Made by a program: the position numbers and the translations under genes. A model generated the notes under the pieces. The model did no database searches, was not told where the DNA came from, and saw nothing but the letters and a program-made list of their open reading frames with translations. Positions 1 through 64,000 of a stretch of 64,000 bases of DNA are shown piece by piece. Numbering within the stretch: position 1 is the first letter of the stretch; every line of letters begins with the position of its first letter. The stretch is from Butyrivibrio proteoclasticus. Lineage in GTDB: Bacteria > Bacillota > Clostridia > Lachnospirales > Lachnospiraceae. The stretch spans positions 1 to 64,000 of the forward strand of contig NZ_FOXO01000007.1 of assembly GCF_900115735.1 (NCBI RefSeq). The letters run 5' to 3'.

Positions 1-251
1 CACCAGAAGAGCAGACAGACATCTTTGAGCTGCTCCACAGAAGGAGAAAGAGATCCTCCACCATCTTCTGCTCTCAATATACAAAAGAGGGTTGGTATGA
101 ACAGCTCGGAGGAGATGATTCCCCTCTGGCAGATGCTATACTAGATCGTATCGTACATGACGGATACGTCATCAACATCGTTCCAATAGATCCATCCAAG
201 GATCTTTCCATGCGAGAGGTTTATGGTTTATCAGAAACTGACCGTATGTAA
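1..251 (+). CDS. istB: IstB-type ATP-binding protein of an IS21-family element, 3' end
   Basis: This is the C-terminal end of a reading frame that enters from the left edge (codons in frame from base 3) and stops with TAA at 249-251. The visible 82 residues include RRKRSSTIFCSQY, DAILDRIVHDGY and the terminal SMRE motif, which are typical of the end of IstB, the AAA+ ATPase that helps the IstA transposase of IS21-family elements. The P-loop and istA lie outside the window, so I cannot tell whether the element is intact. No transposase or second element end is seen downstream, so this is the right-hand side of the element. Confidence 0.82.
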   Translation, partial: PEEQTDIFELLHRRRKRSSTIFCSQYTKEGWYEQLGGDDSPLADAILDRIVHDGYVINIVPIDPSKDLSMREVYGLSETDRM

Positions 252-420
252 TTGTAAAGGTACAAATAAAGGTGGCTCACGCTTGTCCGGACACGTGGCT
301 CACGCCACACCGGATAGGCGGCTCCGCCGCACAAGAATATTCAGTCATGGACCGGTTTTGGAAGAATGGCAATTTGAATCATGTGGTGCCCAAGTCGAAG
401 ATCAGGGCAGGAATTAAGGA
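252..420. repeat. Probable right end of the IS21-family element
   Basis: Directly after istB there are two 11-bp direct repeats GTGGCTCACGC (272-282 and 295-305), 23 bp apart and each followed by a CCGG-containing stretch. The short palindromes GTCCGGAC and GGCGGCTCCGCC are also here. IS21-family termini are known to carry several short repeats that bind the transposase, so this is most likely the right terminus. The exact edge and target duplication cannot be fixed without the left end. No gene is supported in this stretch. Confidence 0.5.
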
Positions 421-435
421 TATTGTTTTGGAAGC

Positions 436-463
436 GTCACGATAATTGTATAATAAACGTGAC
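436..463. promoter_or_regulatory. Promoter -10 inside a palindrome, likely antitoxin operator
   Basis: The arms GTCACG (436-441) and CGTGAC (458-463) are perfect inverted repeats on either side of a TATAAT hexamer at 449-454. A weak -35-like TTTTGG lies 17 bp upstream (426-431). The arrangement suggests a promoter repressed by a dimeric regulator. The obvious candidate is the AbiEi-like antitoxin starting at 587, because AbiEi antitoxins are known to repress their own promoters through inverted repeats. Confidence 0.5.
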
Positions 464-484
464 AAGTAGAATAATAGATATATG

Positions 485-517
485 AAAAAGTCTGCATCAT
501 AAGGTGTGGGCTTTTTT
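485..517 (+). terminator. Leader hairpin with T run (terminator or attenuator)
   Basis: As RNA, bases 485-496 can pair with 505-516 (12 pairs including G-U pairs, 8-nt loop), and the downstream arm is itself the T run. It lies just downstream of the promoter at 449-454 and upstream of the antitoxin start at 587. It could therefore attenuate that transcript or end transcription leaving the IS element. Confidence 0.4.
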
Positions 518-586
518 ACTTGCAATATATTTTGAATGGTCATATTATAAAAATGAAAATAACAATTTCAAAAACATGAGGGGGTT

Positions 587-1204
587 ATGGTAATTGATTA
601 TTTGATTGAGAACTTTACAGATGGTGAGCCCATTTTTCTTGAAGAAATACCTGCAAATTCCAAGGATTATCTAAGGCAGGAGATGAAGAAGCTTGTTGAT
701 GAAGGCAGGCTGGAGCGACTTTATAACGGCGTTTACTATCTTCCATATGTTACAAGCCTGGGAACAAAGGGAAAAATATCTGTAGAAAAGTATATCGATA
801 AGAAGTATCTGAATTCTGGTGGTGCTATTTCTGGATATGTTACAGGACTTCAACTGGCAAATCAATATGGCTTTACTTCACAAAATCCAGCTTGCTATGA
901 AATTTGCAGCAATGAAGCTACTACTAAGCAGAGAAAACAGGACTTTGACGGTAATGCCATTATTGTGTACAAGCCTGTTGACACTATTACTGAGAGAAAT
1001 GTATCTGCTCTCCAGTTCCTTGATCTGATGACAAATATTGACAAATACAGCGAGATCAGCGGTGGAGAACTGTTGAAGAAATTGAAAAAGTATGTTAATA
1101 CAACAAGACTGGATTTTTCGGTAGTAAAGGAATATTTGCGTTTTTACCCTGACAGAGTATATAGGAACATATATGAATCTGGCTATATGAGGGAATTGGT
1201 GTGA
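587..1204 (+). CDS. AbiEi-like antitoxin (DUF6088-type), solitary
   Basis: This 205-residue soluble protein resembles the DUF6088/AbiEi antitoxin family, the regulator half of type IV toxin-antitoxin and abortive-infection systems. Residues 1-55 form a winged-helix-like start (LIENFTDGEPIFLEEI, then KLVDEGRLERLYNGVYYLP). A conserved core follows with GGAISGYVTGLQLANQYG and a hydrophobic C-terminal part. The ATG is preceded by GAGGGGG. No AbiEii nucleotidyltransferase toxin lies downstream, as it would in a complete AbiE pair; the next gene is a phosphoesterase 54 bp away. The upstream palindrome at 436-463 suggests self-repression. Family assignment is by pattern only. Confidence 0.68.
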   Translation: MVIDYLIENFTDGEPIFLEEIPANSKDYLRQEMKKLVDEGRLERLYNGVYYLPYVTSLGTKGKISVEKYIDKKYLNSGGAISGYVTGLQLANQYGFTSQNPACYEICSNEATTKQRKQDFDGNAIIVYKPVDTITERNVSALQFLDLMTNIDKYSEISGGELLKKLKKYVNTTRLDFSVVKEYLRFYPDRVYRNIYESGYMRELV

Positions 1205-1258
1205 GGACTAATTGCTTGTGAGTATCGTTATACTACAAATGAGTTTAGAGGTGGCTGA

Positions 1259-1774
1259 ATGATATTTTTTACAGCAGATCAACACTTGGGACATCGGGGA
1301 ATTATATCAATGCAGAATCGGCCTTTCGATTCTATTGAGGAAATGAATAGGACCATCCTTACAAACTACAATGCAGTAGTTCACAAGGATGACACGGTTT
1401 ATATACTGGGAGACGTTTGTCATCATATGACGGCAGATGCTGCAAATGAAATTATACAGAAAATGAATGGCAATAAATATCTCATTTCTGGTAATCATGA
1501 TAAAAAGTATGATCCGAGTCTATTTGAGGATGTGAGAGATTTTATGACTGTATCTCTTAACGGACGCTATTTTGCTTTGATGCATTATCCCATGCTTTCT
1601 TGGCCTAAGAAAAATAGTGGTAGCATACAGCTTCATGGTCATATTCACGCTCGGATGGATTATAACGAGCAAAACCGAAAAGAGGGAATATTTAGATATG
1701 ATGTTGGGGTAGATGCCAACAGTTTTTATCCGATTTCTGTAAAGCAGATAATTGATTTCTTTAGCACTAAATGA
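1259..1774 (+). CDS. Calcineurin-like metallophosphoesterase
   Basis: This 171-residue protein has the full set of metallophosphoesterase metal ligands: D7-x-H9 with H12, G51-D52, G78-N79-H80-D81, H109 (MHYP) and H126-G-H128-I-H130. It is therefore a probable two-metal phosphodiesterase or phosphatase of the short single-domain kind often found near mobile elements. The substrate cannot be read from the sequence. The start ATG has GAGGTGG upstream. It sits between an AbiEi-like antitoxin and an AbiF-like gene on the same strand, in an accessory region next to an IS21 end, so a nucleic-acid or nucleotide substrate linked to defence is possible but only an inference. Confidence 0.82.
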   Translation: MIFFTADQHLGHRGIISMQNRPFDSIEEMNRTILTNYNAVVHKDDTVYILGDVCHHMTADAANEIIQKMNGNKYLISGNHDKKYDPSLFEDVRDFMTVSLNGRYFALMHYPMLSWPKKNSGSIQLHGHIHARMDYNEQNRKEGIFRYDVGVDANSFYPISVKQIIDFFSTK

Positions 1775-1838
1775 ATGCTGGAAGAATATATGCATATCGC
1801 ACTGAAATATGTATGATGGCATTAGAAAATTGCTGAAG

Positions 1839-1921
1839 GTGGTTATTTCCATTTTGGAAACAACCACTCAGTATAACAATAGTAGCAGTTCGTCAGATAA
1901 ACTATACAATATATCTGACGA
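1839..1921. repeat. Two successive perfect hairpins between the phosphoesterase and AbiF genes
   Basis: Hairpin 1 (1839-1867) pairs GTGGTT and TTTCCA with TGGAAA and AACCAC around a 3-base loop, with a single A/C mismatch. Hairpin 2 (1890-1921) pairs TCGTCAGATA with TATCTGACGA, 10 bp, with a 12-base loop. Neither is followed by a clean T run, so they are poor terminators. They may stabilise the upstream mRNA end, be operators, or be part of a longer RNA upstream of abiF. No coding region is supported between 1775 and 2033. Confidence 0.55.
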
Positions 1922-1931
1922 CAGAAAAATG

Positions 1932-1961
1932 TTATTGAAAAAAAGTAGCTTTTGTTATAAT
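1932..1961 (+). promoter_or_regulatory. Promoter for the AbiF leader RNA
   Basis: A consensus -10 TATAAT stands at 1956-1961. The -35 is either TTATTG (1932-1937, 18-bp spacer) or TTGAAA (1935-1940, 15-bp spacer). The predicted transcription start near 1968 falls immediately before the GC-rich hairpin at 1975-2010, which suggests that the hairpin is the 5' end of a dedicated transcript. Confidence 0.6.
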
Positions 1962-1966
1962 GAAAC

Positions 1967-2020
1967 TAACAGGAGCTCCCACACCTCTCATTGAAGTGTC
2001 CAATGGGAGCACATTTTTAT
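1967..2020 (+). ncRNA. Candidate AbiF-associated small structured RNA
   Basis: GCTCCCA (1975-1981) pairs perfectly with TGGGAGC (2004-2010), and an inner stem CAC-x-TC / GA-x-GTG closes the loop TCATT (1988-1992). A second, mutually exclusive 9-bp pairing is possible between CTCTCATTG (1985-1993) and CAATGGGAG (2001-2009). The hairpin is followed by a T-rich run (2013-2022) and lies only 24 bp before the AbiF start, right after a consensus promoter. I recall that abiF-family genes have been reported with a small structured RNA immediately upstream; this fits in position and size. The identification is an inference, since I could not run a covariance search. Confidence 0.58.
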
Positions 2021-2033
2021 TTTAGGGGTTATT

Positions 2034-2900
2034 ATGCAACTTAAAAAGTCTAAGACTTATAAGGAGCAGGTTGAGATATTAAGAAATAAGGGACTTAAGA
2101 TTAACGACAGTGGTAATGTTATCTTGTTTCTCAATCATGTAAACTATTATAGGTTTTCGGGATATTTTCTTCCATTTATTTCAAAAACAGACAAAAAATT
2201 TCATGAAGATACAAGTTTTGAGCAATTAGAGAATATATACTATTTTGATTCTGAATTAAGAAAGTTGATAATGGGAACTATAGATGAAATAGAGATATAC
2301 TTAAAATCTCAGATTTCATATTACCATTCTCAGAAGTATGATGCAGAAGGCTATACAGATAGTACAAATTATAATAGCAAACATAACCACAATGCCTTTT
2401 TACAACGTGTGTCAGCTTGTATAGCTGAAAACCAGCGTACACTTGTTGTAAAGCATCATATGAATAATTATGGTGGGCATTTTCCTATATGGGTATTGAT
2501 CGAGTATTTTTCTATTGGAATGCTTTCATATTTTTATCGTGATTTACCTAATATAGATAAAGCGACTATTGCACAAAATACATATGGTGTGAATTATCAG
2601 GTACTCGATAGTTGGTTTAGATGTCTTACTGATTTACGAAATAAATGTGCACATTATTCTAGATTGTACTATTGGATATTCACAGCGCTACCTAGGATGC
2701 CACAAGGTGAGAAGTATATTCCTACTAGGAGATTATTTGCGCAGCTATATATGCTGAAGCTGATGTATCCGGATCATAAAAAATGGAACGAGGAATTTGT
2801 AAAGCCGTTGGCAAAACTAATGAGAAAGTATAAATCAGACATAGTAAAGGCACATATTGATTTTCCATATAAATGGAAATCGATGTTGATGTATAAATAG
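2034..2900 (+). CDS. AbiD/AbiF-family abortive infection protein (Abi_2, HEPN)
   Basis: This 288-residue protein matches the Abi_2 family (AbiD/AbiF), phage-exclusion proteins with a HEPN-type fold. Visible hallmarks are the N-terminal KTYKEQVEILRNKGL, the NYYRFSGYFLPF block near residues 38-50, the YYFDSELRKLIM helix, and the HEPN RNase-type motif R202-N-K-C-A-H207. It is expected to be a cytoplasmic RNase-like toxin. The ATG has AGGGG upstream. It stands alone after its own promoter and a candidate hairpin RNA at 1967-2020, which could act as the antitoxin or guide. The gene is AT-rich and sits in an accessory island beside an IS21 end. Confidence 0.85.
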   Translation: MQLKKSKTYKEQVEILRNKGLKINDSGNVILFLNHVNYYRFSGYFLPFISKTDKKFHEDTSFEQLENIYYFDSELRKLIMGTIDEIEIYLKSQISYYHSQKYDAEGYTDSTNYNSKHNHNAFLQRVSACIAENQRTLVVKHHMNNYGGHFPIWVLIEYFSIGMLSYFYRDLPNIDKATIAQNTYGVNYQVLDSWFRCLTDLRNKCAHYSRLYYWIFTALPRMPQGEKYIPTRRLFAQLYMLKLMYPDHKKWNEEFVKPLAKLMRKYKSDIVKAHIDFPYKWKSMLMYK

Positions 2901-2947
2901 TTGTCCGCTATTTCTTACCCCCTTCACTTCAAACTATGTAAAAGAGT

Positions 2948-3091
2948 GTTACAGCCGTGGTTGTTCCGGTGAGCACGCATTGCGGACGAGAATGGAACTT
3001 CCAGTATGGAATGCTCGAGCTTGATAAGGCTGAGCGTTTTCTTAAAGAAAAATACTCTTTTCTCAGTAGTGATCAATTTCCTGGCCTTTAG
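2948..3091 (+). pseudogene. Possible remnant of a longer gene (C-terminal fragment)
   Basis: An open stretch of 47 codons without its own start or ribosome binding site ends with TAG at 3089-3091. It reads as a plausible globular C-terminus, with VSTHCGREWNFQYGMLELD followed by a charged helix. Base composition here is richer in GC than in the AbiF gene upstream. I do not recognise the family. It could be the tail of a gene broken when the accessory island arrived, or chance. Nothing else was found in 2901-3144. Confidence 0.25.
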
Positions 3092-3144
3092 CAAGGTTAA
3101 CAAGGTTCCGCTTACAGGTATAGCAAAATACTAAGCTGCCCAGA

Positions 3145-3837
3145 TCAGATTAGTCCTGCGAAGACTGATGCAAATATGACAGTAAGGATGCCGGCTACAG
3201 CGATTGAAAGTGAACTCATGGCACCTTCTATTTCGCCAATCTCCATAGCTTTGGCAGTTCCTATTGCGTGGGCGGCAGTTCCGAGGGCAAGGCCTTTGGA
3301 TATAGGCTCATGTATCCTAAAGAGTTTAAAGATAATTTCAGCTAAGATATTTCCTAAAACTCCGGTGATGACAATAACTGCAACTGTGATAGTTACATAT
3401 CCTCCAAGCTCCTGTGAAACGCCCATTCCTATGGCTGTTGTGATTGACTTTGGAAGGAGGGTTACATAGCTTTCATGAGAAAGTCCCATGAGCTTGGCAA
3501 GTACGAAAACTGTCACAAGGCTTGTTATAACACCTGAAAAAATGCCGATAACTACAGCTTTTGCATTATTTTTAAGAAGCTCCCATTCTTCGTATAAAGG
3601 AATGGCAAGGCACACGGTAGCAGGTGTCAAAAGCCAGCTAAGATATTTGGCGCCTTCGTTGTAGGTGTCATAATCAATCCCGCATCCAAGCAAAAACAGC
3701 ATTGTCACTATCATTGAAATAAGAAGCGGATTAAAAAGTCCAAGGCCTGTTTTCTTTTTAAGGAAGTTTCCAAGACCGTAAGAAATAAGGCTTATTGTTA
3801 CGCCTGCATAGGCGCTGCTTTGCATAAATTCGTTCAT
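3145..3837 (-). CDS. lrgB: LrgB-family membrane protein
   Basis: This 230-residue, very hydrophobic protein with about six to seven membrane segments matches the LrgB/CidB/YohK family. The glycine- and alanine-rich block ITTAIGMGVSQELGG followed by GTAAHAIGTAKAMEIGE is characteristic. LrgA/LrgB pairs are described as antiholin-like modulators of murein hydrolase activity, and in some bacteria as pyruvate or glycolate carriers. It overlaps the upstream lrgA by four bases (stop and start share ATGA), so the two are translationally coupled. No regulatory LytSR pair lies beside them. Confidence 0.88.
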   Translation of the reverse strand: MNEFMQSSAYAGVTISLISYGLGNFLKKKTGLGLFNPLLISMIVTMLFLLGCGIDYDTYNEGAKYLSWLLTPATVCLAIPLYEEWELLKNNAKAVVIGIFSGVITSLVTVFVLAKLMGLSHESYVTLLPKSITTAIGMGVSQELGGYVTITVAVIVITGVLGNILAEIIFKLFRIHEPISKGLALGTAAHAIGTAKAMEIGEIEGAMSSLSIAVAGILTVIFASVFAGLI

Positions 3838-4196
3838 AGTGTTTTCTCCTTCTTATCCCTTCGAATGATAAACTGCGATACCAATCCGGTAGCAGCCATT
3901 ACTGTAAAGATCGTGATCACGGTAATAACCGATACGGGGATAAGAACCGGCTTAAGTACATTCCATGATGACATAAGACCTACGCCGGCAGGAATAAACA
4001 AAACAGGCATGATCTCAATGAGGAATTTACCTGCGTCCTTTACCTGATTGAGTTTGAGAATTCCTGTGAGAAGAAAGACAAACATAAGAACCATTCCATA
4101 GATGCTGGCTGGTATTGGTAGTGGAAGAATGGCTTTTAATATTTCACCCAAAAGAGAAATTGCCAGAATAATAAGAAACTGTTTTAAATACTTCAT
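3834..4196 (-). CDS. lrgA: LrgA/CidA-family holin-like protein
   Basis: This 120-residue membrane protein has four predicted helices. The family signature is visible: LLGEILKAILPLPIPASIYGMVLMF near residues 15-39, then KFLIEIMPVLFIPAGVGLM. A charged C-terminal tail (RRDKKEK) follows. It is the first gene of a two-gene minus-strand operon with lrgB. The start is preceded by GAGGGAAA. The pathway role (cell-wall turnover or small carboxylate transport) cannot be decided from sequence. Confidence 0.88.
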   Translation of the reverse strand: MKYLKQFLIILAISLLGEILKAILPLPIPASIYGMVLMFVFLLTGILKLNQVKDAGKFLIEIMPVLFIPAGVGLMSSWNVLKPVLIPVSVITVITIFTVMAATGLVSQFIIRRDKKEKTL

Positions 4197-4270
4197 TAAT
4201 TTTCCCTCGATATTACAAAAAAAGTACTTTCCTATTATACATAAAGATTTTAAAGAAGCAAGAGGCGGAA

Positions 4271-4303
4271 TTGACAGTATTTTTCTTTTATGTTAGTTTG
4301 ACA
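4271..4303 (+). promoter_or_regulatory. Two TTGACA hexamers upstream of the cobalamin riboswitch
   Basis: Perfect -35 hexamers TTGACA occur at 4271-4276 and 4298-4303. The second has a weak -10 (TTCATA, 4321-4326) after 17 bp, and the first has TAGTTT at 4294-4299. At least one is likely the start of the riboswitch and operon transcript. The -10 elements are poor, so the start site is uncertain. Confidence 0.35.
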
Positions 4304-4327
4304 TAGAAAAAATAATAGATTTCATAG

Positions 4328-4482
4328 AGCTTAGGTGTCCATCATTGCGGATGGGTGAAAAGGGAATCCGGTGAGAATCCGGAGCGAAGCCGTCACTGTG
4401 TCAGGGAGTCTGTGCTTGTTATCACTGAGAAATTGGGAAGATAGCACAGATGTTGATCGAAGTCAGGAGACCTGCCTAAGTT
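4328..4482 (+). promoter_or_regulatory. Cobalamin riboswitch
   Basis: The conserved B12 box AGTCAGGAGACCTGCCT is exact at 4461-4477. Upstream are the family motifs GGGAATCCGGTGAGAATCCGG, GCGAAGCCGTCACTGT and the opening AGGTG. The closing stem P1 pairs CTTAGG (4330-4335) with CCTAAG (4475-4480). It precedes the cobalamin synthesis operon and is expected to bind adenosylcobalamin and shut the operon off. A terminator hairpin 70 bp downstream points to control of transcription. Confidence 0.95.
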
Positions 4483-4553
4483 TTGCAATTTTGATTTGCG
4501 GACTTCGAATCAGATTCATGTGAAATATCTTTTGATATATCTATCTGAATTTG

Positions 4554-4582
4554 AAGACCACTACGCATGTGGTCTTTTTCTT
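4554..4582 (+). terminator. Riboswitch-controlled intrinsic terminator
   Basis: AAGACCAC (4554-4561) pairs perfectly with GTGGTCTT (4569-4576) around a 7-base loop and runs into TTTTTC. It sits between the B12 riboswitch and the first gene, the expected place for an expression platform. Confidence 0.85.
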
Positions 4583-4631
4583 TTTATTGCGTCAAAGTTG
4601 CAGAATGAAATCCCTGTAAAGGAGAGGAAAA

Positions 4632-6257
4632 ATGAAAAAGAATCTAGTTACTACACTTGTTCTGACAGCTTTGACAGCACTTGCAGTTTGCGGTTGCGGC
4701 AGCAGTCAGGCAGGTAATTCCGAGAGTGCTGCTACAGAAACATCAGCTGCAGCAGAAACACAGGCAAGCACGGAAGCAGCTACTACTCAGGAAACATCTG
4801 ATCAGGAAGCTGCTGATAAGGTAGCTGCTTTAATTGATGCTATTTATGTTCAGACAAGGACAGACGAGACAGATGCTCAGTGCGCTGCTGCCAAGGAGGC
4901 TTGGGATGCACTCACTGATGCACAGAAAGAAATGGTCGAAGGAGAATTTGCTGATCCTGATTATTTTGGAAGAGATACAGGTGATGCTTCATTGGATGAT
5001 CCACTTAATCAGGACGAAATAGGTGAAAATGAGATCCTTGTTGTAAGCTTTGGCACGTCTTTTAGTGACAGCCGCGTTGAGGATATTGGCGGAATTGAAA
5101 AGGCAATTGCTGCAGCAAATCCTGATTATTCAGTAAGAAGAGCATTTACAGCTCAGATCATTATCAACCATATTCAGGCAAGAGATGGTGAGAAGATCGA
5201 TAATGTGGATCAGGCTCTTACAAGAGCAGTAGATAATGGGGTAAAAAATCTTGTGATCCAGCCTACACACCTTATGCATGGTGCAGAGTACGACGAGCTT
5301 GTTGAAACAGTTAATAAATACGCTGATTCTTTTGAGACAGTTAAGATCTCAGAGCCACTTCTTGGAGAAGTTGGCGCTGATGCAACGATCATCAACGAAG
5401 ATAAGCAGACTGTAGCAAAAGAGATAACAAATGCAGCTCTTTTGGATGCTGGCTTTGAGAGTCTTGAAAAGGCTGCAGATGAGCAGACTGCTTTTGTATT
5501 CATGGGCCATGGCACAAGCCATGCTGCAAAGGTTACCTATTCTCAGATGCAGACTCAGATGAATGAACTTGGCTACAAGAATGTATTCGTCGGAACTGTA
5601 GAGGGTGAGCCTGAAGAGACATCATGTGAAAATGTAATCGCTGCTGTTCAGGAAGCAGGTTATACAAAGGTCATCTTAAGACCTCTTATGGTTGTAGCAG
5701 GAGATCATGCCAACAACGACATGGCAGGTGATGACGAGGATTCATGGAAGTCAATGTTTGAGGCAGCAGGCCTTTCAGTTGATTGCCAGATCGTAGGTCT
5801 TGGCCGAATCGAGAATGTTGAGGCTCTTTATGTTCAGCACACAGCTGATGCAATAAAAAAAAACAGTGATTCAGTAAAATCAGAGGAATCTGGTATAGCT
5901 CTTGAAAAAGGTACTTACGAAGTTTCTTTTAACACAGATTCAAGTATGTTCCGTGTTAATGAAGCTAACAATGGAAAAGGCACACTGACAGTAAATGAAG
6001 ATGGAACAGCGTATGTTTCAATTGCGCTTGTTTCCAAAAAGATAGTTAATCTCTATGTTGGAACAGCAGCCGATGCTGAGAAGAATGAAGCAGACTGGCT
6101 TAAGCCTTATGACGTTGAGGTTACTTACAGCGATGGAAGCAAAGAAACCGTAAATGGTTTTGATGTTCCTGTTGAGAAGCTTTCAGAGGAGTTCGACCTT
6201 GCCATTTTAGGTGAAAAAGGCAAGTGGTACGATCATAAAGTTTCTGTAACACAGTAA
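4632..6257 (+). CDS. cbiK: Surface-lipoprotein cobaltochelatase CbiK with extra domains
   Basis: The protein has 541 residues, against about 260 for ordinary CbiK, which inserts Co2+ into sirohydrochlorin. A lipoprotein signal ends at VCGC (Cys22). A low-complexity Ser/Ala/Thr/Glu linker follows, then a helical segment (about 60-110) with DALTDAQKEMVE, a pattern known from Gram-positive surface proteins. The chelatase domain spans about 135-415, with the catalytic-type His in QPTHLMHGAEYDE (H213, H216), GHGTSH (H293, H297), TVEGEPE and LMVVAGDHANND. The last 120 residues (from about 420) form a beta-rich, NEAT-like domain beginning GTYEVSF. The chelatase is therefore predicted outside the membrane. 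It is the first gene after the B12 riboswitch, with AAGGAGAGG before the ATG. Confidence 0.88.
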   Translation: MKKNLVTTLVLTALTALAVCGCGSSQAGNSESAATETSAAAETQASTEAATTQETSDQEAADKVAALIDAIYVQTRTDETDAQCAAAKEAWDALTDAQKEMVEGEFADPDYFGRDTGDASLDDPLNQDEIGENEILVVSFGTSFSDSRVEDIGGIEKAIAAANPDYSVRRAFTAQIIINHIQARDGEKIDNVDQALTRAVDNGVKNLVIQPTHLMHGAEYDELVETVNKYADSFETVKISEPLLGEVGADATIINEDKQTVAKEITNAALLDAGFESLEKAADEQTAFVFMGHGTSHAAKVTYSQMQTQMNELGYKNVFVGTVEGEPEETSCENVIAAVQEAGYTKVILRPLMVVAGDHANNDMAGDDEDSWKSMFEAAGLSVDCQIVGLGRIENVEALYVQHTADAIKKNSDSVKSEESGIALEKGTYEVSFNTDSSMFRVNEANNGKGTLTVNEDGTAYVSIALVSKKIVNLYVGTAADAEKNEADWLKPYDVEVTYSDGSKETVNGFDVPVEKLSEEFDLAILGEKGKWYDHKVSVTQ

Positions 6258-6283
6258 TATTTTCTAATCCGGAGGCATTTATT

Positions 6284-7771
6284 TTGAAAAAGACACTTGC
6301 AATGATCATAGCTCTTTTGCTCATAATTACGGGGTGTGGTCAGAATACAGAAAACAAAATACTTGCCGACGGAGAATATGTTTGCGAAGTTTCTTTAGAG
6401 GGAGGAAGCGGCAAAGCAACAGTTGAATCTCCGACTGAAGTAGTAGTGAAGGATGGAAAGATCAAAGTAGTGGTCACATGGTCCAGTTCAAACTATGATT
6501 ACATGATAGTTGACGGGCAAAAATTTCTTAACGAGGCTTCGGCCGGAGAAAAATCAAAGTTTACTATACCTGTTCCTGAATTTGATCGGGAATTTACGGT
6601 GATTGCGGATACAACTGCCATGAGTACGCCCCATGAGATAGAGTATAGGCTTAACGTTCATGGAACAGGAGAAAAAGACATTTCTTCAAAAGAGAGCACA
6701 ACCCCGGTAATAAACTTAGGACACACTTCGACGGAAGGACTAAGTCTTACAGGAAGCCTTGAACTTAAGTATGCAAAAGAGTTTAAGGTAGACTTTTACG
6801 AGGATAGCGAGAAAAACAAATATAATTTCATAACTATTGGAAGTGGAGATTTAGAGCAGAGTTTTTTGCAGAGCTGCTCAGATACGGCTTCCCAATATGA
6901 AACAATAAAGACTGATAAAACTTATCTGGTGTCAACATCTGTAATGGACCTTATTGCTTCAATAGGAGCTCTGGACAGTATAAGACTATCAGGAACCAAA
7001 AAAGAAGACTGGTCAGTAGATGAGGCCAAAAGGGCCATGGAGAGCGGCAGCCTTCTCTATGCGGGAAAATATGCGGCACCTGACTATGAGCTTCTTTTAT
7101 CGAAAGGCTGCAATTTTGCAATAGAAAATACGATGATCTATCACAACCCGGAGGTCTATGAGAAACTTAAAAGCCTTGGGATCACAGTTATGATAGAGCG
7201 CTCAAGCTATGAGAGTGACCCTCTTGGAAGACTTGAGTGGGTAAAACTCTACGGAGTAATTTATAACAAACTTGATGAAGCAACAGCTCTTTTTGATGAG
7301 CAGGAAAAAAGAGTAAACGAGGTTAAAGCAAAAGAAAAAACAGGGAAATCGGTAGCAGTTTTTTCTATTAATTCAAATGGAACAGTGACAGTCAGACAAA
7401 ATGGAGATTATATAAGCTCCATGATAGATCTGGCGGGAGGCATTTATGTTCCAAAAGGTTTGACTGACGAAGAAGATAGTAATCTTTCCACTATGAATAT
7501 TACAGTGGAGGATTTTTATGCAGGGGCAAAAGACGCAGACCTGCTTATATACAACGGCACCATCGAGGGGAATATAGACAGGAAAAAAGAACTGACGGAA
7601 AAGATGCCGCTTCTTGAAGAGTTTAAAGCTTTTAAAAGTGGCATGATATATTGCCTTCCGGAGAGCTTTTTTCAGCAGAGCACAAGCGCTGCTGATTTTA
7701 TAGAGGACGTTAATAATATACTTGAAGGCGATACAAAAAAGCTTAGCTTTTTGTACAGGTTAGAGGAATGA
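6284..7771 (+). CDS. ABC transporter binding lipoprotein, corrinoid/tetrapyrrole or metal-chelate type
   Basis: This 495-residue lipoprotein has a lipobox IITGC (Cys19). The start is TTG with GGAGG nine bases upstream. Residues about 28-130 form a small beta domain (DGEYVCEVSLEGGSGKA, WSSSNYDYMIVDG, ADTTAMSTPHEIEY), a module I associate with Lachnospiraceae iron-type transport proteins. Residues about 190-490 form a class III (BtuF/FhuD-like) binding fold, with GKYAAPDYELLLSKGCNFAIE and GRLEWVKLYGVIY. It lies between cbiK and the permease, with which it overlaps by four bases. Placement inside a B12-controlled synthesis operon suggests a cobalt-linked tetrapyrrole or corrinoid; iron-siderophore uptake is the alternative. 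Confidence 0.8.
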   Translation: MKKTLAMIIALLLIITGCGQNTENKILADGEYVCEVSLEGGSGKATVESPTEVVVKDGKIKVVVTWSSSNYDYMIVDGQKFLNEASAGEKSKFTIPVPEFDREFTVIADTTAMSTPHEIEYRLNVHGTGEKDISSKESTTPVINLGHTSTEGLSLTGSLELKYAKEFKVDFYEDSEKNKYNFITIGSGDLEQSFLQSCSDTASQYETIKTDKTYLVSTSVMDLIASIGALDSIRLSGTKKEDWSVDEAKRAMESGSLLYAGKYAAPDYELLLSKGCNFAIENTMIYHNPEVYEKLKSLGITVMIERSSYESDPLGRLEWVKLYGVIYNKLDEATALFDEQEKRVNEVKAKEKTGKSVAVFSINSNGTVTVRQNGDYISSMIDLAGGIYVPKGLTDEEDSNLSTMNITVEDFYAGAKDADLLIYNGTIEGNIDRKKELTEKMPLLEEFKAFKSGMIYCLPESFFQQSTSAADFIEDVNNILEGDTKKLSFLYRLEE

Positions 7772-8790
7772 TTTTGCAAAAAAGAACCGCTGATCAGATT
7801 CTTATTATTTTCATATTGGTAGTTCTACTTGTGATCCTTGGGTGTATTTCTGTGCTGACAGGAAGTGCAGATATAGGCATCAAAGAGCTTTATGCTCTTT
7901 TTAATGGATCAGTAGATGATCTTGCCAGGAATATTTTACTGACAATAAGACTGCCACGGATCCTTGCGGCAGTTATCATGGGCGGAGCGCTGGCTGTTTC
8001 AGGCTTCTTATTACAGGTATTTTTTGGAAATCCCATTGCAGGGCCTTATGTGCTTGGTGTGTCTTCATCAGCCAAGCTCTTTGTCGCACTTGTAATGGTC
8101 TTTTTATTAAAAAGCGGCAGGGTATTTTCATCCTTTGGAATGATAGCTGCAGCATTTTTGGGGTCACTTCTTTCAATGGGGATCGTTCTGAGCCTGGCTG
8201 GTAAAGTCCGCAATATGTCTCTTTTAGTAGTATGCGGCGTTATGATCGGGTACATATGCTCTGCAATAACTGATTTTGTTGTGTGTTTTGCAGAAGACTC
8301 TAATATTGTTAATCTCCATAACTGGTCACTTGGAAGCTTTTCAGGAACTACAATAGAGCATGTGCGGATATCGGTAATCATCGTGTTTGCATGCCTTTTT
8401 TTATCATTCATGCTCTCAAAGCCTATTGGCGCATATCAGCTTGGTGAAGCGTATGCAAGGAACATGGGAGTCAATATAAAGGCATTACGAGTAATCCTTA
8501 TTCTTGCATCAAGCCTTTTGTCGGCAACAGTGACAGCCTTTGCCGGTCCTATATCTTTTGTGGGAATAGCAGTTCCACATATCATGCGTGGTCTTTTTAA
8601 GACAGAAAAAACACTTATCATGATACCTGCGTGTTTCCTTGGAGGAGCAATTATTACACTTATTTGCGATGATGTAGCAAGGACAGCCTTTGCACCCATG
8701 GAACTTAGTATCAGTTCTGTGACGGCTGTGGGGCTTGCACCTGTTGTTATCCTGCTGCTTTTAAGGCGAGGTGAGAGACGAAGTGAATAA
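7768..8790 (+). CDS. FecCD/BtuC-type ABC permease
   Basis: This 340-residue protein has about ten membrane segments and matches the FecCD/BtuC permease family. The hallmark blocks are RLPRILAAVIMGGALAVSGFLLQVFFGNPIAGPYVLGVSS (near residues 60-100), LGSFSG, and GPISFVGIAVPHIMRG near 265-280, which contacts the ATPase. The start ATG overlaps the stop of the binding-protein gene (ATGA). It imports whatever the 6284-7771 lipoprotein captures, presumably a corrinoid, tetrapyrrole or metal chelate. Confidence 0.88.
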   Translation: MILQKRTADQILIIFILVVLLVILGCISVLTGSADIGIKELYALFNGSVDDLARNILLTIRLPRILAAVIMGGALAVSGFLLQVFFGNPIAGPYVLGVSSSAKLFVALVMVFLLKSGRVFSSFGMIAAAFLGSLLSMGIVLSLAGKVRNMSLLVVCGVMIGYICSAITDFVVCFAEDSNIVNLHNWSLGSFSGTTIEHVRISVIIVFACLFLSFMLSKPIGAYQLGEAYARNMGVNIKALRVILILASSLLSATVTAFAGPISFVGIAVPHIMRGLFKTEKTLIMIPACFLGGAIITLICDDVARTAFAPMELSISSVTAVGLAPVVILLLLRRGERRSE

Positions 8791-9577
8791 AGTATTAAGA
8801 GTTTACAAGTTGGATGTCGGCTATAGAAAAAATGTAGTTTCAGGCATCACAATGGAGGTTATGCCGGGTGAGATCGTGGCACTGATAGGTCCTAACGGGG
8901 CAGGCAAGTCTACGATCCTTAATACCATCACAAGGCAGCTTGAGAAACTATCAGGAAATATTTATATAAAAGAAAAAGAGGACAAACTTGTAAATGGCGA
9001 AGAACTCTCAACTGTGATGTCTATGGTCACAACAAAGAGGATCACGCCGCAGCTTATGTCCGCAAGAGAAGTGGTGGCAACAGGGAGATACCCTTATACA
9101 GGAAGACTTGGAATACTATCTCCAAAGGACTGGGAAAAAGTTGATCAGTCGATCGCTTTGGTTGATGCAAAAGAATTTGCAGAGAATGACTTTGGTAAAC
9201 TTAGCGACGGACAGCGACAGAGGATCATGCTTGCCAGGGCAATCTGTCAGGAGCCTGAGATAATGATCCTTGATGAGCCCACTTCTTTTCTTGATATTCA
9301 GTTCAAAGTGGATATCCTGTCAATAATCAAGAGGATGGCTAAAAGAGAAAACATAGCGGTTGTGCTCTCTATGCATGATCTTGAATTTGTAGAGGCTTTA
9401 GCGGATAAAGTGGTTGCGATAAATGATGGAAGAGTCGTAGCTGTTGGAGCACCAGAAGAGATAGTAACCGGTGAGACAATAGAAGAGATATATCACATGG
9501 AAAAAGGCTGTGGAAAGACGCTGATTGACGGACTTAGAGGCTATTCAGACGCTCTTTTTCAGCTTATAAACAGGTAA
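8771..9577 (+). CDS. FecE/BtuD-type ABC ATPase
   Basis: This 268-residue ABC ATPase has Walker [10 protein letters not shown], signature [14 protein letters not shown] (the usual G is D-G), Walker [13 protein letters not shown] and the switch His in LSMHDLE. It powers the permease encoded just upstream. It starts with GTG at 8771 inside the end of the permease gene; a second GTG at 8783 is an alternative start. The order binding protein, permease, ATPase is that of B12 and siderophore importers, and expression should follow the upstream B12 riboswitch. Confidence 0.88.
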
Positions 9578-9581
9578 ATAT

Positions 9582-11039
9582 ATGAAAACAAAAGTAATAA
9601 TGGTTCAGGGAACTATGTCCAATGTGGGAAAGAGCCTTTTAGCAGGCGGCCTTTGCCGTGTATTTAAACAGGACGGGTATAGAGTTATGCCATTCAAATC
9701 CCAAAATATGGCGCTTAACTCTTTTGTCACAGAGGATGGATTAGAGCTTGGAAGAGCCCAGGCAATGCAGGCAGAATGCGCAGGAGTAAAGCCTTCTGTG
9801 TACATGAATCCTGTTTTGTTAAAGCCCACAAATGACATAGGGTCTCAGGTTATAGTAAATGGCGAAGTTATAGGTAATATGCCTGCCAGAGAGTATTTTA
9901 AATATAAAAAGAAACTGATACCCGATATACTTGCAGCCTATCACGAGCTTGAAAAGCAGGCAGACATTATTGTGGTTGAGGGCGCAGGAAGCCCTGCGGA
10001 GATCAATCTGAAGGCAGATGATATAGTCAACATGGGACTTGCAAAGCTCATTGATGCGCCGGTCCTTCTTGTGGGGGATATCGACAGGGGAGGCGTATTT
10101 GCCCAGCTCCTTGGTACTTTGGAACTCCTTGAAAAAGACGAGAGAGAAAGAGTAAAGGGCCTGATCATCAACAAGTTCAGAGGGGATAAGAGTCTTCTTG
10201 ATTCCGGAATAGAGATGATAGAAGAGATGGGACATGTGCCTGTTGTAGGAACGGTGCCATATACAAGACTTCTCATAGATGATGAGGACAGCCTTAGCGA
10301 AAGGCTTACGGATCACAGGCAGGAGAATGGCCCTTCAATAGAGGTAGCAGTAGTAAGGCTTCCCAGGATATCCAATTTTACAGATGTTGCTCCATTTGAA
10401 AGCATTGATGGGGTAAACGTGAGATTTATAACAAATCCCAGAGATATAGAGAGCGCGGACCTTATCATCATCCCCGGCAGTAAGAATACTATAGGAGACC
10501 TTAGGTGGATGCGGGAGTCCGGAATAGAGGCGGCCATAAAAAGAAAATCTTCCTCCTGTCCGGTTATTGGCATATGCGGAGGCTTTCAGATGCTTGGAGG
10601 AATAATAAGCGATCCTGACAAAGTTGAAGAGGGCGGAAGTATTAAGGGACTTGGCCTTTTGCCTGTAGAAACTATGCTTAAGGATAAAAAAAGAAGAACC
10701 CAGTGTGAAGGTACTTTTGACCGGATGGATGGCTTCTTTGATGTGCTCTCAGGAGCAAAATATACAGGCTATGAAATACATATGGGTGAGACTAAGGGCA
10801 GAACCGGAGAAGCTCTTTTGTCATGCCAGCAGGAGAATGTTTTTGGCACCTATGTTCACGGAGTCTTCGATGAAGGTGATATAGCTCTTGACCTGGTAAA
10901 AAAGATAGCAGATAAAAAAGGCATAAAGCTTGGAGAGGCAGTAAATTACAGGGTCTTTAAGGAAAACGAATATGACAGGCTTGCGAAGGTCGTCAGAGAT
11001 AACCTGGACATGGATTATATATACAGCATTTTGGGGTGA
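9582..11039 (+). CDS. cbiP: Cobyric acid synthase CbiP
   Basis: This 485-residue enzyme amidates the b, d, e and g carboxylates of adenosyl-cobyrinate a,c-diamide using glutamine and ATP. The N-terminal dethiobiotin-synthetase-like nucleotide-binding domain begins [17 protein letters not shown], followed by [11 protein letters not shown] and [12 protein letters not shown]. The C-terminal triad-type glutamine amidotransferase domain has [11 protein letters not shown] (Cys about 332) and YVHGVFDE (His about 425). Length is normal. It starts four bases after the transporter ATPase, so uptake and synthesis genes share one transcript. Confidence 0.95.
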
Positions 11040-11041
11040 AT

Positions 11042-11671
11042 ATGGAGAATATCGAATTTGTACTTCCTTCTGAAATTGAAAAGAGAAGCTTTGAGATAAT
11101 AACAAAAGAGCTTGAGGACATGGGCAAGATAATTCCTGATGAAGAGGCTCCTGTCACAAAAAGAGTGATACATACAAGTGCGGATTTCGAATATGCTGAT
11201 ACTCTTGCCTACTCAGAAAACGCCATAAAGATTGCCAGAGATATGATAAAAAACGGCGCACATATCGTTACCGACACCAATATGGCCATGGCGGGCATCA
11301 ATAAAAAGAGACTTGCTACGTACGGCGGAGAAGTCCACTGTTTCATGGCTGATGAAAGTGTTGCTAAGGAGGCGAAAGAGCGCGGAGTCACAAGGGCAAC
11401 TGTAAGTATGGAAAGGGCAGCAGAGCTTAATGTTCCTATAATTTTTGCCATAGGAAATGCCCCGACAGCCCTTATTTCCTTATATGAGATGATGGAAAAA
11501 GGTATCTACAGACCTGAGTTTGTCATTGGTGTGCCGGTGGGATTTGTAAATGTAGTAGCGGCAAAAGAGCTCTTTTTACAATCAGATGTCCCGTACATAA
11601 TAAACCGCGGAAGAAAAGGCGGCAGTAATATAGCTGCAGCTATCGTAAATGCATTGGTATATGGCCTATGA
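11042..11671 (+). CDS. cbiC: Cobalt-precorrin-8 methylmutase CbiC
   Basis: This protein of about 209 residues belongs to the CobH/CbiC family, which moves the methyl group from C11 to C12 to give cobyrinic acid. The catalytic His is in KRVIHTSADFEYAD near residue 43. Further family blocks are TDTNMAMAGINK, AIGNAPTAL and GVPVGFVNVVAAKE, and GRKGGSNIAAA closes the protein. I chose the ATG at 11042 because GGGGTGA is correctly spaced before it; a GTG at 11036 would add two residues. It overlaps cbiD by four bases at its end. Confidence 0.94.
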   Translation: MENIEFVLPSEIEKRSFEIITKELEDMGKIIPDEEAPVTKRVIHTSADFEYADTLAYSENAIKIARDMIKNGAHIVTDTNMAMAGINKKRLATYGGEVHCFMADESVAKEAKERGVTRATVSMERAAELNVPIIFAIGNAPTALISLYEMMEKGIYRPEFVIGVPVGFVNVVAAKELFLQSDVPYIINRGRKGGSNIAAAIVNALVYGL

Positions 11672-12777
11672 GAAAAGGATTTACAACAGGGAGCTGTGCT
11701 GCGGCTGCATCAAAGGCAGCAGCGTACATGCTGCTTTCGGGAAAAGAAAAAAGCACGATTAAGATAGAGACCCCTGCTGGTGTTATGTTTGAGGCTAAGA
11801 TCGTGGATATACAACAGGGAAAGACCTATGTAACCTGCGCTGTTATCAAGGATGGTGGTGATGATCCGGATGTTACAACAGGAAGCCACATTGTTTCAAA
11901 AGTAAGTATTATAGAGGATTCTTTTGAAAAAGATATACATTCCTCATTGAAAGTAATAATTGACGGCGGAATCGGAGTTGGAAGAGTTACAAAGCCTGGA
12001 CTTGACCAGGAGGTTGGAAATGCTGCAATAAATCATGTTCCCAGGGAGATGATCCAAAAAGAAGTTACAGAAGTGTGCAGTATTTTTGACTTTAATGGCG
12101 TTTTGAAAGTTGAGATCTCCGTTCCAGAGGGGGAAGAGCTTGCAAAAAGGACATTTAACCCCAGGCTTGGAATTGAGGGCGGAATTTCGATACTTGGAAC
12201 CACAGGCATTGTTGAGCCCATGAGTACTAAGGCTATTCTTGATACCATAAGGGTAGAGCTTAATCAGAAAAAAGCTCTTGGGCAGAAGGTTGCCATAGTA
12301 TCTCCTGGCAATTTTGGCCAGCAGTTTATGAAGGATAATTTTGGATATGACCTTGATAAAAGCGTAAAGTGCTCCAATTTCATCGGTGAAACCGTAGACA
12401 TGGTATGCGATATGGGATTTGAGAAAATGGTTCTTACAGGCCATATCGGAAAGCTCATCAAAGTTGCGGGCGGTATCATGAATACTCATTCCCATGAGGC
12501 TGACTGCAGAATGGAAATCCTTGCCTGTTGCGGAATCCTGGCTAATGGTGATTCTGCACTTGCAAGAAAGATACTTGGGTGCACAAACACTGAGGAAGCA
12601 CTTCGCCTTGTGGAAGAGGCTGGGATACTTAAGGAGACCATGGACATTGTACTTGAGAAGGTTTTGTTTTACCTAAACTTCAGGGCTCAGGGGAAAATAC
12701 AGATAGAATGTGTCATCTATTCCGGGGATTTTGGGATACTTGCAAAGTCTGCCGGTGCAAAAGATTTACTGATGTAA
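11668..12777 (+). CDS. cbiD: Cobalt-precorrin-5B C1-methyltransferase CbiD
   Basis: This 369-residue protein matches CbiD, the S-adenosylmethionine-dependent C1 methylase of the anaerobic pathway. Family marks are the very N-terminal RKGFTTGSCAAAASKAA, KDGGDDPDVTTGSHI, GIGVGRVTKPGLDQEVGNAAIN, GGISILGTTGIVEPMS and TGHIGKLIKVAGGIMNTHS. Its presence, with CbiG and CbiK, shows that the window encodes the anaerobic (early cobalt insertion) route. The start overlaps the cbiC stop (ATGA). Confidence 0.95.
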   Translation: MRKGFTTGSCAAAASKAAAYMLLSGKEKSTIKIETPAGVMFEAKIVDIQQGKTYVTCAVIKDGGDDPDVTTGSHIVSKVSIIEDSFEKDIHSSLKVIIDGGIGVGRVTKPGLDQEVGNAAINHVPREMIQKEVTEVCSIFDFNGVLKVEISVPEGEELAKRTFNPRLGIEGGISILGTTGIVEPMSTKAILDTIRVELNQKKALGQKVAIVSPGNFGQQFMKDNFGYDLDKSVKCSNFIGETVDMVCDMGFEKMVLTGHIGKLIKVAGGIMNTHSHEADCRMEILACCGILANGDSALARKILGCTNTEEALRLVEEAGILKETMDIVLEKVLFYLNFRAQGKIQIECVIYSGDFGILAKSAGAKDLLM

Positions 12778-12792
12778 AAGAAAGAGGAAAAA

Positions 12793-13551
12793 ATGGTTCA
12801 TTTTGTTGGTGCAGGGTGCGGTGCTGCTGACCTTATAACGGTAAGGGGCATGAAGCTCTTACAAAAAGCAGATGTAATAATCTATGCAGGATCTTTGGTT
12901 AATCCACAGCTTTTAGAATATGCAAAAGAGACCTGCGAAATATATAACAGCGCCCTTTTGACCCTGGATGAAGTCATGGAGATAATGGTCCTTTCAGAAA
13001 GAAATGGAAAGGAAGTGGTCAGGCTTCACACAGGGGAGCCTAGTATATATGGGGCTGTTATGGAACAGATGCAGCTTCTTGATAAAGAAAATATAAGCTA
13101 TGACAGCTGCCCGGGTGTCAGCGCCTGCTTTGGGGCTGCGGCTTCGCTTAATCTTGAATACACACTTCCTGATGTGAGTCAGACCCTTATAATCACCAGA
13201 ATGGAGGGGAAAACCCCGGTCCCTGTAAATGAATCAATTGAGAGCCTGGCAGCTCATAAGGCCTCAATGGCAATATATTTAAGTGCGGGAATGCTTGATG
13301 AATTATCAAAAAGGCTGATTAACGGTGGATACAGCGCTGATACTCCGGCTGCAATTGTGTATAAGGCAAGCTGGCCTGATGAAAAGAAAATTCTCTGTAC
13401 TGTGGGGAGCCTTTATGAGAGCGGACAGAAAGAAGGCATTAAGAATCTGGCAGTTGTTCTTGTTGGAGGAGTGATAGCAAAATCCGGATACTCATTGTCA
13501 AAACTCTATTCACCGGATTTTGAAACAGGTTTTAGAGGAATAAAAAAATGA
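12793..13551 (+). CDS. cbiF: Cobalt-precorrin-4 C11-methyltransferase CbiF
   Basis: This 252-residue tetrapyrrole methylase has the glycine-rich start VHFVGAGCGAADLITVRG, YAGSLVNPQLL, LHTGEPSIYGAVMEQM and the SAM-loop-like GVSACFGAAASL. It methylates C11 of cobalt-precorrin-4. GAGGAAAA precedes the ATG. It overlaps cbiG by four bases. Among the methylase paralogues in the operon, YAGSLVNPQLL and TGEPSIYG point to CbiF/CobM rather than CbiH or CbiL. Confidence 0.93.
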   Translation: MVHFVGAGCGAADLITVRGMKLLQKADVIIYAGSLVNPQLLEYAKETCEIYNSALLTLDEVMEIMVLSERNGKEVVRLHTGEPSIYGAVMEQMQLLDKENISYDSCPGVSACFGAAASLNLEYTLPDVSQTLIITRMEGKTPVPVNESIESLAAHKASMAIYLSAGMLDELSKRLINGGYSADTPAAIVYKASWPDEKKILCTVGSLYESGQKEGIKNLAVVLVGGVIAKSGYSLSKLYSPDFETGFRGIKK

Positions 13552-14597
13552 ACCAGATCAAAGTGGTACAGGCCTCCTATATTACAGATAAAGGAAGGCA
13601 GTTGGCAGAAAAGCTCTTTTCCGAAAATAGTGATATTCTTGCTGAGATAAAAAGTGAGGATGAGAAGCTCTCTGACTTTTTTAAAAGATGCTTTGAAGAA
13701 CATCAACCTATAGTATTTATCGGAGCTGTGGGAATTGCAGTAAGGCTCCTTTCTCCATGCATTCAGAATAAATTAAAAGATATCCCGGTAGTTGTAATAG
13801 ATGAGCTGGGACACTTTGTCATTCCGATTTTGTCAGGGCATTACGGAGGTGGTAATGACCTGGCAGCTCTTTTGGCCAAAAGAATAGGTGCTACAGCAGT
13901 TATCACAACTGCAACGGATATTAACAGAGCCTTTGCCATAGATGTTTTTGCCAGGAAAAACGGCCTTGTTATCTCTGAAAAGGAAAAGATAAAAAAGATA
14001 TCTTCCAAGGTTTTAAGGGGCGAAAAGGTTAGGTTTTTCTGTGACCTTAAGGAAAAAGAGTTTGTGGGAGAAGAGCCGGCAGAGCTATCAGAAATCAATA
14101 TGAATTTACAAAATGATAGCACTGGGCTTTTATGCATTCCTGATTTTTATATAGGTGATGATAAAGAAAAAAAGACCTTTGGTGATGCGCTTTTTCTTTA
14201 TCCAAAGCGCATGGTCTTAGGAATGGGATGCAAGAAAGGCAAGAGCTTTGAGCAACTGAAAGAATTTGTTCTTGAGCAGTATGACGAAGAAGAGCTATCC
14301 CAAAATCTCTATGCCATCTGTTCAATAGATGTGAAAAGTAGCGAGATTGGCCTACTTAAGCTGTGTCAGTATTTTGGAGTAAAGCTCCTCACATTTTCCT
14401 CTGAAGAAATTGAAAAGGCCGAAGGGAATTTTGAGGAATCTGATTTTGTAAAGAGCAAAGTCGGCGTGGGAAATGTATGTGAAAGGGCAGCAGTTTTGGG
14501 CGCAGGCAAAGGGGCGGAGCTTTTAAAAACTAAGACTTCCAGAGATGGAATGACCCTTGCGGAAGCAAAGAGAAGGATGATCACAATAACATGGTAG
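13548..14597 (+). CDS. cbiG: Cobalt-precorrin-5A hydrolase CbiG
   Basis: This 349-residue protein opens the ring lactone and releases acetaldehyde in the anaerobic pathway. The N-terminal and central parts show VFIGAVGIAVRLLSP and IDELGHFVIPILSGHYGGGNDLA followed by ATAVITTATDIN. The C-terminal CbiG domain (from about 220) begins RMVLGMGCKKGKS and ends with AVLGAGKGAELL. Ends overlap cbiF (four bases) and cbiH (seven bases), which indicates tight translational coupling. Confidence 0.94.
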   Translation: MNQIKVVQASYITDKGRQLAEKLFSENSDILAEIKSEDEKLSDFFKRCFEEHQPIVFIGAVGIAVRLLSPCIQNKLKDIPVVVIDELGHFVIPILSGHYGGGNDLAALLAKRIGATAVITTATDINRAFAIDVFARKNGLVISEKEKIKKISSKVLRGEKVRFFCDLKEKEFVGEEPAELSEINMNLQNDSTGLLCIPDFYIGDDKEKKTFGDALFLYPKRMVLGMGCKKGKSFEQLKEFVLEQYDEEELSQNLYAICSIDVKSSEIGLLKLCQYFGVKLLTFSSEEIEKAEGNFEESDFVKSKVGVGNVCERAAVLGAGKGAELLKTKTSRDGMTLAEAKRRMITITW

Positions 14598-15331
14598 GAA
14601 AGATATTTTTAGTTGGAATGGGGCCCGGAGATAAGAGTATGATGACCGGGCAGGCAATTGAAGCTATGGAAAGCAGCGATATCATTGCAGGCTATACAGT
14701 CTATGTGGATCTTGTTAAGGATCTTTTTCCGGAAAAAGACTTTTTTACAACCCCTATGAAACAGGAAATTGAAAGGTGCAGGAAAAGCTTTGAATTTGCA
14801 AGGGAAGGGAAAAATGTAGCACTTATCTGCAGCGGCGATGCTGGAGTTTACGGTATGGCATCACCTGTGTATGAACTTTGGGAAGAGTATCCTGAGGTAG
14901 ACGTTTGTGTGATACCTGGCGTTACTGCAGCAATTTCCGGGGCAGCGGTCCTGGGAGCACCCATAAATCATGACTTTTGCGTAATATCCTTAAGTGACTT
15001 ATTGACCCCATGGGAGCAGATAGAAAAGAGACTGAAAGCAGCGATAGATGGGGATTTTTCGATAGTTATCTACAATCCTTCCAGCAAAAAGCGTGCAGAC
15101 TATTTGAAAAAAGCCTGTGACATCATGCTTTCAAGCGGTGCAGACGAAAAAAGAGCCTGCGGTTACGTGGAAAATATTGGCCGAGAATGCACAAGGGCCC
15201 ATGTGTGCACTTTATCAGACCTTAAAAACGAGAGTGTAAACATGTTCACCACAGTATTTATCGGTAATTCAAGATCTAAACTTATTGGTGATAAATTGGT
15301 GACTCCAAGAGGGTACAGGATAAATGAATAA
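14591..15331 (+). CDS. cbiH: Cobalt-precorrin-3 C17-methyltransferase CbiH
   Basis: This 246-residue tetrapyrrole methylase shows the CbiH/CobJ pattern: FLVGMGPGDKSMMTGQAIEAM, AGYTVYVDL, MKQEIERCR, ICSGDAGVYGMASPVYEL, GVTAAISGAAVLGAP and the YNPSSKKRADYL segment. It carries out ring contraction and C17 methylation. No CbiL-type C20 methylase is found in this operon. CbiL acts one step earlier, so it must be supplied elsewhere. Confidence 0.94.
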   Translation: MVGKIFLVGMGPGDKSMMTGQAIEAMESSDIIAGYTVYVDLVKDLFPEKDFFTTPMKQEIERCRKSFEFAREGKNVALICSGDAGVYGMASPVYELWEEYPEVDVCVIPGVTAAISGAAVLGAPINHDFCVISLSDLLTPWEQIEKRLKAAIDGDFSIVIYNPSSKKRADYLKKACDIMLSSGADEKRACGYVENIGRECTRAHVCTLSDLKNESVNMFTTVFIGNSRSKLIGDKLVTPRGYRINE

Positions 15332-17351
15332 GATAATCATTTTTGGCGGAACAACTGAAGGAAAAGAACTGGCAATAGACCTTGCAAAGGCTCAAATACC
15401 AAGTATTTATCTTGTTGCAACGGATTACGGGAAAATGGTGATAGATGATGATCCTTTTATTGACGTGCGCATCGGAAGGCTTGACAGATGGCAGATGAAA
15501 GAGCTTTTTGAAAGAGAAATGCCACTGGCGATAGTTGATTCAACTCATCCTTATGCAGAGCTTGTGAAAAAAGAAATCGATGATGCAAGAAAGGATTTTC
15601 ATGATATTCGTTTTTTTAGAGTGCACAGAAGCAATGAGAAGATCGCTGCCCCTGGCGCAAGGTTCTTTGAAAGTGCCAGGGACTGCGTCAAAGCACTTCT
15701 TGAAACGAGGGGTACAGTTTTTTTGACAACAGGCTCTAAGGATATACCTGAGTTTTGCCGTGAAAAGAGCTTATTAGAACGCCTTGTGGTAAGAGTCATC
15801 CCAAATAGTGAGAGCCTTAAGATCTGTTACGACAATGGACTTTTGGGAAAGCAGATAATAGCCATGCAGGGGCCATTTTCCTATGACATGAATCTTACTT
15901 TTTTTAAAAACTATGATGCAAAGGTCGTGGTCTTAAAGGAGAGCGGAAAGGCCGGAGGAGAGCTTGAAAGGATACAGGCCGCCAGGGATGCAGGGGCTCA
16001 GATCTTTATAATAAAGCGCCCGGTCGAAAATGCCGGTGAAGACTATGAAAGAGTCAGAGAGAAAATTATCAGTCTGTTTGGCCAAAACACAGGTAAAGAG
16101 CGAGTAAAGAGCCTGCAAGTCACTTTGGCGGGCTTTGGAATGGGGAAAGAAACCCTTACTTTGGAAGTACAAAAGGCCTTAGATGAAGCGGATTACATTT
16201 TTGGTGCGGGGAGAATGCTTGAGGGCATAGACTCAGACTGCCCAAAGTATCCTTATTATCTTGCATCTGACATAATACCTGCTCTTAAAAAGATAAAAGA
16301 AGAAAATGAAAAAGAAACTATTAAAGTGGTAGTTCTTTTCTCAGGTGATACTGGATTTTACAGCGGCGCCGGAAAGCTCCTTGAAGCGCTTGAAAATGAG
16401 GGCTACAGTCCCATAGTTTTGCCGGGAATATCATCAGTAAGTGCCCTGTGTGCAAGAATAGGTGAGAACTGGCAGGATAAAGCAATAATCAGTACTCATG
16501 GAGTAGATGAGCAAAAATGGACCGGAGAGCTAATAGCATCTGTAACAGGATATGCCGGCACCATAGTCATTACTTCCGGTGTAAAAGATATAAACAGAAT
16601 CGGAAAACTTCTAAAAAAACTGGAGGATAATAAAAAAGGTAAGTTCACAGTATATGCCGGCTGTAACATTTATGGTGATGAAAAGATTTGTGTGCTTGAC
16701 GCCGCAGGATGCATGGAACTTAAGGAAGAAGGTCTTTACACCCTGATGATCAAAAATGAGCAGAAGGCAGAAAAAAAGCTTCTTCCGGGACTTAAGGATG
16801 AAGAATTTATCAGGGACAAAGTACCAATGACAAAAGAGGAAATAAGAACTTTGTCTATTTGCAAGCTAAAGCCATGTGATGGAGATGTCATATATGATAT
16901 CGGAGGTGGAACAGGCTCTGTTTCAGTGGAATGTGCAAGATTATCTCCTAAAATAAAAGTTTACTCTGTGGAGAAAAAGAAAGAGGCATGCGACCTTATT
17001 AGGAAAAATGCTGACAAATTCATGCTTTTAAATCTCGAAGTAGTGGAAGGCGTTGCACCAGGAGCTCTTGATAATCTGCCTGCTCCTGACAAGGTTTTTA
17101 TTGGCGGTAGCAGTGGGAATCTAAAGAGTATATTTGAAAGATTAAGAAGCTTTGAAAAGAAGATAAGAGTTGTTGCAAATGCAGTTACGATCGAGACAAT
17201 CTCTGCATTAAATGAACTTATCAAAGATTATGAGATCAAAGATGCAGATATAGCACTTGTCCAGGTAAGTAAAGCAAAAAGCCTTGGACAATACTCCCTT
17301 ATGGAAGCAGAAAACCCGGTATATATCGTTTCTTTTACGATTGGACATTGA
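15324..17351 (+). CDS. CbiJ-CbiE-CbiT triple fusion
   Basis: This 675-residue protein combines three enzymes. Residues 1 to about 245 are a CbiJ-type cobalt-precorrin-6A reductase (IIFGGTTEGKELA, DSTHPYAE, LTTGSKDIPEF). Residues about 264-470 are a CbiE-type C5-methylase (AGFGMGKETLTLEVQKAL, FSGDTGFYSGAGKLLE, LPGISSVSALCARIG). Residues about 490-675 are a CbiT-type C15-methylase and decarboxylase (DKVPMTKEEIR, IYDIGGGTGSVSVE, VFIGGSSGNLKSI). CbiET fusions are common; joining CbiJ in front makes one polypeptide for consecutive late steps. It overlaps cbiH by eight bases. No frame change is needed to read through, so the fusion looks real. Confidence 0.92.
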   Translation: MNKIIIFGGTTEGKELAIDLAKAQIPSIYLVATDYGKMVIDDDPFIDVRIGRLDRWQMKELFEREMPLAIVDSTHPYAELVKKEIDDARKDFHDIRFFRVHRSNEKIAAPGARFFESARDCVKALLETRGTVFLTTGSKDIPEFCREKSLLERLVVRVIPNSESLKICYDNGLLGKQIIAMQGPFSYDMNLTFFKNYDAKVVVLKESGKAGGELERIQAARDAGAQIFIIKRPVENAGEDYERVREKIISLFGQNTGKERVKSLQVTLAGFGMGKETLTLEVQKALDEADYIFGAGRMLEGIDSDCPKYPYYLASDIIPALKKIKEENEKETIKVVVLFSGDTGFYSGAGKLLEALENEGYSPIVLPGISSVSALCARIGENWQDKAIISTHGVDEQKWTGELIASVTGYAGTIVITSGVKDINRIGKLLKKLEDNKKGKFTVYAGCNIYGDEKICVLDAAGCMELKEEGLYTLMIKNEQKAEKKLLPGLKDEEFIRDKVPMTKEEIRTLSICKLKPCDGDVIYDIGGGTGSVSVECARLSPKIKVYSVEKKKEACDLIRKNADKFMLLNLEVVEGVAPGALDNLPAPDKVFIGGSSGNLKSIFERLRSFEKKIRVVANAVTIETISALNELIKDYEIKDADIALVQVSKAKSLGQYSLMEAENPVYIVSFTIGH

Positions 17352-17357
17352 GGAAGA

Positions 17358-18683
17358 ATGAATTATCCAAGAATACTTATAGCAGCCCCTAAAAGCGGAA
17401 GTGGAAAAACCACAGTAACCCTCGGGATACTTGCTGCCCTTAAAAATAAGAATATAAATGTGTGCAGCTTTAAATGCGGCCCGGACTACATTGACCCCAT
17501 GTTTCACAGAAATGTGGTAGGTATCCCTTCAGGGAATCTGGACACTTTTTTTACGTCAGATGACCTTACAAGAAAAATCTTTGCAGATGAGTATGCGGGG
17601 GATATCGCTGTAATAGAAGGCGTAATGGGGCTTTACGATGGCTTAGGCGGAGTAGAGGAACAGGGTTCATCTTATGATCTGGCAAGAGTTTTAAAAGCAC
17701 CGATTGTGCTGGTAGTTGATGGGAGAGGCGCCGGAAGATCTGTTATTGCGCAGATAAGAGGCTTTCTTGACTATGACAGTGAAAAACTTATAAAAGGCGT
17801 GATTCTTAATAAGACATCAAAGAGCTTTGCGGCTGTACTTATGCCCCTTATAGAAAAAGAGCTGGGAATAAGGTGCTATGGGTATGTTGAAAATAAAAAA
17901 GATATTGAGCTCTCAAGCAGACACTTAGGCCTTATTCTCCCCAAAGAAATAGATGATCTTAAAGAAAAACTTGATATGACAGCCGGGATAATTGAAGAAG
18001 GCGTAGACATAAAAGGCCTTTTAGAGCTTTCTAAAAAGGCAGAAACTATTTCTTTTCCCAAAAGAAAGGCTGATACAAAGGCACTAAGAGCAAGAATAGC
18101 AGTGGCATGTGATGAGGCTTTTTGTTTTTACTACAGAGAAAACCTCGAACTCTTAAAAAGCCTTGGGGCGGATATTGTTTTCATTTCACCAATCAGGGAT
18201 AAGGCGCTTCCTGAAAATACAGATGGCATCATTCTTGGTGGGGGCTATCCTGAAAATTATCTAAAAGAGCTTTCTGATAATAGAGATATGCTAAATGATA
18301 TAAAAGAAAAGCTCGCCCTTGGACTTCCCGTTTTGGCGGAGTGCGGAGGATTCATGTACCTTACGAAAAAGATCACGGATCCCGATGGAAATTCTTACGA
18401 AATGGCTGGTTTTATCGATGCTGATACAAGCTGGGCAGGGAAACTTGTACGCTTTGGCTATGTTGATCTAAGTGATGACGAGCTTCATATTAAGGGTCAT
18501 GAATTCCATTATTATGACACAGATAATAACGGAGAGGCTTTTGTGGCAAAAAAGCCAACCGGAAATCGTAAGTACATGTGCATCCATCATATAAATGGCT
18601 CATATATTGGTTTTCCGCACCTTTATTATCCTTCATGCCCTGAGTTTGTCGAGAAGTTTTTGACAATGGCAGTAAAGCACTGA
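17358..18683 (+). CDS. cbiA: Cobyrinate a,c-diamide synthase CbiA
   Basis: This 441-residue enzyme amidates the a and c side chains of cobyrinate with glutamine and ATP. The N-terminal ATPase domain has IAAPKSGSGKTTVTLGIL, FKCGPDYIDPMFH, VIEGVMGLYDGLGG. The C-terminal glutamine amidotransferase domain carries LAECGGFMYLTKK (Cys about 329) and the late HEFHYYD. It is the last gene of the operon and starts six bases after the triple-fusion gene, with GAGGAAG upstream. Genes for the lower ligand and nucleotide loop (cbiB, cobU, cobS, cobT) are not seen. Confidence 0.95.
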   Translation: MNYPRILIAAPKSGSGKTTVTLGILAALKNKNINVCSFKCGPDYIDPMFHRNVVGIPSGNLDTFFTSDDLTRKIFADEYAGDIAVIEGVMGLYDGLGGVEEQGSSYDLARVLKAPIVLVVDGRGAGRSVIAQIRGFLDYDSEKLIKGVILNKTSKSFAAVLMPLIEKELGIRCYGYVENKKDIELSSRHLGLILPKEIDDLKEKLDMTAGIIEEGVDIKGLLELSKKAETISFPKRKADTKALRARIAVACDEAFCFYYRENLELLKSLGADIVFISPIRDKALPENTDGIILGGGYPENYLKELSDNRDMLNDIKEKLALGLPVLAECGGFMYLTKKITDPDGNSYEMAGFIDADTSWAGKLVRFGYVDLSDDELHIKGHEFHYYDTDNNGEAFVAKKPTGNRKYMCIHHINGSYIGFPHLYYPSCPEFVEKFLTMAVKH

Positions 18684-18806
18684 AAAAATTCGTTTTTTTT
18701 TCACATTTTTTTGCAGATTTTTTCACAGGTGATTTGTTATATTTAAATCTGCGTTTTTAGGTAGGTTTTTTATTTTTTGTAAAAAGGGTTTTGTTAAAGG
18801 GAAAAC

Positions 18807-19901
18807 ATGTTTTCGAAAGACACACAGATATTACTTTGTATATCTTCTAATGTATCTGAACAAGAGAATATCCGTAATCTGATAAATGGGGACAGAAATT
18901 GTGTCTTTGTTAAATCTGAGAGAGAGGCGCTCTCGCTCCTTAAGTCCAGACTTCGTCCGTCACTTATCCTGTTGGATCTTGATTACCCGGGGAATGATTA
19001 TTTTGCCCTGTTTTCAAGGCTTAAGTCTGATCCGGTATTGGAGAATACACCTGTGATCATTCTTATTCCTGAAGATTCAGGAAAAGAAGCTTTTTTCCTT
19101 ACCATTGGTGCGGCTGATGTTATCAGAAAGCCTTTGGCGCAGGAAGTTCTTAACAGACGAATAGATAATGTTATAAACAGTCAGTATGTAAATGATTATC
19201 TTATCACTAAGATGTATTCATATAGAGATTCTCTTGCTGAGGAGCATAAAAAGCTGGTTATTTATACTAAACAGATCATCAAATCGCTTTCTTCTGCAAT
19301 TGATGCCAAGGATACATATACTAATGGTCATTCGGTGCGAGTTGCCGAGTATGCCTGCGAGATTTCTGAGGCGATGGGCTACGATGACAAAATGCTTGAG
19401 ATTATCTATCAGGCAGGTCTGTTACATGATATAGGTAAGATAGGAGTATCTGATACGGTTCTTCGCAAACCCGGAGAACTCAATGAAAAAGAGATGGCTG
19501 CTATCAAACAGCACCCCATTATTGGTCATGAGATACTTTCATCTATTACAGAGATACCACTTATTTCTTACGGCGCCAGATGGCATCATGAGAGATATGA
19601 CGGAAAGGGATATCCTGACGGATTGAAGGGCGATGAGATACCGCTTATCCCTCGTATAATCTGTGTGGCTGACGCCTATGATGCCATGACATCAAACAGG
19701 TCATACAGAAGGCAGCTATCGCCGCTTGAAGCCAAAGAAGAGATTCTTAGAAACTGCGGAACACAGTTTGATCCGGAGATAGGTAAGATAGCAGCTTCCA
19801 TAATTGAGAAAAATATCTCAGGTGAAATAAGCTTTAAAAACAGAGAGACTACATTTACATCAATTTTCTCACCAAGCAATAATAAAGCGCTTTATGCATA
19901 A
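18807..19901 (+). CDS. Response regulator with HD-GYP domain
   Basis: The protein has 364 residues. The first 125 form a CheY-like receiver (LILLDLDYPG with the probable phospho-Asp near residue 53, and IRKPLA with the conserved Lys). Residues about 165-335 form an HD-GYP phosphodiesterase domain: AKDTYTNGHSVRVAEYA, LLHDIGKIGV, HPIIGHEIL and HHERYDGKGYPDGL, all key metal ligands present. It should hydrolyse cyclic di-GMP in the cytoplasm in response to phosphorylation. It is a single-gene unit ended by a strong terminator, and no partner kinase is adjacent. The 123-bp gap before it is very T-rich and holds no gene. Confidence 0.92.
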   Translation: MFSKDTQILLCISSNVSEQENIRNLINGDRNCVFVKSEREALSLLKSRLRPSLILLDLDYPGNDYFALFSRLKSDPVLENTPVIILIPEDSGKEAFFLTIGAADVIRKPLAQEVLNRRIDNVINSQYVNDYLITKMYSYRDSLAEEHKKLVIYTKQIIKSLSSAIDAKDTYTNGHSVRVAEYACEISEAMGYDDKMLEIIYQAGLLHDIGKIGVSDTVLRKPGELNEKEMAAIKQHPIIGHEILSSITEIPLISYGARWHHERYDGKGYPDGLKGDEIPLIPRIICVADAYDAMTSNRSYRRQLSPLEAKEEILRNCGTQFDPEIGKIAASIIEKNISGEISFKNRETTFTSIFSPSNNKALYA

Positions 19902-19903
19902 TG

Positions 19904-19958
19904 AAGTGGATTTTATTGTCATTTTTGATTTTCAATGACAATAAAATCCACTTTTTTT
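19904..19958 (+). terminator. Strong intrinsic terminator after the HD-GYP gene
   Basis: A stem of about 20 bp pairs 19904-19923 (starting AAGTGGATTTTATTGTC) with 19933-19952, followed by seven T residues. It isolates the HD-GYP gene from the sugar cassette. Confidence 0.92.
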
Positions 19959-19987
19959 GACTAAAGTCATCTGCTAAAATCAACCTT

Positions 19988-21073
19988 ATGAAAGTAAGAA
20001 AAGACTTATACGAAAAAAAAATAAGAAGACAGTATCTGGTGCTGATACTAACGCTTCTTTTTACGCTTTTGACACTTATCTTTGGGTCGCTATACTTTAG
20101 ATTTTATAGATTAGAGCTTGTTAAGCAGGCGGAAGCCCACACTTATGACAAGTACTTTGTGATGATAACTGATAATTACAAGACAGATTTCTGGCAGTCG
20201 GTGTATGAGGGAGCGCTGGAAAAAGCCAGGGAATCTGATATCTATGTAGATCTTTTGGGGATGAATCTTTCAAGGGACTATTCCTGTGAAGAACTGATGA
20301 AGATAGCAACAGCATCAAAGGTTGACGGGATTATGGTTTGTGCCGATGAGTCAAGTTCCATGACTGCACTTATAAATGATGCGGTTAGTAATGGAATACC
20401 TGTAGTCACTCTCTATGGTGATAACACTCATTCCGACAGGCTGAGTTTTGTAGGAATCGGTGGATACAGCGTAGGCAAAATGTATGCTAAGCAGATCATC
20501 AATATTATCAAGGATGCGAGGCGCGAAAAGCTTTTTGGAGACGAGGGAATTGAGGAAAACAGAAAGGTTCAGGTCGCAGTTCTTGCAAATGCTGATACCA
20601 AAGATGCCGGACAGAATATCATTATTTCTGCCATTCAGGATACTATCAGTGAAGAAAATGTAACAGATGCAGAGTTTGATGTTTCAATTGTTACAGTTGA
20701 TAACACAAATGCATTTTCAGTGGAAGAATCAATCAGGGATATCTTTTTAAATGAGGATGTTCCTGATGTAATTGTGTGTCTGAATGAGCTTAATACCACT
20801 TGTACGTATCAGGCAGTTGTCGATTTTAACAAGGTAGGTGAGGTCAATGTACTTGGATATTATGACTCTTCGGAGATTGTTAAAGCTATAGACAGAGGAG
20901 GTGTTTATGCAACAATCTCAATTGATACCAGGCAGCTTGGAGAGTACAGTGTTTCTGCCCTTTTGGACTATTATGAATTTGGAAATACAAGCGAATATTA
21001 TCTGGCAGACGTAACACTTATCGACAGAAGTAACGTGGCAGATTTCCTGAAGAAGGAGGCTCTTGATGAATAA
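19988..21073 (+). CDS. Membrane-anchored sugar-binding sensor protein
   Basis: This 361-residue protein has a charged N-terminus, one uncleaved membrane helix (about residues 16-38, LVLILTLLFTLLTLIFG), then a periplasmic-binding-protein fold of the ribose/xylose type (FVMITDNYKTDFWQSVYEGALEKA, KVDGIMVCADESS, GIPVVTLYGDN, PDVIVCLNEL). It lacks a lipobox, so it is tethered and not secreted. Its gene overlaps the LytS-type kinase gene by eight bases and a YesN-type regulator follows. The set matches the known XylFII-LytS-YesN architecture, in which the tethered binding protein presents sugar to the kinase. The actual ligand is unknown. Confidence 0.83.
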   Translation: MKVRKDLYEKKIRRQYLVLILTLLFTLLTLIFGSLYFRFYRLELVKQAEAHTYDKYFVMITDNYKTDFWQSVYEGALEKARESDIYVDLLGMNLSRDYSCEELMKIATASKVDGIMVCADESSSMTALINDAVSNGIPVVTLYGDNTHSDRLSFVGIGGYSVGKMYAKQIINIIKDARREKLFGDEGIEENRKVQVAVLANADTKDAGQNIIISAIQDTISEENVTDAEFDVSIVTVDNTNAFSVEESIRDIFLNEDVPDVIVCLNELNTTCTYQAVVDFNKVGEVNVLGYYDSSEIVKAIDRGGVYATISIDTRQLGEYSVSALLDYYEFGNTSEYYLADVTLIDRSNVADFLKKEALDE

Positions 21074-22565
21074 ATTCTTAAACAGCCCCCTTCAGACCAA
21101 GATCATAAGCGCCTGCGTTCTTGCCAATATAACCATATTTATCGTTAATCTCTTTTTGATAGTCGGGATCAACAGTATGTCAAAAGACATGGAGATGGTC
21201 TATGAAAGTAACAGGTCTTTAAATGAGCTTTCCGTGGCGCTTAACATGGTTCAGGATTCCATGACGGAGTATCTTTCTTCAAAGACCAGCGAGTCTCTTG
21301 AGAACTACTATATAAATGCTCAGAAATTCAAGGATTTGACTGATGATCTGGGAGATAAAGTTACTGATTTTTCTTTTAACCGAATGGAAAGAAACATAAA
21401 GTACATGTCGGGGGAATACCTTGAGCAGGTTGAGCAGACTATAGAGGCCAAAAGAGGAAGAAATGTAGAAAAATACAGAGCCTACTATGAATCCTCCACG
21501 GATCTTTTTGAGAACATACAAAGCTATATTACAAGTCTTAATCTGGAGCTTTTTGTAATAAATTCAGAGGATTTCATAACACTGATCCAGACCTTTAGAA
21601 CCTTTGAGATTATAGGCGTTGTGGTCATGACTTTTGTGATGATAGGGAATGTGATCATAATCACAAGCTTTGTTAAAGCAATGATAATGCCACTTAGAAG
21701 CCTTGCGGATTCAGCCAATGAGATCGCAGACGGTGACTTTGATGTCACGCTTCCATCGGTATCCTATAGCGATGAAGTCGGCATTGTTATTGGCGCCTTT
21801 AACAAGATGATCGTCAGCATCAAGGACTATATTGAACAGCTCAAGGTCAGTATGGCCAATGAGCGTTATATGCAGGAAAAAGAGCTGATGATGGAGGCAC
21901 ATCTTAAGGACGCACAGCTGCGGTATCTGCAGGCCCAGATAAACCCGCATTTTCTTTTTAACACGTTAAATGCAGGTGCACAGCTTGCTATGATGGAGGG
22001 GGCCGACAGAACATATGAATATGTTCAGACTGTAGCTGACTTTTTCAGATACAATGTTAAAAATCAGAAGGATGCTGTTACTTTAAGGGAAGAGGTTACT
22101 TTGGTTGACAATTACATCCACATTTTAAATGTGCGTTTTTCTGGGGATATCGGTTATGAAAAACAGGTGGATGAAAGACTTCTTGATCACAAAATGCCCA
22201 GTATGATCCTTCAGCCTATCGTAGAGAACGCTGTAAATCACGGTATAAGGGAAATGGCCGGTGATGGCAGGATTGTTCTTAGGGTTTACAGGCAGGATAA
22301 AGATGTCTGCATAAGTGTGAAGGATAACGGAAAAGGCATCAGTAATGAGACTATAGAAAAGATCCTTTCAGGGGATTATGTAAGCGATGAAAACGCCTAT
22401 GACAACAACGGAATAGGCATGGACAATGTGATAAAAAGGCTACGTCTTTTTGTGGGGTATGAGGACGTATTGCGGATATTTAGTGAAGGAGAAGGTAAGG
22501 GCTGCGAAGTAGTTATTCGTCTGCCTCTTGAGGGAGCAAAGAATGTACAGAGTGATGATCGCTGA
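21066..22565 (+). CDS. LytS/YesM-type sensor histidine kinase
   Basis: The protein has about 499 residues, with a membrane helix near 13-35, an extracellular helical sensor region, a second helix near 178-200 (VVMTFVMIGNVIIITSF) and a HAMP domain (DSANEIADGDFDVTLPS). The His_kinase box contains QAQINPHFLFNTLN (phospho-His about 296), followed by HATPase motifs ENAVNHGI and DNGKGI. I prefer the ATG at 21066, six bases after AGGAGG, to the TTG at 21063. It likely reads the tethered binding protein encoded upstream and phosphorylates the AraC-type regulator encoded downstream. Confidence 0.92.
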   Translation: MNKFLNSPLQTKIISACVLANITIFIVNLFLIVGINSMSKDMEMVYESNRSLNELSVALNMVQDSMTEYLSSKTSESLENYYINAQKFKDLTDDLGDKVTDFSFNRMERNIKYMSGEYLEQVEQTIEAKRGRNVEKYRAYYESSTDLFENIQSYITSLNLELFVINSEDFITLIQTFRTFEIIGVVVMTFVMIGNVIIITSFVKAMIMPLRSLADSANEIADGDFDVTLPSVSYSDEVGIVIGAFNKMIVSIKDYIEQLKVSMANERYMQEKELMMEAHLKDAQLRYLQAQINPHFLFNTLNAGAQLAMMEGADRTYEYVQTVADFFRYNVKNQKDAVTLREEVTLVDNYIHILNVRFSGDIGYEKQVDERLLDHKMPSMILQPIVENAVNHGIREMAGDGRIVLRVYRQDKDVCISVKDNGKGISNETIEKILSGDYVSDENAYDNNGIGMDNVIKRLRLFVGYEDVLRIFSEGEGKGCEVVIRLPLEGAKNVQSDDR

Positions 22566-24138
22566 TGACGAGGGGATTGTCATCGATTCAATGAAATTCA
22601 TAATCGAAAAAGAGTTCGGGCAGCTATGCCAGGTTGAGTTTGCAAAATCAGGACGAAAGGTCATAGAACTTGCAGAGAGCTTTAGACCTGATATTGCGGT
22701 TATAGATATCCATATGCCGGGAATCAACGGCATTGATGCTATAAAAGAAATGAAGAGGTTCTGCACTAACACTGTTTTCATTGTTATGTCCGCCTATGAT
22801 AAGTTCGACTATGCTAAAGAGGCCATAAAACTGGGGGTTTTGGAGTATATCACAAAGCCCATGGAGAGGATAAAGGTAATTACAGTGCTGAAAAAGGCCA
22901 TGGAGCAGATAGATAGCGAGCGTGAAAAGCGCAGCAATGAGCTCCTAATCAAGGAAAAGCTTGAGACTGTTGAGCCTATTATCGAGAATGGACTTATTTA
23001 TGACATTCTTTTACAGGAACACTTTGAAGAGGATATAGACAGTTATAGGGCTATCTTGGGGATGAATGAGAACTATGGCTGTATGCTTGCCATTGTCTGT
23101 GGCGATTCCCAGGAGGGAAACCACATGACCAACGCAGTTGGAAGCTCTGTAAAAATATCAGGTAAATATCAGGAGATAAGAGAAGGTGTCAGGACTTTTT
23201 TTGACTGCAAGATTGGAAACGTAATGGCCAATAAGATAGCAGTTCTTTTGCCTCTTGAAAAAGAGAGTCTTGATTATAACGAGAGAACTGAGATCATTGA
23301 CAGGGCAAGGGAAATGGCCAGGTTTCTTAAGAAAAAGACGGAGATCAGCTTCAGAGTGGGAATTGGCGGAGTTAAGCCCTTAAGGGAGCTTGCAGAGTCT
23401 TATAAGGAAGCTTTAAACGCACTTATAGCTACAACGGGCTCAGTTGCCCATGTGGATGACCTTACTATTAGCTGTGGATATGAGGATGATTATCCCAAGG
23501 ACCTTGAAAAGCCCATGTTTGATGCGGTTTCAAAAGGTGACCAGAATGGAACTTTGGTATATGCGGAAAAGTATGCCGACTGGATGTGCCAGAGGGCCGT
23601 GGATGGAGACCTGATGTCCATGAGGCTTAAAGTTCTGGAGTTTTCTTTATACGCAGAGCATCTTGCATATCAAAACGGCGGACAGACCTACAAGTACTCT
23701 GGGAGAAATAACTACCTTCCTGAAATAATGGAGCTTGATTCGCCACTTGAGATAAAGAAATGGTTTATAGACAAGATGTCTGGGGCCTGTCAAAATGTGA
23801 TCAGTAAGAGAGAAGAACGCTCAAATAGCATCATGAAAACGGCTATGGATTATATAAAAGACAATTTTCACAAGGACATATCACTTGATGATGTATCAAG
23901 GGTTGTAAATATATCGCCTTACTATTTCAGTAAGATATTTAAAGAAGAGAATGGCCTTAATTTCATTGAGTATCTGACAAATGTAAGGATAGAAAAGGCT
24001 AAAAAGCTTTTGGAGGAGTCGGACCTTTCCATAAAAGAGATATGTATTTCCTGTGGCTATACTGATCCCAATTATTTTAGCCGCAGTTTTAAGAAAAACG
24101 TTGGAGTTACACCTACAGAATATAAAGACAGGTTCTAA
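22543..24138 (+). CDS. YesN-type response regulator with AraC DNA-binding domain
   Basis: The protein has 531 residues. The receiver domain starts VMIADDEGIVID with phospho-Asp about 55 in VIDIHMPGINGID and Lys in YITKPME. A long central region follows, then an AraC-type double helix-turn-helix at about 430-531 (YIKDNFHKDISLDDVSRVV, SPYYFSKIFKEENG, CISCGYTDPNYFSRSFKK). The ATG at 22543 has GAGGGAG upstream; a TTG at 22528 would overlap the kinase gene further and is less likely. It probably activates the sugar transport genes downstream. Confidence 0.92.
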   Translation: MYRVMIADDEGIVIDSMKFIIEKEFGQLCQVEFAKSGRKVIELAESFRPDIAVIDIHMPGINGIDAIKEMKRFCTNTVFIVMSAYDKFDYAKEAIKLGVLEYITKPMERIKVITVLKKAMEQIDSEREKRSNELLIKEKLETVEPIIENGLIYDILLQEHFEEDIDSYRAILGMNENYGCMLAIVCGDSQEGNHMTNAVGSSVKISGKYQEIREGVRTFFDCKIGNVMANKIAVLLPLEKESLDYNERTEIIDRAREMARFLKKKTEISFRVGIGGVKPLRELAESYKEALNALIATTGSVAHVDDLTISCGYEDDYPKDLEKPMFDAVSKGDQNGTLVYAEKYADWMCQRAVDGDLMSMRLKVLEFSLYAEHLAYQNGGQTYKYSGRNNYLPEIMELDSPLEIKKWFIDKMSGACQNVISKREERSNSIMKTAMDYIKDNFHKDISLDDVSRVVNISPYYFSKIFKEENGLNFIEYLTNVRIEKAKKLLEESDLSIKEICISCGYTDPNYFSRSFKKNVGVTPTEYKDRF

Positions 24139-24150
24139 AGGGTATTTAAA

Positions 24151-25218
24151 ATGGGGAAAAGAATAAGAAGGGTTATTTGTGTTTTTTTACTGGCTTTTTT
24201 AACTGTTATGTCCTTTAGCGGATGTGAAAAAGAATCGGCGAAAGCAGATAGTAGTGCGGAGAAGGAAAGCGATAAGATCCAGATCGGCATGTGCTTTGAT
24301 TCTTTTGTGATAGAGCGCTGGCAGAGGGATAGGGACATATTTGTCTCCACGGCAAAAGAACTGGGAGCAGAGGTTAATGTTCAAAATGCCAATGGAGATC
24401 CTGCGCAGCAAAAACAGCAGATTGATTATTTTATAAAAAAGGGCATGGATGTGATAGTTATCATTACTATTGATTCCGAGGAAATCTTGGAGAGCGTAGA
24501 AAAGGCCAGGGAAGCAGGAATCAAGGTAATCGCCTATGACAGACCTATTGCAGGGGCAGATGCAGATCTCTATATTTCTTTTGACAATGAGAAGGTCGGG
24601 GAAATGATGGGAAATGCCCTTATGAAAAAGGGGCTGAGCAGCGGGAAAGTGCTTATGCTCTGTGGATCGCCAACAGACTACAATGTACCTATGGTTGAGA
24701 GCGGCTTTGGAAAAGTAATGGAGGAGAATAAGATACTTGTCCTTGATGTCTTTCATGCTGATGGCTGGAGAGCGGAACTTGCAGGGGATTATATCTACGA
24801 GCACATGGATCTGGTTGAACAGGCTGATGCTATTATGTGCGGCAATGATGACCTTGCCAGCAAAGTGGTCCATGCGCTGTCTGAAAAGCGACTTGCAGGG
24901 AAAAAGCTGGTTGTGGGACAGGATGCTGATCTTGAAGCCTGCCAGAGGATAGTCGAGGGAACTCAGCTTATGACTGTGTATAAGCCAATCGAGAAGCTGG
25001 CTCAGAAAGCGGCGCAATCAGCAGTTAGACTTGCAAAAGGTGAGAAACTTATGGAAGAAGAACTCTCTGTATATGATAATGATGGAAAAGAAATCCCGTA
25101 TCTAAAGATAGAACCGGTCAGTGTTACGGCGGATAATATCGATGAAGTTATAATTAAAAGCGGTTTTCATTTAAAAGAAGATGTGTACTTAAATGTTCCG
25201 GGTAAAATGCCAAAATAA
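24151..25218 (+). CDS. Sugar-binding lipoprotein (XylF-like)
   Basis: This 355-residue lipoprotein has the lipobox SFSGC (Cys25) and a xylose-type binding fold: IGMCFDSFVIERWQRDRDIF, NGDPAQQKQQIDYFI, VIVIITIDSEE, VIAYDRPIAGADADLYISFDNE, MCGNDDLASKVVHAL and VGQDADLEACQRI. It lies directly after the YesN-type regulator with 12 bases between them, ahead of a terminator, so it is co-transcribed with the sensor genes and not with the transporter. It may be a second ligand receptor for the sensor, or supply the GguAB transporter. Confidence 0.86.
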   Translation: MGKRIRRVICVFLLAFLTVMSFSGCEKESAKADSSAEKESDKIQIGMCFDSFVIERWQRDRDIFVSTAKELGAEVNVQNANGDPAQQKQQIDYFIKKGMDVIVIITIDSEEILESVEKAREAGIKVIAYDRPIAGADADLYISFDNEKVGEMMGNALMKKGLSSGKVLMLCGSPTDYNVPMVESGFGKVMEENKILVLDVFHADGWRAELAGDYIYEHMDLVEQADAIMCGNDDLASKVVHALSEKRLAGKKLVVGQDADLEACQRIVEGTQLMTVYKPIEKLAQKAAQSAVRLAKGEKLMEEELSVYDNDGKEIPYLKIEPVSVTADNIDEVIIKSGFHLKEDVYLNVPGKMPK

Positions 25219-25286
25219 TGATAATAGCATTATTTTGAAAACGATTAAGCTGTGCTTGCAATAAAATGCTAGCACAGCTTTTTTTT
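25213..25286 (+). terminator. Double hairpin terminator between two sugar-binding protein genes
   Basis: A first hairpin pairs AAAATAATG (from 25213) with CATTATTTT. A second pairs AAGCTGTGCT (25247-25256) with AGCACAGCTT (25271-25280) and runs into eight T residues. The second is a convincing intrinsic terminator and separates the sensor operon from the transporter operon. Confidence 0.88.
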
Positions 25287-25419
25287 ACAAAGATTTAATA
25301 ATAAAAATGTGCTATAAGTCGTAAGTTACTCCTATTCTCCCGATGCTAGAATGACTCTCGTAAGGAGCAGAAAACAATCTGCAAAAAACTACTAACAAAC
25401 TATTGTGGGAGGAAAAGAA

Positions 25420-26568
25420 ATGAAGAGAAAACTATTAAGTGCAGTTCTTTCAATGGCTATGGCAGCATCGCTCATGGTTGGATGCGGAAGTGCAGCACCG
25501 GCTCAGACACAGACTGACAACAGCGCAGCTCAGACTGAGACCAAAACAGAGACAAAGACAGAGACACCTGCACAGACAGAGAGCGCAGGCGGCGGAAAAG
25601 TCGGCGTTGCAATGCCTACTAAGGATCTTCAGAGATGGAACCAGGATGGTGCCAACATGGAAGAGCAGCTCAAGGCAGCAGGATATGATGTTGACCTTCA
25701 GTATGCATCAAACGATATTGCTACTCAGGTTTCTCAGATTGAGAACATGATCAGCCAAGGAGCACAGGTTCTTGTTATTGCTTCTATCGATGGTGATTCA
25801 CTTGGAACTGTTCTTGCTCAGGCAAAAGAAGCAGGGATATCAGTTATCGCTTATGACCGTCTTATTATGAATTCAGATGCTGTTTCATACTATGCAACAT
25901 TTGATAACTACATGGTTGGAACAAAGCAGGGCGAGTACATCAGAGATCAGCTTGACCTTGATAACGCAGCAGGCCCATTCAATATCGAGATCTTCACAGG
26001 TGATCCTGGTGACAACAGCGCAAGATTCTTCTATGGCGGTGCCATGGACGTACTTAACAAGTACATTGACGAAGGCAAGCTCGTAGTTCAGTCAGGTCAG
26101 AAGGACTTTGATAACGTTGCAACAGCTAACTGGTCAACAGAGAATGCACAGTCAAGAATGGATGCTATCATTTCTGCTAACTATGCAAATGGAACAAAGC
26201 TTGATGCAGTTCTTTGCTCAAATGATTCAACAGCACTTGGTGTTACAAACTCTCTTGAAGCTAACTACACAGGTGATTGGCCAATCATCACAGGTCAGGA
26301 CTGTGACGTTGCAAACGTTAAGAACATGATCGCTGGTAAGCAGTCAATGTCAATCTTCAAGGATACACGTACACTTGCAGCTAAGACAGTAGAGATGGTT
26401 GACGCTATCATGAAGGGCACAGATGCTCCTGTTAACGATACATCAACATACAACAACGGAACAGGCGTTATTCCTTCATACCTTTGCGAACCTGTATTTG
26501 CTGATGTTAACAACTACAAAGAACTTCTTATTGATTCGGGTTACTACAAAGAGAGCGATCTTCAGTAA
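25420..26568 (+). CDS. ChvE-type sugar-binding lipoprotein
   Basis: This 382-residue lipoprotein has the lipobox LMVGC (Cys about 22), a Gln/Thr/Glu-rich linker, and a ChvE/MmsE-type binding fold (VGVAMPTKDLQRWNQDGANM, YASNDIATQVSQIENMI, VIAYDRLIMNSDAVSYYATFDN, FTGDPGDNSARFFYGGAMDVL, GQDCDVANVKNMIAGKQSM). The ATG at 25420 follows GGGAGGAAAAG. A GC-rich hairpin after the gene, then GguA- and GguB-type genes, mark it as the extracellular receptor of that importer. The group takes up pentoses, glucose, galactose and related sugars in characterised members. Confidence 0.92.
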   Translation: MKRKLLSAVLSMAMAASLMVGCGSAAPAQTQTDNSAAQTETKTETKTETPAQTESAGGGKVGVAMPTKDLQRWNQDGANMEEQLKAAGYDVDLQYASNDIATQVSQIENMISQGAQVLVIASIDGDSLGTVLAQAKEAGISVIAYDRLIMNSDAVSYYATFDNYMVGTKQGEYIRDQLDLDNAAGPFNIEIFTGDPGDNSARFFYGGAMDVLNKYIDEGKLVVQSGQKDFDNVATANWSTENAQSRMDAIISANYANGTKLDAVLCSNDSTALGVTNSLEANYTGDWPIITGQDCDVANVKNMIAGKQSMSIFKDTRTLAAKTVEMVDAIMKGTDAPVNDTSTYNNGTGVIPSYLCEPVFADVNNYKELLIDSGYYKESDLQ

Positions 26569-26582
26569 TTAAGCTTTATACA

Positions 26583-26603
26583 GGCGGGTCTTACTGGCCC
26601 GCC
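26583..26603 (+). terminator. Attenuator-like hairpin after the binding-protein gene
   Basis: GGCGGG (26583-26588) pairs with CCCGCC (26598-26603), followed by a weak TTATATTTG tail. A partial terminator or mRNA-stabilising hairpin here would keep the binding protein more abundant than the ATPase and permease, a common arrangement. Confidence 0.6.
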
Positions 26604-26652
26604 TTATATTTGAGAATAAGTCGATACAGATAGAAAAGGAGGAGGGGCAACA

Positions 26653-28185
26653 TTGGAAAAGATATTATTGGAAATGAAAAATATCACCAAGACCTTTCCT
26701 GGTGTGAAAGCATTAGACAACGTTAACTTAAAAGTTGTGAATGGTGAGATCCATGCGCTTGTTGGAGAAAACGGGGCAGGAAAATCCACACTGATGAATG
26801 TGCTTAGTGGTGTTTATCCATATGGTTCTTATGAGGGTGATATTGTATATGATGGTGAAATTTGCAAGTTTGGAGCCATAAAGGATAGTGAAGAGAAGGG
26901 AATAGTTATTATTCATCAGGAACTTGCGCTTATTCCCTATATGACTATTGCTGAGAATATGTTCCTCGGAAATGAGAGAGGAAAGAAAATAAAGATTGAC
27001 TGGAACGAGACAAACAAGCAGGCGAGAAGATACCTGGATATTGTTGGACTTAGAGAAAGTACACAGACATTGATCAAGGATATTGGTGTTGGTAAACAGC
27101 AGCTTGTAGAGATTGCCAAGGCTCTTTCTAAAAGGGCAAGGCTTCTTATTTTGGATGAGCCTACATCATCACTCAATGAGACTGATTCAAAAGCGCTGCT
27201 TGATCTTTTGCTAAGGTTAAAGGAAGAACGTGGTCTTACTTCCATTATCATTTCTCACAAATTAAATGAGGTTTCTTATGTGGCAGACAAGATCACTGTC
27301 ATAAGAGACGGAGCGACTATTGAGACTCTTACAAAGGGCGTTGATGATTTCTCTGAGAGCAGGATAATCAAGGGAATGGTAGGTCGTGAGATCTCAGACA
27401 GATTCCCAAAGAGAGTGCCAAACATCGGCGATGTGAGCATGGAAGTAAAGAACTGGAATGTTTACCATCCTTTACATAAAGATAGAAAAGTTGTTGATGA
27501 CGTAAATATCTATGTCAGAAAAGGTGAAGTTTTAGGAATCTCCGGCCTTATGGGCGCAGGAAGAACAGAGCTTGCCATGAGTATTTTTGGAAAGAGCTAC
27601 GGAGAGAATATCACCGGACAGATTTTATTAAACGGAAAAGAAGTACAGCTAAATACTGTTAAGAGTGCGATCAAGCATGGACTTGCATATGTTACTGAGG
27701 ACAGAAAGGGAAATGGCCTTATTCTTTCAAATCCGATCAAGACAAATACAACAGTTGCAAATCTTGAGGCAGTAAGCCACAGAACAGTAATTGACAAGCA
27801 TAAAGAATATGCGGTTGCGGTAGAGTACAAGGATAAGCTAAAGACAAAGGCGCCTTCTGTAGAGCAGCATGTTGGCAACTTAAGCGGTGGAAATCAGCAG
27901 AAAGTTCTTTTGGCAAAATGGATGTTTGCTAATCCTGATATCCTAATACTTGATGAACCTACGAGAGGTATTGATGTAGGTGCTAAATACGAAATTTACT
28001 GCATAATAAATCAGCTGGTAGCGGAAGGAAAATCTGTAATCCTTATTTCTTCCGAACTTCCTGAGGTACTTGGAATGTCAGACAGAATCTATGTCATGAA
28101 CGAGGGAAGGATTGTAGGAGAACTTGATGCCAAGGAGGCAACTCAGGAAAAAATTATGTCTAAGATTTTGCAAACTGCTGGTTAA
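26653..28185 (+). CDS. Multiple-sugar ABC ATPase, GguA/MmsA type
   Basis: This 510-residue protein has two ABC modules. The first has Walker [10 protein letters not shown], signature [15 protein letters not shown] and Walker [12 protein letters not shown]. The second has a degenerate P-loop region ([18 protein letters not shown]), signature [15 protein letters not shown] and [19 protein letters not shown]. This is the pattern of sugar importers such as XylG, MglA and GguA. The start is TTG at 26653, eight bases after GGAGGAGG; no nearer ATG precedes the conserved N-terminus. It pairs with the permease 18 bases downstream. Confidence 0.93.
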
Positions 28186-28203
28186 ATAAATAGGAGGAAA
28201 GCG

Positions 28204-29394
28204 ATGAATAAGGAACAGGTTTTGGGGTTTTTGAAGAAAAACACCATGGTAATAGTCTTAATTATTGTAGTAGCGTTTTTTTCATGGAGAACAGGTGGAG
28301 CAATACTTCTTCCTATGAATGTAAGTAACCTGATCTCGCAGAACGCGTATGTGTTCATTCTTGCAACAGGTATGCTGCTTTGTATTCTGACAGGTGGTAA
28401 CATCGATCTTTCAGTTGGATCGGTGGTATGCTTTGTAGGTGCTATCGGAGCTCTTTTGATGGTAAATGTAGGAGCACCTGTGTGGCTTACAATTCTGATA
28501 ATGATCCTCATAGGAACAGCAATCGGCGCATTCCAGGGCTTCTGGATTGCATTTGTAAGAATTCCTCCTTTCATTGTTACACTGGCAGGAATGCTGGCGT
28601 TTAGAGGATTGTCAAATGTAGCATTAAATGGTCTTACAGTATCTATAAAGGATCAGACAACATTTGTAAACCTTTTCGGAGGCGGTGCAGATTGCTATAT
28701 TCCTGATTTCTTTGGGAATGGAAGCCTGAACCTCACATGTCTTTTTGGAGGAATCCTTGCGGCATCAGTGCTGGTTCTTTTGCAGATTCTCAGCAGAGTA
28801 AAGAAAAAACAGAACGGTTATGACCTTGAACCTGTATGGACCTTTGGAATAAAGCTTGCAATCTTGGCAGCAGTTATTATTCTATTTGCTTATAAACTTT
28901 CTCAGCATAAGGGAATTCCTACAGTTCTCATCTGGGTATTGGTTGTAGTAATCATCTATGGTTACATCACAAGTAACACTACAGTTGGCCGTTACTTCTA
29001 TGCAGTTGGCGGAAATGAGAAGGCTACAAAGCTTTCAGGTATCGACACAAACAGAGTATATTTCCTTGCATATACAAATATGGGATTTTTGGCAGCACTT
29101 GCAGGAATGGTAACAATCGCAAGACTTACATCAGCTCAGCCAACCTATGGCCAGAACTATGAAATGGATGCGATTGGTTCCTGTTTCATCGGTGGAGCAT
29201 CAGCTTACGGTGGAATCGGAACAGTTCCGGGGGTTATTGTAGGTGCGGTTCTTATGGGTGTTATCAACCTTGGTATGTCACTTATGGGCGTTGATGCCAA
29301 CATGCAGAAGGTTGTAAAAGGTGTAGTTCTTCTTGCAGCAGTTATCTTTGATGTAGTATCAAAGCGCGGCGGCAAGATGATCGTTAAGAATTGA
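28204..29394 (+). CDS. Multiple-sugar ABC permease, GguB/MmsB type
   Basis: This 396-residue protein has about ten membrane segments and matches the XylH/GguB permease family. Diagnostic blocks are CILTGGNIDLSVGSVVCFVGAIGA, FIVTLAGMLAFRGLSN, a cytoplasmic charged loop RVKKKQNGYDLEP, VGGNEKATKLSGI and the C-terminal ASAYGGIGTVPGVIVGAVLMGVI. It is last in the transporter operon, followed by a strong terminator. With the 25420 binding protein and the 26653 ATPase it forms a complete importer. Confidence 0.93.
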   Translation: MNKEQVLGFLKKNTMVIVLIIVVAFFSWRTGGAILLPMNVSNLISQNAYVFILATGMLLCILTGGNIDLSVGSVVCFVGAIGALLMVNVGAPVWLTILIMILIGTAIGAFQGFWIAFVRIPPFIVTLAGMLAFRGLSNVALNGLTVSIKDQTTFVNLFGGGADCYIPDFFGNGSLNLTCLFGGILAASVLVLLQILSRVKKKQNGYDLEPVWTFGIKLAILAAVIILFAYKLSQHKGIPTVLIWVLVVVIIYGYITSNTTVGRYFYAVGGNEKATKLSGIDTNRVYFLAYTNMGFLAALAGMVTIARLTSAQPTYGQNYEMDAIGSCFIGGASAYGGIGTVPGVIVGAVLMGVINLGMSLMGVDANMQKVVKGVVLLAAVIFDVVSKRGGKMIVKN

Positions 29395-29440
29395 TACAAG
29401 ATAAGCTTGAAAACAGCTAAAAACCACTTTGTGGATTAGC

Positions 29441-29487
29441 AAGAGGATTTCTGTCAACCTGTTTGGTTGCGCAGAAATCCTCTTTAT
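29441..29487 (+). terminator. Intrinsic terminator of the sugar transporter operon
   Basis: AAGAGGATTTCTG (29441-29453) pairs with CAGAAATCCTCTT (29472-29484), with a T-rich tail TTATTTG. The tail abuts the left end of the 1.19-kb inverted-repeat element starting at 29488. Confidence 0.85.
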
Positions 29488-29560
29488 TTGTATATGCGTA
29501 AGTGAGTTGGATACATAGGGACGGTTTGAAAAAAAGTTTATATTGCGGCTCCTTACGCCA

Positions 29561-29683
29561 CCATTGACTGAGCCTGAGGAAAACGCCATGCAGGCTCTGC
29601 TGACGGTGAGGATGATGGGAACAGTAGTTTTCTCGCACCGTCGGATTCAGCATTGTAGCGTTTTCCTCAGAACCCGTCAATGG
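29561..29683. repeat. Left arm: large three-step hairpin
   Basis: Three nested perfect stems occur. CCATTGAC (29561-29568) pairs with GTCAATGG (29676-29683). CTGAGGAAAACGC (29574-29586) pairs with GCGTTTTCCTCAG (29658-29670). GACGGTG (29602-29608) pairs with CACCGTC (29636-29642). The arm is thus a palindrome of about 123 bases that could form a cruciform in DNA or a long hairpin in RNA. Confidence 0.85.
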
Positions 29684-29839
29684 CAAGCACCTTGCGGTGT
29701 GGCTGGTACAATTGCCTCTGGCTCTGACTCCGAGAACAGTAGGGATGGCTACTTTCAATAATGTGTAGGGCTATATTTTCATTTTACTGTGACAATTTAT
29801 TTATTATAACCGCACAGATAACGTGCTATTACAAAAAAT

Positions 29840-30097
29840 ATGACCTAATTAGCATTTTTCACTTGCCTAGGTCATGATTTTTGTCATGATATTGCCTTGT
29901 TATTACAGAATTCATGACCTAAACAGCATTTTTCTTTTGGCTAGGTCATATTTTTTGTCGTGATATTGCTAAACTACTACAAAATTCATGACCTATTCTG
30001 TATTTTTCTTATATTTAGGTCATATTTTTATCGTGATAATGCTTAAACTGCTACAAAATTCATGACCTATTTTGTATTTTTCTTTTACTTAGGTCAT
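29840..30097. repeat. Four 74-bp tandem repeats, each with an internal palindrome
   Basis: ATGACCTA starts at 29840, 29914, 29988 and 30062, an exact 74-bp period. Each unit has ATGACCTA, about 20 bases with a conserved ATTTTTC core, then TAGGTCAT or TTAGGTCAT, so each is a 36-bp inverted repeat. A 38-bp AT-rich linker with the pattern GTGATA-ATTGC-ACTACAAAATTC follows. A partial linker also precedes the first unit. Regular spacing of about seven helical turns between identical palindromes resembles protein-binding iterons. Confidence 0.9.
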
Positions 30098-30179
30098 GAT
30101 AGGTATCAAAGTGAATTGGGTATATAGTCATATTTTTTAAGTTAACACATCCATCGACAGTATTTTCAGGAAGTGAAAT

Positions 30180-30350
30180 TGGGCATATACGAGAAAAAAT
30201 GGATTGCCACATCCATTGGATGAGTGAACTTTAGACATATGCTCTCTATATAATGGTGTGGTAACCTCAAATAAGGCCGTATATGCCCAAAATCACAAGT
30301 CAAAACCCTTGTCGCATGGTGTCGTAAGCTCAAAAATCAGGCTATATTTC
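30180..30350. repeat. Imperfect direct and inverted repeats in the element core
   Basis: A TGGGCATATACG-type motif (near 30180) is inverted as CGTATATGCCCA (near 30280). Two imperfect copies of GGTGT-GTAA-CTCAAA-AGGC (near 30255 and 30319) follow one another about 64 bp apart. No gene is supported. The stretch adds to the repeat content of the element but its function is unknown. Confidence 0.5.
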
Positions 30351-30491
30351 CAAAACAGAATCTTCACTCTTTTTACATTGAAAGACGCAGACGCAGACAT
30401 ATAGTCACATGCATCTTTGAAAGTAGCCATCCCTACTGTTCTCGGAATTGGAGCCTGAGGCAATAATCCCCAGCCACACCGAAGGTGCTTG

Positions 30492-30615
30492 CCATTGACG
30501 GGTTCTGAGGAAAACGCTACAATGCTGAATCCGACGGTGCGTGAAAATCTACTGTTCCCATCATCCTCACCGTCGGCTCGCAGGCCAAGGCGTTTTCATC
30601 AGGTTCAGTCAATTG
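30492..30615. repeat. Right arm: large three-step hairpin, inverted copy
   Basis: CCATTGAC (30492-30499), CTGAGGAAAACGC (30505-30517) and GACGGTG (30533-30539) pair with CACCGTC (30568-30574), GGCGTTTTCATCAG (30589-30602, one mismatch) and GTCAATTG (30608-30615, one mismatch). It is the inverted counterpart of the left arm, so the two arms can pair either with themselves or with each other. Confidence 0.82.
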
Positions 30616-30851
30616 TGGCGTACGTAGCCGTAATCTAAAATTTTTAGAGAGTTAAAGAAGTCACTTACGCATATACAAAAGGAGATCATATTGCCGCGGA
30701 TTATTATGATAAATACCTTTAGTAATTTACCACGTTAATATGTTGACATAATATTTTACATATAAAAACACGTGATATCGGTAATAGATTAATTTCACTC
30801 CTGCAGTTTAGTGAATTAACTTGATATATTTTAACAATTCAACGCTTTCTA

Positions 30852-30880
30852 TTGCTAAATTGATATGTATAAAGTATAAT
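30852..30880 (+). promoter_or_regulatory. Promoter of the M3 peptidase gene
   Basis: TTGCTA (30852-30857) and TATAAT (30875-30880) are separated by exactly 17 bp, 57 bp ahead of the start codon. This is a good vegetative-type promoter. Confidence 0.65.
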
Positions 30881-30936
30881 GAAAAAATGTAATTTATAAA
30901 AATTTAATATTTAAAGTAGAAAGTGGGTTTACATAA

Positions 30937-32610
30937 ATGATGAAACTGTCACAGATGCCTTATGAGCGTCCTGATATGGAAGCAATAAATGCTTTTTATG
31001 AAAAACTTATTGCAGATAGTAAGAATGCTAAGAGCGGTGAAGAACAGTACGCGCTCCATAAGAAATACACAGATTTTTCTGCAGATGTTAATACAGAGAT
31101 CAGACTCGCTGTATTTAGACATAATATTGATACAACTGATGAGTTTTATTCAAAAGAAAATGATTATGTTGATGAGATAATGCCTCTTATTTCCAATCTG
31201 GATAATCAGTATAAAAAGGTTTTATTTGAATCTCCATATCGTGAGTATCTTGAAGAAAAGATAAACAAGATCTTTTTCAAGAATATTGAACTTGCTAACA
31301 ACTCAATCAGTGAAGAGATTCTTCCTCTTATGCAGGAAGAAAATGCACTTATCAGTAAGTATGACAAAGTGATCGCTTCTGCAAAGATTCCTTTTGATGG
31401 GGAAGAGTATAACATTTCACTTCTTCGTAAAAAACTTACCGATGAGAACAGAGACACAAGAAAGCGCGCATGGAAAGCTCTTTCAGAGTATTTCCTCTCA
31501 GTTACTGATGAGATTGATGATATTTATGACAAGCTTGTAAAGAACAGAACAGAGCAGGCTAGAAAGCTTGGATACGATAATTACGTAGAACTTGGCTACA
31601 ATCGTATGCAGAGGAATGCATACAGAAGAGCTGAGGTTGAGAATTTCAGAAAGCAGATAAAGGAATCTTTTGTTCCTTTTGTATGTGAGATTCAGGAAAA
31701 GAGAAAAGCTCAGATTGGTGTAGATGAGCTTAAATACTATGATAACGATGTATTCTTCAAAAATGGCAATCCAGCACCTATCGGAACACCTGAAGAGATC
31801 ATGAAAGCAGGACAGGAGATGTATTCAGAACTTTCTCCTGAAACAAAAGAGTTCTTTGACTTCATGATGGAGAATGAGCTCTTTGATGTCCTTGGCAGAA
31901 AGACCAAAAAAGCCGGTGGATATATGGATTATCTTCCTAAATATAAGGCTCCATTTATCTTTGCTAACTTCAATGGTACAAGTGGAGACGTAGATGTTAT
32001 CACTCATGAGTGTGGACATGCGTTCCAGGGATTTGTTACCAGAAATGACGAGACTCCTGAAAACAATGACCTTACTATGGAGACTGCTGAGATCCATTCC
32101 ATGTCAATGGAATACTTCACATACGGATGGATGGATAAGTTCTTTGGCGACAGAGCAGATGACTATCTCAAGATGCATCTTCAGGATTCAATTACATTTA
32201 TTCCTTATGGATGTATGGTTGATGAGTTCCAGCATATTGTTTATGACAAGCCTGAGATGACTCCTGCAGAGAGAAAACAGGTTTGGAAAGACCTTGAGAA
32301 AACATACAGACCATGGCTTGATTTTGATGGCGATGAGTTCTTTGATGAAGGTGGTTTCTGGCAGAAACAGGGACACATTTTCTGGAACCCTTTCTATTAT
32401 ATTGATTATGTTCTTGCAAGCGTAGTAGCTATGCAGTTTAAAGTATGGATGGACAAAGATTATAAGGATGCCTGGAACCATTACTTGCAGCTTTGCAAGC
32501 TTTCAACAAGAGATTTCTATGAAAATGAGCTGGCTGAAGTTGGTCTTAAGAGTCCGTTTAAGGATGGCACGATAGAAGAGCTGGCTAATAATATGAGAGA
32601 AAAAGTTTGA
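30937..32610 (+). CDS. M3 family oligoendopeptidase
   Basis: This 557-residue cytoplasmic zinc metallopeptidase has the M3 motif H356-E-C-G-H360 (VITHECGHAFQGF) with the third ligand Glu about 25 residues on (METAEIHSMSMEYF). Further family blocks are YVELGYNRMQRNAY and DEFQHIVYDKPEMT. M3 oligoendopeptidases (PepF type) cut peptides of roughly 5 to 20 residues. No signal peptide is seen. It stands just upstream of an oligopeptide importer operon, so it may process the imported peptides. Two adjacent ATG codons (30937, 30940) are possible starts. Confidence 0.92.
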   Translation: MMKLSQMPYERPDMEAINAFYEKLIADSKNAKSGEEQYALHKKYTDFSADVNTEIRLAVFRHNIDTTDEFYSKENDYVDEIMPLISNLDNQYKKVLFESPYREYLEEKINKIFFKNIELANNSISEEILPLMQEENALISKYDKVIASAKIPFDGEEYNISLLRKKLTDENRDTRKRAWKALSEYFLSVTDEIDDIYDKLVKNRTEQARKLGYDNYVELGYNRMQRNAYRRAEVENFRKQIKESFVPFVCEIQEKRKAQIGVDELKYYDNDVFFKNGNPAPIGTPEEIMKAGQEMYSELSPETKEFFDFMMENELFDVLGRKTKKAGGYMDYLPKYKAPFIFANFNGTSGDVDVITHECGHAFQGFVTRNDETPENNDLTMETAEIHSMSMEYFTYGWMDKFFGDRADDYLKMHLQDSITFIPYGCMVDEFQHIVYDKPEMTPAERKQVWKDLEKTYRPWLDFDGDEFFDEGGFWQKQGHIFWNPFYYIDYVLASVVAMQFKVWMDKDYKDAWNHYLQLCKLSTRDFYENELAEVGLKSPFKDGTIEELANNMREKV

Positions 32611-32636
32611 TAATTATTTATTATAGGAAGAGATAG

Positions 32637-32781
32637 GTTACTGTTCAGACAGAAATGCGCACTAAACTGCGCATTTCGTGAGAACTTGATACGGGAGTGA
32701 GCGCATTCCATCGACGAAGTCGATTTGGAATGAATGCGCGAAGTGGTTACTGGAGCGAGCTGTATGCGAGTGAACAGTAAC
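32637..32781. repeat. 145-bp compound hairpin (branched palindrome)
   Basis: The outer stem GTTACTGTTCA (32637-32647) pairs with TGAACAGTAAC (32771-32781). Inside are two perfect or near-perfect hairpins: GAAATGCGCA with TGCGCATTTC (32652-32677), and GCGCATTCCA with TTGGAATGAATGCGC (32701-32739, with an inner TCGAC/GTCGA stem). It folds into a multi-branch structure, with an A/T-rich tail ending TTATTTTTTA. It could be a terminator of the peptidase gene or a dispersed intergenic repeat. No gene is supported in 32611-32928. Confidence 0.75.
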
Positions 32782-32928
32782 AGAGATAGATTATTTTTTA
32801 CCAAAATAAGAAAACTTTAGTTGCATTTTTGGTTTCGCCGATTTAAAATGATAAAGTGTTAAAAAGACATATGTACGTCAGTGACAAACACTGTGCGATT
32901 ACATATATATTATGCGGGAGGTAAAAAT

Positions 32929-35226
32929 ATGAAAAAAAAGACACTTGCGTCTCTCCTTGCTCTTACAATGGTAGCTGGTTCATTATCAGCTTGCGGTAAG
33001 ACAACAACAGAGACACCTGCAGCTCCTCAGGCAACTGAAGAGGCTTCTACAGAAGCAGCTGCAGAGACAGAAACAACAGAAGAAGCAGAAACAGAATTGG
33101 TTTCAACTGCTGATCTTCCATCATCAGTTCAGGAACTGAACGGAAAAGAGTATGGTGAGAATGCTGATTACATTTCACTTTACGACAAGTATGGCAAGCA
33201 GATCTCAATTGCTGATGTAACAGAGGATGAGGAAACAGGTCTTGCTTACCTCAATGTAGACGGAAAGAGCTATGAGCTTGGTCTTGATTTCCTTTCAATG
33301 GCTATGGTCTATAACACATCTACAGAAGGAACAGACTTCGCTACAGAAGATGAAGTATATGCTGAGTGGTGGAAATATTACATCACACGTTGGAACTATA
33401 TGCTTCCTGAGATTCCTCTTTATTCAAACGAATACTATGATGTTTATAATACTCAGATTAAGGGTGTAGAAGAGCATCCTACAAACCCATATTGGAATCC
33501 AGCGCTTGCTCTTATCGACTGGACATCAGAAAAAGAAGATAACTCAATTATCCTCGGTGACACAACTGATCTTTCAGGTAAGTTTAGATATGCTACATTC
33601 GGAGCAAGTAACCCTGGAGCATCAGACCATGATATCTACAGACTTACAAACGGTCTTGATATTGTTGCTATGACAAAAGAGGGTGGCTACGAAGTAAATA
33701 AGACTGTTGTTGACAGCTTCGATGAAGTAGATAATGAGGATGGTTCAAAAACTTACACAGTTAAGATCAAGGACAACCTTAAATTCTCAGATGGATCTGC
33801 TGTAACAGCTAAGAACTATCTGTACTTCCCACTTGCATTTTCAACACCGGTTGCTGCAGAAGCTGCAGGTAAAGATCACGCAAGACTTCTTTATGAAGTA
33901 GGCTATAAAGGATTTGCTGCATACGACGGAACAAACGAAGGCACAGATGGCGCAACAAAGGTTATGGCAGGTATTCGTCTTTTAGATGATTACACATTCT
34001 CAGTAACAATTGATGCTCAGTATCTTCCATACTTCTATGCTAATACATACCTTGCAAGAGATTACTTTGCTCCTTCATACAAGGATCTCTGGTTTGGTGA
34101 TTGTGATATAGCTGATGACGGCGAAGGTGTTTATATCACAGGCGACTTCTATGCAAAAGACGGTGATAGCTATGTAATGGCTAAGCACATTACTGAGTCA
34201 GCTAACAATACAGATACAACATATCCTTACACAGGCCCTTATGTTGTAAAGAGTTATGATGCAAGCGATAAGTCAGCTGTTCTTGAGAAAAATGAGTACT
34301 ATGCAGGTAACTATGATGGAGCAGTTCCTTCTATCGACAAAGTAGTTTACAAGAAGGTAATCGCAGAGACTCAGCTTGAAGACTTTAAGTCAGGCGGTAT
34401 TGATCTCCTTTCAGGTATCACAGGTGGTTCTGCAACTGATGAAGCTGTAGCACTTGCTGATGGTTCAAACGGAGCTTATGCTTATACACACTATTCAAGA
34501 GCAGGTTACGGTAAACTTGGATTCAGATGTGACTATGGCCCAGTTCAGTACACAGCAGTTCGTCAGGCTATTGCATACTGCATGGACAGAGCAACATTTG
34601 CTAAGGACTTCACAGGTGGTTACGGCGGAGTTGTTGACGGACCTTACTACACAGGATCTTGGATGTATAAGGCTGCTGTAGATCAGGGAATGCTTCTTAA
34701 CACATATGATACTTCTGTAGATTCAGCTATCGAAGTTCTTGAGAACGATGGTTGGGTATACAATGCAGAAGGTGGCGAGTACACAGAAGGTGTTCGTTAT
34801 AAGAAGATTTCAGGTGAGTATGCTACAGAGAATGACAAGAACTATCAGTCAGTTGACGGTGCATACAAGACAGTTGAAATCGATGGCGACTACTATATGC
34901 CTCTTGTACTTAACTGGTATGGTACTGTTGATAACGAGTTCTCAGATCTCCTTGTAACAGGTTTTGAGCAGAATGATAATATCGCAGCTGCAGGATTTGC
35001 TGTTCAGAAGACAACTGGTGACTTTGCACCAATGCTTGATGAGCTTGCTCAGCAGCAGATTTATGGTTACTACAGTGGTACACCTATGTACACATGCTTT
35101 AACTTTGCTACTGGATTCAACTCAGCGGTTTATGATTACTCACTTAATATGACTATTAATCCTACAATATATGACGATTATCAGGCATATTATATTAAGG
35201 ATGAAGCAGATATTTATTGGAACTAA
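32929..35226 (+). CDS. Oligopeptide ABC transporter binding lipoprotein (OppA-like, enlarged)
   Basis: The lipoprotein has 765 residues with lipobox LSAC (Cys about 21), an acidic Thr/Glu-rich linker, then a family 5 solute-binding fold from about residue 165 (KIKDNLKFSDGSAVTAKNYLY, YPYTGPYVVKSYD, VLEKNEYYAGNYDG, RQAIAYCMDRATFAKDFTGGYG). Typical OppA is about 540 residues; the excess is mainly an N-terminal region at about 50-150. The ATG at 32929 follows GGGAGGTAAAAAT; an upstream in-frame ATG at 32881 lacks a ribosome site. It is followed by a hairpin and then the permease genes. Confidence 0.9.
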   Translation: MKKKTLASLLALTMVAGSLSACGKTTTETPAAPQATEEASTEAAAETETTEEAETELVSTADLPSSVQELNGKEYGENADYISLYDKYGKQISIADVTEDEETGLAYLNVDGKSYELGLDFLSMAMVYNTSTEGTDFATEDEVYAEWWKYYITRWNYMLPEIPLYSNEYYDVYNTQIKGVEEHPTNPYWNPALALIDWTSEKEDNSIILGDTTDLSGKFRYATFGASNPGASDHDIYRLTNGLDIVAMTKEGGYEVNKTVVDSFDEVDNEDGSKTYTVKIKDNLKFSDGSAVTAKNYLYFPLAFSTPVAAEAAGKDHARLLYEVGYKGFAAYDGTNEGTDGATKVMAGIRLLDDYTFSVTIDAQYLPYFYANTYLARDYFAPSYKDLWFGDCDIADDGEGVYITGDFYAKDGDSYVMAKHITESANNTDTTYPYTGPYVVKSYDASDKSAVLEKNEYYAGNYDGAVPSIDKVVYKKVIAETQLEDFKSGGIDLLSGITGGSATDEAVALADGSNGAYAYTHYSRAGYGKLGFRCDYGPVQYTAVRQAIAYCMDRATFAKDFTGGYGGVVDGPYYTGSWMYKAAVDQGMLLNTYDTSVDSAIEVLENDGWVYNAEGGEYTEGVRYKKISGEYATENDKNYQSVDGAYKTVEIDGDYYMPLVLNWYGTVDNEFSDLLVTGFEQNDNIAAAGFAVQKTTGDFAPMLDELAQQQIYGYYSGTPMYTCFNFATGFNSAVYDYSLNMTINPTIYDDYQAYYIKDEADIYWN

Positions 35227-35275
35227 TTTTCTACTAGAAGTTTCGGTAGGATTATGGTAATATAGGTAACTGACT

Positions 35276-35322
35276 GACAATCCACGGTTATGGGAATGGG
35301 CCCATGACCGTGGATTATTGTC
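35276..35322 (+). terminator. Hairpin between oppA-like and oppB-like genes
   Basis: GACAATCCACGGT (35276-35288) pairs with ACCGTGGAT and TTGTC (35307-35322), and GGG/CCC pair near the loop. The T tail is weak (GGTTTAAA). It probably acts as a partial terminator or stabiliser that keeps the binding protein mRNA abundant. Confidence 0.65.
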
Positions 35323-35436
35323 GGTTTAAAGATGATTTTCGCAATATAGATTATTTGTTATTTTAATTTGAACATTCCTATCTGCAAAATGATTACAGAT
35401 GGTTTATATAAAGAATATTTTTAGGAGGTTTTGGCT

Positions 35437-36489
35437 GTGGGAAAATATATTCTTAAAAGAATAGGCTACATGTTTATTGTTCTTGTAGTTATGTCAGTTT
35501 TACTATTCCTTATATATAATCTGGTGCCAAATAACAGAGCTTATACAGACGCTAAGGCTGATATGACAGCTCAGAAAACTCGTCTTCGTAATGCTTCCGA
35601 AGAAGAGAAGGACAAGATGTTTAATGATTTGTATTTGGAATACCAGCGTAGATATGGAACAGATACCGATAATATGGCGGTGAGATACCTTAGATGGGTT
35701 GGAATTATGCCTAATTACTATGGTACATATTCAGGACTTTTGCAGGGAGATTTCGGATATTCATATGAGTTCAAGGATGACGTTATCAATGTTGTTCAGG
35801 AACCTTTGAAAAATACTATATTTATAAATATCTTTGCAACCATTCTTGCGCTTGGAATAACAATTCCGCTTGGAATAGTTTGTGCTGTACATAAGGGAAG
35901 CAAAGGAGATCAGGCCATGCAGGTCATTACGATCATCGGATATTCACTTCCAACTTTCGTAACAGCAATCCTTTTTGTTTGGATATTCTGTTCACTTCTT
36001 GGAATATTCCCTCCTAGTGGAATGAAGACTCCCGGAAGTAACTATACAGGATGGAAATGGTTTGTAGACAGAATGTACTACATGGCACTTCCTCTTATAA
36101 CAATGACATTCTGCTCACTTGGTTCTATGACTAGATATGTCAGAGCTTCAATGATCGATGCACTTTCACTTGACTGCATCAGAACAGCAAGAGCTAAGGG
36201 TGTAACGGAAAAGGCAGTTATTTATTCACATGCCTGGAGAAACGCTCTTATTCCAATCGTTACTCTTGTTGTTGGATGGTTCCTTGGTATTTTTGGCGGA
36301 TCACTTATTTTCGAGAATACATTTGGTATCAACGGAATGGGTAAGCTTATGATTGTTTCACTCCGTACACAGGACTTTGATGTAGTTATTTTGATGCAGC
36401 TTTTCTATGTTGCTATTTCTCTTATAGGCAACCTGATAATTGATATTGTATACGGACTTGTTGACCCTAGAGTCAGAGTAAGCGCCTAA
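35437..36489 (+). CDS. Oligopeptide ABC permease, OppB-like
   Basis: The permease has about 350 residues: a first membrane helix (YMFIVLVVMSVLLFLIYNLVPN), a large extracellular loop, and five further helices in a binding-protein-dependent transport domain (SLPTFVTAILFVWIF, SMTRYVRASMIDALSLDCIRTARAKGV with the EAA-like loop, NALIPIVTLVVGWFLGIFGGSLIFENTF). The first loop is longer than usual (about residues 28-110). I chose GTG at 35437, eight bases after AGGAGG, over the TTG at 35431, which is too close. It forms the membrane channel with the OppC-like protein encoded next. Confidence 0.9.
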   Translation: MGKYILKRIGYMFIVLVVMSVLLFLIYNLVPNNRAYTDAKADMTAQKTRLRNASEEEKDKMFNDLYLEYQRRYGTDTDNMAVRYLRWVGIMPNYYGTYSGLLQGDFGYSYEFKDDVINVVQEPLKNTIFINIFATILALGITIPLGIVCAVHKGSKGDQAMQVITIIGYSLPTFVTAILFVWIFCSLLGIFPPSGMKTPGSNYTGWKWFVDRMYYMALPLITMTFCSLGSMTRYVRASMIDALSLDCIRTARAKGVTEKAVIYSHAWRNALIPIVTLVVGWFLGIFGGSLIFENTFGINGMGKLMIVSLRTQDFDVVILMQLFYVAISLIGNLIIDIVYGLVDPRVRVSA

Positions 36490-36503
36490 GGAGCAGTGAG
36501 ATT

Positions 36504-38594
36504 ATGAAGAAAAAGAATTTTTTTGGCCGATTAAGCGGCTGGGTACGCAGAGTATTTTTTGGAGGAAGCAGAGACCTTGCCGACTCCATTGATGTAGAAG
36601 AAGTAGTAAGCCCTGTAGGACAGATTGTAAGAAACTTCCTTGAGAGAAGACTTGCAGTTGGAGCTTTGATAGTAGTTATTTTAATGTTCCTGTTGGTTTT
36701 CTTTGGACCACTTTTTATGCCTAACTACTATGACTCATATACAGAAGTTACTCAGAAAAACGTAGCTCCTACAATGAGCATGATGAAAGTTCCTTCAGGA
36801 CTTAAAAATGATATAAAGATGATAGACAGCTATGGTAGTTTCTCAGTTGGTCTTTCTAATTCAGGAGACGTATATGTTTGGGGAGCAACTCAGATTGGAA
36901 CAACCGGTATTGATATCAGTGAGATACCTGATGCTGTTAAGAATGATACAATAGCTTATGTTGCAGCAGGTATTGACCATATTATTGCAATCAGTGAATC
37001 CGGTAAGGTTTATGGATGGGGATCCAATAAGCACGGTCAGTACATCACAACTGATAAAGAAGTCCTTGAGCAGCTTGAGGAAGCTGAAGAGTCAGTTAGT
37101 GAAGAAGAACAGGCTATTCTCGAAGAGGCTGGTGCTTCAGCTTCTGTAGAGGGTGAAGATACTGAAGCTACAGATGCTGAAGAAGAGACTACAGAGGAAA
37201 CTGAGGTTGCAGCAGCTACATCTGTTGCAGCCGGTGAGAACATCATTCCAATGCCTGATGAGCTTGTTAATGGAACTATTGATGTAGCTAATATTAAAAA
37301 GCTTGTATGCGGATATCAGTGTACAGCAATTCTTATGAACGATGGTAAGCTCTATATCTGGGGTAATGCCAATGCATATCAGAATATCAGCAGCTTTGTT
37401 GATAAAGATGATCTGAAAGATATCGATTTCACACTTAACTATGTAGTTGGTCTTACTGATGCAGGAACATCAATCTACACAGGAAAGCGTGGCCTGTATG
37501 ACCAGTATCGTGCAAATATAAATGAATCAGCTAAGTCTTCAAAGAAGTTCCTTGGAAAGAGAAAGATTGTTTCAATCTATGCAACTAATAATCATCTTTG
37601 CGGAATGCTCAGTGATGGAAGCCTTTTCTTCACAGGTAACTTCCCTAATGATTCAGTTGCTATGCCAGAGCTTCATGAAGACGAGACAATAGTTCAGCTT
37701 GAGGCAGGAACATACCACTATACAGCTCTTACATCAGAGGGAAGAGTGCTCTCATGGGGTGGCTCAACACTTCATCAGACAGATGTACCAAGTGGACTTG
37801 ATGGCAAGGTAGCAAAAGTATTTGCTGGTGCTTTCCAGAGCTATGCAGTTAATGACAGCGGCAAGCTTATTGATAAGTGGGGACTTAAGGGATACATCTT
37901 TGGAACAGACGGAAATGGTGCAGATATCTTCCAGCGTATCATCGCAGGTGGAAAGATGACCATGACTATCGGTGCTGTAGCAGTTATTATTTCAACTATA
38001 ATTGGTATCGTGGTTGGATGCCTTTCAGGATACTTTGGTGGAACAGTGGATATCATTCTCATGCGTGTAGCTGAGATCTTTGCAGCTATCCCATTCCTTC
38101 CATTTGCGCTTATTCTTTCAGCTATTATGGCGCAGATGGATATCTCAGAGAATAAAAAGATATTCATTCTTATGTGTATCCTTGGTGTTCTTACATGGAC
38201 AGGACTTGCACGAATGGTTAGAGGACAGGTTCTTGTTGCACGTGAGAATGAATACGTTACTGCAGCTAAGGCTATGGGTGTTAAAGAGGGAAGAATTGCT
38301 TTCAGACACATCCTTCCAAACATTGTTTCAATCATCTTTGTTACACTTACACTTGATTTTGCAACATGTATGCTTACTGAGTCATCACTTAGTTATCTTG
38401 GATTTGGTGTTACATATCCAAGGCCAACATGGGGTAATATGCTTAGTGGCTCAAACAATTCAACGATTATCAAGAATTACTGGTGGCAGTGGGTATTTAC
38501 ATCAATCTTCCTTGCAGTTACCTGTATCTGTATCAATATTGTAGGTGACACATTAAGAGATGTAATGGATCCAAAATCTGACCGTGACAAGTAA
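36504..38594 (+). CDS. OppC-like permease with an RCC1-like propeller in its first loop
   Basis: The protein has 696 residues, against about 300 for normal OppC. Residues 1-72 are the usual N-terminus and first helix (LAVGALIVVILMFLLVFFGPLF). Residues about 80-478 form an extracellular insertion with RCC1-type repeats: GDVYVWGA (about 122), GKVYGWGSN (169), GKLYIWGN (282), GSLFFTGN (374), GRVLSWGG (415) and DKWG (456). An acidic Glu/Ala/Thr-rich loop lies at about 190-245. Residues about 482-690 are the standard permease core (LTWTGLARMVRGQVLVARENEYVTAAKAMG, ESSLSYLGFGVTYPRPTWG). The frame is unbroken, so the insertion is real. Confidence 0.88.
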   Translation: MKKKNFFGRLSGWVRRVFFGGSRDLADSIDVEEVVSPVGQIVRNFLERRLAVGALIVVILMFLLVFFGPLFMPNYYDSYTEVTQKNVAPTMSMMKVPSGLKNDIKMIDSYGSFSVGLSNSGDVYVWGATQIGTTGIDISEIPDAVKNDTIAYVAAGIDHIIAISESGKVYGWGSNKHGQYITTDKEVLEQLEEAEESVSEEEQAILEEAGASASVEGEDTEATDAEEETTEETEVAAATSVAAGENIIPMPDELVNGTIDVANIKKLVCGYQCTAILMNDGKLYIWGNANAYQNISSFVDKDDLKDIDFTLNYVVGLTDAGTSIYTGKRGLYDQYRANINESAKSSKKFLGKRKIVSIYATNNHLCGMLSDGSLFFTGNFPNDSVAMPELHEDETIVQLEAGTYHYTALTSEGRVLSWGGSTLHQTDVPSGLDGKVAKVFAGAFQSYAVNDSGKLIDKWGLKGYIFGTDGNGADIFQRIIAGGKMTMTIGAVAVIISTIIGIVVGCLSGYFGGTVDIILMRVAEIFAAIPFLPFALILSAIMAQMDISENKKIFILMCILGVLTWTGLARMVRGQVLVARENEYVTAAKAMGVKEGRIAFRHILPNIVSIIFVTLTLDFATCMLTESSLSYLGFGVTYPRPTWGNMLSGSNNSTIIKNYWWQWVFTSIFLAVTCICINIVGDTLRDVMDPKSDRDK

Positions 38595-38607
38595 GGGAGT
38601 GTAAAAG

Positions 38608-39600
38608 ATGGCTTTATTAGAATTAAAAGATTTACATACCTTTTTTAGAACAAAAAAAGGAATAGTTAAGGCTGTCAACGGTGTTTCTTATTCGGTTGAT
38701 GAAGGAAAGACCATTGGCGTAGTAGGAGAGTCCGGTTCCGGAAAGAGCGTATCAGCAATGAGTATTTTGCAGCTTCTTGATGGTAACGGATATATAGATA
38801 GCGGTGAGATTATGTTCGATGGAAGAGATCTCACAAAGCTTTCAGAAAAAGAAATGTACAAGGTTCGTGGTAATGATATTTCTGTTATTTTCCAGGAACC
38901 AATGACAAGCTTAAATCCTGTCTTCACTATTGAAAGACAGGTAAGTGAGCCTTTCATTATCCACCAGGGTATGAATAAAAAAGAAGCAGCTGCAAAGGTT
39001 GTAGAGATGCTTGCAGATGTTAAGATTCCTAATCCTCACATCGTAGCAAAGCAGTATCCACACCAGCTTTCAGGTGGTATGAGACAGAGAGTCATGATCG
39101 CTATGGCGCTTGCCTGCAAGCCAAAGCTTCTTATTGCTGATGAACCTACAACAGCTCTTGATGTTACAATTCAGGCTCAGATCCTTAAGCTTATGAATGA
39201 TCTTAAGAGTGAGTATAATACATCAATTATCTTCATTACACACGATCTTGGTGTAATTAGACAGATTGCTGATACGGTTGCAGTTATGTACTGCGGACAG
39301 GTTGTTGAGCTTACAGATGCAGAGACAATTTTCCACGTATCAGAGTTCTCGCATCCATATACTGAAGGACTTATGATATCAATTCCAAGACTTGATACTC
39401 CTTCTAACCAGAAGCTTGATGCTATACCGGGCGCAGTACCTCATCCACTTAAGCTTCCTAAGGGATGTAAGTTCGCTCCTCGTTGTAAATATGCAACAGA
39501 GAAGTGCTTAAATGAAGAACCACCACTTATCAAGGTTCGTGAGGGCCAGCAGGTAAGATGTTTCTATGCTAGAAAGGAGGATCGTCATGCCACAAAATGA
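38608..39600 (+). CDS. Oligopeptide ABC ATPase, OppD-like
   Basis: This 330-residue ABC ATPase has normal length and layout: Walker A GESGSGKSVSAMSI, Q-loop IFQEPMTSLNPVF, signature LSGGMRQRVMIAMAL, Walker B LLIADEPTTALDVT, switch His in ITHDLGV. The C-terminal oligopeptide-transporter extension has HPYTEGLMISIPRLD and Cys residues in CKFAPRCKYATEKC, which in relatives can bind an iron-sulfur cluster. Its end overlaps the oppF-like gene by 14 bases. Confidence 0.94.
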   Translation: MALLELKDLHTFFRTKKGIVKAVNGVSYSVDEGKTIGVVGESGSGKSVSAMSILQLLDGNGYIDSGEIMFDGRDLTKLSEKEMYKVRGNDISVIFQEPMTSLNPVFTIERQVSEPFIIHQGMNKKEAAAKVVEMLADVKIPNPHIVAKQYPHQLSGGMRQRVMIAMALACKPKLLIADEPTTALDVTIQAQILKLMNDLKSEYNTSIIFITHDLGVIRQIADTVAVMYCGQVVELTDAETIFHVSEFSHPYTEGLMISIPRLDTPSNQKLDAIPGAVPHPLKLPKGCKFAPRCKYATEKCLNEEPPLIKVREGQQVRCFYARKEDRHATK

Positions 39601-41107
39601 TAAAGTCCTCTTAAAGATTACAAACTTAAAACAGTATTTCCCTGTAGCTAAAAAGGGAATGTATGTAAAAGCCAATGATGGTATTACACTGGATATTTAT
39701 GAAGGTGAGACTTTAGGTCTTGTTGGAGAGTCAGGCTGCGGTAAGTCAACTTTCGGCCGCACGCTTCTTCAGCTATACCGTCAGACTGGTGGTAAGACAA
39801 TGTACTATGGAGCTTCTCTTGATGAACTTGCTCCTAAGTATGTTAAAAAGACTGTTACTAACCTTACAAAGCTTAAGAAGAAGATGGAAGAGCATCAGGC
39901 TGAGTATGAAAAAGCTCAGAAAGAGTATGATGCTGCTCCTGATGATAAGAAACTCCATCTTCACACAGATCTCACAGCTAAAAAGAAGACTGCTAAGGAC
40001 TCGTATCTCAACATCGTTAATCTTATCGGTGGTTTCATTGTTGCTGATGACCTTGCTCCTGTTGAGAAGATATATACAGAGAGATATACAGCATGTGAGA
40101 AACTCAATAAGGATATTGAGAAGCATAAAAGTGCCAAGCTTGATGCAGATGAGCTTGAGTATGTAGTTAATAAAAAGGCTGATAAGGCTACAGATAAAGA
40201 GAAGAATAAGCTTGCTTCTCTTAAGGCAAAGGCAGATCTTATTAAAAATACTATTGATGCTGATAAAGCGGCAATAGCAGCAATTGATGAGAGAATAGAG
40301 GCTCTTCGCGCAAACTATAGAAGTAATCCTGATTTTGCAAAGCATGAAGAGAATCGTGATGAAGGTATTGATCTTGCAAGACTTTCATACAACGAAGTTC
40401 GCCTTATCAGAAATCAGCTCCAGTACATTTTCCAGGATCCATATTCATCACTTAATCCCAGAATGACTGTTGCATCACTTATCGGTGAGGGACTTATGGC
40501 TCATAAGTTCTGCAAAGGCAACAATGAGCGTATGCAGGATGAAGTAATCAAGATCATGGAAGACTGCGGACTTGCAGGATACTTCGTACACAGATTTGCA
40601 CACCAGTTCTCAGGTGGACAGAGACAGCGTATCGGTATTGCACGAAGCCTTGCTGTTAATCCTAAATTTGTAGTATGTGATGAAGCGGTGTCAGCTCTTG
40701 ACGTTTCAATTCAGTCACAGATTCTTAACCTGTTACAGGAACTTAAAGAGAAAAAGAACCTTACTTATCTTTTTATTACACATGACCTTTCTGTTGTAAA
40801 ATATATCTCAGACAGAATCGGTGTTATGTATTTAGGAAACCTTGTTGAGCTTGCTACATCTGATGACATTTTTGCTGCACCTGCTCATCCTTATACAAAA
40901 GCTCTTCTTGAGTCAATACCTACGACAGATAGCAAAAAGGATCTGGTAGTTCTCGAAGGAGATATACCTAGCCCTGTTAACCCTCCTAAGGGATGTAAGT
41001 TCCATACAAGATGTAAGTATTGTACAGAGATATGCGAGCATGTTGTTCCTGAGTGGGAAGAGATATCTCCAAATCACTTTGTAGCATGCCATCATAAGCT
41101 TGTGTAA
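39587..41107 (+). CDS. OppF-like ABC ATPase with a coiled-coil insertion
   Basis: The ATPase has about 506 residues, against about 320 for normal OppF. Walker A GESGCGKST is at about 47-55, but the Q-loop YIFQDPYSSLNPRM comes only at about 279; the usual separation is about 45 residues. The extra 185 or so residues (about 70-270) are Lys/Glu/Ala-rich heptad-like helices (KLKKKMEEHQAEYEKAQKEY, KNKLASLKAKADLIKNTI). The rest is standard: FSGGQRQRIGIARSL, VVCDEAVSALDVS, ITHDLSVV, and the Cys-rich end CKFHTRCKYC. ATG 39587 follows AGGAGG. It is expected to pair with the OppD-like ATPase. Confidence 0.9.
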   Translation: MPQNDKVLLKITNLKQYFPVAKKGMYVKANDGITLDIYEGETLGLVGESGCGKSTFGRTLLQLYRQTGGKTMYYGASLDELAPKYVKKTVTNLTKLKKKMEEHQAEYEKAQKEYDAAPDDKKLHLHTDLTAKKKTAKDSYLNIVNLIGGFIVADDLAPVEKIYTERYTACEKLNKDIEKHKSAKLDADELEYVVNKKADKATDKEKNKLASLKAKADLIKNTIDADKAAIAAIDERIEALRANYRSNPDFAKHEENRDEGIDLARLSYNEVRLIRNQLQYIFQDPYSSLNPRMTVASLIGEGLMAHKFCKGNNERMQDEVIKIMEDCGLAGYFVHRFAHQFSGGQRQRIGIARSLAVNPKFVVCDEAVSALDVSIQSQILNLLQELKEKKNLTYLFITHDLSVVKYISDRIGVMYLGNLVELATSDDIFAAPAHPYTKALLESIPTTDSKKDLVVLEGDIPSPVNPPKGCKFHTRCKYCTEICEHVVPEWEEISPNHFVACHHKLV

Positions 41108-41126
41108 TTTTGAAAGGTTACTTTGA

Positions 41127-41381
41127 ATGGGATGGAATAGAAAAGTTGACAGAATATTTAAGGCAAGAGAAGAAAATAAAAAAAGTGAAGAGACGCCTGA
41201 TATTTATGCAGATGAATATTATGATCCGAGAGAGGACAGGATTCCCTATGAAGTAGGAGATAACCTGGAAAAAGGAGATCTCTTTGCTATGTTATTGTCA
41301 GCATGGATTGTTATTATGCCGATAGCTGTGGGGATACTTCTTCTGATAGTATTACTGGCATGGCTCCTTCTTGGACTCTAA
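41127..41381 (+). CDS. Small single-helix membrane protein at the end of the opp operon
   Basis: This 84-residue protein has a charged, Tyr-rich first half (KAREENKKSEETPD, DEYYDPRED) and one strong C-terminal membrane helix (about 55-82, AWIVIMPIAVGILLLIVLLAW). I do not recognise a family. It starts 19 bases after the OppF-like gene with GAAAGG upstream, and a terminator follows. It is therefore co-transcribed with the peptide importer and may be a small accessory subunit; function unknown. Confidence 0.7.
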   Translation: MGWNRKVDRIFKAREENKKSEETPDIYADEYYDPREDRIPYEVGDNLEKGDLFAMLLSAWIVIMPIAVGILLLIVLLAWLLLGL

Positions 41382-41400
41382 AATAATAAACTTTTCATTA

Positions 41401-41436
41401 AATAGGCACAGAAGTGTTAACTTTTGTGCCTATTTT
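41401..41436 (+). terminator. Intrinsic terminator of the opp operon
   Basis: AATAGGCACA (41401-41410) pairs with TGTGCCTATT (41425-41434), with an inner AAGT/ACTT stem, running into TTTT. Confidence 0.88.
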
Positions 41437-41506
41437 ACGATATAATAATAGAAAAGCAGATGGGAACTGCTTTTGAATTATTATACTATTTTGGAAAGGA
41501 GGAAAA

Positions 41507-41686
41507 ATGTGTATGACAGCTACATGTGATGCCAGAATGGAGGTTATTGACTGCATTAGAAGGGATTGTGAAAACGAATATTATCCAGATCCTGAAAAAG
41601 TTGCCCATATTACCGGTTTACCTTTGGGGGTTGTGTTTGATCTTTTAATCGAACTAAAAAACCAGGGTTGTCTTGGAAAGAGATAA
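41507..41686 (+). CDS. Small winged-helix-like protein, 59 residues
   Basis: This short frame begins with ATG (a second ATG two codons later) preceded by a strong GGAAAGGAGGAAA. The product reads with CDARMEVIDCIRRDCENEYY near the start, then EKVAHITGLPLGVVFDLLIEL, which looks like a helix-turn-helix half followed by NQGCLGKR. Four Cys residues are present. An upstream TATAAT (about 41440) and a hairpin AAAAGCAG/CTGCTTTT lie in its leader. I do not recognise a named family; a small DNA-binding regulator is a guess. Confidence 0.62.
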   Translation: MCMTATCDARMEVIDCIRRDCENEYYPDPEKVAHITGLPLGVVFDLLIELKNQGCLGKR

Positions 41687-41731
41687 TCTTCACCAATTTA
41701 ATGGAGAATACCATGGAAGAACAGCAAATTT

Positions 41732-41764
41732 AAAGGTCCTGTGCAATTAAAGCATAGGACCTTT
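41732..41764. terminator. Bidirectional intrinsic terminator
   Basis: AAAGGTCCT (41732-41740) pairs with AGGACCTTT (41756-41764). It lies between converging genes and has A/T tracts on both sides, so it can serve both. Confidence 0.75.
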
Positions 41765-41779
41765 AATATTTCATAAATA

Positions 41780-42031
41780 TCAAAGCATTTCTACAGGCTC
41801 ATGTGTGAAGTTGGCCTTTCCATCTTCGTAAAGAGCTTTCACAAAATCTATAGCTCTCTGACCTGACTCCTCTATAGGAACATTTTGACTATATATATAT
41901 TTTAAGTTATCACCGGTTGTAAGTAAGAAGTCGATTTCTGTTCCGCTTATCTGGCCATCACCAAAATCCAATGGCTTAACTTCGACGGAGCTTACTTCTC
42001 TTATGATTCCTGAACTAAAAAGAACTCTCAT
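41780..42031 (-). CDS. Conserved-looking hypothetical protein, 83 residues
   Basis: This soluble, acidic 83-residue product starts with ATG after a very strong AAAGGAGG on the minus strand. The sequence contains PLDFGDGQISGTEIDFLLT and ends with HEPVEML. No signal peptide, membrane helix or known motif is seen. It is alone between the small 41507 gene (converging) and a lipoprotein gene (diverging). Function unknown. Confidence 0.6.
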   Translation of the reverse strand: MRVLFSSGIIREVSSVEVKPLDFGDGQISGTEIDFLLTTGDNLKYIYSQNVPIEESGQRAIDFVKALYEDGKANFTHEPVEML

Positions 42032-42105
42032 TAAGAAAACCTCCTTTAATTAAGTGATATTATAGTCTATATTCTATCACTAAAATGATGTAATTGCGAT
42101 AGTCT

Positions 42106-42134
42106 TTGGCTATTTTGGCTATTTGTGCTATACT
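42106..42134 (+). promoter_or_regulatory. Promoter of the 42210 lipoprotein gene
   Basis: TTGGCT (42106-42111) and TATACT (42129-42134) are separated by 17 bp. The -35 region contains two direct copies of TTGGCTATTT, 10 bp apart, which may be a regulator site. Confidence 0.55.
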
Positions 42135-42209
42135 AAAACATGTGTTACAAAAATTGTAATATATTCTTGAAAGGATGATGACAGAGCCTTTTTGGCGGTT
42201 AATATACAA

Positions 42210-43001
42210 ATGAATACTATTAAAAAATTATTTATGTCAGTTGCATTAACAGCAACATCATTTTCACTTCTTACAGGCTGTTCTTCAGCTGATAAAACTG
42301 CTATCCAGGATACTGCTGATAAATTTCTTTCCATAGTTAAAAGCGGTACAAATGAAGATATTGAGAAGTACGCGAGCGCCGAGGTTTCTGAAGGCGAATT
42401 TGTTAAGACATTTGATAGCGAATACCTTAAACAGAACTTTATGGATGGGTTTGTGAGCAGCGAGATAGATGATGCTACAATGGAGCGAGTTGAATCGTTC
42501 TGCTCACTTTTTTCAGATATGATTACTGATTACAAGATTTCAGAGGTTTCTGTTGATAAAAATGGTGTGGGAACTGTTATAGCAATGATTGATACTGCTT
42601 TTCCAATTGATGTAATAGACAATTCGGAAGCTCTTGATCTAATAGAGGAGCAGGCACAGTCTTACTATGCTGAAAATGAAGAGCAGATAGTTGCAATGTA
42701 CGAGGAAAAGACGGAAGAAGAGGTTGAGGCATATATTTACAATGATATGATCATTAAGATCATTGATATATATGAGACACTTATTAAAGATGCTTCCCCT
42801 GAAACCTATGCAATCACACTTAAATTAGAGAAAAACTCTGAGACAGACAGCTATTATGTGACAGGTGTTACATCTTACGATGAAGCATCAGAATCTACTA
42901 CACAAGCTGCCACAGAGACAGCAACAACTGTAGAGACTTCACCATCAGATAGCAGCTCTTCTGAAGAATCAGATGCTTCTTCCAGCTCAGTATCAGAATA
43001 A
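42210..43001 (+). CDS. Acidic lipoprotein of unknown function (DUF5105-like)
   Basis: This 263-residue lipoprotein has the signal KLFMSVALTATSFSLLTGC, followed by a helical globular domain (DTADKFLSIVKSGTNEDIEKYAS) and a Ser/Thr/Glu-rich low-complexity tail that probably extends from the cell surface. It resembles DUF5105-type lipoproteins only loosely. The ATG at 42210 lacks a close ribosome site; a 12-codon upstream frame (42175-42213, ATG ATG ACA to TGA) ends on it with a stop-start overlap, so translation may be coupled. A TTG at 42192 is the alternative start. Confidence 0.72.
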   Translation: MNTIKKLFMSVALTATSFSLLTGCSSADKTAIQDTADKFLSIVKSGTNEDIEKYASAEVSEGEFVKTFDSEYLKQNFMDGFVSSEIDDATMERVESFCSLFSDMITDYKISEVSVDKNGVGTVIAMIDTAFPIDVIDNSEALDLIEEQAQSYYAENEEQIVAMYEEKTEEEVEAYIYNDMIIKIIDIYETLIKDASPETYAITLKLEKNSETDSYYVTGVTSYDEASESTTQAATETATTVETSPSDSSSSEESDASSSSVSE

Positions 43002-43011
43002 AGCACAAGAA

Positions 43012-43048
43012 AAGGCTACGCATTTTGTATGCGTAGCCTTATATTTTT
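43012..43048. terminator. Intrinsic terminator between lipoprotein and chemotaxis receptor genes
   Basis: AAGGCTACGCA (43012-43022) pairs with TGCGTAGCCTT (43030-43040), followed by ATATTTTTA. It ends the plus-strand lipoprotein gene and may also serve the minus-strand receptor gene. Confidence 0.85.
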
Positions 43049-43058
43049 ACTCTGATAT

Positions 43059-44525
43059 TTAATCATCAGTCTGCATATCTTTAAGCTTATTAGCCTGCTG
43101 GAATATTTCGCCCAATATCTTCTTGAAACCTTCGAATTTTTCAACAGCCATATCAGATGAGCGAACTCCTTCGTTGGATAGAGAAGCAACTTCCTGACTT
43201 GTTGCTGACAGATTAGAGATACTGTCGTTAATTTCTGTAGTAGAAGATGCAATCTGTTTCATTCCTTCTCCGATCTCGGCGAATCTGTCGAGCATTTCTG
43301 TTACATTTTCATTGATACTGTTGAAGTTCTCTCCAACAGATTCAATCATTGCATTCTGTTCAGATACGGATGCAACTGTATCATCAATACTTGCCATGGC
43401 TTTCTGCACATCTTCGTTAAGCTCATTTATGATATTGGTAATCTTTGTAGAAGCTGTATTTGTTTCATCGGCAAGCTCTCGCACGTCGTTAGCAACTACT
43501 GCAAAGCCTTTTCCTGCTTCACCGGCTCTTGCAGCCTCTATGCTGGCATTAAGTGCAAGAAGGTTAGTCTGTTTGGAAATAGACATAATAGAACCGACAA
43601 TCTTTTGTACTTCTTCAACCTTATTGATAACTGCCTGAGTAGCATCAACTGTAACCTGACTTTGCTTTGAAACATCTTCAGATTTGATCTTAAGATCTTC
43701 TATAACTTTTACGCCGCTTCTTACAGCTTCCTGAGTACTTTCTGAAGCTACAGTCATATCTTTTCTGTGCTGCTCTGTAGTATTTGTTTCTTCCTGTATT
43801 TCCTGAACTCGTTCAGCTTGCCTTGTTACAGCCTGAGCAGTACTTTCCATGCTTGATGCAATGTCTTTCATGCCTTCATGCTGTGTTTCGATTATATTCT
43901 GCAGAGATGCCATATCTTCCTGAGAAGAATTAAATAGGTCAGTAATAGTATTGGCAATTTCTGCCATTGCATTTCCTGTCTTGAGCGACTTTTCAGCATT
44001 CTTTGTTATCTTTTCATTGTTTTCATCATTAAATTTAGTTAAAAGAGTTACCGTAGCAATACAAGCTATGAAAGCCAAAGCCAGAGTAATAAACGCCGGT
44101 ACATGGACCATATCCAAAGTGCCTTTTGTCACAAAGGCTTTGATACACGTGATTAAGAACGAAAGAGATATAGCAGAGATTCCTGCTTTACAAAGCCTTA
44201 CATTTAAGTAAACAATGCTGCTAAAAAGTATCGGCAGACCAAACGCAAAATATGAAATGCTGTCTTCAGCGATGAGCAGAACAAAGTAGTAGAGTGTTGA
44301 ACCACCCATTATGAGAATACAGCCAAGCTTTTGCGTTGCAAACTTAAACTCACCAATACAGATCATTGCGCCACCAATTATGACATTGGCAAAAATTGCA
44401 ATTTTACCTACTGTTAATCCTGTAGAAAATGTGTTGATTATCGTTAGTATAAGTCCACTTAATAGTATAACTACACAAACAGAAAAAGAAGTACTGTTAG
44501 CATGGCGAAATTGTTCTGGGCTCAT
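43059..44525 (-). CDS. Methyl-accepting chemotaxis protein with multi-helix membrane domain
   Basis: The protein has 488 residues. The first about 170 contain six membrane helices with very short loops, so there is no classical extracellular sensor domain. The C-terminal signalling domain has the receptor tip [39 protein letters not shown], which binds CheA and CheW. No HAMP domain is evident. The start ATG on the minus strand follows GGAAAA. It likely senses a membrane-linked signal such as energy state, or works as a cytoplasmic-type receptor tethered to the membrane. Confidence 0.88.
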
Positions 44526-44787
44526 ATGTTATTTTCCTTTCTTAACTACATTGTGTTTTATGAAAATCATAATAATTTTACCACAGCAGGTTAGAATATA
44601 AACTATTTAGCGTATTAAAAACTTATTAAAAAAAGATAAAAAGCGAATGCTATAAAGTGATTTTTTATAGATATTTATACTTATTTAAGAATATATATAA
44701 ACAATATATTGTAAAATATAGTTAGCGTCCAGTATACACTTGAAAACATTGGCGCGAAAAAATGTATGATTCAGAAGAGGTGTGTCT

Positions 44788-46857
44788 ATGAAAAAAATGA
44801 GCCTGAAAGTTAAAATGTTACTTTGTATTTTGCCTATCATGGCAATCGCCATGATCATCTTGACTTATGTGGCTACCAAGGAACTGTCTGTCAATCTTCA
44901 GACAGCGAATACTGAAGCCATGAACAATAATGTTGAGGCAAATGCAAATAGTCTTGATGGAAAACTGGAGATCATAAGAACTACAGCTGTAAATATTGCA
45001 GAAATGGTTTCTACATCTTATCAGTTTGTTCAGATGGATAACTATAAGGGAACATTATCTAAAATTATTAATGATAATGATTCTATCCTTGGTGCAGGAT
45101 TGTGGTTTGAGCCAAATACATTTGATCCGGCTGAAAAATATATCGGCCCATATTGGTACAGAGATGGAAGTACAATAGTTGAAACCTGGGATTATAGTAA
45201 TGCAGAGTATGATTATTTTAATCAGGATTATTATTTGAATGCAAAAGCTCTTTCACAGGGACAGGCCGTTATAACAGATCCATATTATGATCCTACAAGC
45301 GGAAAGATCATGTCCAGTTGTTCTGCTCCAATATATGATGGAAATAAATATATTGGATGTGTAACTGTTGATATGGAGCTTACAGATATTTCGGAGCTTG
45401 TATCAAATATCAAAGTAGGTTCAACAGGAAGTGCTATACTTCTTTCTTCTGATGGTACTTATATATATACGGACGACAACCAAAAGGTAATGGATGGCGT
45501 AAAGATGCAGGAGGACCCTGATGCAAATATAGCAGCAGCAGGTCAGATGATCCTTTCAAATTCAGGCGAAGAGCCACATATGGGAGTTATGAGAGTTGGT
45601 GGAAAAACAATCCTCTTAACCTATATGGATATTCCTAATGTCAACTGGAAGATGATCATCAGAATGGATCTTGAAGAAATTGAAGCACCATCAAAAAGTG
45701 CTACAAGAGTTCTTACAGTAATCATGATCATTGCTCTTATTGTAAGTGCTGTCATTATAACAATCTTTGTTATGAGTATTGCTAAGAGTATCAACAGCGT
45801 TAAACAGTTTGCGAACATTCTTGCAAGTGGAGACTTTACAGTTGATAAAATCGTATCTAACAGAGGCGATGAACTTGGTCAGATGAGTGATTCCCTTAAC
45901 GATATGTTTGAGAATAACAAGGACGTTATTTCTAGAATTTCAGATGGATCAGTACAGGTGAGCGAGACATCAACAGGCCTCGCAAATATGGCTAACGAGC
46001 TCTCCGGCCAGTTTAATGATATCCAGACCAATATGTCAGGTGTTAACGATGCAATGATGTCTTCAGGAGCTGCTACAGAGCAGGTTAATGCATCAGTTGA
46101 AGAAGTAAATGCATCGGTTCAGCAGCTTGCATCTGAGACTGAAAAGACAAGCGAAGATGCAGTTGATATCAAGAAGAAAGCAAGAGAGATCGAGCAGCAA
46201 AGTAAGGCTGCATATGATAACGCAATACACATTGCAGAACAGCGTGAGGCTGACCTTACTGATGCCAATGAAAAAGCTAAAGTTGTTGATGAAATCGGAA
46301 CTCTTGCAGATACGATTGCTGAAATCGCTGATCAGATCAATCTTCTTTCACTTAATGCCAGCATTGAGGCTGCAAGAGCAGGCGATGCAGGTAAAGGATT
46401 TGCAGTTGTTGCTTCAGAAATCAACAAGCTTGCAAGCAGCACTTCAGAGGCAGTAGAACAGATCAGAGAGACAATAGACGGTGTACAGGAAGCATTCGGA
46501 ACACTTTCAAGCTCATCCGGAGAGCTCCTTGGATTTATCAAAGAAACAGTTGCACCTGACTATGATAAATTTGTTAATATGGCAAAACAGTACGGCGATG
46601 ATGCAGGAGCATTTGGCGATTCTTCAGAAAAGATTGCAGGAATGGTTGAGAATATCAGAGCAGCTATGGAAGAAGTATCAAAAGCTATTCAAAACATCGC
46701 AGAGTCTACACAGGATACAGCTGATCTGTCAAGTAAAGTGAATGACTCTGTCATGGCTGCAGCTGATGTAGTATCCAATGTAAATGATATGTCCAACAAG
46801 CAGGAAGAGATTGCGGATACTCTCGGAGAGATTGTTGGTAAGTTCAAACTTAAATAA
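44788..46857 (+). CDS. Methyl-accepting chemotaxis protein with Cache sensor
   Basis: This 689-residue receptor has a first membrane helix near 10-30, and an extracellular double Cache domain at about 35-300 ([58 protein letters not shown]). A second helix ([19 protein letters not shown]), HAMP, and a signalling domain with [32 protein letters not shown] follow. Cache domains bind small molecules such as amino acids or organic acids. ATG 44788 follows AGAGGTG; GTG at 44782 is less likely. It is a single-gene unit ended by a terminator. Confidence 0.92.
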
Positions 46858-46872
46858 ATTTTTCCCCCCAAA

Positions 46873-46904
46873 AAAAGAACTCCCGGATTTGGGAGTTCTT
46901 TTTT
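46873..46904. terminator. Bidirectional terminator between receptor gene and glgD
   Basis: AAAAGAACTCCC (46873-46884) pairs with GGGAGTTCTTTT (46891-46902). T runs on the plus side and an A run on the other mean that it can end transcription from both directions. Confidence 0.9.
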
Positions 46905-46912
46905 GCTTTTCA

Positions 46913-48028
46913 TCAGAGAATGTCGCGTCTTTTTATATATTGTGGCTGAAGCGCTGTCCCTATGATGTTCTTGGCATTTACGATTTTTGCCCATTTATCT
47001 ACAACGGCGTTTTCAATGTGAATGTTTTCTGAAATTTCAGAATAAGCCATAATTATTGAATTTTTGATAGTGGCACCCTTCCCTATCACAGCACCACGGC
47101 CAATTATGGAATTTTCAACTGTTCCTTCAATAAGGCAGCCATTGCTGATAAAAGAATTAGAGACTTTAGCTGTCTCAAAATACTGAGTAGGACAGGAGTC
47201 TGTAGTTCTGGTATATATTGGCCAGTCTGCCTTAAAAAGGTCGCTTGCTATACTGTAATCAAGAAGTTCCATTGATGCGTGGTAATAATCATCAAGACTT
47301 GTAAGGCTGGCGAAGTAACCTTTGTGCTGGTAGGCTCTGACATCCATCTGCTTGCAGTAGAGATTAATTATATCGGGTAAAGTGTAAATTGAAGACATCC
47401 AGCTTGCATCCTGAACAAGTTCTATAAATGTCTCCTTTCTCATGCAGTAGGTATCCATGAGGATATTTTTGTTATTGGCTGTGCCCAGGTTTTTTTCAAT
47501 GGCCTGCACACCCTTTTGCTTGTTTAGAACTACTGTATGACAGCCTTTGAAGTAATCTCTTGCGTTTTCTACTTTATGGTAGAGGATAGTGACCTCAGCG
47601 CCTGATGCTATGTGACTCTCAAGAAGCTGACGATAGTCCTGCTTGTAAACCATATAGCTGGGAGCCACAATAACGTATTCTTCGTGCATACGCTGGATAT
47701 AATCAAGGTTGGCCTTATAGGCAGAAATATCATTATTATAAATTGAACGTGAAGAGGTGTTTTCTGAAAAAAGAAGTTGAATTTTACCTCTCTTACTGTT
47801 GATGTTGTAATGTCTTCCGGAGCCAATGTGCTCGCAGAGGGATCTTGGTTTTGACTGTAGGTAAACCTGAATCCTGTTGATGTCCGAATTGCTCATGTTG
47901 GAAATAGGAAAATCAACAACCCTGAATCTTCCAAGGAACGAGAATGATCCAATAGGACGGTAGTCCTGAAGACCATCAACATATATTGTGTTGTCTGCGG
48001 AGGATACAATTCCAAATGCTTTAGCCAT
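46913..48028 (-). CDS. glgD: Glycogen biosynthesis protein GlgD
   Basis: This 371-residue nucleotidyltransferase-like protein of the GlgC/GlgD pair has a weakly conserved N-terminus (GIVSSADNTIYVDGLQDYRPIGSFSFLGRFRVVDFPISNMSNS) that lacks the GGxGxRL pyrophosphorylase loop, and C-terminal left-handed beta-helix repeats (GRGAVIGKGATIKNSIIM). GlgD is known as the non-catalytic partner that raises ADP-glucose pyrophosphorylase activity of GlgC. It overlaps the glgC stop by one base (TAATG). Confidence 0.93.
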   Translation of the reverse strand: MAKAFGIVSSADNTIYVDGLQDYRPIGSFSFLGRFRVVDFPISNMSNSDINRIQVYLQSKPRSLCEHIGSGRHYNINSKRGKIQLLFSENTSSRSIYNNDISAYKANLDYIQRMHEEYVIVAPSYMVYKQDYRQLLESHIASGAEVTILYHKVENARDYFKGCHTVVLNKQKGVQAIEKNLGTANNKNILMDTYCMRKETFIELVQDASWMSSIYTLPDIINLYCKQMDVRAYQHKGYFASLTSLDDYYHASMELLDYSIASDLFKADWPIYTRTTDSCPTQYFETAKVSNSFISNGCLIEGTVENSIIGRGAVIGKGATIKNSIIMAYSEISENIHIENAVVDKWAKIVNAKNIIGTALQPQYIKRRDIL

Positions 48029-49170
48029 TATTTGTTACCTCCTTTTACATTCTTTGCAACTAGTGTTATGTTTTCGCTGGCCTTTGTACCGACCTTTGCT
48101 TTTTTGCCAATCTTAACATTTTCGGCAACAAGTGCCCTTGTAACAATGGCCCCCTCTTCAACAATTGCCCCAGGCATCAGTACACTGTCTATTACTTTGG
48201 CACCTTTTTTTACGACAGCATTTGTGAAAAGAACTGAATTGGAAACAGAACCTTCAACCTGAACACCTTGAGTTATGTAAGCTTTTTTTACTTTTGCTTC
48301 TTTGCCGATGTATTGAGGAAGAGTGGAGACATCTTCAGTATAGATGAGCCATGAAGAATCATTGAGATTGAGCTCGTTTTTAGGATCAAGAAGATCCATG
48401 TTTGCTTCCCAAAGAGAATCAATAGTTCCAACATCTTTCCAATAGCCGCTGAATTCATAAGCGAAAAGACCTCTGTGCTCGCCAAGCATCTTTGGAATAA
48501 TATCTTTTCCAAAGTCATGGTCAGAATCTGGATTTTTCATATCATCTACAAGCATCTTTCTAAGAAGCTTCCAACTGAATATATAGATTCCCATGGAAGC
48601 AAGGTTGCTTTTTGGTTTTGCAGGTTTTTCTTCAAATTCGATGATGCGTCCATTGCCATCTGTATTCATGATACCAAAGCGGCTTGCTTCTTTCATGGGA
48701 ACGCCGCGCACAGCAATAGTGGCATCTGCATTCATTTCTTTGTGATAAGCAAGCATCTTTGCATAATTCATTTTATAAATGTGATCACCGGATAGGATAA
48801 GAAGATACTCCGGATTGTAAGCATCGATAAAATCGATGTTCTGAGAGATAGCATCAGCTGTGCCTCTGTAGACGTCAAGACCTTCATCAGCCTTTTCGCG
48901 AGGTGTTAAAACATAAACGCCGCTATCTTTGGAGTCAAGCCCCCATCGTCCATCCTGCGCAACATAACTGTTTAGCAGTACAGATTCATATTGCGTTAAA
49001 ACGCCAACAACGTCAATGCCACTATTGGCGCAGTTGCTGAGTGGAAAGTCAATGATGCGGTATTTTCCGCCATAGTAGACTGCCGGTTTTGCTACTTTGG
49101 TAGTCAGATCTTTTAATCTACTTCCGCGACCACCGGCAAGAATCATAGCCAGCATTTCATTCTGACTCAT
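48028..49170 (-). CDS. glgC: Glucose-1-phosphate adenylyltransferase GlgC
   Basis: This 380-residue enzyme makes ADP-glucose for glycogen. The nucleotide loop [21 protein letters not shown], the substrate blocks [12 protein letters not shown] and [25 protein letters not shown] and a C-terminal beta-helix domain ([23 protein letters not shown]) are all present. It is the first gene of a two-gene minus-strand operon with glgD and has GGGGG before its ATG. No glgA or glgB is in the window. Confidence 0.95.
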
Positions 49171-49277
49171 ATTAAATCCCCCTATTCTCTAGATTTATAG
49201 AATTGCCCTCATAATTATGATATAATACAGTGCGAAAAAAAGATAGACAAAAATATACACAAGGTGAGGATTTATAG

Positions 49278-50201
49278 GTGCTTTCAGTTATTATTCCGGC
49301 TTACAACGAAGAAGAAATTATCCCTAAGGCAGTTAGTACTATTGATGGGATATTGAATGATGCAAATATAGCGCATGAACTTTTGTTTATAAATGATGGT
49401 TCTAAGGATAGAACCTGGGAGATTATCGAGGAGGCTGCTTCTCAAAATAAGAATGTTAAGGGAGTATGTTTTTCAAGAAACTTTGGAAAAGAGTCGGCTG
49501 TTTTTGCCGGATTATCACAGGCTACAGGCGATTGTTGCGTGGTTATAGACTGTGATCTTCAGCATCCACCGGAAAAGATTGTTGAAATGTACAGACTTTG
49601 GGAACAGGGCTATGAAATAGTAGAGGGCGTAAAAACAAGTCGTGGCACAGAAAGTGCACTTCATAAATTTGCAGCTAAGAGTTTTTATGCGATCATGAGT
49701 GATGCAGTTGGATTTGATATGTCCAGAGCATCTGATTTTAAGCTTCTTGACAGAAAGGCCATCAATGTTCTTCTTAATATGAGAGAAAAAAATGCTTTCT
49801 TTAGAGCTCTTTCATCATGGATAGGCTTTAAGAGCACAGAAGTAGAGTATGACGTAAGAGAAAGAGAGGCCGGTACTTCCAAATGGAGTACAAGGTCACT
49901 TATTAAATATGCTGTTACTAATATTTCTTCTTTCACCTCTGCACCTATGCAGATAGTGACAATACTTGGATTTTTGGTTTTCTTTGTGGGATTGACATTT
50001 AGTATAGAAGCACTTGTTCAATACTTTTTGGGAAGTGCAAGGGCTGGATTTACTACTGTTATTATCCTTCAATGTTTTACATCATCTGTTATCATGATGG
50101 GACTTGGTGTGATAGGTTTCTATATTTCCAAGATATATGATGAAGTTAAGGGAAGGCCTAAGTTCATTATTGATAGAACCACATACGAAAAAGAGGTCTA
50201 A
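49278..50201 (+). CDS. Family 2 glycosyltransferase, polyprenyl-phosphate type (GtrB-like)
   Basis: This 307-residue protein has a GT2 catalytic domain (SVIIPAYNEEEIIPKAV, FINDGSKDRTWEII, SRNFGKESAVFAGL, VIDCDLQHPPEKI with the metal-binding Asp near 90-92) and two C-terminal membrane helices (about 225-245 and 260-285). This is the GtrB/DPM1-type plan that loads a sugar onto undecaprenyl phosphate. The start is GTG at 49278 with GGTGAGGA upstream, and TATAAT lies at about 49221. It is divergent from glgC; no lipid-sugar flippase is adjacent. Confidence 0.9.
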   Translation: MLSVIIPAYNEEEIIPKAVSTIDGILNDANIAHELLFINDGSKDRTWEIIEEAASQNKNVKGVCFSRNFGKESAVFAGLSQATGDCCVVIDCDLQHPPEKIVEMYRLWEQGYEIVEGVKTSRGTESALHKFAAKSFYAIMSDAVGFDMSRASDFKLLDRKAINVLLNMREKNAFFRALSSWIGFKSTEVEYDVREREAGTSKWSTRSLIKYAVTNISSFTSAPMQIVTILGFLVFFVGLTFSIEALVQYFLGSARAGFTTVIILQCFTSSVIMMGLGVIGFYISKIYDEVKGRPKFIIDRTTYEKEV

Positions 50202-50300
50202 TTAACGTAATTTTATAAAAATATAATTGGTATATTCCAAATGATAAGGTACAATAATACTGAGTGGAAGTTTGTTATGCGCACGTGAAAGGAGCGGATA

Positions 50301-51527
50301 ATGCTTGCTACATTAATTCCTTTATTTGACGATAAAATGTCGGTTTGTGCCTATTCGGTTTTCGCAAGGAAAGAGAACCATTTTCTTAATCCCGGCTTTG
50401 AGGGAGGAGCCAGATATGACGGTGCTGGCACCATTCATGAGCTTGAAGTTGTAAGCAACATGGGGGTTGCTACACTTTCAGGTGGAAAGGAAGTCTTTGT
50501 CCCCGTCAATCAGTTTTCTATTTTCTCTGAGATTTCTCTTCAGTGTACTGTGCCGGCTGGAAAGGTAGTTCTTTTGATGGATAATACAATCTTACCGGAG
50601 GAACAGTTTATCAGAAGGGTAAAAGAACTCAAGGGGCAGGGGTATAAACTCGCTATGCGAAAGCTCCAAATTACGGACTTTGAACCTTACAGAGAGATTT
50701 TAAGTAAGTGCGATTACATTCTGCTTAACCATGCCAAGATACATATAGATAAAGCCAGGCTTTATTTTAATTCGGTCTATCCCCAAATAAAGCTGTGTGC
50801 AGTTAATGTTGATACCCAGGAAGAATATGATGAGCTTACCAAAGACGGAGGCTATGATCTTTATGAAGGCGGATTCTTTAGAATGCCTGTAAAGGATTCT
50901 GAGACAGAAGTTAGTCCTTTGAAGGTGAATTATATCGAGCTTTTAAATGTGGTAAATAATCCGGACTTTGACCTTACAGAGGCTGCGGATGTAATTGGAA
51001 AGGATCCGGCGCTTGTTATTTCTCTTTTGGAAATAGTAAACAGGATGGCCCTTAATTCGGAAATTAAATCCATTAGACATGCAGCTGCCATGATGGGCCA
51101 AAAAGAATTGAAACGATGGATAAATACAGCTGTTACTAAAGAACTCTGTTCTGATAAGCCTTCTGAGATTACGAGACTTGTTATGATAAGAGCTAAATTT
51201 GCAGAGAACCTCGCAGAAAGCTTCGAACTTGCGATGATGGCGCCTGAACTGTTTATTATGGGGCTTTTTTCGGCGCTTGATATAATGCTTGAAAAACCTA
51301 TGCGGGAAGCTCTTGATATGGTTGTTGTACCCAAGAATGTAAAAGCAGCTCTTTTGGAGGGGGAGGGTGATTACGCAAAGGTTTTGAATTTTATTCGATC
51401 CTATGAGGACGCTGATTGGACGGAAGTTTCAAGGATAATGGTTCTTGAAAATATGGATATGGATAAAGTTTATGAGGCATATCTTGGCGCTTTGCGCTGG
51501 TATAGGGATCTCATTCCGGCAAATTAA
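50301..51527 (+). CDS. Degenerate EAL plus HDOD domain protein (YuxH-like)
   Basis: This 408-residue protein resembles the YuxH family: an N-terminal EAL-like barrel (about 1-200) and a C-terminal HDOD domain (about 205-400, LLNVVNNPDFDLTEAADVIGKDPALVISLLEIVN, GQKELKRWI). The EAL signature is replaced by CAYSVFAR and the metal-binding acidic residues are not recognisable, so cyclic di-GMP hydrolysis is unlikely. It is probably a signalling or scaffold protein. GAAAGGAGC precedes the ATG. It is a single-gene unit with its own terminator. Confidence 0.85.
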   Translation: MLATLIPLFDDKMSVCAYSVFARKENHFLNPGFEGGARYDGAGTIHELEVVSNMGVATLSGGKEVFVPVNQFSIFSEISLQCTVPAGKVVLLMDNTILPEEQFIRRVKELKGQGYKLAMRKLQITDFEPYREILSKCDYILLNHAKIHIDKARLYFNSVYPQIKLCAVNVDTQEEYDELTKDGGYDLYEGGFFRMPVKDSETEVSPLKVNYIELLNVVNNPDFDLTEAADVIGKDPALVISLLEIVNRMALNSEIKSIRHAAAMMGQKELKRWINTAVTKELCSDKPSEITRLVMIRAKFAENLAESFELAMMAPELFIMGLFSALDIMLEKPMREALDMVVVPKNVKAALLEGEGDYAKVLNFIRSYEDADWTEVSRIMVLENMDMDKVYEAYLGALRWYRDLIPAN

Positions 51528-51539
51528 AAAAGAATAATA

Positions 51540-51573
51540 AAAAAGCTTGCTAAAACCTCAGCAAGCTTTTTTT
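51540..51573. terminator. Bidirectional intrinsic terminator
   Basis: AAAAAGCTTGCT (51540-51551) pairs with AGCAAGCTTTTT, loop AAAACCTC, followed by a T run. It lies between converging genes. Confidence 0.9.
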
Positions 51574-51580
51574 ATTTGTT

Positions 51581-52486
51581 TTATGCGTTCGTTGACGGGT
51601 CAATGCTCTCGGCAGTAAATACAGGATTTGGATTTACCGGTGGAACATTTTCAGGAGCGGATTGAGTATTTAATGTAACAGATTCAGGTGTTACGTTTGC
51701 AGGACTTTCTACAGCCGGCTGAATGTTTTCAGGAAATACTACAGGAGCAATGGATCCTATTGAATCTATTGTAGGAGCAGCCATCTGAACCTCCGGACCA
51801 AGAGGCTTATCCTCTTTTGACATCTTTTTTACCATCTTGATTGCTTTAACTGTCATAAATATCTCAAGAAGGATAAAGATAAGAAACATACCATCATATT
51901 CAAGTGAGCAACTGAAATCATAGAAACCATGAAGGAAAATAGGAACAAGAAGCGCTTTATTTAAGTTGTCTTTTTTGCCTTTCTCATCACCTCTGAGCTC
52001 ACATCCCTTGGCTATACCGTAGTAGATACCCATGAAGATACCGAAGATGCAGTGCCCGGGAACAGCAGTAACAGCACGCATTACAGCAGTTGAAAAACCA
52101 CCCTGGAATACATATAGGATATTTTCGAGTGTGGCAAAACCAAGTGAAGCGCAAACAGAATAAACGATTCCATCGAATGAGAAATTGAACTCTTTGTTTT
52201 TCCAGGTAGCCTTTTTGAGGACAAAATATTTTCCTGTTTCCTCGGCAAGCGCAACTACGCAGAACATCTCAAAGAATGTATACAGAGCATTTGGTGTGTA
52301 GAAAAAGAATGATAAAATAAATAATCCTATCTCTTCTAAGATCATGGCGCTGATTGTTGTAAGAGCGCCAAGTCCGAAAACTTTTGCCATAAGTGAAAAT
52401 GGCTCTTTCTCGATGTTATCAGCTCTGTAGATAACAACGAGCAGAACGATTGCAGGAAGTACTGCAAGTAAAGCTAGTGTTGACAT
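51581..52486 (-). CDS. PrsW-family intramembrane protease
   Basis: This protein of about 301 residues has some seven to eight membrane helices and PrsW motifs: ALAEETGKYFVLK (the E-E-x-x-K signature), VPGHCIFGIFMGIYYG and LHGFYDF, which carry the proposed catalytic Glu and His residues. A Pro/Val/Asn-rich C-terminal tail (last 75 residues) is soluble. I chose the ATG whose complement ends at 52486 because AAGGGGA lies correctly before it; an upstream ATG at 52531 would add 15 charged residues. PrsW-type proteases cleave anti-sigma factors in Bacillus; no anti-sigma gene is adjacent here. Confidence 0.85.
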   Translation of the reverse strand: MSTLALLAVLPAIVLLVVIYRADNIEKEPFSLMAKVFGLGALTTISAMILEEIGLFILSFFFYTPNALYTFFEMFCVVALAEETGKYFVLKKATWKNKEFNFSFDGIVYSVCASLGFATLENILYVFQGGFSTAVMRAVTAVPGHCIFGIFMGIYYGIAKGCELRGDEKGKKDNLNKALLVPIFLHGFYDFSCSLEYDGMFLIFILLEIFMTVKAIKMVKKMSKEDKPLGPEVQMAAPTIDSIGSIAPVVFPENIQPAVESPANVTPESVTLNTQSAPENVPPVNPNPVFTAESIDPSTNA

Positions 52487-52622
52487 TAAAATTTTTCCCC
52501 TTTTATACTTTTTTCCGTAATTAAAAATCAATTACTTGGTTAAGTTATTATATTTCAGGCTAAATGTCAACTTAATAATGGTAGGGGGAGATGAGATTCA
52601 TTTACAATCTTAATATGTATTA

Positions 52623-52650
52623 TTGATTTCATTAAATATAAAGGTATAAT
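52623..52650 (+). promoter_or_regulatory. Promoter placed directly before a start codon
   Basis: TTGATT (52623-52628) and TATAAT (52645-52650) are 16 bp apart. The expected transcription start (about 52657) coincides with the ATG at 52658, which would give a leaderless mRNA. Confidence 0.55.
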
Positions 52651-52657
52651 CTTGGAT

Positions 52658-53320
52658 ATGATGAAAAAACAATTCTTTTTACTTTATTTTATATTTTTGC
52701 TGTCCCTAAGTGGATGCAGTTTAGAACAAATTGGGGAACATGAGGCAAGTGCAGAGCTTAGCCTTGAACAAATATATAGTTACTTTGAAACTGAAGAGGA
52801 AGATACTAAAGAAGATTCCGGTCAGTATAGTACTTTGGAAGAAAGCGGCAATGACATGCTTTCAGATTCTTCAGATGTAGCTGCTACAGAGACAAAAAGT
52901 GGTATTCTTTCAGATCCTTCAGATATAAACTTGCGGGATACATATGGAAATGGTAAAAATTATGTTTTTACATATGGAAATGAAGAGTTTTCAGCTGTAT
53001 ATACCACGGATAATTGGAGAATATACGATTCTTACAAGATAAACAATACTGAAGATATTACTATTATATGCGAGGCGCTTATTAGAGTTCATCAGATTCA
53101 TGGAAGTGATATGGAGTCTTATAGGACAGCAGAGGATATGGCATATGAATGGCTTCAGCACAATATCGCATATCAAATTTTGTCAGATGACAGTTCCTGG
53201 AAGGTTCATGCACAGAATGTTGATTTAGATCCAAAAGACCAGGGTAAAAGTATTTCTGAAATATATGAGGATAGAACCGGCAAAGAGTTTAATATAAAAG
53301 AATTTCTGCAGTCACCATGA
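52658..53320 (+). CDS. Small lipoprotein, possibly translated from a leaderless mRNA
   Basis: This 220-residue product has a short lipoprotein signal (QFFLLYFIFLLSLSGC, Cys about 20), an acidic linker, and a C-terminal folded part (YTTDNWRIYDSYKI, then HGSDMESYRTAEDMAYEWLQHN). No known family is recognised. Two adjacent ATG codons (52658, 52661) follow a consensus -10 by only seven to ten bases, with no ribosome binding site. It converges with a potassium-channel gene three bases downstream. Confidence 0.7.
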   Translation: MMKKQFFLLYFIFLLSLSGCSLEQIGEHEASAELSLEQIYSYFETEEEDTKEDSGQYSTLEESGNDMLSDSSDVAATETKSGILSDPSDINLRDTYGNGKNYVFTYGNEEFSAVYTTDNWRIYDSYKINNTEDITIICEALIRVHQIHGSDMESYRTAEDMAYEWLQHNIAYQILSDDSSWKVHAQNVDLDPKDQGKSISEIYEDRTGKEFNIKEFLQSP

Positions 53321-53322
53321 AA

Positions 53323-54054
53323 CTATAGTTCGTATTTGGATTTCTTTCTGCGTATCTCGTCCATATATGCAGCAGTAATAATACCTGTAGGAAGTGCGAT
53401 GACAGCCATTCCTACAAGAGCAGATATCATAGTAATAACTCTTCCGGCTGTTGTGATAGGAGATATATCACCATAACCTATAGTTGTTATGGAGATTGTT
53501 GCCCAATACAAAGCATCAAGGAAATTGTTAAAAAGAGATGCTTCCAGCTGAAAAATCAGCATTGCAGAGATAAAAATATATATCATAATCAGGATGAGTA
53601 CTGCGCCAAGTTGTTTCTTTACTTTTCTTAATACATTTGAGATTACGACCATGGTTTTTGAGTATCGGACAAGCTTGACTATTCTGAATGCTCTGAAAAG
53701 GCGAAGAAGTTTAAGGGAGGTATTTACCGGCCATATAACATATAGTATAGGAACGAGAGAGAGCAAATCAAATATTGCCAGTGGCGAAAAGAAATATGCT
53801 ATATAAGCGCTTATACTTTTATAGCCCATTTTATAATCGGCGGTATATAGCCTCGCACAATAATCTATTAATAAAATTATGAATGTGAATACATCGATAT
53901 ATTTTGAATAGATATTTTCGTTTTTTAACGTAAGTGGAATAAGGCTTACGATTACAGCAGTGGTCATCAGCATGTCATAAGCCTTTGATGAAACATCACC
54001 TGTATGAGATGCTTCCAGTACTTCATATACTCTTCTTTTTGAATCTTCACTCAT
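53323..54054 (-). CDS. Voltage-gated-type potassium channel
   Basis: This 243-residue membrane protein has six predicted helices. The S4-like helix carries regular basic residues (LKLLRLFRAFRIVKLVRYSK). The pore loop holds the selectivity filter TTIGYGD (TISITTIGYGDISP), followed by the last helix (VITMISALVGMAVIALPTGIITAAYM). It should form a tetrameric K+ channel. There is no cytoplasmic RCK domain. GGGGACATA precedes the ATG. It shares its strand and probably its transcript with the small membrane protein encoded upstream. Confidence 0.92.
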   Translation of the reverse strand: MSEDSKRRVYEVLEASHTGDVSSKAYDMLMTTAVIVSLIPLTLKNENIYSKYIDVFTFIILLIDYCARLYTADYKMGYKSISAYIAYFFSPLAIFDLLSLVPILYVIWPVNTSLKLLRLFRAFRIVKLVRYSKTMVVISNVLRKVKKQLGAVLILIMIYIFISAMLIFQLEASLFNNFLDALYWATISITTIGYGDISPITTAGRVITMISALVGMAVIALPTGIITAAYMDEIRRKKSKYEL

Positions 54055-54066
54055 AGATATGTCCCC

Positions 54067-54219
54067 TTATTTGGCGAATATAGCCAAAATTCCCAAAATA
54101 ATCAGAATTACAGAAAAGAGCTGACACAGTCCGACAAATATTTTGGATTTGTAAAAGCGTTTGTCTTTTATTATTCCCGAATCATGGATCAGGTTTTCGT
54201 TTTTCTTACTAAATTTCAT
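54067..54219 (-). CDS. Small single-helix membrane protein
   Basis: This product of about 50 residues has a basic N-terminal half (KFSKKNENLIHDSG, KRFYKSK) and one membrane helix (FVGLCQLFSVILIILGILAIFA). I chose the ATG at 54219 because GGAG lies nine bases before it; in-frame ATGs further upstream (54249, 54237) lack one. It lies 12 bases before the potassium-channel gene and may be a channel-associated small protein, but this rests only on position. Confidence 0.5.
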   Translation of the reverse strand: MKFSKKNENLIHDSGIIKDKRFYKSKIFVGLCQLFSVILIILGILAIFAK

Positions 54220-54327
54220 AAGTATTTGCTCCATCCGCATTCTTAACAAGATATAATCGATGCTATATAATAATGTTATCGTAATTGCGATAGCGCATCA
54301 AGAATTTAATTTTCTTTTAATTTAGTA

Positions 54328-54427
54328 TTGATAAAAAACATCAAGTGTATTATTATTTATACATGATTAATGCATAAAAATACAAAAATCAATATTAGAA
54401 TGCATATTTCAATAAAATGTATGCATA
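54328..54427 (+). promoter_or_regulatory. Promoter and TGCATA repeats of the amino-acid transporter operon
   Basis: TTGATA (54328-54333) and TATTAT (54351-54356) are 17 bp apart. Downstream, TGCATA occurs at 54371, 54401 and 54422. The first sits in TGCATAAAAATACA, which resembles an ARG box bound by ArgR/AhrC. The repeats lie in the leader between promoter and start codon, where a repressor could act. Confidence 0.45.
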
Positions 54428-54441
54428 TAGGAGGAAAAATT

Positions 54442-55299
54442 ATGAAAAAGAAAATCGTTTCTTTGTTTATGGCGTCAATGATGGCAATTCTTGCTGTTGG
54501 ATGCGGGTCTTCTTCATCTACTACAAATGAGAGCGCGGATGGTGCTAATTCAGGTGTTTCCACAGTTACAGCAGGAAAGCTTACAGTAGCCACATCTCCT
54601 GACTTTGCTCCATATGAGTTCTATGCAGTAGATGAGAGCGGAACTCCACAGCTTGCAGGATTTGATATTGCACTTGCTCAGTACATAGCGGATTATCTCG
54701 GACTTGAGCTTGAGGTTGTTCCTGTTGACTTTGATGGCGTTTTGATGGAACTTCAGACTAAGGCTGTTGACCTTGGCGTTGCAGGTCTTTCACCTGATCC
54801 AAAACGTGAATCAATTATGGATTTTTCTGATATCTATTATGAAGGTGGACAGTCATTTGTATGTACTCAGGCCAACAAGGATAAGTTTGCAAGCCTTGCT
54901 GATGTTAATGCTGCAGGTCTTCAGATTGGTGCTCAGACAGGTTCAATTCAGGTGGATCTTGCACAGACAAACAGTCCTGATGCTGATCTTATTCAGCTTA
55001 CAAAGGTAACAGATATCGTTGCAGAGTTGATTGCCGGTAAGCTTGATGGTGCATATATTGAGACAGCTGTTGCAGAAAGTTATGCTAAGAACTATCCGGA
55101 TCTTTGTGTAGTTCTTGATGTTCCTTATGATGGTGCAGAAGGCTCTGCTATTGGAATTTCAAAAGGTAATGAAGCGCTTAAGGCAGCTGTAAATGAAGCA
55201 ATCAAGAGTGCAAAAGAAAGTGGCAAGATGGATGAGTTTGTTGCAACTGCCAATGAGCAGGCAAGTGGCGAGATCATCGAGGGCTTGCTTGATAACTGA
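54442..55299 (+). CDS. Polar amino-acid ABC transporter binding lipoprotein
   Basis: This 285-residue lipoprotein has the lipobox LAVGC (Cys about 21) and a family 3 solute-binding fold: LTVATSPDFAPYEFYAVDESG, GFDIALAQYIADYLG, VPVDFDGVLMELQTKAVDLGVAGLSPDPKR and QIGAQTGSIQVDLAQ. The R-x-x-x-M/F-D-F segment (KRESIMDFS) is typical of amino-acid binders. The ATG at 54442 follows GGAGGAAAAAT. The ligand could be arginine or another basic or polar amino acid, on the strength of the ARG-box-like repeats upstream. Confidence 0.9.
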   Translation: MKKKIVSLFMASMMAILAVGCGSSSSTTNESADGANSGVSTVTAGKLTVATSPDFAPYEFYAVDESGTPQLAGFDIALAQYIADYLGLELEVVPVDFDGVLMELQTKAVDLGVAGLSPDPKRESIMDFSDIYYEGGQSFVCTQANKDKFASLADVNAAGLQIGAQTGSIQVDLAQTNSPDADLIQLTKVTDIVAELIAGKLDGAYIETAVAESYAKNYPDLCVVLDVPYDGAEGSAIGISKGNEALKAAVNEAIKSAKESGKMDEFVATANEQASGEIIEGLLDN

Positions 55300-55410
55300 T
55301 ATTGGACAGGTTGCTGATTGTGGTCACTAAATACTTTGAATATCATAGAAAAATAATGCAGGGCAGATCATAAAAAGGATTCTGCTCTGCATAAGAAAAT
55401 AAGGATGGAT

Positions 55411-56199
55411 ATGGATAGTTTTATTAAGGCAGAAAATTTCACTAAGATTTCTCCCTATGCCAGCCTGTTCTGGCAGGGTATTGTAGTCACTGTAATGCTT
55501 TCATTATTTACAGTGGCTATTGGTTTTGTTTTGGCACTTATTTTATCGAGCATGAGAATGTCAAAATTTTATCCACTTGCGTTTTTGGGACTTGATAAGG
55601 AGGGACACCAGAGAGAGAAAGGGTTACTTGTTGCTATTGGAAAGTTCAATCCACTCAGTTTCCTTGCGACTGCATATGTTGAAATTTTAAGATCAACACC
55701 TGTTATTGTTCAGGTTGCAATTATATATTATGGTGTTTTTGGTTCCCTTATCACACTTCCTAGCTTTACGTTCATGGGATTTATTAAGTTTGAGAGGTTT
55801 TTCCCCGGTGTTATAGCTCTTGGAATGAACTCCGGTGCATATCTTTGTGAGATCATGAGATCTGGAATACAGTCAATTGATGGCGGACAGACAGAGGCTT
55901 CAAGATCACTTGGAATGAGCCAGCTTCAAACTATGAGATATATTATTTTGCCTCAGGCTATCAAGAATATTCTTCCTGCAATAGCTAACGAATTTGTAGT
56001 CATTATAAAAGAGTCAGCAATTACTTATACTATAGGTGTTCAGGATATTATGTCAGCTGTAAATGCGGTAAGAGGTGCTACTTTCATTATCATCGAGCCT
56101 TTACTTGTAGCAACGGCAATATATTTCTGCCTGTGTTTCCCTACAAGTAAACTGATAGCACATTTTGAAAGGAGAATGAGCCGTGGCGACAAGAGATAA
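55411..56199 (+). CDS. Polar amino-acid ABC permease
   Basis: This permease of about 262 residues has five membrane helices and matches the HisM/GlnP family: [31 protein letters not shown], then [24 protein letters not shown] and the ATPase-contact loop [31 protein letters not shown]. An additional hydrophilic loop ([12 protein letters not shown]) lies after the first helix. ATG 55411 fits the AAGGATGG site better than ATG 55405, which it overlaps. It overlaps the ATPase gene by 17 bases. The 105-bp gap before it has no hairpin that I can support. Confidence 0.9.
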
Positions 56200-56959
56200 A
56201 CTGATCAAGATAGTTGATTTGGAAAAACATTATAATGGCGGTAAGATTAAAGCTCTTGACGGAGTGACTGTTGATATAGACAAAGGAGATGTAATGGTTG
56301 TTATCGGTCCTTCCGGTAGTGGAAAATCAACCTTTCTTCGTTCCCTGAACCTTCTTGAGGAGCCGACAGGCGGAGCTATTATTTTTGATGATGTTGATAT
56401 TACCAAGAAAAAATATAAGGATAAAAACGGTAAGTGGGTAAAGGTAAATATGGATCTTCACAGGCAGAAGATGGGAATGGTGTTTCAACATTTTAATCTT
56501 TTTCCACATATGACCATTATGGAAAATATGATTCTTGCCCCGGTTAAGGTAAAAAATGTACCTGAGGAAGAAGCTAAAAAGAAAGCGTTAGAGCTCCTTA
56601 AAAGAGTCGGACTTGAGGACAGAGCCAATTCTTATCCTATTCAGCTTTCCGGCGGACAAAAACAACGTATAGCTATTGTCAGAGCTCTTATGATGGAACC
56701 TGAAGTTATGCTGTTTGATGAGCCTACATCAGCTCTTGATCCAGAGATGGTAGGAGAGGTTTTGGATGTTATGAAGCAGCTTGCGGCTGAAGGAATGACT
56801 ATGGTTGTTGTTACTCATGAAATGGGCTTTGCAAGAGAGGTTGGAAACAGAGTTCTTTTCATGGCTGATGGTAAGCTTCTTGAGCAGGGGACTCCTTCAG
56901 AAGTATTTGAACATCCAAAGCATCCAAGACTTCAGGAATTTTTCAGCAAAGTTCTATAG
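56183..56959 (+). CDS. Polar amino-acid ABC ATPase, GlnQ-like
   Basis: This 258-residue ABC ATPase has Walker [17 protein letters not shown]-loop [13 protein letters not shown], signature [15 protein letters not shown], Walker [20 protein letters not shown] and switch His in [11 protein letters not shown]. This is the canonical pattern of amino-acid importers. The start is GTG at 56183 with GGAG upstream. An insertion after the first strand ([16 protein letters not shown]) is short and commonly seen in relatives. Confidence 0.94.
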
Positions 56960-57004
56960 AAATATATGACTTCTTGAACTAAATAACCGGATGAATGGGG
57001 CTTG

Positions 57005-58468
57005 ATGATGGATAAGTATAAAAAAATAGCAGTAGAAGAGATAGAGAAAAAAGAAAAACTTATATATGATGTGTCCGATAAAATATGGGATTACGCAGAG
57101 ATCTCCCTGCAGGAGAATAAGTCATGCAAGCTGTATTGTAAGGTCATGGGAGACGAAGGATTTGAGGTCAGAAAAGGTTTGGGCGGCATTACAACAGCCT
57201 TTATGGCCTCTTTTGGCAGTGGGAAACCTGTAATAGGACTTTTGGCTGAGTATGATGCTCTTTCAGGTATTCCTAAGTGTGATGTGGAAAAGAAAGAGCA
57301 TCTGGATGTTGAAAAACTTGAAGAAAGCATAACCTCGGACAGCTCAGCGCATGGATGCGGTCATAATCTTTTGGGCGCAGGAGCCATGGCTGCAGCAATA
57401 GGAATAAAGAAATACCTGCAGGAATCAGGGCATGAGGGTACGATTATTTTGTATGGATGCCCCGGAGAAGAGGGCTGCGCTTCAAAAGCTTTTTTTGCAC
57501 GAGATGGTATATGGAATGACCTGGATGCCGCGCTGACCTGGCATCCCGCAGATTGCAATGAGGTTGTGACAGGGTCATCTAACTCCTGTATTCAGGTGAA
57601 GTATACGTTTAAAGGTGTATCATCACATGCTTCTGCTGCACCGGAGAAAGGCAGGAGTGCCTTGGATGCAGTGGAACTGATGAATATTGGCGTTCAGTTT
57701 TTAAGAGAGCACATGAGCGACAAAGCCAGAGTTCATTACGCTATAACAGATGCAGGTGGTATTAGTCCCAACGTAGTTCAGGCCAGGGCACAGGTCCTTT
57801 ATATGGTAAGATCGAATCATGTAAAAGAAGCATTGGAACTTCAAAAGCGAGTTGACAAGATTGCAGAGGGTGCAGCTCTTATGACTGATACAACTGTAGA
57901 GAGAACATTTATAGATGGCATGTCGGATACTGTTACCAATAGGACTTTGGAAAAAATAGCGTACAGTAACTTTGAAGAACTGGGGGTTCCCTCTCATAAT
58001 GAAGCTGAACTTCAGATTGCTGAAAAGATTGCGCTAACATATGATGGCAGGGATAAAAATCCAGGTATTGGGTCTTCTTTTGACGAAGAGTATGCCAGGA
58101 AATCTGCCTTGCTGAGAAAAGAAAATGCTACTTATATGAATGATTTCTTGTTGCCGCATTTCTTGGGAGATGCTTTTGAAGCCTCTTCAACTGATGTAGG
58201 AGATGTTAGCAACAATTGCCCAACTCTTCAAATTCATGTGGCATCCTGGCCTAATGGGTGTCCGGGACACAGTTGGCAGAATGTAGCATGCGGCGGTACT
58301 TCTATTGGTCGAAAAGCCGCGCTCCACGCAGGGAAGGTACTTGCAGCGACAGCAATAGATCTTTTTGAAAATAAAGAAATAATAAAAGAAAGCACTTTGG
58401 AATTAATGGAAAGAACAAAAGATGGCTACAATTGTCCAATTCCAGAAGGAGCTTTAGCAAAGATTTAA
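57005..58468 (+). CDS. M20 amidohydrolase, AbgB-like
   Basis: This 487-residue enzyme resembles AbgB, the p-aminobenzoyl-glutamate hydrolase subunit. It has the metal-binding blocks AEYDALSGIPKC, HGCGHNLLGAGAMAAA, GCPGEEGCASKAFFARDG and WHPADCNEVV, and the dimerisation-domain motif FKGVSSHASAAPEKGRSALDA. It is cytoplasmic and should cut an amide bond of an N-acylated amino acid or dipeptide. It follows the amino-acid importer by 45 bases and is followed by a terminator, so import and hydrolysis may be linked. Starts at 57005 or 57008 are both possible. Confidence 0.9.
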   Translation: MMDKYKKIAVEEIEKKEKLIYDVSDKIWDYAEISLQENKSCKLYCKVMGDEGFEVRKGLGGITTAFMASFGSGKPVIGLLAEYDALSGIPKCDVEKKEHLDVEKLEESITSDSSAHGCGHNLLGAGAMAAAIGIKKYLQESGHEGTIILYGCPGEEGCASKAFFARDGIWNDLDAALTWHPADCNEVVTGSSNSCIQVKYTFKGVSSHASAAPEKGRSALDAVELMNIGVQFLREHMSDKARVHYAITDAGGISPNVVQARAQVLYMVRSNHVKEALELQKRVDKIAEGAALMTDTTVERTFIDGMSDTVTNRTLEKIAYSNFEELGVPSHNEAELQIAEKIALTYDGRDKNPGIGSSFDEEYARKSALLRKENATYMNDFLLPHFLGDAFEASSTDVGDVSNNCPTLQIHVASWPNGCPGHSWQNVACGGTSIGRKAALHAGKVLAATAIDLFENKEIIKESTLELMERTKDGYNCPIPEGALAKI

Positions 58469-58471
58469 ATG

Positions 58472-58506
58472 AAAACTTCCCACACGGAACTGTGGGAAGT
58501 TTTTTA
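58472..58506 (+). terminator. Intrinsic terminator after the M20 gene
   Basis: AAAACTTCCCACA (58472-58484) pairs with TGTGGGAAGTTTT, loop CGGAAC, followed by a T run. Confidence 0.92.
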
Positions 58507-58582
58507 CTAAAACATATTGACTTATGTATTGCTTTTTAGATAGAATCATTCGGTATATGTTTTAAAGATAGGATAGATAGTT

Positions 58583-59566
58583 ATGCAGAATTTATTAGGT
58601 AAGATAAAGGCTTTTAACAATAAACACAGGAATGTTGCTCCGTTTTTAATATGGATTGAAATTGTTCTTATAGTCCTTGCAAGTATTATAAAAAATGTTT
58701 GCAGACATTATAAAATTCTTTTGGCGGGAGCGATAGTTTTGTTGGTGATTGGAATTTCAGCGAAATATCTGACAGCAGCTAAAAAAATGCCTTCAGTAGA
58801 AACTCCTATATCAGGAGTTACGGTGGAGGATGAGGCTGTAGCTGAGATTTCAAATGCTGCTGCAATGAGTGAAGCAAGTTACGCTTATAGCCAGATAGCT
58901 GATGTTCAGGATGCAGACATTGCAACAACTTTAGAAAGCTCTGATGATTTAGCTCATGTAGAAATTACAGAGGCTGCAGCTACAGCAGAAAGCAGTGAAC
59001 CTGCTTATGTAGATTCTGGTATTTCTCAGTTTATGGAAACCCATCCTGAGGCTGTAGGCTGGATAAGATTTGAGGATGATCTTATAAGCAGTCCTTTAAT
59101 GCAGGCAGATGACAATTCTAAATATGCTTTAAAGGATGCGGATGGAAATGACTCTGCTGCAGGAGCTATTTTCCTTGATTACAGATCATCAGCTGATTTT
59201 TCGGATTCGAATACTATAATCTATGGTCATAATATGCGTGACAGAAGTATGTTTGGTGCTTTGAAAATTTATAAAGAGAATCTTGAATTCTTGGATGAGC
59301 ACAAATATTTCCAGATTATAACTCCTGAGGGAAGCAGCAGATACATGATTTTCGCATTCATGGATGTTCCAAAGAATTCTTATATCTATGATGTTTGTGG
59401 TGATAATATATCCAGAATGCGTGAGTTTCTTGATACGATAGAGTATAAGACCTACATTGACACAGGAATAGAGCCAACTGTTGATGACAAGATAATAACT
59501 CTTTCAACCTGCACTCAGAAGGACGATCTGTTCTTTGTTATGTTCGCTGTTAAAGTAGATGAGTAA
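58583..59566 (+). CDS. Class B sortase with altered catalytic Arg position
   Basis: This 327-residue protein has a short cytoplasmic start, a membrane helix near 49-68 (KILLAGAIVLLVIGISAKYL), an acidic linker, and a sortase domain at about 150-327. Class B features are visible: HPEAVGWIRFEDD near 153, NTIIYGHNMRD (His216) and ITLSTCTQKDD (Cys310). In most class B sortases an Arg follows the Cys by about seven residues (pattern STC-x6-R-F); here the corresponding stretch reads DDLFFVMF with Phe. It may be inactive or use another residue. No sorting-signal substrate gene is adjacent. Confidence 0.85.
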   Translation: MQNLLGKIKAFNNKHRNVAPFLIWIEIVLIVLASIIKNVCRHYKILLAGAIVLLVIGISAKYLTAAKKMPSVETPISGVTVEDEAVAEISNAAAMSEASYAYSQIADVQDADIATTLESSDDLAHVEITEAAATAESSEPAYVDSGISQFMETHPEAVGWIRFEDDLISSPLMQADDNSKYALKDADGNDSAAGAIFLDYRSSADFSDSNTIIYGHNMRDRSMFGALKIYKENLEFLDEHKYFQIITPEGSSRYMIFAFMDVPKNSYIYDVCGDNISRMREFLDTIEYKTYIDTGIEPTVDDKIITLSTCTQKDDLFFVMFAVKVDE

Positions 59567-59583
59567 TATTTGCACAAATATAT

Positions 59584-59928
59584 TTAGAGATTGTCTTCGC
59601 CCCATTTTTTCAGTTCCAGAAGAATGGGGATGAGGCTTCTTGCTTTGTCGGTGAGTGTATATTCAACTCTGACAGGCATCTCATTATACATTTTTCTTTC
59701 TACGAGACCATCTTTTTCAAGTTCCTTTAAAGAATTGGCAAGCATTGTATTGGTGATGCCGGCAATAGAGCGGCTTAATTCGCCATATCTGACGGTTTCG
59801 TTGTTATCGATGACACAAAGGATCATAATCTTCCATTTTCCACCAACTATGTTTATAACTTTTTTTAAACCACAGCCTTCGCCTGCAATACTGTTGCATA
59901 AAGGCTCTTTTTTTGCGTCTTTTTTCAT
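59584..59928 (-). CDS. HxlR-family transcriptional regulator
   Basis: This 114-residue winged-helix protein has the family pattern GGKWKIMILCVI, RYGELSRSIAGITNTMLANSLKELEKDGLVER and VEYTLTDKARSL. The N-terminal CNSIAGEGCG has two Cys residues that might sense redox or thiol-reactive compounds, as in some HxlR members. It is divergent from the ferredoxin operon and an inverted repeat lies between them, so it probably controls that operon. Confidence 0.9.
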   Translation of the reverse strand: MKKDAKKEPLCNSIAGEGCGLKKVINIVGGKWKIMILCVIDNNETVRYGELSRSIAGITNTMLANSLKELEKDGLVERKMYNEMPVRVEYTLTDKARSLIPILLELKKWGEDNL

Positions 59929-59963
59929 GGTATGTTTTTCCTTACCAGATACATATAAACTGC

Positions 59964-59995
59964 GTACTTGATATATTTTTTATACCTAATACAAT
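59964..59995. promoter_or_regulatory. Divergent promoter with putative HxlR operator
   Basis: GTACTTGATATA (59964-59975) and TATACCTAATAC (59981-59992) are inverted arms matching at 9 of 12 positions with a 5-bp spacer. They overlap a plus-strand promoter, TTGATA (59968-59973) with TACAAT (59990-59995) 16 bp away. Binding here would block the ferredoxin operon. Confidence 0.5.
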
Positions 59996-60053
59996 ATAAG
60001 CGTTGGCTGAAAAATACAAGTATTTTTTATGAAAAAAGAAAGGAAAGTAGGAG

Positions 60054-60254
60054 ATGAGAAAGTCTGTTAATGATATTAACAGATGTGTTGCCTGCGGAGT
60101 CTGTGCTAAAGAGTGTCCCAGAGATGCAATCAGCATATTCAAAGGTTGCTATGCAGTGATCAATCATGATAAATGTGTGGGCTGTGGAATATGTGAAGGC
60201 GCTTGTCCTGCAGGTTCAGTAAGTGTTCAGGAGGTTTCTGATGGCAAAAAATAA
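60054..60254 (+). CDS. Small 2x[4Fe-4S] ferredoxin
   Basis: This 66-residue protein has two clusters of four Cys: CVACGVCAKECP and CVGCGICEGACP, each CxxCxxCxxxCP. It is a bacterial ferredoxin-type electron carrier. GTAGGAG precedes the ATG. Its end overlaps the next gene by 14 bases. Confidence 0.93.
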   Translation: MRKSVNDINRCVACGVCAKECPRDAISIFKGCYAVINHDKCVGCGICEGACPAGSVSVQEVSDGKK

Positions 60255-60828
60255 GAAAAAACATTGGTATGATTATCTTTGGATATGGACAATTATTTAT
60301 TTTGCACTGGGCTTTTTTAATATTCTTTTTGCATGGCTTGGTATGATTGATTTTATACTTCCACTGATTTTTGCAATAGCCGGTGGCAATAAGTGGTTTT
60401 GCAATCATATGTGTGGAAGAGGGCAGTTATTTTGGGCCCTTGGTCGAAATTTAAAGTGCTCCAGAAGAAAAAAAGCTCCGGCATGGCTTTCGTCGAAATG
60501 GTTTAGATATGGATTTTTGGCGTTCTTTTTAACAATGTTTGGCACAATGGTGTTTCAGACGTATCTGGTATTTTCAGGGGCTGGGTCTTTGCGCAAGGCA
60601 ATAAAACTGTTCTGGACCTTTAAAGTGCCGTGGAAATGGGCTTATAATGGATCTATATTCCCTGATTGGGTAGCTCAGTTTGGCTTTGGATTTTACAGTC
60701 TGATGCTTACATCAACGCTTATTGGGCTTATAGTTATGGCGCTGTATAAAGAGAGAACCTGGTGCTCATTTTGTCCAATGGGAACAATGACTCAGGGAAT
60801 CTGCAAGATTAAAGAGAAGAGAGGATAA
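60241..60828 (+). CDS. NapH-like membrane iron-sulfur protein
   Basis: This protein of about 195 residues has four to five membrane helices. Two Cys motifs face the cytoplasm: CNHMCGRGQLF near residue 55, and CSFCPMGTMTQGIC near the C-terminus, the CxxxCP pattern of NapH/RdxA/NosR-type electron-transfer proteins. It lacks the usual full pair of 4Fe-4S motifs of NapH, which the ferredoxin encoded upstream could provide. ATG 60241 follows AGGAGG. A membrane electron-transfer role is likely; the acceptor is unknown. Confidence 0.78.
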   Translation: MAKNKKKHWYDYLWIWTIIYFALGFFNILFAWLGMIDFILPLIFAIAGGNKWFCNHMCGRGQLFWALGRNLKCSRRKKAPAWLSSKWFRYGFLAFFLTMFGTMVFQTYLVFSGAGSLRKAIKLFWTFKVPWKWAYNGSIFPDWVAQFGFGFYSLMLTSTLIGLIVMALYKERTWCSFCPMGTMTQGICKIKEKRG

Positions 60829-60830
60829 TA

Positions 60831-61262
60831 ATGATGACTATAGAAGAAAGAGCAGCAAAAGCTGTAGAAATGAAAACATCCGGAATGTACAACTGCGCGC
60901 AGTCAGTAGCAGTGGCACTTGCTGATGAGACTGAGCTTAGTGAGCAGCAGCTTTGTCAGTTAACAGCAGGATTTTGTGCAGGGATGGGAAACATGGAGGC
61001 TACTTGTGGAGCGCTTATAGGTGCCGGAATGATCACAGGCATGAAAACTGGGGGAAAAGGAACTCTTGCCAAGACAAGACAGATTCAGGAAGAGTTTGGA
61101 AGAAGATGCGGCGCCATAAAGTGCAGAGATCTTAAGACCGTTACAGATGGAAAGCCCCTTTGCCCATGTGAAGAGTGCGTAAGAAATGCCGTGATGGTCT
61201 ATGGCGAAGTTATGGCACTGGGGTTACAGCTTTTTGATCAGGAAAAAATGAAAGAAAAATAA
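60831..61262 (+). CDS. C_GCAxxG_C_C family redox protein
   Basis: This 143-residue soluble protein has the family pattern of spaced Cys: YNCAQSV, GFCAGMGNMEATCGALIGAGM (the C-GCAxxG-like core), RRCGAIKCRDL and CPCEECV. The family is thought to bind redox cofactors or metals and is common in anaerobes next to iron-sulfur membrane proteins. It follows the NapH-like gene by two bases, so it belongs to the same electron-transfer operon. Its exact function is not known. Confidence 0.87.
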   Translation: MMTIEERAAKAVEMKTSGMYNCAQSVAVALADETELSEQQLCQLTAGFCAGMGNMEATCGALIGAGMITGMKTGGKGTLAKTRQIQEEFGRRCGAIKCRDLKTVTDGKPLCPCEECVRNAVMVYGEVMALGLQLFDQEKMKEK

Positions 61263-61299
61263 AAAAATGATAACAGCTATTAACAATTAACTTATGTTA

Positions 61300-61358
61300 T
61301 CCGATAATAAGAGTGTAAGGAATACTATAGCCATTTCCTGCACTCTTTTTTATCGGAA
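61300..61358 (+). terminator. Long imperfect hairpin after the redox operon
   Basis: TCCGATAA and AAGAGTG (from 61300) pair with CACTCTT and TTATCGGA (to 61358), with mismatches between. The T-rich stretch is inside the stem and not after it, so it may be a terminator for the redox operon or a processing site. Confidence 0.45.
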
Positions 61359-61395
61359 ATGATATTTTCGATAAAAGCGCTCCGCTATGGATGCG

Positions 61396-61440
61396 ACTGG
61401 TGTGCAAATGTGTATGCAAGCTGAAGCTTGCGCACACCAG
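61396..61440. repeat. Hairpin upstream of the BlaI-like gene
   Basis: CTGGTGTGC pairs with GCACACCAG around an inner AAGC/GCTT step. It lies just before the palindrome at 61444 in the leader of the regulator gene and has no T tail. Confidence 0.55.
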
Positions 61441-61443
61441 CGC

Positions 61444-61467
61444 CAGAGAATTGTAAACAATTCTCTG
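61444..61467. promoter_or_regulatory. 24-bp palindrome, candidate operator of the BlaI-like repressor
   Basis: CAGAGAATTGT and ACAATTCTCTG are perfect 11-bp inverted arms with an AA centre. The site is 43 bp upstream of the start of the BlaI/MecI-type gene. BlaI and MecI bind TACA/TGTA-type dyads; the TTGTAAACAA centre is only broadly similar, so another regulator is possible. Confidence 0.55.
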
Positions 61468-61509
61468 ATTAAAGTGCAGGAGGGAGTTTACAAAAAGTTG
61501 GAGGTTCAT

Positions 61510-61902
61510 ATGCCAAGAGAAGAGATGCTTCCAAGTGAGAGCGAATGGCTTATTATGGAGACTTTATGGAATTGTGATCACGATCTTACTTCATCAGAGA
61601 TAACAGAAAGACTTCCTGGGGCTTCCAGCATGACGCAGAGGATGGTAAGGGTTCTGATCAACAGGCTTTGCAAAAAAGGACTTCTTTCATATACAGTTGA
61701 TCCGCACGACAGTAGGGTTTATCACTATACTGCAACAAAAGGGAGGGATGAACTCAGACGTGAAAAGAGCAAGGCCTTTGCCAATAGCTACTTTGGAGGT
61801 AATACTGCCGGTGCTGCATTTGCTTTTTTGGAAAATGAGAAGCTTACTAAAGAACAGATTGCAGAGCTGGAAGCTATTATAAAGAAATCTAAGAAACAGT
61901 AA
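61510..61902 (+). CDS. BlaI/MecI/CopY-family repressor
   Basis: This 130-residue winged-helix repressor has the family start PSESEWLIMETLWN, then DLTSSEITERLPG, SSMTQRMVRVLINRLCKKGLLSY and the dimerisation segment with the cleavage-type region FANSYFGGNTAGAAFAFLEN. ATG 61510 follows GGAGG; upstream in-frame codons overlap the palindrome and are not needed. It lies 61 bases before an M56 peptidase, the usual BlaI-BlaR1 pairing, in which the peptidase triggers repressor cleavage. Confidence 0.9.
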   Translation: MPREEMLPSESEWLIMETLWNCDHDLTSSEITERLPGASSMTQRMVRVLINRLCKKGLLSYTVDPHDSRVYHYTATKGRDELRREKSKAFANSYFGGNTAGAAFAFLENEKLTKEQIAELEAIIKKSKKQ

Positions 61903-61963
61903 AACCGGAATTTACTAGGGACATCAGATATGTGCTCACGGATGAGCTTATGGAGGACAGGGA

Positions 61964-63217
61964 ATGTCGTTTCAAGAGTTTTTGCATGGTCTATATGAAT
62001 TTTTACATTTCGTATGCGTATATTATGCGACCATACTTGGTTTTTGTGCGCTTATGTCAGTGATCGTTATAGGGATCATCATGTTGCTCAGAAGTATTTT
62101 GCTTTCCAAGTCCATATTTGGGAAAGCTGCTTTATGGGCGCTGATGATTCCTTGTTTATTTTGTGGAAAACTGCACTTTTACGTGGAAACAAAGCTTGGT
62201 GTAAAGCTCTTTTACTGGTGGTATGCACTTTGTGGCAAGTGGCAGATTATTTCTCTGATATATATTCTTATAGGAATCAGTCTTGCAATCTGGCTCATTA
62301 TTCGAAGGAGAAAGCTGCACAGACTGGTACGAAAACTTGATGACTATAAAGAGGATATGTCAAGATTCAGCATAAAGGTTATTGATGGAGACGTCTCCTC
62401 CTTCTGTACAGGGTGTATTAGGCCGGTCATTGTTATTTCAAACAGATTGGAAAAAACTCAAATACAGACAGTTATTAAACACGAAGAAACTCACATAATG
62501 CTGGGACACCTGTGGATTCAGCTTTTATGGGAGGCCATTCGAATACTGTTATGGCCCAATGTATTTCTGCATATCGGTGAAAGATATTTGAAAAGGGATC
62601 TTGAAGATGTCTGTGATGCCGTAACGATGCAGCGAAATGATATAGGAGCGATAGAGTACGGCGAGGTTCTTTTGGATAATGCTAAACGACTATCTGGAAT
62701 AAGAGGAATTTCTGGAGCCAGAAGCGGGTTGTCTTTTTCCTGGGACGATAACTATAAGGTACTCAAGAAGAGATTAGGAAGAATAACAGAGCATAGGAAG
62801 TATAACAGGAGGCTTATTGCGGCAGGTATGTTTTTGTCTATAGTTCTTGTTATATCAATGATAGTAGGAATCAAAAACGTATCTTATGCAAGGTATAATC
62901 CTATGGACATTTCGGGTATTTACAGTGAGGAAAAAATGGAGATTCTTGCGTATGATCGTGATGAGTCTATTGTTACTTATGATGATGAGTTCATTTTCAT
63001 CGATTGTACAGAGCTTAAGCGCCGGTGCCCGGAAATCTTGAATGAGGAAAAAGATATTTACTTTACCGTAGGAGGTTACTACAAGTTTCCTGGTATGGGC
63101 GGTGGCAGTGACATCGGATGGGTAAGTGCCAAGACTATAGCAGATAATGATGGAGTCATTAAGATAGAGAAGTACAGTGGAATTGATTTCTGGACCGGGA
63201 TAATCAAGTGGATGTGA
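61964..63217 (+). CDS. M56 (BlaR1-type) membrane peptidase without penicillin-sensor domain
   Basis: The protein has 417 residues. The N-terminal part contains three membrane helices and a cytoplasmic zinc-peptidase domain with H-E-E-T-H at about 172-176 (IKHEETHIMLGHLWIQ) and DLEDVCDAVTMQ downstream. A fourth helix is near 285-305 (LIAAGMFLSIVLVISMIVG). The remaining about 105 residues form a small extracellular domain, not the penicillin-binding sensor of true BlaR1 (about 585 residues). It should act with the BlaI-like repressor but sense a different signal. Confidence 0.87.
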   Translation: MSFQEFLHGLYEFLHFVCVYYATILGFCALMSVIVIGIIMLLRSILLSKSIFGKAALWALMIPCLFCGKLHFYVETKLGVKLFYWWYALCGKWQIISLIYILIGISLAIWLIIRRRKLHRLVRKLDDYKEDMSRFSIKVIDGDVSSFCTGCIRPVIVISNRLEKTQIQTVIKHEETHIMLGHLWIQLLWEAIRILLWPNVFLHIGERYLKRDLEDVCDAVTMQRNDIGAIEYGEVLLDNAKRLSGIRGISGARSGLSFSWDDNYKVLKKRLGRITEHRKYNRRLIAAGMFLSIVLVISMIVGIKNVSYARYNPMDISGIYSEEKMEILAYDRDESIVTYDDEFIFIDCTELKRRCPEILNEEKDIYFTVGGYYKFPGMGGGSDIGWVSAKTIADNDGVIKIEKYSGIDFWTGIIKWM

Positions 63218-63271
63218 CACTGGGGACGGAGTCAATGGCTTATTTTGTGAACGTGGACAGGAGGTGATTAT

Positions 63272-64000
63272 GTGAATGGATGGGAAGTTTCCGTAAGCGG
63301 CAATACAACGCATTACAGGAAAAAACTATACGATGCTTATGGCAATCATGTAGGAACCATAGGAATTTGCAAGCCTACCAAACAGACCGGAAAGAAAAAG
63401 AAACCTGTACTGTACAGCTTTAAGCAGGTTTCTTCACAGGTATTACAGGCAAAAACATCTACGAAGGCCATGCAGGTCTCTAATGGCATACGTGCAAAAA
63501 TAGGGCTGTTAAAAAAACAGCTTAAAAATGGAGATGTGGACGAAGAAGAAATCCTCAGAGCCATACTTCATGCTGAAATGGTCATGAGAGCCTGTGATAA
63601 GAAAAAGAAGAACCTCAAGATGGAAGAGACTGCTGAGAGAAACCTTGAGGGAGCTGAAGAGATTCCTACCGAGCCAGAAGAACCCGCTCCGGATGCGGAA
63701 TCAGAAGAAGAGATAAGAGAGCTTGAGCAGGAAGAGTTTGAGGCTCTGATGGAAAAGCTGGAACTTAGTGCTGATGAGATGATGGAAATGGCCGAAGAAA
63801 CTGTAGAGCTTGATGAGGAACTTGATGAGATGGCAGAAGCTCTATCAGGCTCTATGACACCGGAAGACCTTGAGCAGCTCAAGGTTAAGCACAGATCAGA
63901 TGAGGCCAGGGATATATTAAAAGCAGATCTTAAATATCTGAAGGCATTATTTGACAGGTTACAGTCAGAAAAAGAGAATGCAGGAAAGGCAAACTTTTCT
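63272..64000 (+). CDS. Acidic coiled-coil protein, runs off the right edge
   Basis: The frame is open from a GTG at 63272 (AGGAGG seven bases upstream) to the window end, 243 codons without a stop. The first 60 residues look globular (WEVSVSGNTTHYRKKLYDAYG, GTIGICKPTKQTGKKKK). Residues about 85-105 form a helix, and residues about 125-205 are highly acidic and helical (EELEQEEFEALMEKLE-type). The C-terminus visible here is Lys-rich. I do not recognise the family. No signal peptide or membrane segment is seen. Confidence 0.65.
   Translation, partial: MNGWEVSVSGNTTHYRKKLYDAYGNHVGTIGICKPTKQTGKKKKPVLYSFKQVSSQVLQAKTSTKAMQVSNGIRAKIGLLKKQLKNGDVDEEEILRAILHAEMVMRACDKKKKNLKMEETAERNLEGAEEIPTEPEEPAPDAESEEEIRELEQEEFEALMEKLELSADEMMEMAEETVELDEELDEMAEALSGSMTPEDLEQLKVKHRSDEARDILKADLKYLKALFDRLQSEKENAGKANFS

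Follow-up and report, generated by a model that had tools for sequence, protein, structure and literature searches.

A riboswitch-controlled operon with an exported-type CbiK and an ABC importer: a putative B12-precursor scavenging system in Butyrivibrio proteoclasticus

The operon studied here lies in a window of 64,000 nucleotides (the whole stretch of DNA that was analysed) from Butyrivibrio proteoclasticus. It probably encodes a system that scavenges a tetrapyrrole precursor of B12, which would be loaded with cobalt outside the cell and imported, and the corrin would be finished inside. The organism itself is a probable scavenger because its genome is without genes for making the ring's precursor. 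The initial annotation had proposed an extracellular chelatase coupled to an importer that feeds corrin synthesis, and this reading is supported by the gene order, protein features and gene content described below.

Operon layout and upstream control

All features of the operon are on the forward strand. A cobalamin riboswitch aptamer (RF00174) was identified at 4316..4493 with 99.9 bits and an E-value of 8.8e-24, against a gathering score of 31.5. Between the aptamer and cbiK, a terminator-like hairpin at 4553..4577 (9 pairs, then a T run) is a candidate expression platform; its position is the sole argument, because the hairpin scan gave 10 sites overall versus 11.4 in shuffles. The promoter scan gave 27 sites versus 29.8 in shuffles, and no promoter is claimed from it.

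The riboswitch is followed by the genes for a lipoprotein CbiK, a binding lipoprotein, a FecCD permease and an ATPase, and then by cbiP-C-D-F-G-H-JET-A. The exported-type cbiK (4632..6257, 541 aa) matches PF06180 at residues 135-408 (E 3e-77). The three importer genes are the binding lipoprotein with a TTG start (6284..7771, PF01497), the FecCD/BtuC-type permease (7768..8790, PF01032, E 1.9e-75) and the ATPase (8771..9577, PF00005, E 7.7e-30), all with matches over cut-off. The corrin genes begin with cbiP, cobyric acid synthase (9582..11039; NF001989, 631 bits, cut-off 273), and cbiC, cobalt-precorrin-8 methylmutase (11036..11671; PF02570, E 2.9e-77, under the NCBIfam equivalog cut-offs). They continue with cbiD, named by operon order (11668..12777; TIGR00312, 414 bits, cut-off 200), cbiF, cobalt-precorrin-4 C11-methyltransferase (12793..13551; TIGR01465, 317 bits, cut-off 260), cbiG, cobalt-precorrin-5A hydrolase (13548..14597; NF004466, E 9.4e-82, under cut-off), and cbiH, C17-methyltransferase (14591..15331; TIGR01466, 292 bits, cut-off 246). 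A cbiJ-cbiE-cbiT fusion, assigned by domain and family profile matches (15324..17351), and cbiA, cobyrinic acid a,c-diamide synthase (17358..18683; NF002204, 433 bits, cut-off 254), complete the operon. The riboswitch, chelatase, importer and corrin genes were all located where the initial annotation had placed them.

The exported-type chelatase and the binding lipoprotein

The chelatase domain of CbiK scored 259.9 bits with PF06180 (curated cut-off 26.2), and the two-lobed chelatase fold is present. With NF047852, the equivalog model of sirohydrochlorin cobaltochelatase, it scored 203.9 bits, under the cut-off of 400. This cut-off fails to separate exported from cytoplasmic CbiK because three cytoplasmic CbiO-CbiK fusions of the family, at 277-290 bits, also miss it. 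Salmonella CbiK was aligned with the window CbiK to transfer the active-site positions. E219, H293 and H359, which we take to be the Glu-His-His catalytic set from the roles of their counterparts in Salmonella CbiK, are invariant in 21 of 21 sequences of alignment A1 and in 35 of 35 of alignment A3 (the window protein and 34 of the 50 fused CbiK proteins). As judged from these alignments, the active site is intact. The histidines first named as catalytic motifs (H213, H216, H293 and H297) all exist, but the catalytic set corresponds to the three residues above.

A predicted signal peptide with a lipobox at Cys22 was read from the CbiK sequence, and this cysteine is invariant in all 21 sequences of A1 and nearly so among the 35 of A3. 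A helical segment is assigned to about 37-130, of which residues 37-112 are largely helical in the structure model, and the model has a C-terminal beta domain of eight strands at 427-540, so both additional parts that had been noted from the sequence are seen in the model.

The exported type was divided into clade A (over 580 bits, 72 genomes) and clade B (set by score, 291-385 bits with A1, 26 genomes). By a simple rule, 68 of the 72 clade A proteins and 24 of the 26 in clade B have a lipobox, as against none of 23 cytoplasmic control CbiK proteins; a stricter rule retains 64 of 72 in clade A. Three clade A ORFs (L072, L087 and L109) have a signal without a lipobox, and a fourth (L104) has no signal by the rule, its lipobox being visible by eye after a wrongly placed start. 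The other 79 PF06180 genomes were taken as cytoplasmic by score, with N-termini read for 23 loci and 4 more, that of G094 being incomplete. Cytoplasmic CbiK is found beside, or fused to, the cobalt-importer ATPase CbiO, as in 10 of 10 ATPases examined, which were picked from the 23 cytoplasmic loci because an ATPase had been seen there.

The binding lipoprotein consists of a lipobox at Cys18, an N-terminal NEAT-like domain at about 30-125 and a solute-binding domain at about 164-491. Its N-terminal domain scored 21.8 bits with NEAT PF05031, under the curated cut-off of 32.8, and the C-terminal domain of the window CbiK gave no PF05031 match at E 1 or better. Both domains are called NEAT-like and not NEAT because this cut-off was not reached. 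Among relatives, 11 of 14 CbiK C-terminal domains matched PF05031 at E 1 or better (best 1.9e-5); this NEAT-like character of the extra beta domain is absent from the initial annotation. In profile searches the CbiK C-terminal domain also matched two solved iron-transport-associated domains weakly (E 0.042 and 0.064), with a surface-layer protein ahead of them (0.014). A PDB profile search with the N-terminal domain of the binding protein gave a single, uninformative match, at E 1.8. The matches listed in the whole-model fold searches were to the chelatase and binding domains, with no NEAT chain among them, an absence that says nothing against a NEAT fold. The window binding protein was aligned with all 27 fused binding proteins found (A4), and alignments A5 and A6 held 14 and 12 chosen domains.

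The nearest folds of the binding domain in the fold search are siderophore and heme binders. A heme or iron ligand had been named in advance as a finding that would speak against the extracellular reading, and nothing ties the binding protein to heme beyond this general fold likeness. The window permease scored 201.3 bits with the NCBIfam BtuC equivalog, under the cut-off of 334, and is still nearest to BtuC models.

Gene content of the genome and of the family

The genome of the organism is 4.17 Mb in size and 99.85% complete. No second CbiK was found in it besides the operon CbiK, and no CbiX, which was searched for in this genome only; a second cytoplasmic CbiK was another counter-finding foreseen at the outset. 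Searches of this genome for HemC, CobA and CbiL also found none. The fourth of its PF00590 proteins is RsmI. Of its three proteins that match PF13241, two are TrkA and glutamate synthase and no siroheme chelatases, and the third, of 216 aa and beside a potassium channel-like gene, matched no NCBIfam model at E 1e-30. Corrin synthesis genes are retained from CbiH onwards. With HemC, CobA and CbiL absent, the cbi genes could work only if a tetrapyrrole is imported. CbiH acts on cobalt-factor III, and sirohydrochlorin alone would be insufficient in this genome because of the absence of CbiL.

The genome contains two RF00174-type riboswitches in total. The second heads another FecCD-type importer together with the nucleotide-loop genes CobD, CobT, CobU, CobS and CbiB, of which CobT and CbiB are over their cut-offs and CobD, CobU and CobS under theirs. 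This second importer comes nearest to models of an F420-0 permease and a heme ATPase, in each case under cut-off. The family models do not distinguish the two importers as to corrinoid transport.

A survey of 298 genomes of the family was performed, in which any TIGR01467 match at E 0.001 was counted as a corrin methyltransferase match (193 genomes), a definition that also captures other methyltransferases by cross-matching. The exported-type CbiK is present in 48 of 58 HemC-less genomes with such matches, in 49 of 135 HemC-bearing genomes and in none of 105 HemC-less genomes without such matches. A second CbiK accompanies it in 0 of 48 HemC-less versus 32 of 49 HemC-bearing genomes. CobA exceeded its cut-off in 3 of the 52 HemC-less genomes of interest versus 26 of 26 HemC-bearing genomes, the latter drawn from the 32 HemC-bearing clade A genomes. 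CbiB was found in 51 of the same 52 HemC-less genomes versus 5 of 24 contrast genomes without exported CbiK. True CbiL, defined by E below 1e-30 (139 genomes), is present in 21 of the 48 HemC-less genomes with exported CbiK. On the best CbiK tree HemC changes 17 times, but just 3 independent pairs are supported, a number too small for a kinship-corrected test, and these correlations are therefore not corrected for kinship.

Comparison of loci found this gene order again in other Lachnospiraceae. Of the loci searched, 24 of 25 in clade A and all 8 exported ones in clade B have a riboswitch upstream of CbiK. The same module is found in dozens of genera, which puts the architecture far beyond chance. 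One set of compared loci comprised the best 80 of at least 587 confirmed matches, a sample that favours the window's own architecture.

Several counts go against the main reading. Of the 49 HemC-bearing genomes that carry exported CbiK, 17 have no second CbiK. In ten HemC-less genomes, corrin methyltransferase matches occur without an exported CbiK; in two of these genomes (G051 and G127) the only CbiK has no signal peptide, and G051 was counted as non-exported because its N-terminus shows no export signal. A CbiK-family gene of another type occurs in 4 of the 105 HemC-less genomes without corrin matches. The binding protein is not adjacent in 23 of 71 clade A loci. Adjacency was scored by a phmmer match of 30 bits no more than 6 kb downstream, a procedure that undercounts loci whose ORFs overlap by over 300 bases. 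Among these 23, L040 and L099 end at the edge of the stretch or contig, L101 is such a miscount, and two genomes have the importer elsewhere.

These data bear on three other explanations. It is unlikely that the main role is heme or iron acquisition, in which a surface CbiK would remove iron from heme or swap the metal and the importer would take up heme, iron or the freed porphyrin, as has been proposed for Iht/FetB of Porphyromonas gingivalis. This role is ranked lower because a B12 riboswitch controls the operon, which continues into corrin genes, and because the module is carried by none of the 105 HemC-less genomes that have no corrin methyltransferase match, though their need for heme iron would be equal.

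Plain corrinoid uptake, in which the importer would be BtuFCD and CbiK would have turned into a surface protein that binds or trims B12 and its relatives among the corrinoids, is likewise improbable. B12 riboswitch control is usual among corrinoid importers, the permease scores nearest to BtuC models, though under cut-off, and in some genomes the exported cbiK and its importer have no adjoining cbi genes. However, the other FecCD-type importer, joined to the nucleotide-loop genes, is the better-placed corrinoid importer, for which reason this role is ranked lower. The invariant chelatase active site also argues against it, and the cbi genes of HemC-less genomes would be left without substrate.

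Translation of a cytoplasmic CbiK from the in-frame ATG at codon 102 or TTG at codon 121 ahead of the chelatase domain, with the signal peptide as a minor or unused form, is very improbable and was rejected, despite the near relative without a signal peptide (G051), since both codons are replaced in most of the 21 aligned relatives, whose lipobox cysteine is invariant, a ribosome-binding site precedes the ATG at 4632, and there would be no internal sirohydrochlorin without HemC and CobA.

Proposed role and comparison with known systems

In the proposed scavenging of a B12 precursor, low B12 would let the riboswitch permit transcription of the operon. CbiK would be exported, lipid-anchored at the outer face of the membrane, and would load cobalt into an environmental tetrapyrrole of the sirohydrochlorin family that is metal-free (or metal-exchanged). 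The NEAT-like domains of CbiK and of the binding lipoprotein may catch the ring and pass it on, and the permease and ATPase would bring the cobalt-loaded tetrapyrrole into the cell. CbiH, F, G, D, J, E, T, C, A and P would then form the corrin ring, and the second, separately regulated locus would lead to the finished cofactor. The input may be factor II or, in CbiL-less genomes like this one, factor III already methylated at C20.

A broader proposal is more tentative. It is possible that cobalt insertion has moved outside the cell in a large group of Clostridia from gut and rumen that are without tetrapyrrole synthesis, where exported CbiK loads the sirohydrochlorin or factor III of neighbours and a dedicated importer feeds half a pathway, with CbiL-less members entering one step later, at C20-methylated factor III. 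If true, a named transporter and chelatase would be assigned to the uptake of early corrin intermediates, sirohydrochlorin or factor III would be predicted as a shared nutrient, and the shared goods of the gut would include two different early intermediates. It would also explain the loss of early genes with late ones kept. The Iht system of P. gingivalis would be recast as a B12-precursor importer, offering a test for the old puzzle of its corrin pathway without precursor synthesis. Gene-list predictions of B12 prototrophy in gut microbes count CbiK towards de novo synthesis, as in the pathway table of PMC6593275. With CbiK outside and the early genes missing, such species would be precursor scavengers and not makers.

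Among the top-ranked matches in the open-licence literature, no paper was found that names an exported cobaltochelatase together with an importer of precursors of the corrin ring. BtuFCD shares a binding protein of the same class, a FecCD permease, an ATPase and a B12 riboswitch, but has no chelatase and no NEAT-like domains, and the present genome has a second importer of the same type. Tetrapyrrole precursor salvagers, as described in excerpts of Shelton et al. 2019 (PMC6461909), miss genes for early tetrapyrrole synthesis but retain those for the corrin ring and the nucleotide loop. The present genome resembles them in these respects, its early genes being missing by the absence of HemC and CobA, but its corrin ring pathway is incomplete, CbiL being absent. 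The excerpts of PMC6461909 report ALA as the precursor tested and name no importer or exported chelatase, whereas the entry point proposed for the window lies after uroporphyrinogen III, at or beyond sirohydrochlorin. The HmuS/CobN-like dechelatases of Bacteroidota are also chelatase relatives acting on tetrapyrroles outside the cytoplasm, but they belong to another chelatase class and are proposed to strip iron from heme.

CbiK-P of Desulfovibrio vulgaris resides in a Gram-negative periplasm, unlike the window CbiK. It coexists with a cytoplasmic CbiK and binds heme, and it is not known to share an operon with corrin genes, an importer and a binding protein. Among known systems, Iht/FetB of P. 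gingivalis has the closest layout, which likewise combines a CbiK-like lipoprotein with a binding protein, a permease and an ATPase. Iht differs in having a TonB receptor, a protein absent from the identified genes of the operon studied here. Butyrivibrio sp. AE2015, the nearest named relative among the matches listed, presumably has no outer membrane of the Bacteroidota kind. Iht, with its IhtB/FetB protein, is assigned to the handling of heme, iron or Mn-porphyrin in PMC10913741 and PMC13402209. The solved FetB chain of 293 residues corresponds to the chelatase domain alone, whereas the window CbiK has 541 aa.

The cobalamin riboswitch operon and its genome

The operon starts with a cobalamin riboswitch (4316-4493; RF00174, 99.9 bits), followed by a terminator-like hairpin (4553-4577) and a ribosome-binding site upstream of the ATG at 4632. 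The first gene (4632-6257) encodes a lipoprotein CbiK of 541 residues. From the N- to the C-terminus, it contains the lipobox Cys22, a mainly helical segment, the CbiK domain (residues 135-408; PF06180, E 3e-77), and a beta domain. Genes 2-4 encode a binding lipoprotein, a FecCD permease, and an ATPase, and the remainder of the operon, ending at 18683, contains cbiP, cbiC, cbiD, cbiF, cbiG, cbiH, a cbiJ-E-T fusion, and cbiA. Because the neighboring genes overlap or almost abut, the operon is likely a single transcript. Divergent from it on the minus strand are the LrgB and LrgA genes (3145-4196), near an Abi_2 abortive-infection-like protein (2034-2900; PF07751, E 9.8e-50; phrog_2158). Elsewhere in the window, 36504-38594 encodes an OppC-type oligopeptide permease with an unusual insertion of RCC1-like repeats (beta-propeller type), which is placed between the N-terminal segment and the permease domain.

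The Butyrivibrio proteoclasticus genome (4.17 Mb, 76 contigs) is 99.85% complete. A second, cytoplasmic CbiK, which the initial annotation had set against its reading of an extracellular chelatase, was searched for and not found: the CbiK of the window is the only PF06180 gene in the genome, and no CbiX was found elsewhere in it. The search for HemC in this genome was also negative. The four PF00590 proteins are CbiF, CbiH, CbiE, and RsmI; since all have other identities, CobA and CbiL are absent, in agreement with the dedicated CobA and CbiL models. PF13241 gave three matches, of which two are TrkA and glutamate synthase and the third is a protein of 216 aa. With HemC, CobA, and CbiL absent, the genome is therefore predicted to be unable to produce uroporphyrinogen III, precorrin-2, or cobalt-factor III via known routes. 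The corrin ring genes from CbiH onward are kept.

A second B12 riboswitch in this genome heads a locus with a binding lipoprotein, a FecCD permease, an ATPase, CobD, CobT, CobU, CobS, and CbiB. Each importer thus adjoins the enzymes that would act next on its substrate, with corrinoids expected at the locus of the nucleotide loop enzymes, and the pairing of the window importer with the ring pathway points to tetrapyrroles as its substrate. The permease of the window scored nearer to BtuC and that of the second locus nearer to an F420-0 permease, both below cut-off with models that are not decisive. The CobU of the second locus (L226, 10765-11691) has 308 residues, and the kinase family model spans only residues 1-179.

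Distribution of the exported CbiK in Lachnospiraceae

A sample of 298 genomes from 280 genera of the same family was scored for CbiK, the lipoprotein type, HemC, and CbiL. CbiK like that of the window (clade A) was present in 72 genomes, 40 without and 32 with HemC; a further CbiK was found in 0/40 of the former and 24/32 of the latter. The second clade (clade B) is exported in 25 of 26 cases, and the exception, in genome G051, has no signal. Clade A and the exported members of clade B, together the exported type, were found in 48 of the 58 HemC-less genomes having corrin methyltransferase hits (any TIGR01467 match at E 0.001), 49 of the 135 HemC-bearing genomes, and none of the 105 HemC-less genomes lacking such hits. 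A second CbiK accompanied the exported type in 0/48 HemC-less versus 32/49 HemC-bearing genomes. True CbiL (E below 1e-30) occurred in 25 HemC-less genomes, 21 of them with exported-type CbiK. Among the genomes tested, CobA was over the cut-off in 3/52 HemC-less versus 26/26 HemC-bearing genomes, and CbiB was present in 51/52 HemC-less genomes versus 5/24 genomes without exported CbiK. One HemC-less genome, G194, is a single contig of 100% completeness with no HemC match. Fisher's test gave p values of 2.3e-9 and 2.0e-13 with kinship ignored. In the CbiK tree, 23 cytoplasmic proteins were split from all others with an SH-aLRT of 100. HemC changed at least 17 times within clade A on this tree, with only 3 independent pairs on well-supported branches.

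Several results stand against the reading that exported CbiK loads cobalt into a scavenged tetrapyrrole outside the membrane. The exported type is the sole CbiK in 17 of the 49 HemC-bearing genomes, and the sirohydrochlorin that these genomes make would therefore be metalated by CbiX or by another factor. Among the 58 HemC-less genomes with corrin hits, ten have no exported CbiK, and 4 of the 105 without such hits have a CbiK-family gene of another type, as typed by score. Of the 40 clade A genomes without HemC, 23, including that of the window, have no CbiL; in these genomes, sirohydrochlorin import would not account for the C20 methyl group, and the simplest answer would be import of factor III itself or of cobalt-factor III. 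Where HemC-less genomes have CbiL, it is often an orphan far from the cbi operon, with no other cbi gene recognized in the surrounding stretch examined (loci L120, L122-L124, L126, L127, L130, L131, L133, and L135-L138). The only CbiK of HemC-less G051 (L111, 12001-12882) groups with the exported clades on a very long branch (2.17) and has no signal peptide, and its surroundings contain neither a riboswitch nor a binding protein nor a NEAT-like match; this CbiK has perhaps returned to the cytoplasm. In loci L072, L087, L109, and L014, the exported CbiK has a signal-like N-terminus with no lipobox under the rule applied, and may possibly be secreted and not anchored.

Gene neighborhood and NEAT-like domains

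The gene order, which the initial annotation had proposed to look for in other Lachnospiraceae, recurs in the family. Among 71 clade A loci, with the window left out, the binding protein and the permease follow CbiK in 31/39 HemC-less and 16/32 HemC-bearing loci, and corrin genes lie within 6 kb after CbiK in 23/39 and 7/32, respectively. Among the best 80 of at least 587 matches in the genome collection, which favor the window's own architecture, the binding protein occurs close to CbiK in 56 loci, the permease in 53, and corrin genes in 35. A B12 riboswitch lies upstream of CbiK in every clade A locus searched except L108 (24 of 25). For clade B the figure is 8 of 9 loci, the unexported G051 being the exception. 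Each of the 10 ATPases tested that adjoin cytoplasmic CbiK or are fused to it is CbiO, the ATPase of the cobalt importer; the inside chelatase is therefore partnered with a cobalt importer, whereas the outside chelatase is partnered with a tetrapyrrole-type importer. In L015, L019, L030, and L032, CbiO and cytoplasmic CbiK form a single protein with CbiO first. Genome G085 (L040, 16314-20000) carries two lipoprotein CbiK genes in tandem under separate B12 riboswitches, and a CbiK of the cytoplasmic type lies close to them. The CbiK of Butyrivibrio sp. AE2015, a relative in culture, shares 93% identity with that of the window. Near relatives of the lipoprotein CbiK were also found on metagenome contigs labeled Treponemataceae (L186), Eggerthellaceae (L211), and Treponema (L218), by either gene transfer or binning error.

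The most frequent Pfam match of the CbiK C-domain is NEAT (PF05031), found in 11 of the 14 domains searched with an E-value of 1 or lower (1.9e-5 for the strongest), with that of the window absent from the matches; 14 of 35 whole CbiK proteins also matched. The binding protein N-domain matched PF05031 in 5 of 12 cases, that of the window being the best (2.7e-4) at 21.8 bits, below the curated 32.8. Solved iron-transport-associated domains gave weak profile matches (E 0.042 and 0.064), ranked behind a surface-layer protein (0.014). The CbiK C-domain and the binding protein N-domain resemble each other (hhalign probability 90.5). NEAT-like domains are mobile among relatives, being on CbiK, on the binding protein, or paired as their own lipoprotein, whose gene, where present, lies between those of CbiK and the binding protein. 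These likenesses suggest a role in tetrapyrrole handling.

Proposed route and known systems

In the most probable mechanism, low B12 would open the riboswitch, and the anchors would hold CbiK and the binding protein outside. The NEAT-like domains may capture a sirohydrochlorin-type tetrapyrrole, into which CbiK would insert cobalt outside the cell. The binding protein would then take over the cobalt product, and the permease would pass it on to the corrin enzymes.

As described in the available portions of two reports, Iht of P. gingivalis has the same gene set as the window module plus a TonB receptor, its assigned function is heme and iron, and FetB is additionally credited with Mn-protoporphyrin (PMC10913741, PMC13402209). 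Tetrapyrrole precursor salvagers were named by Shelton et al., who tested ALA dependence; the available part of that paper lists P. gingivalis without precorrin-2 synthesis (PMC6461909). Our search of open-license papers found none linking an exported cobaltochelatase with both an importer and the corrin pathway. The component families are known, while their combination and its link to lost precursor synthesis appear to be new.
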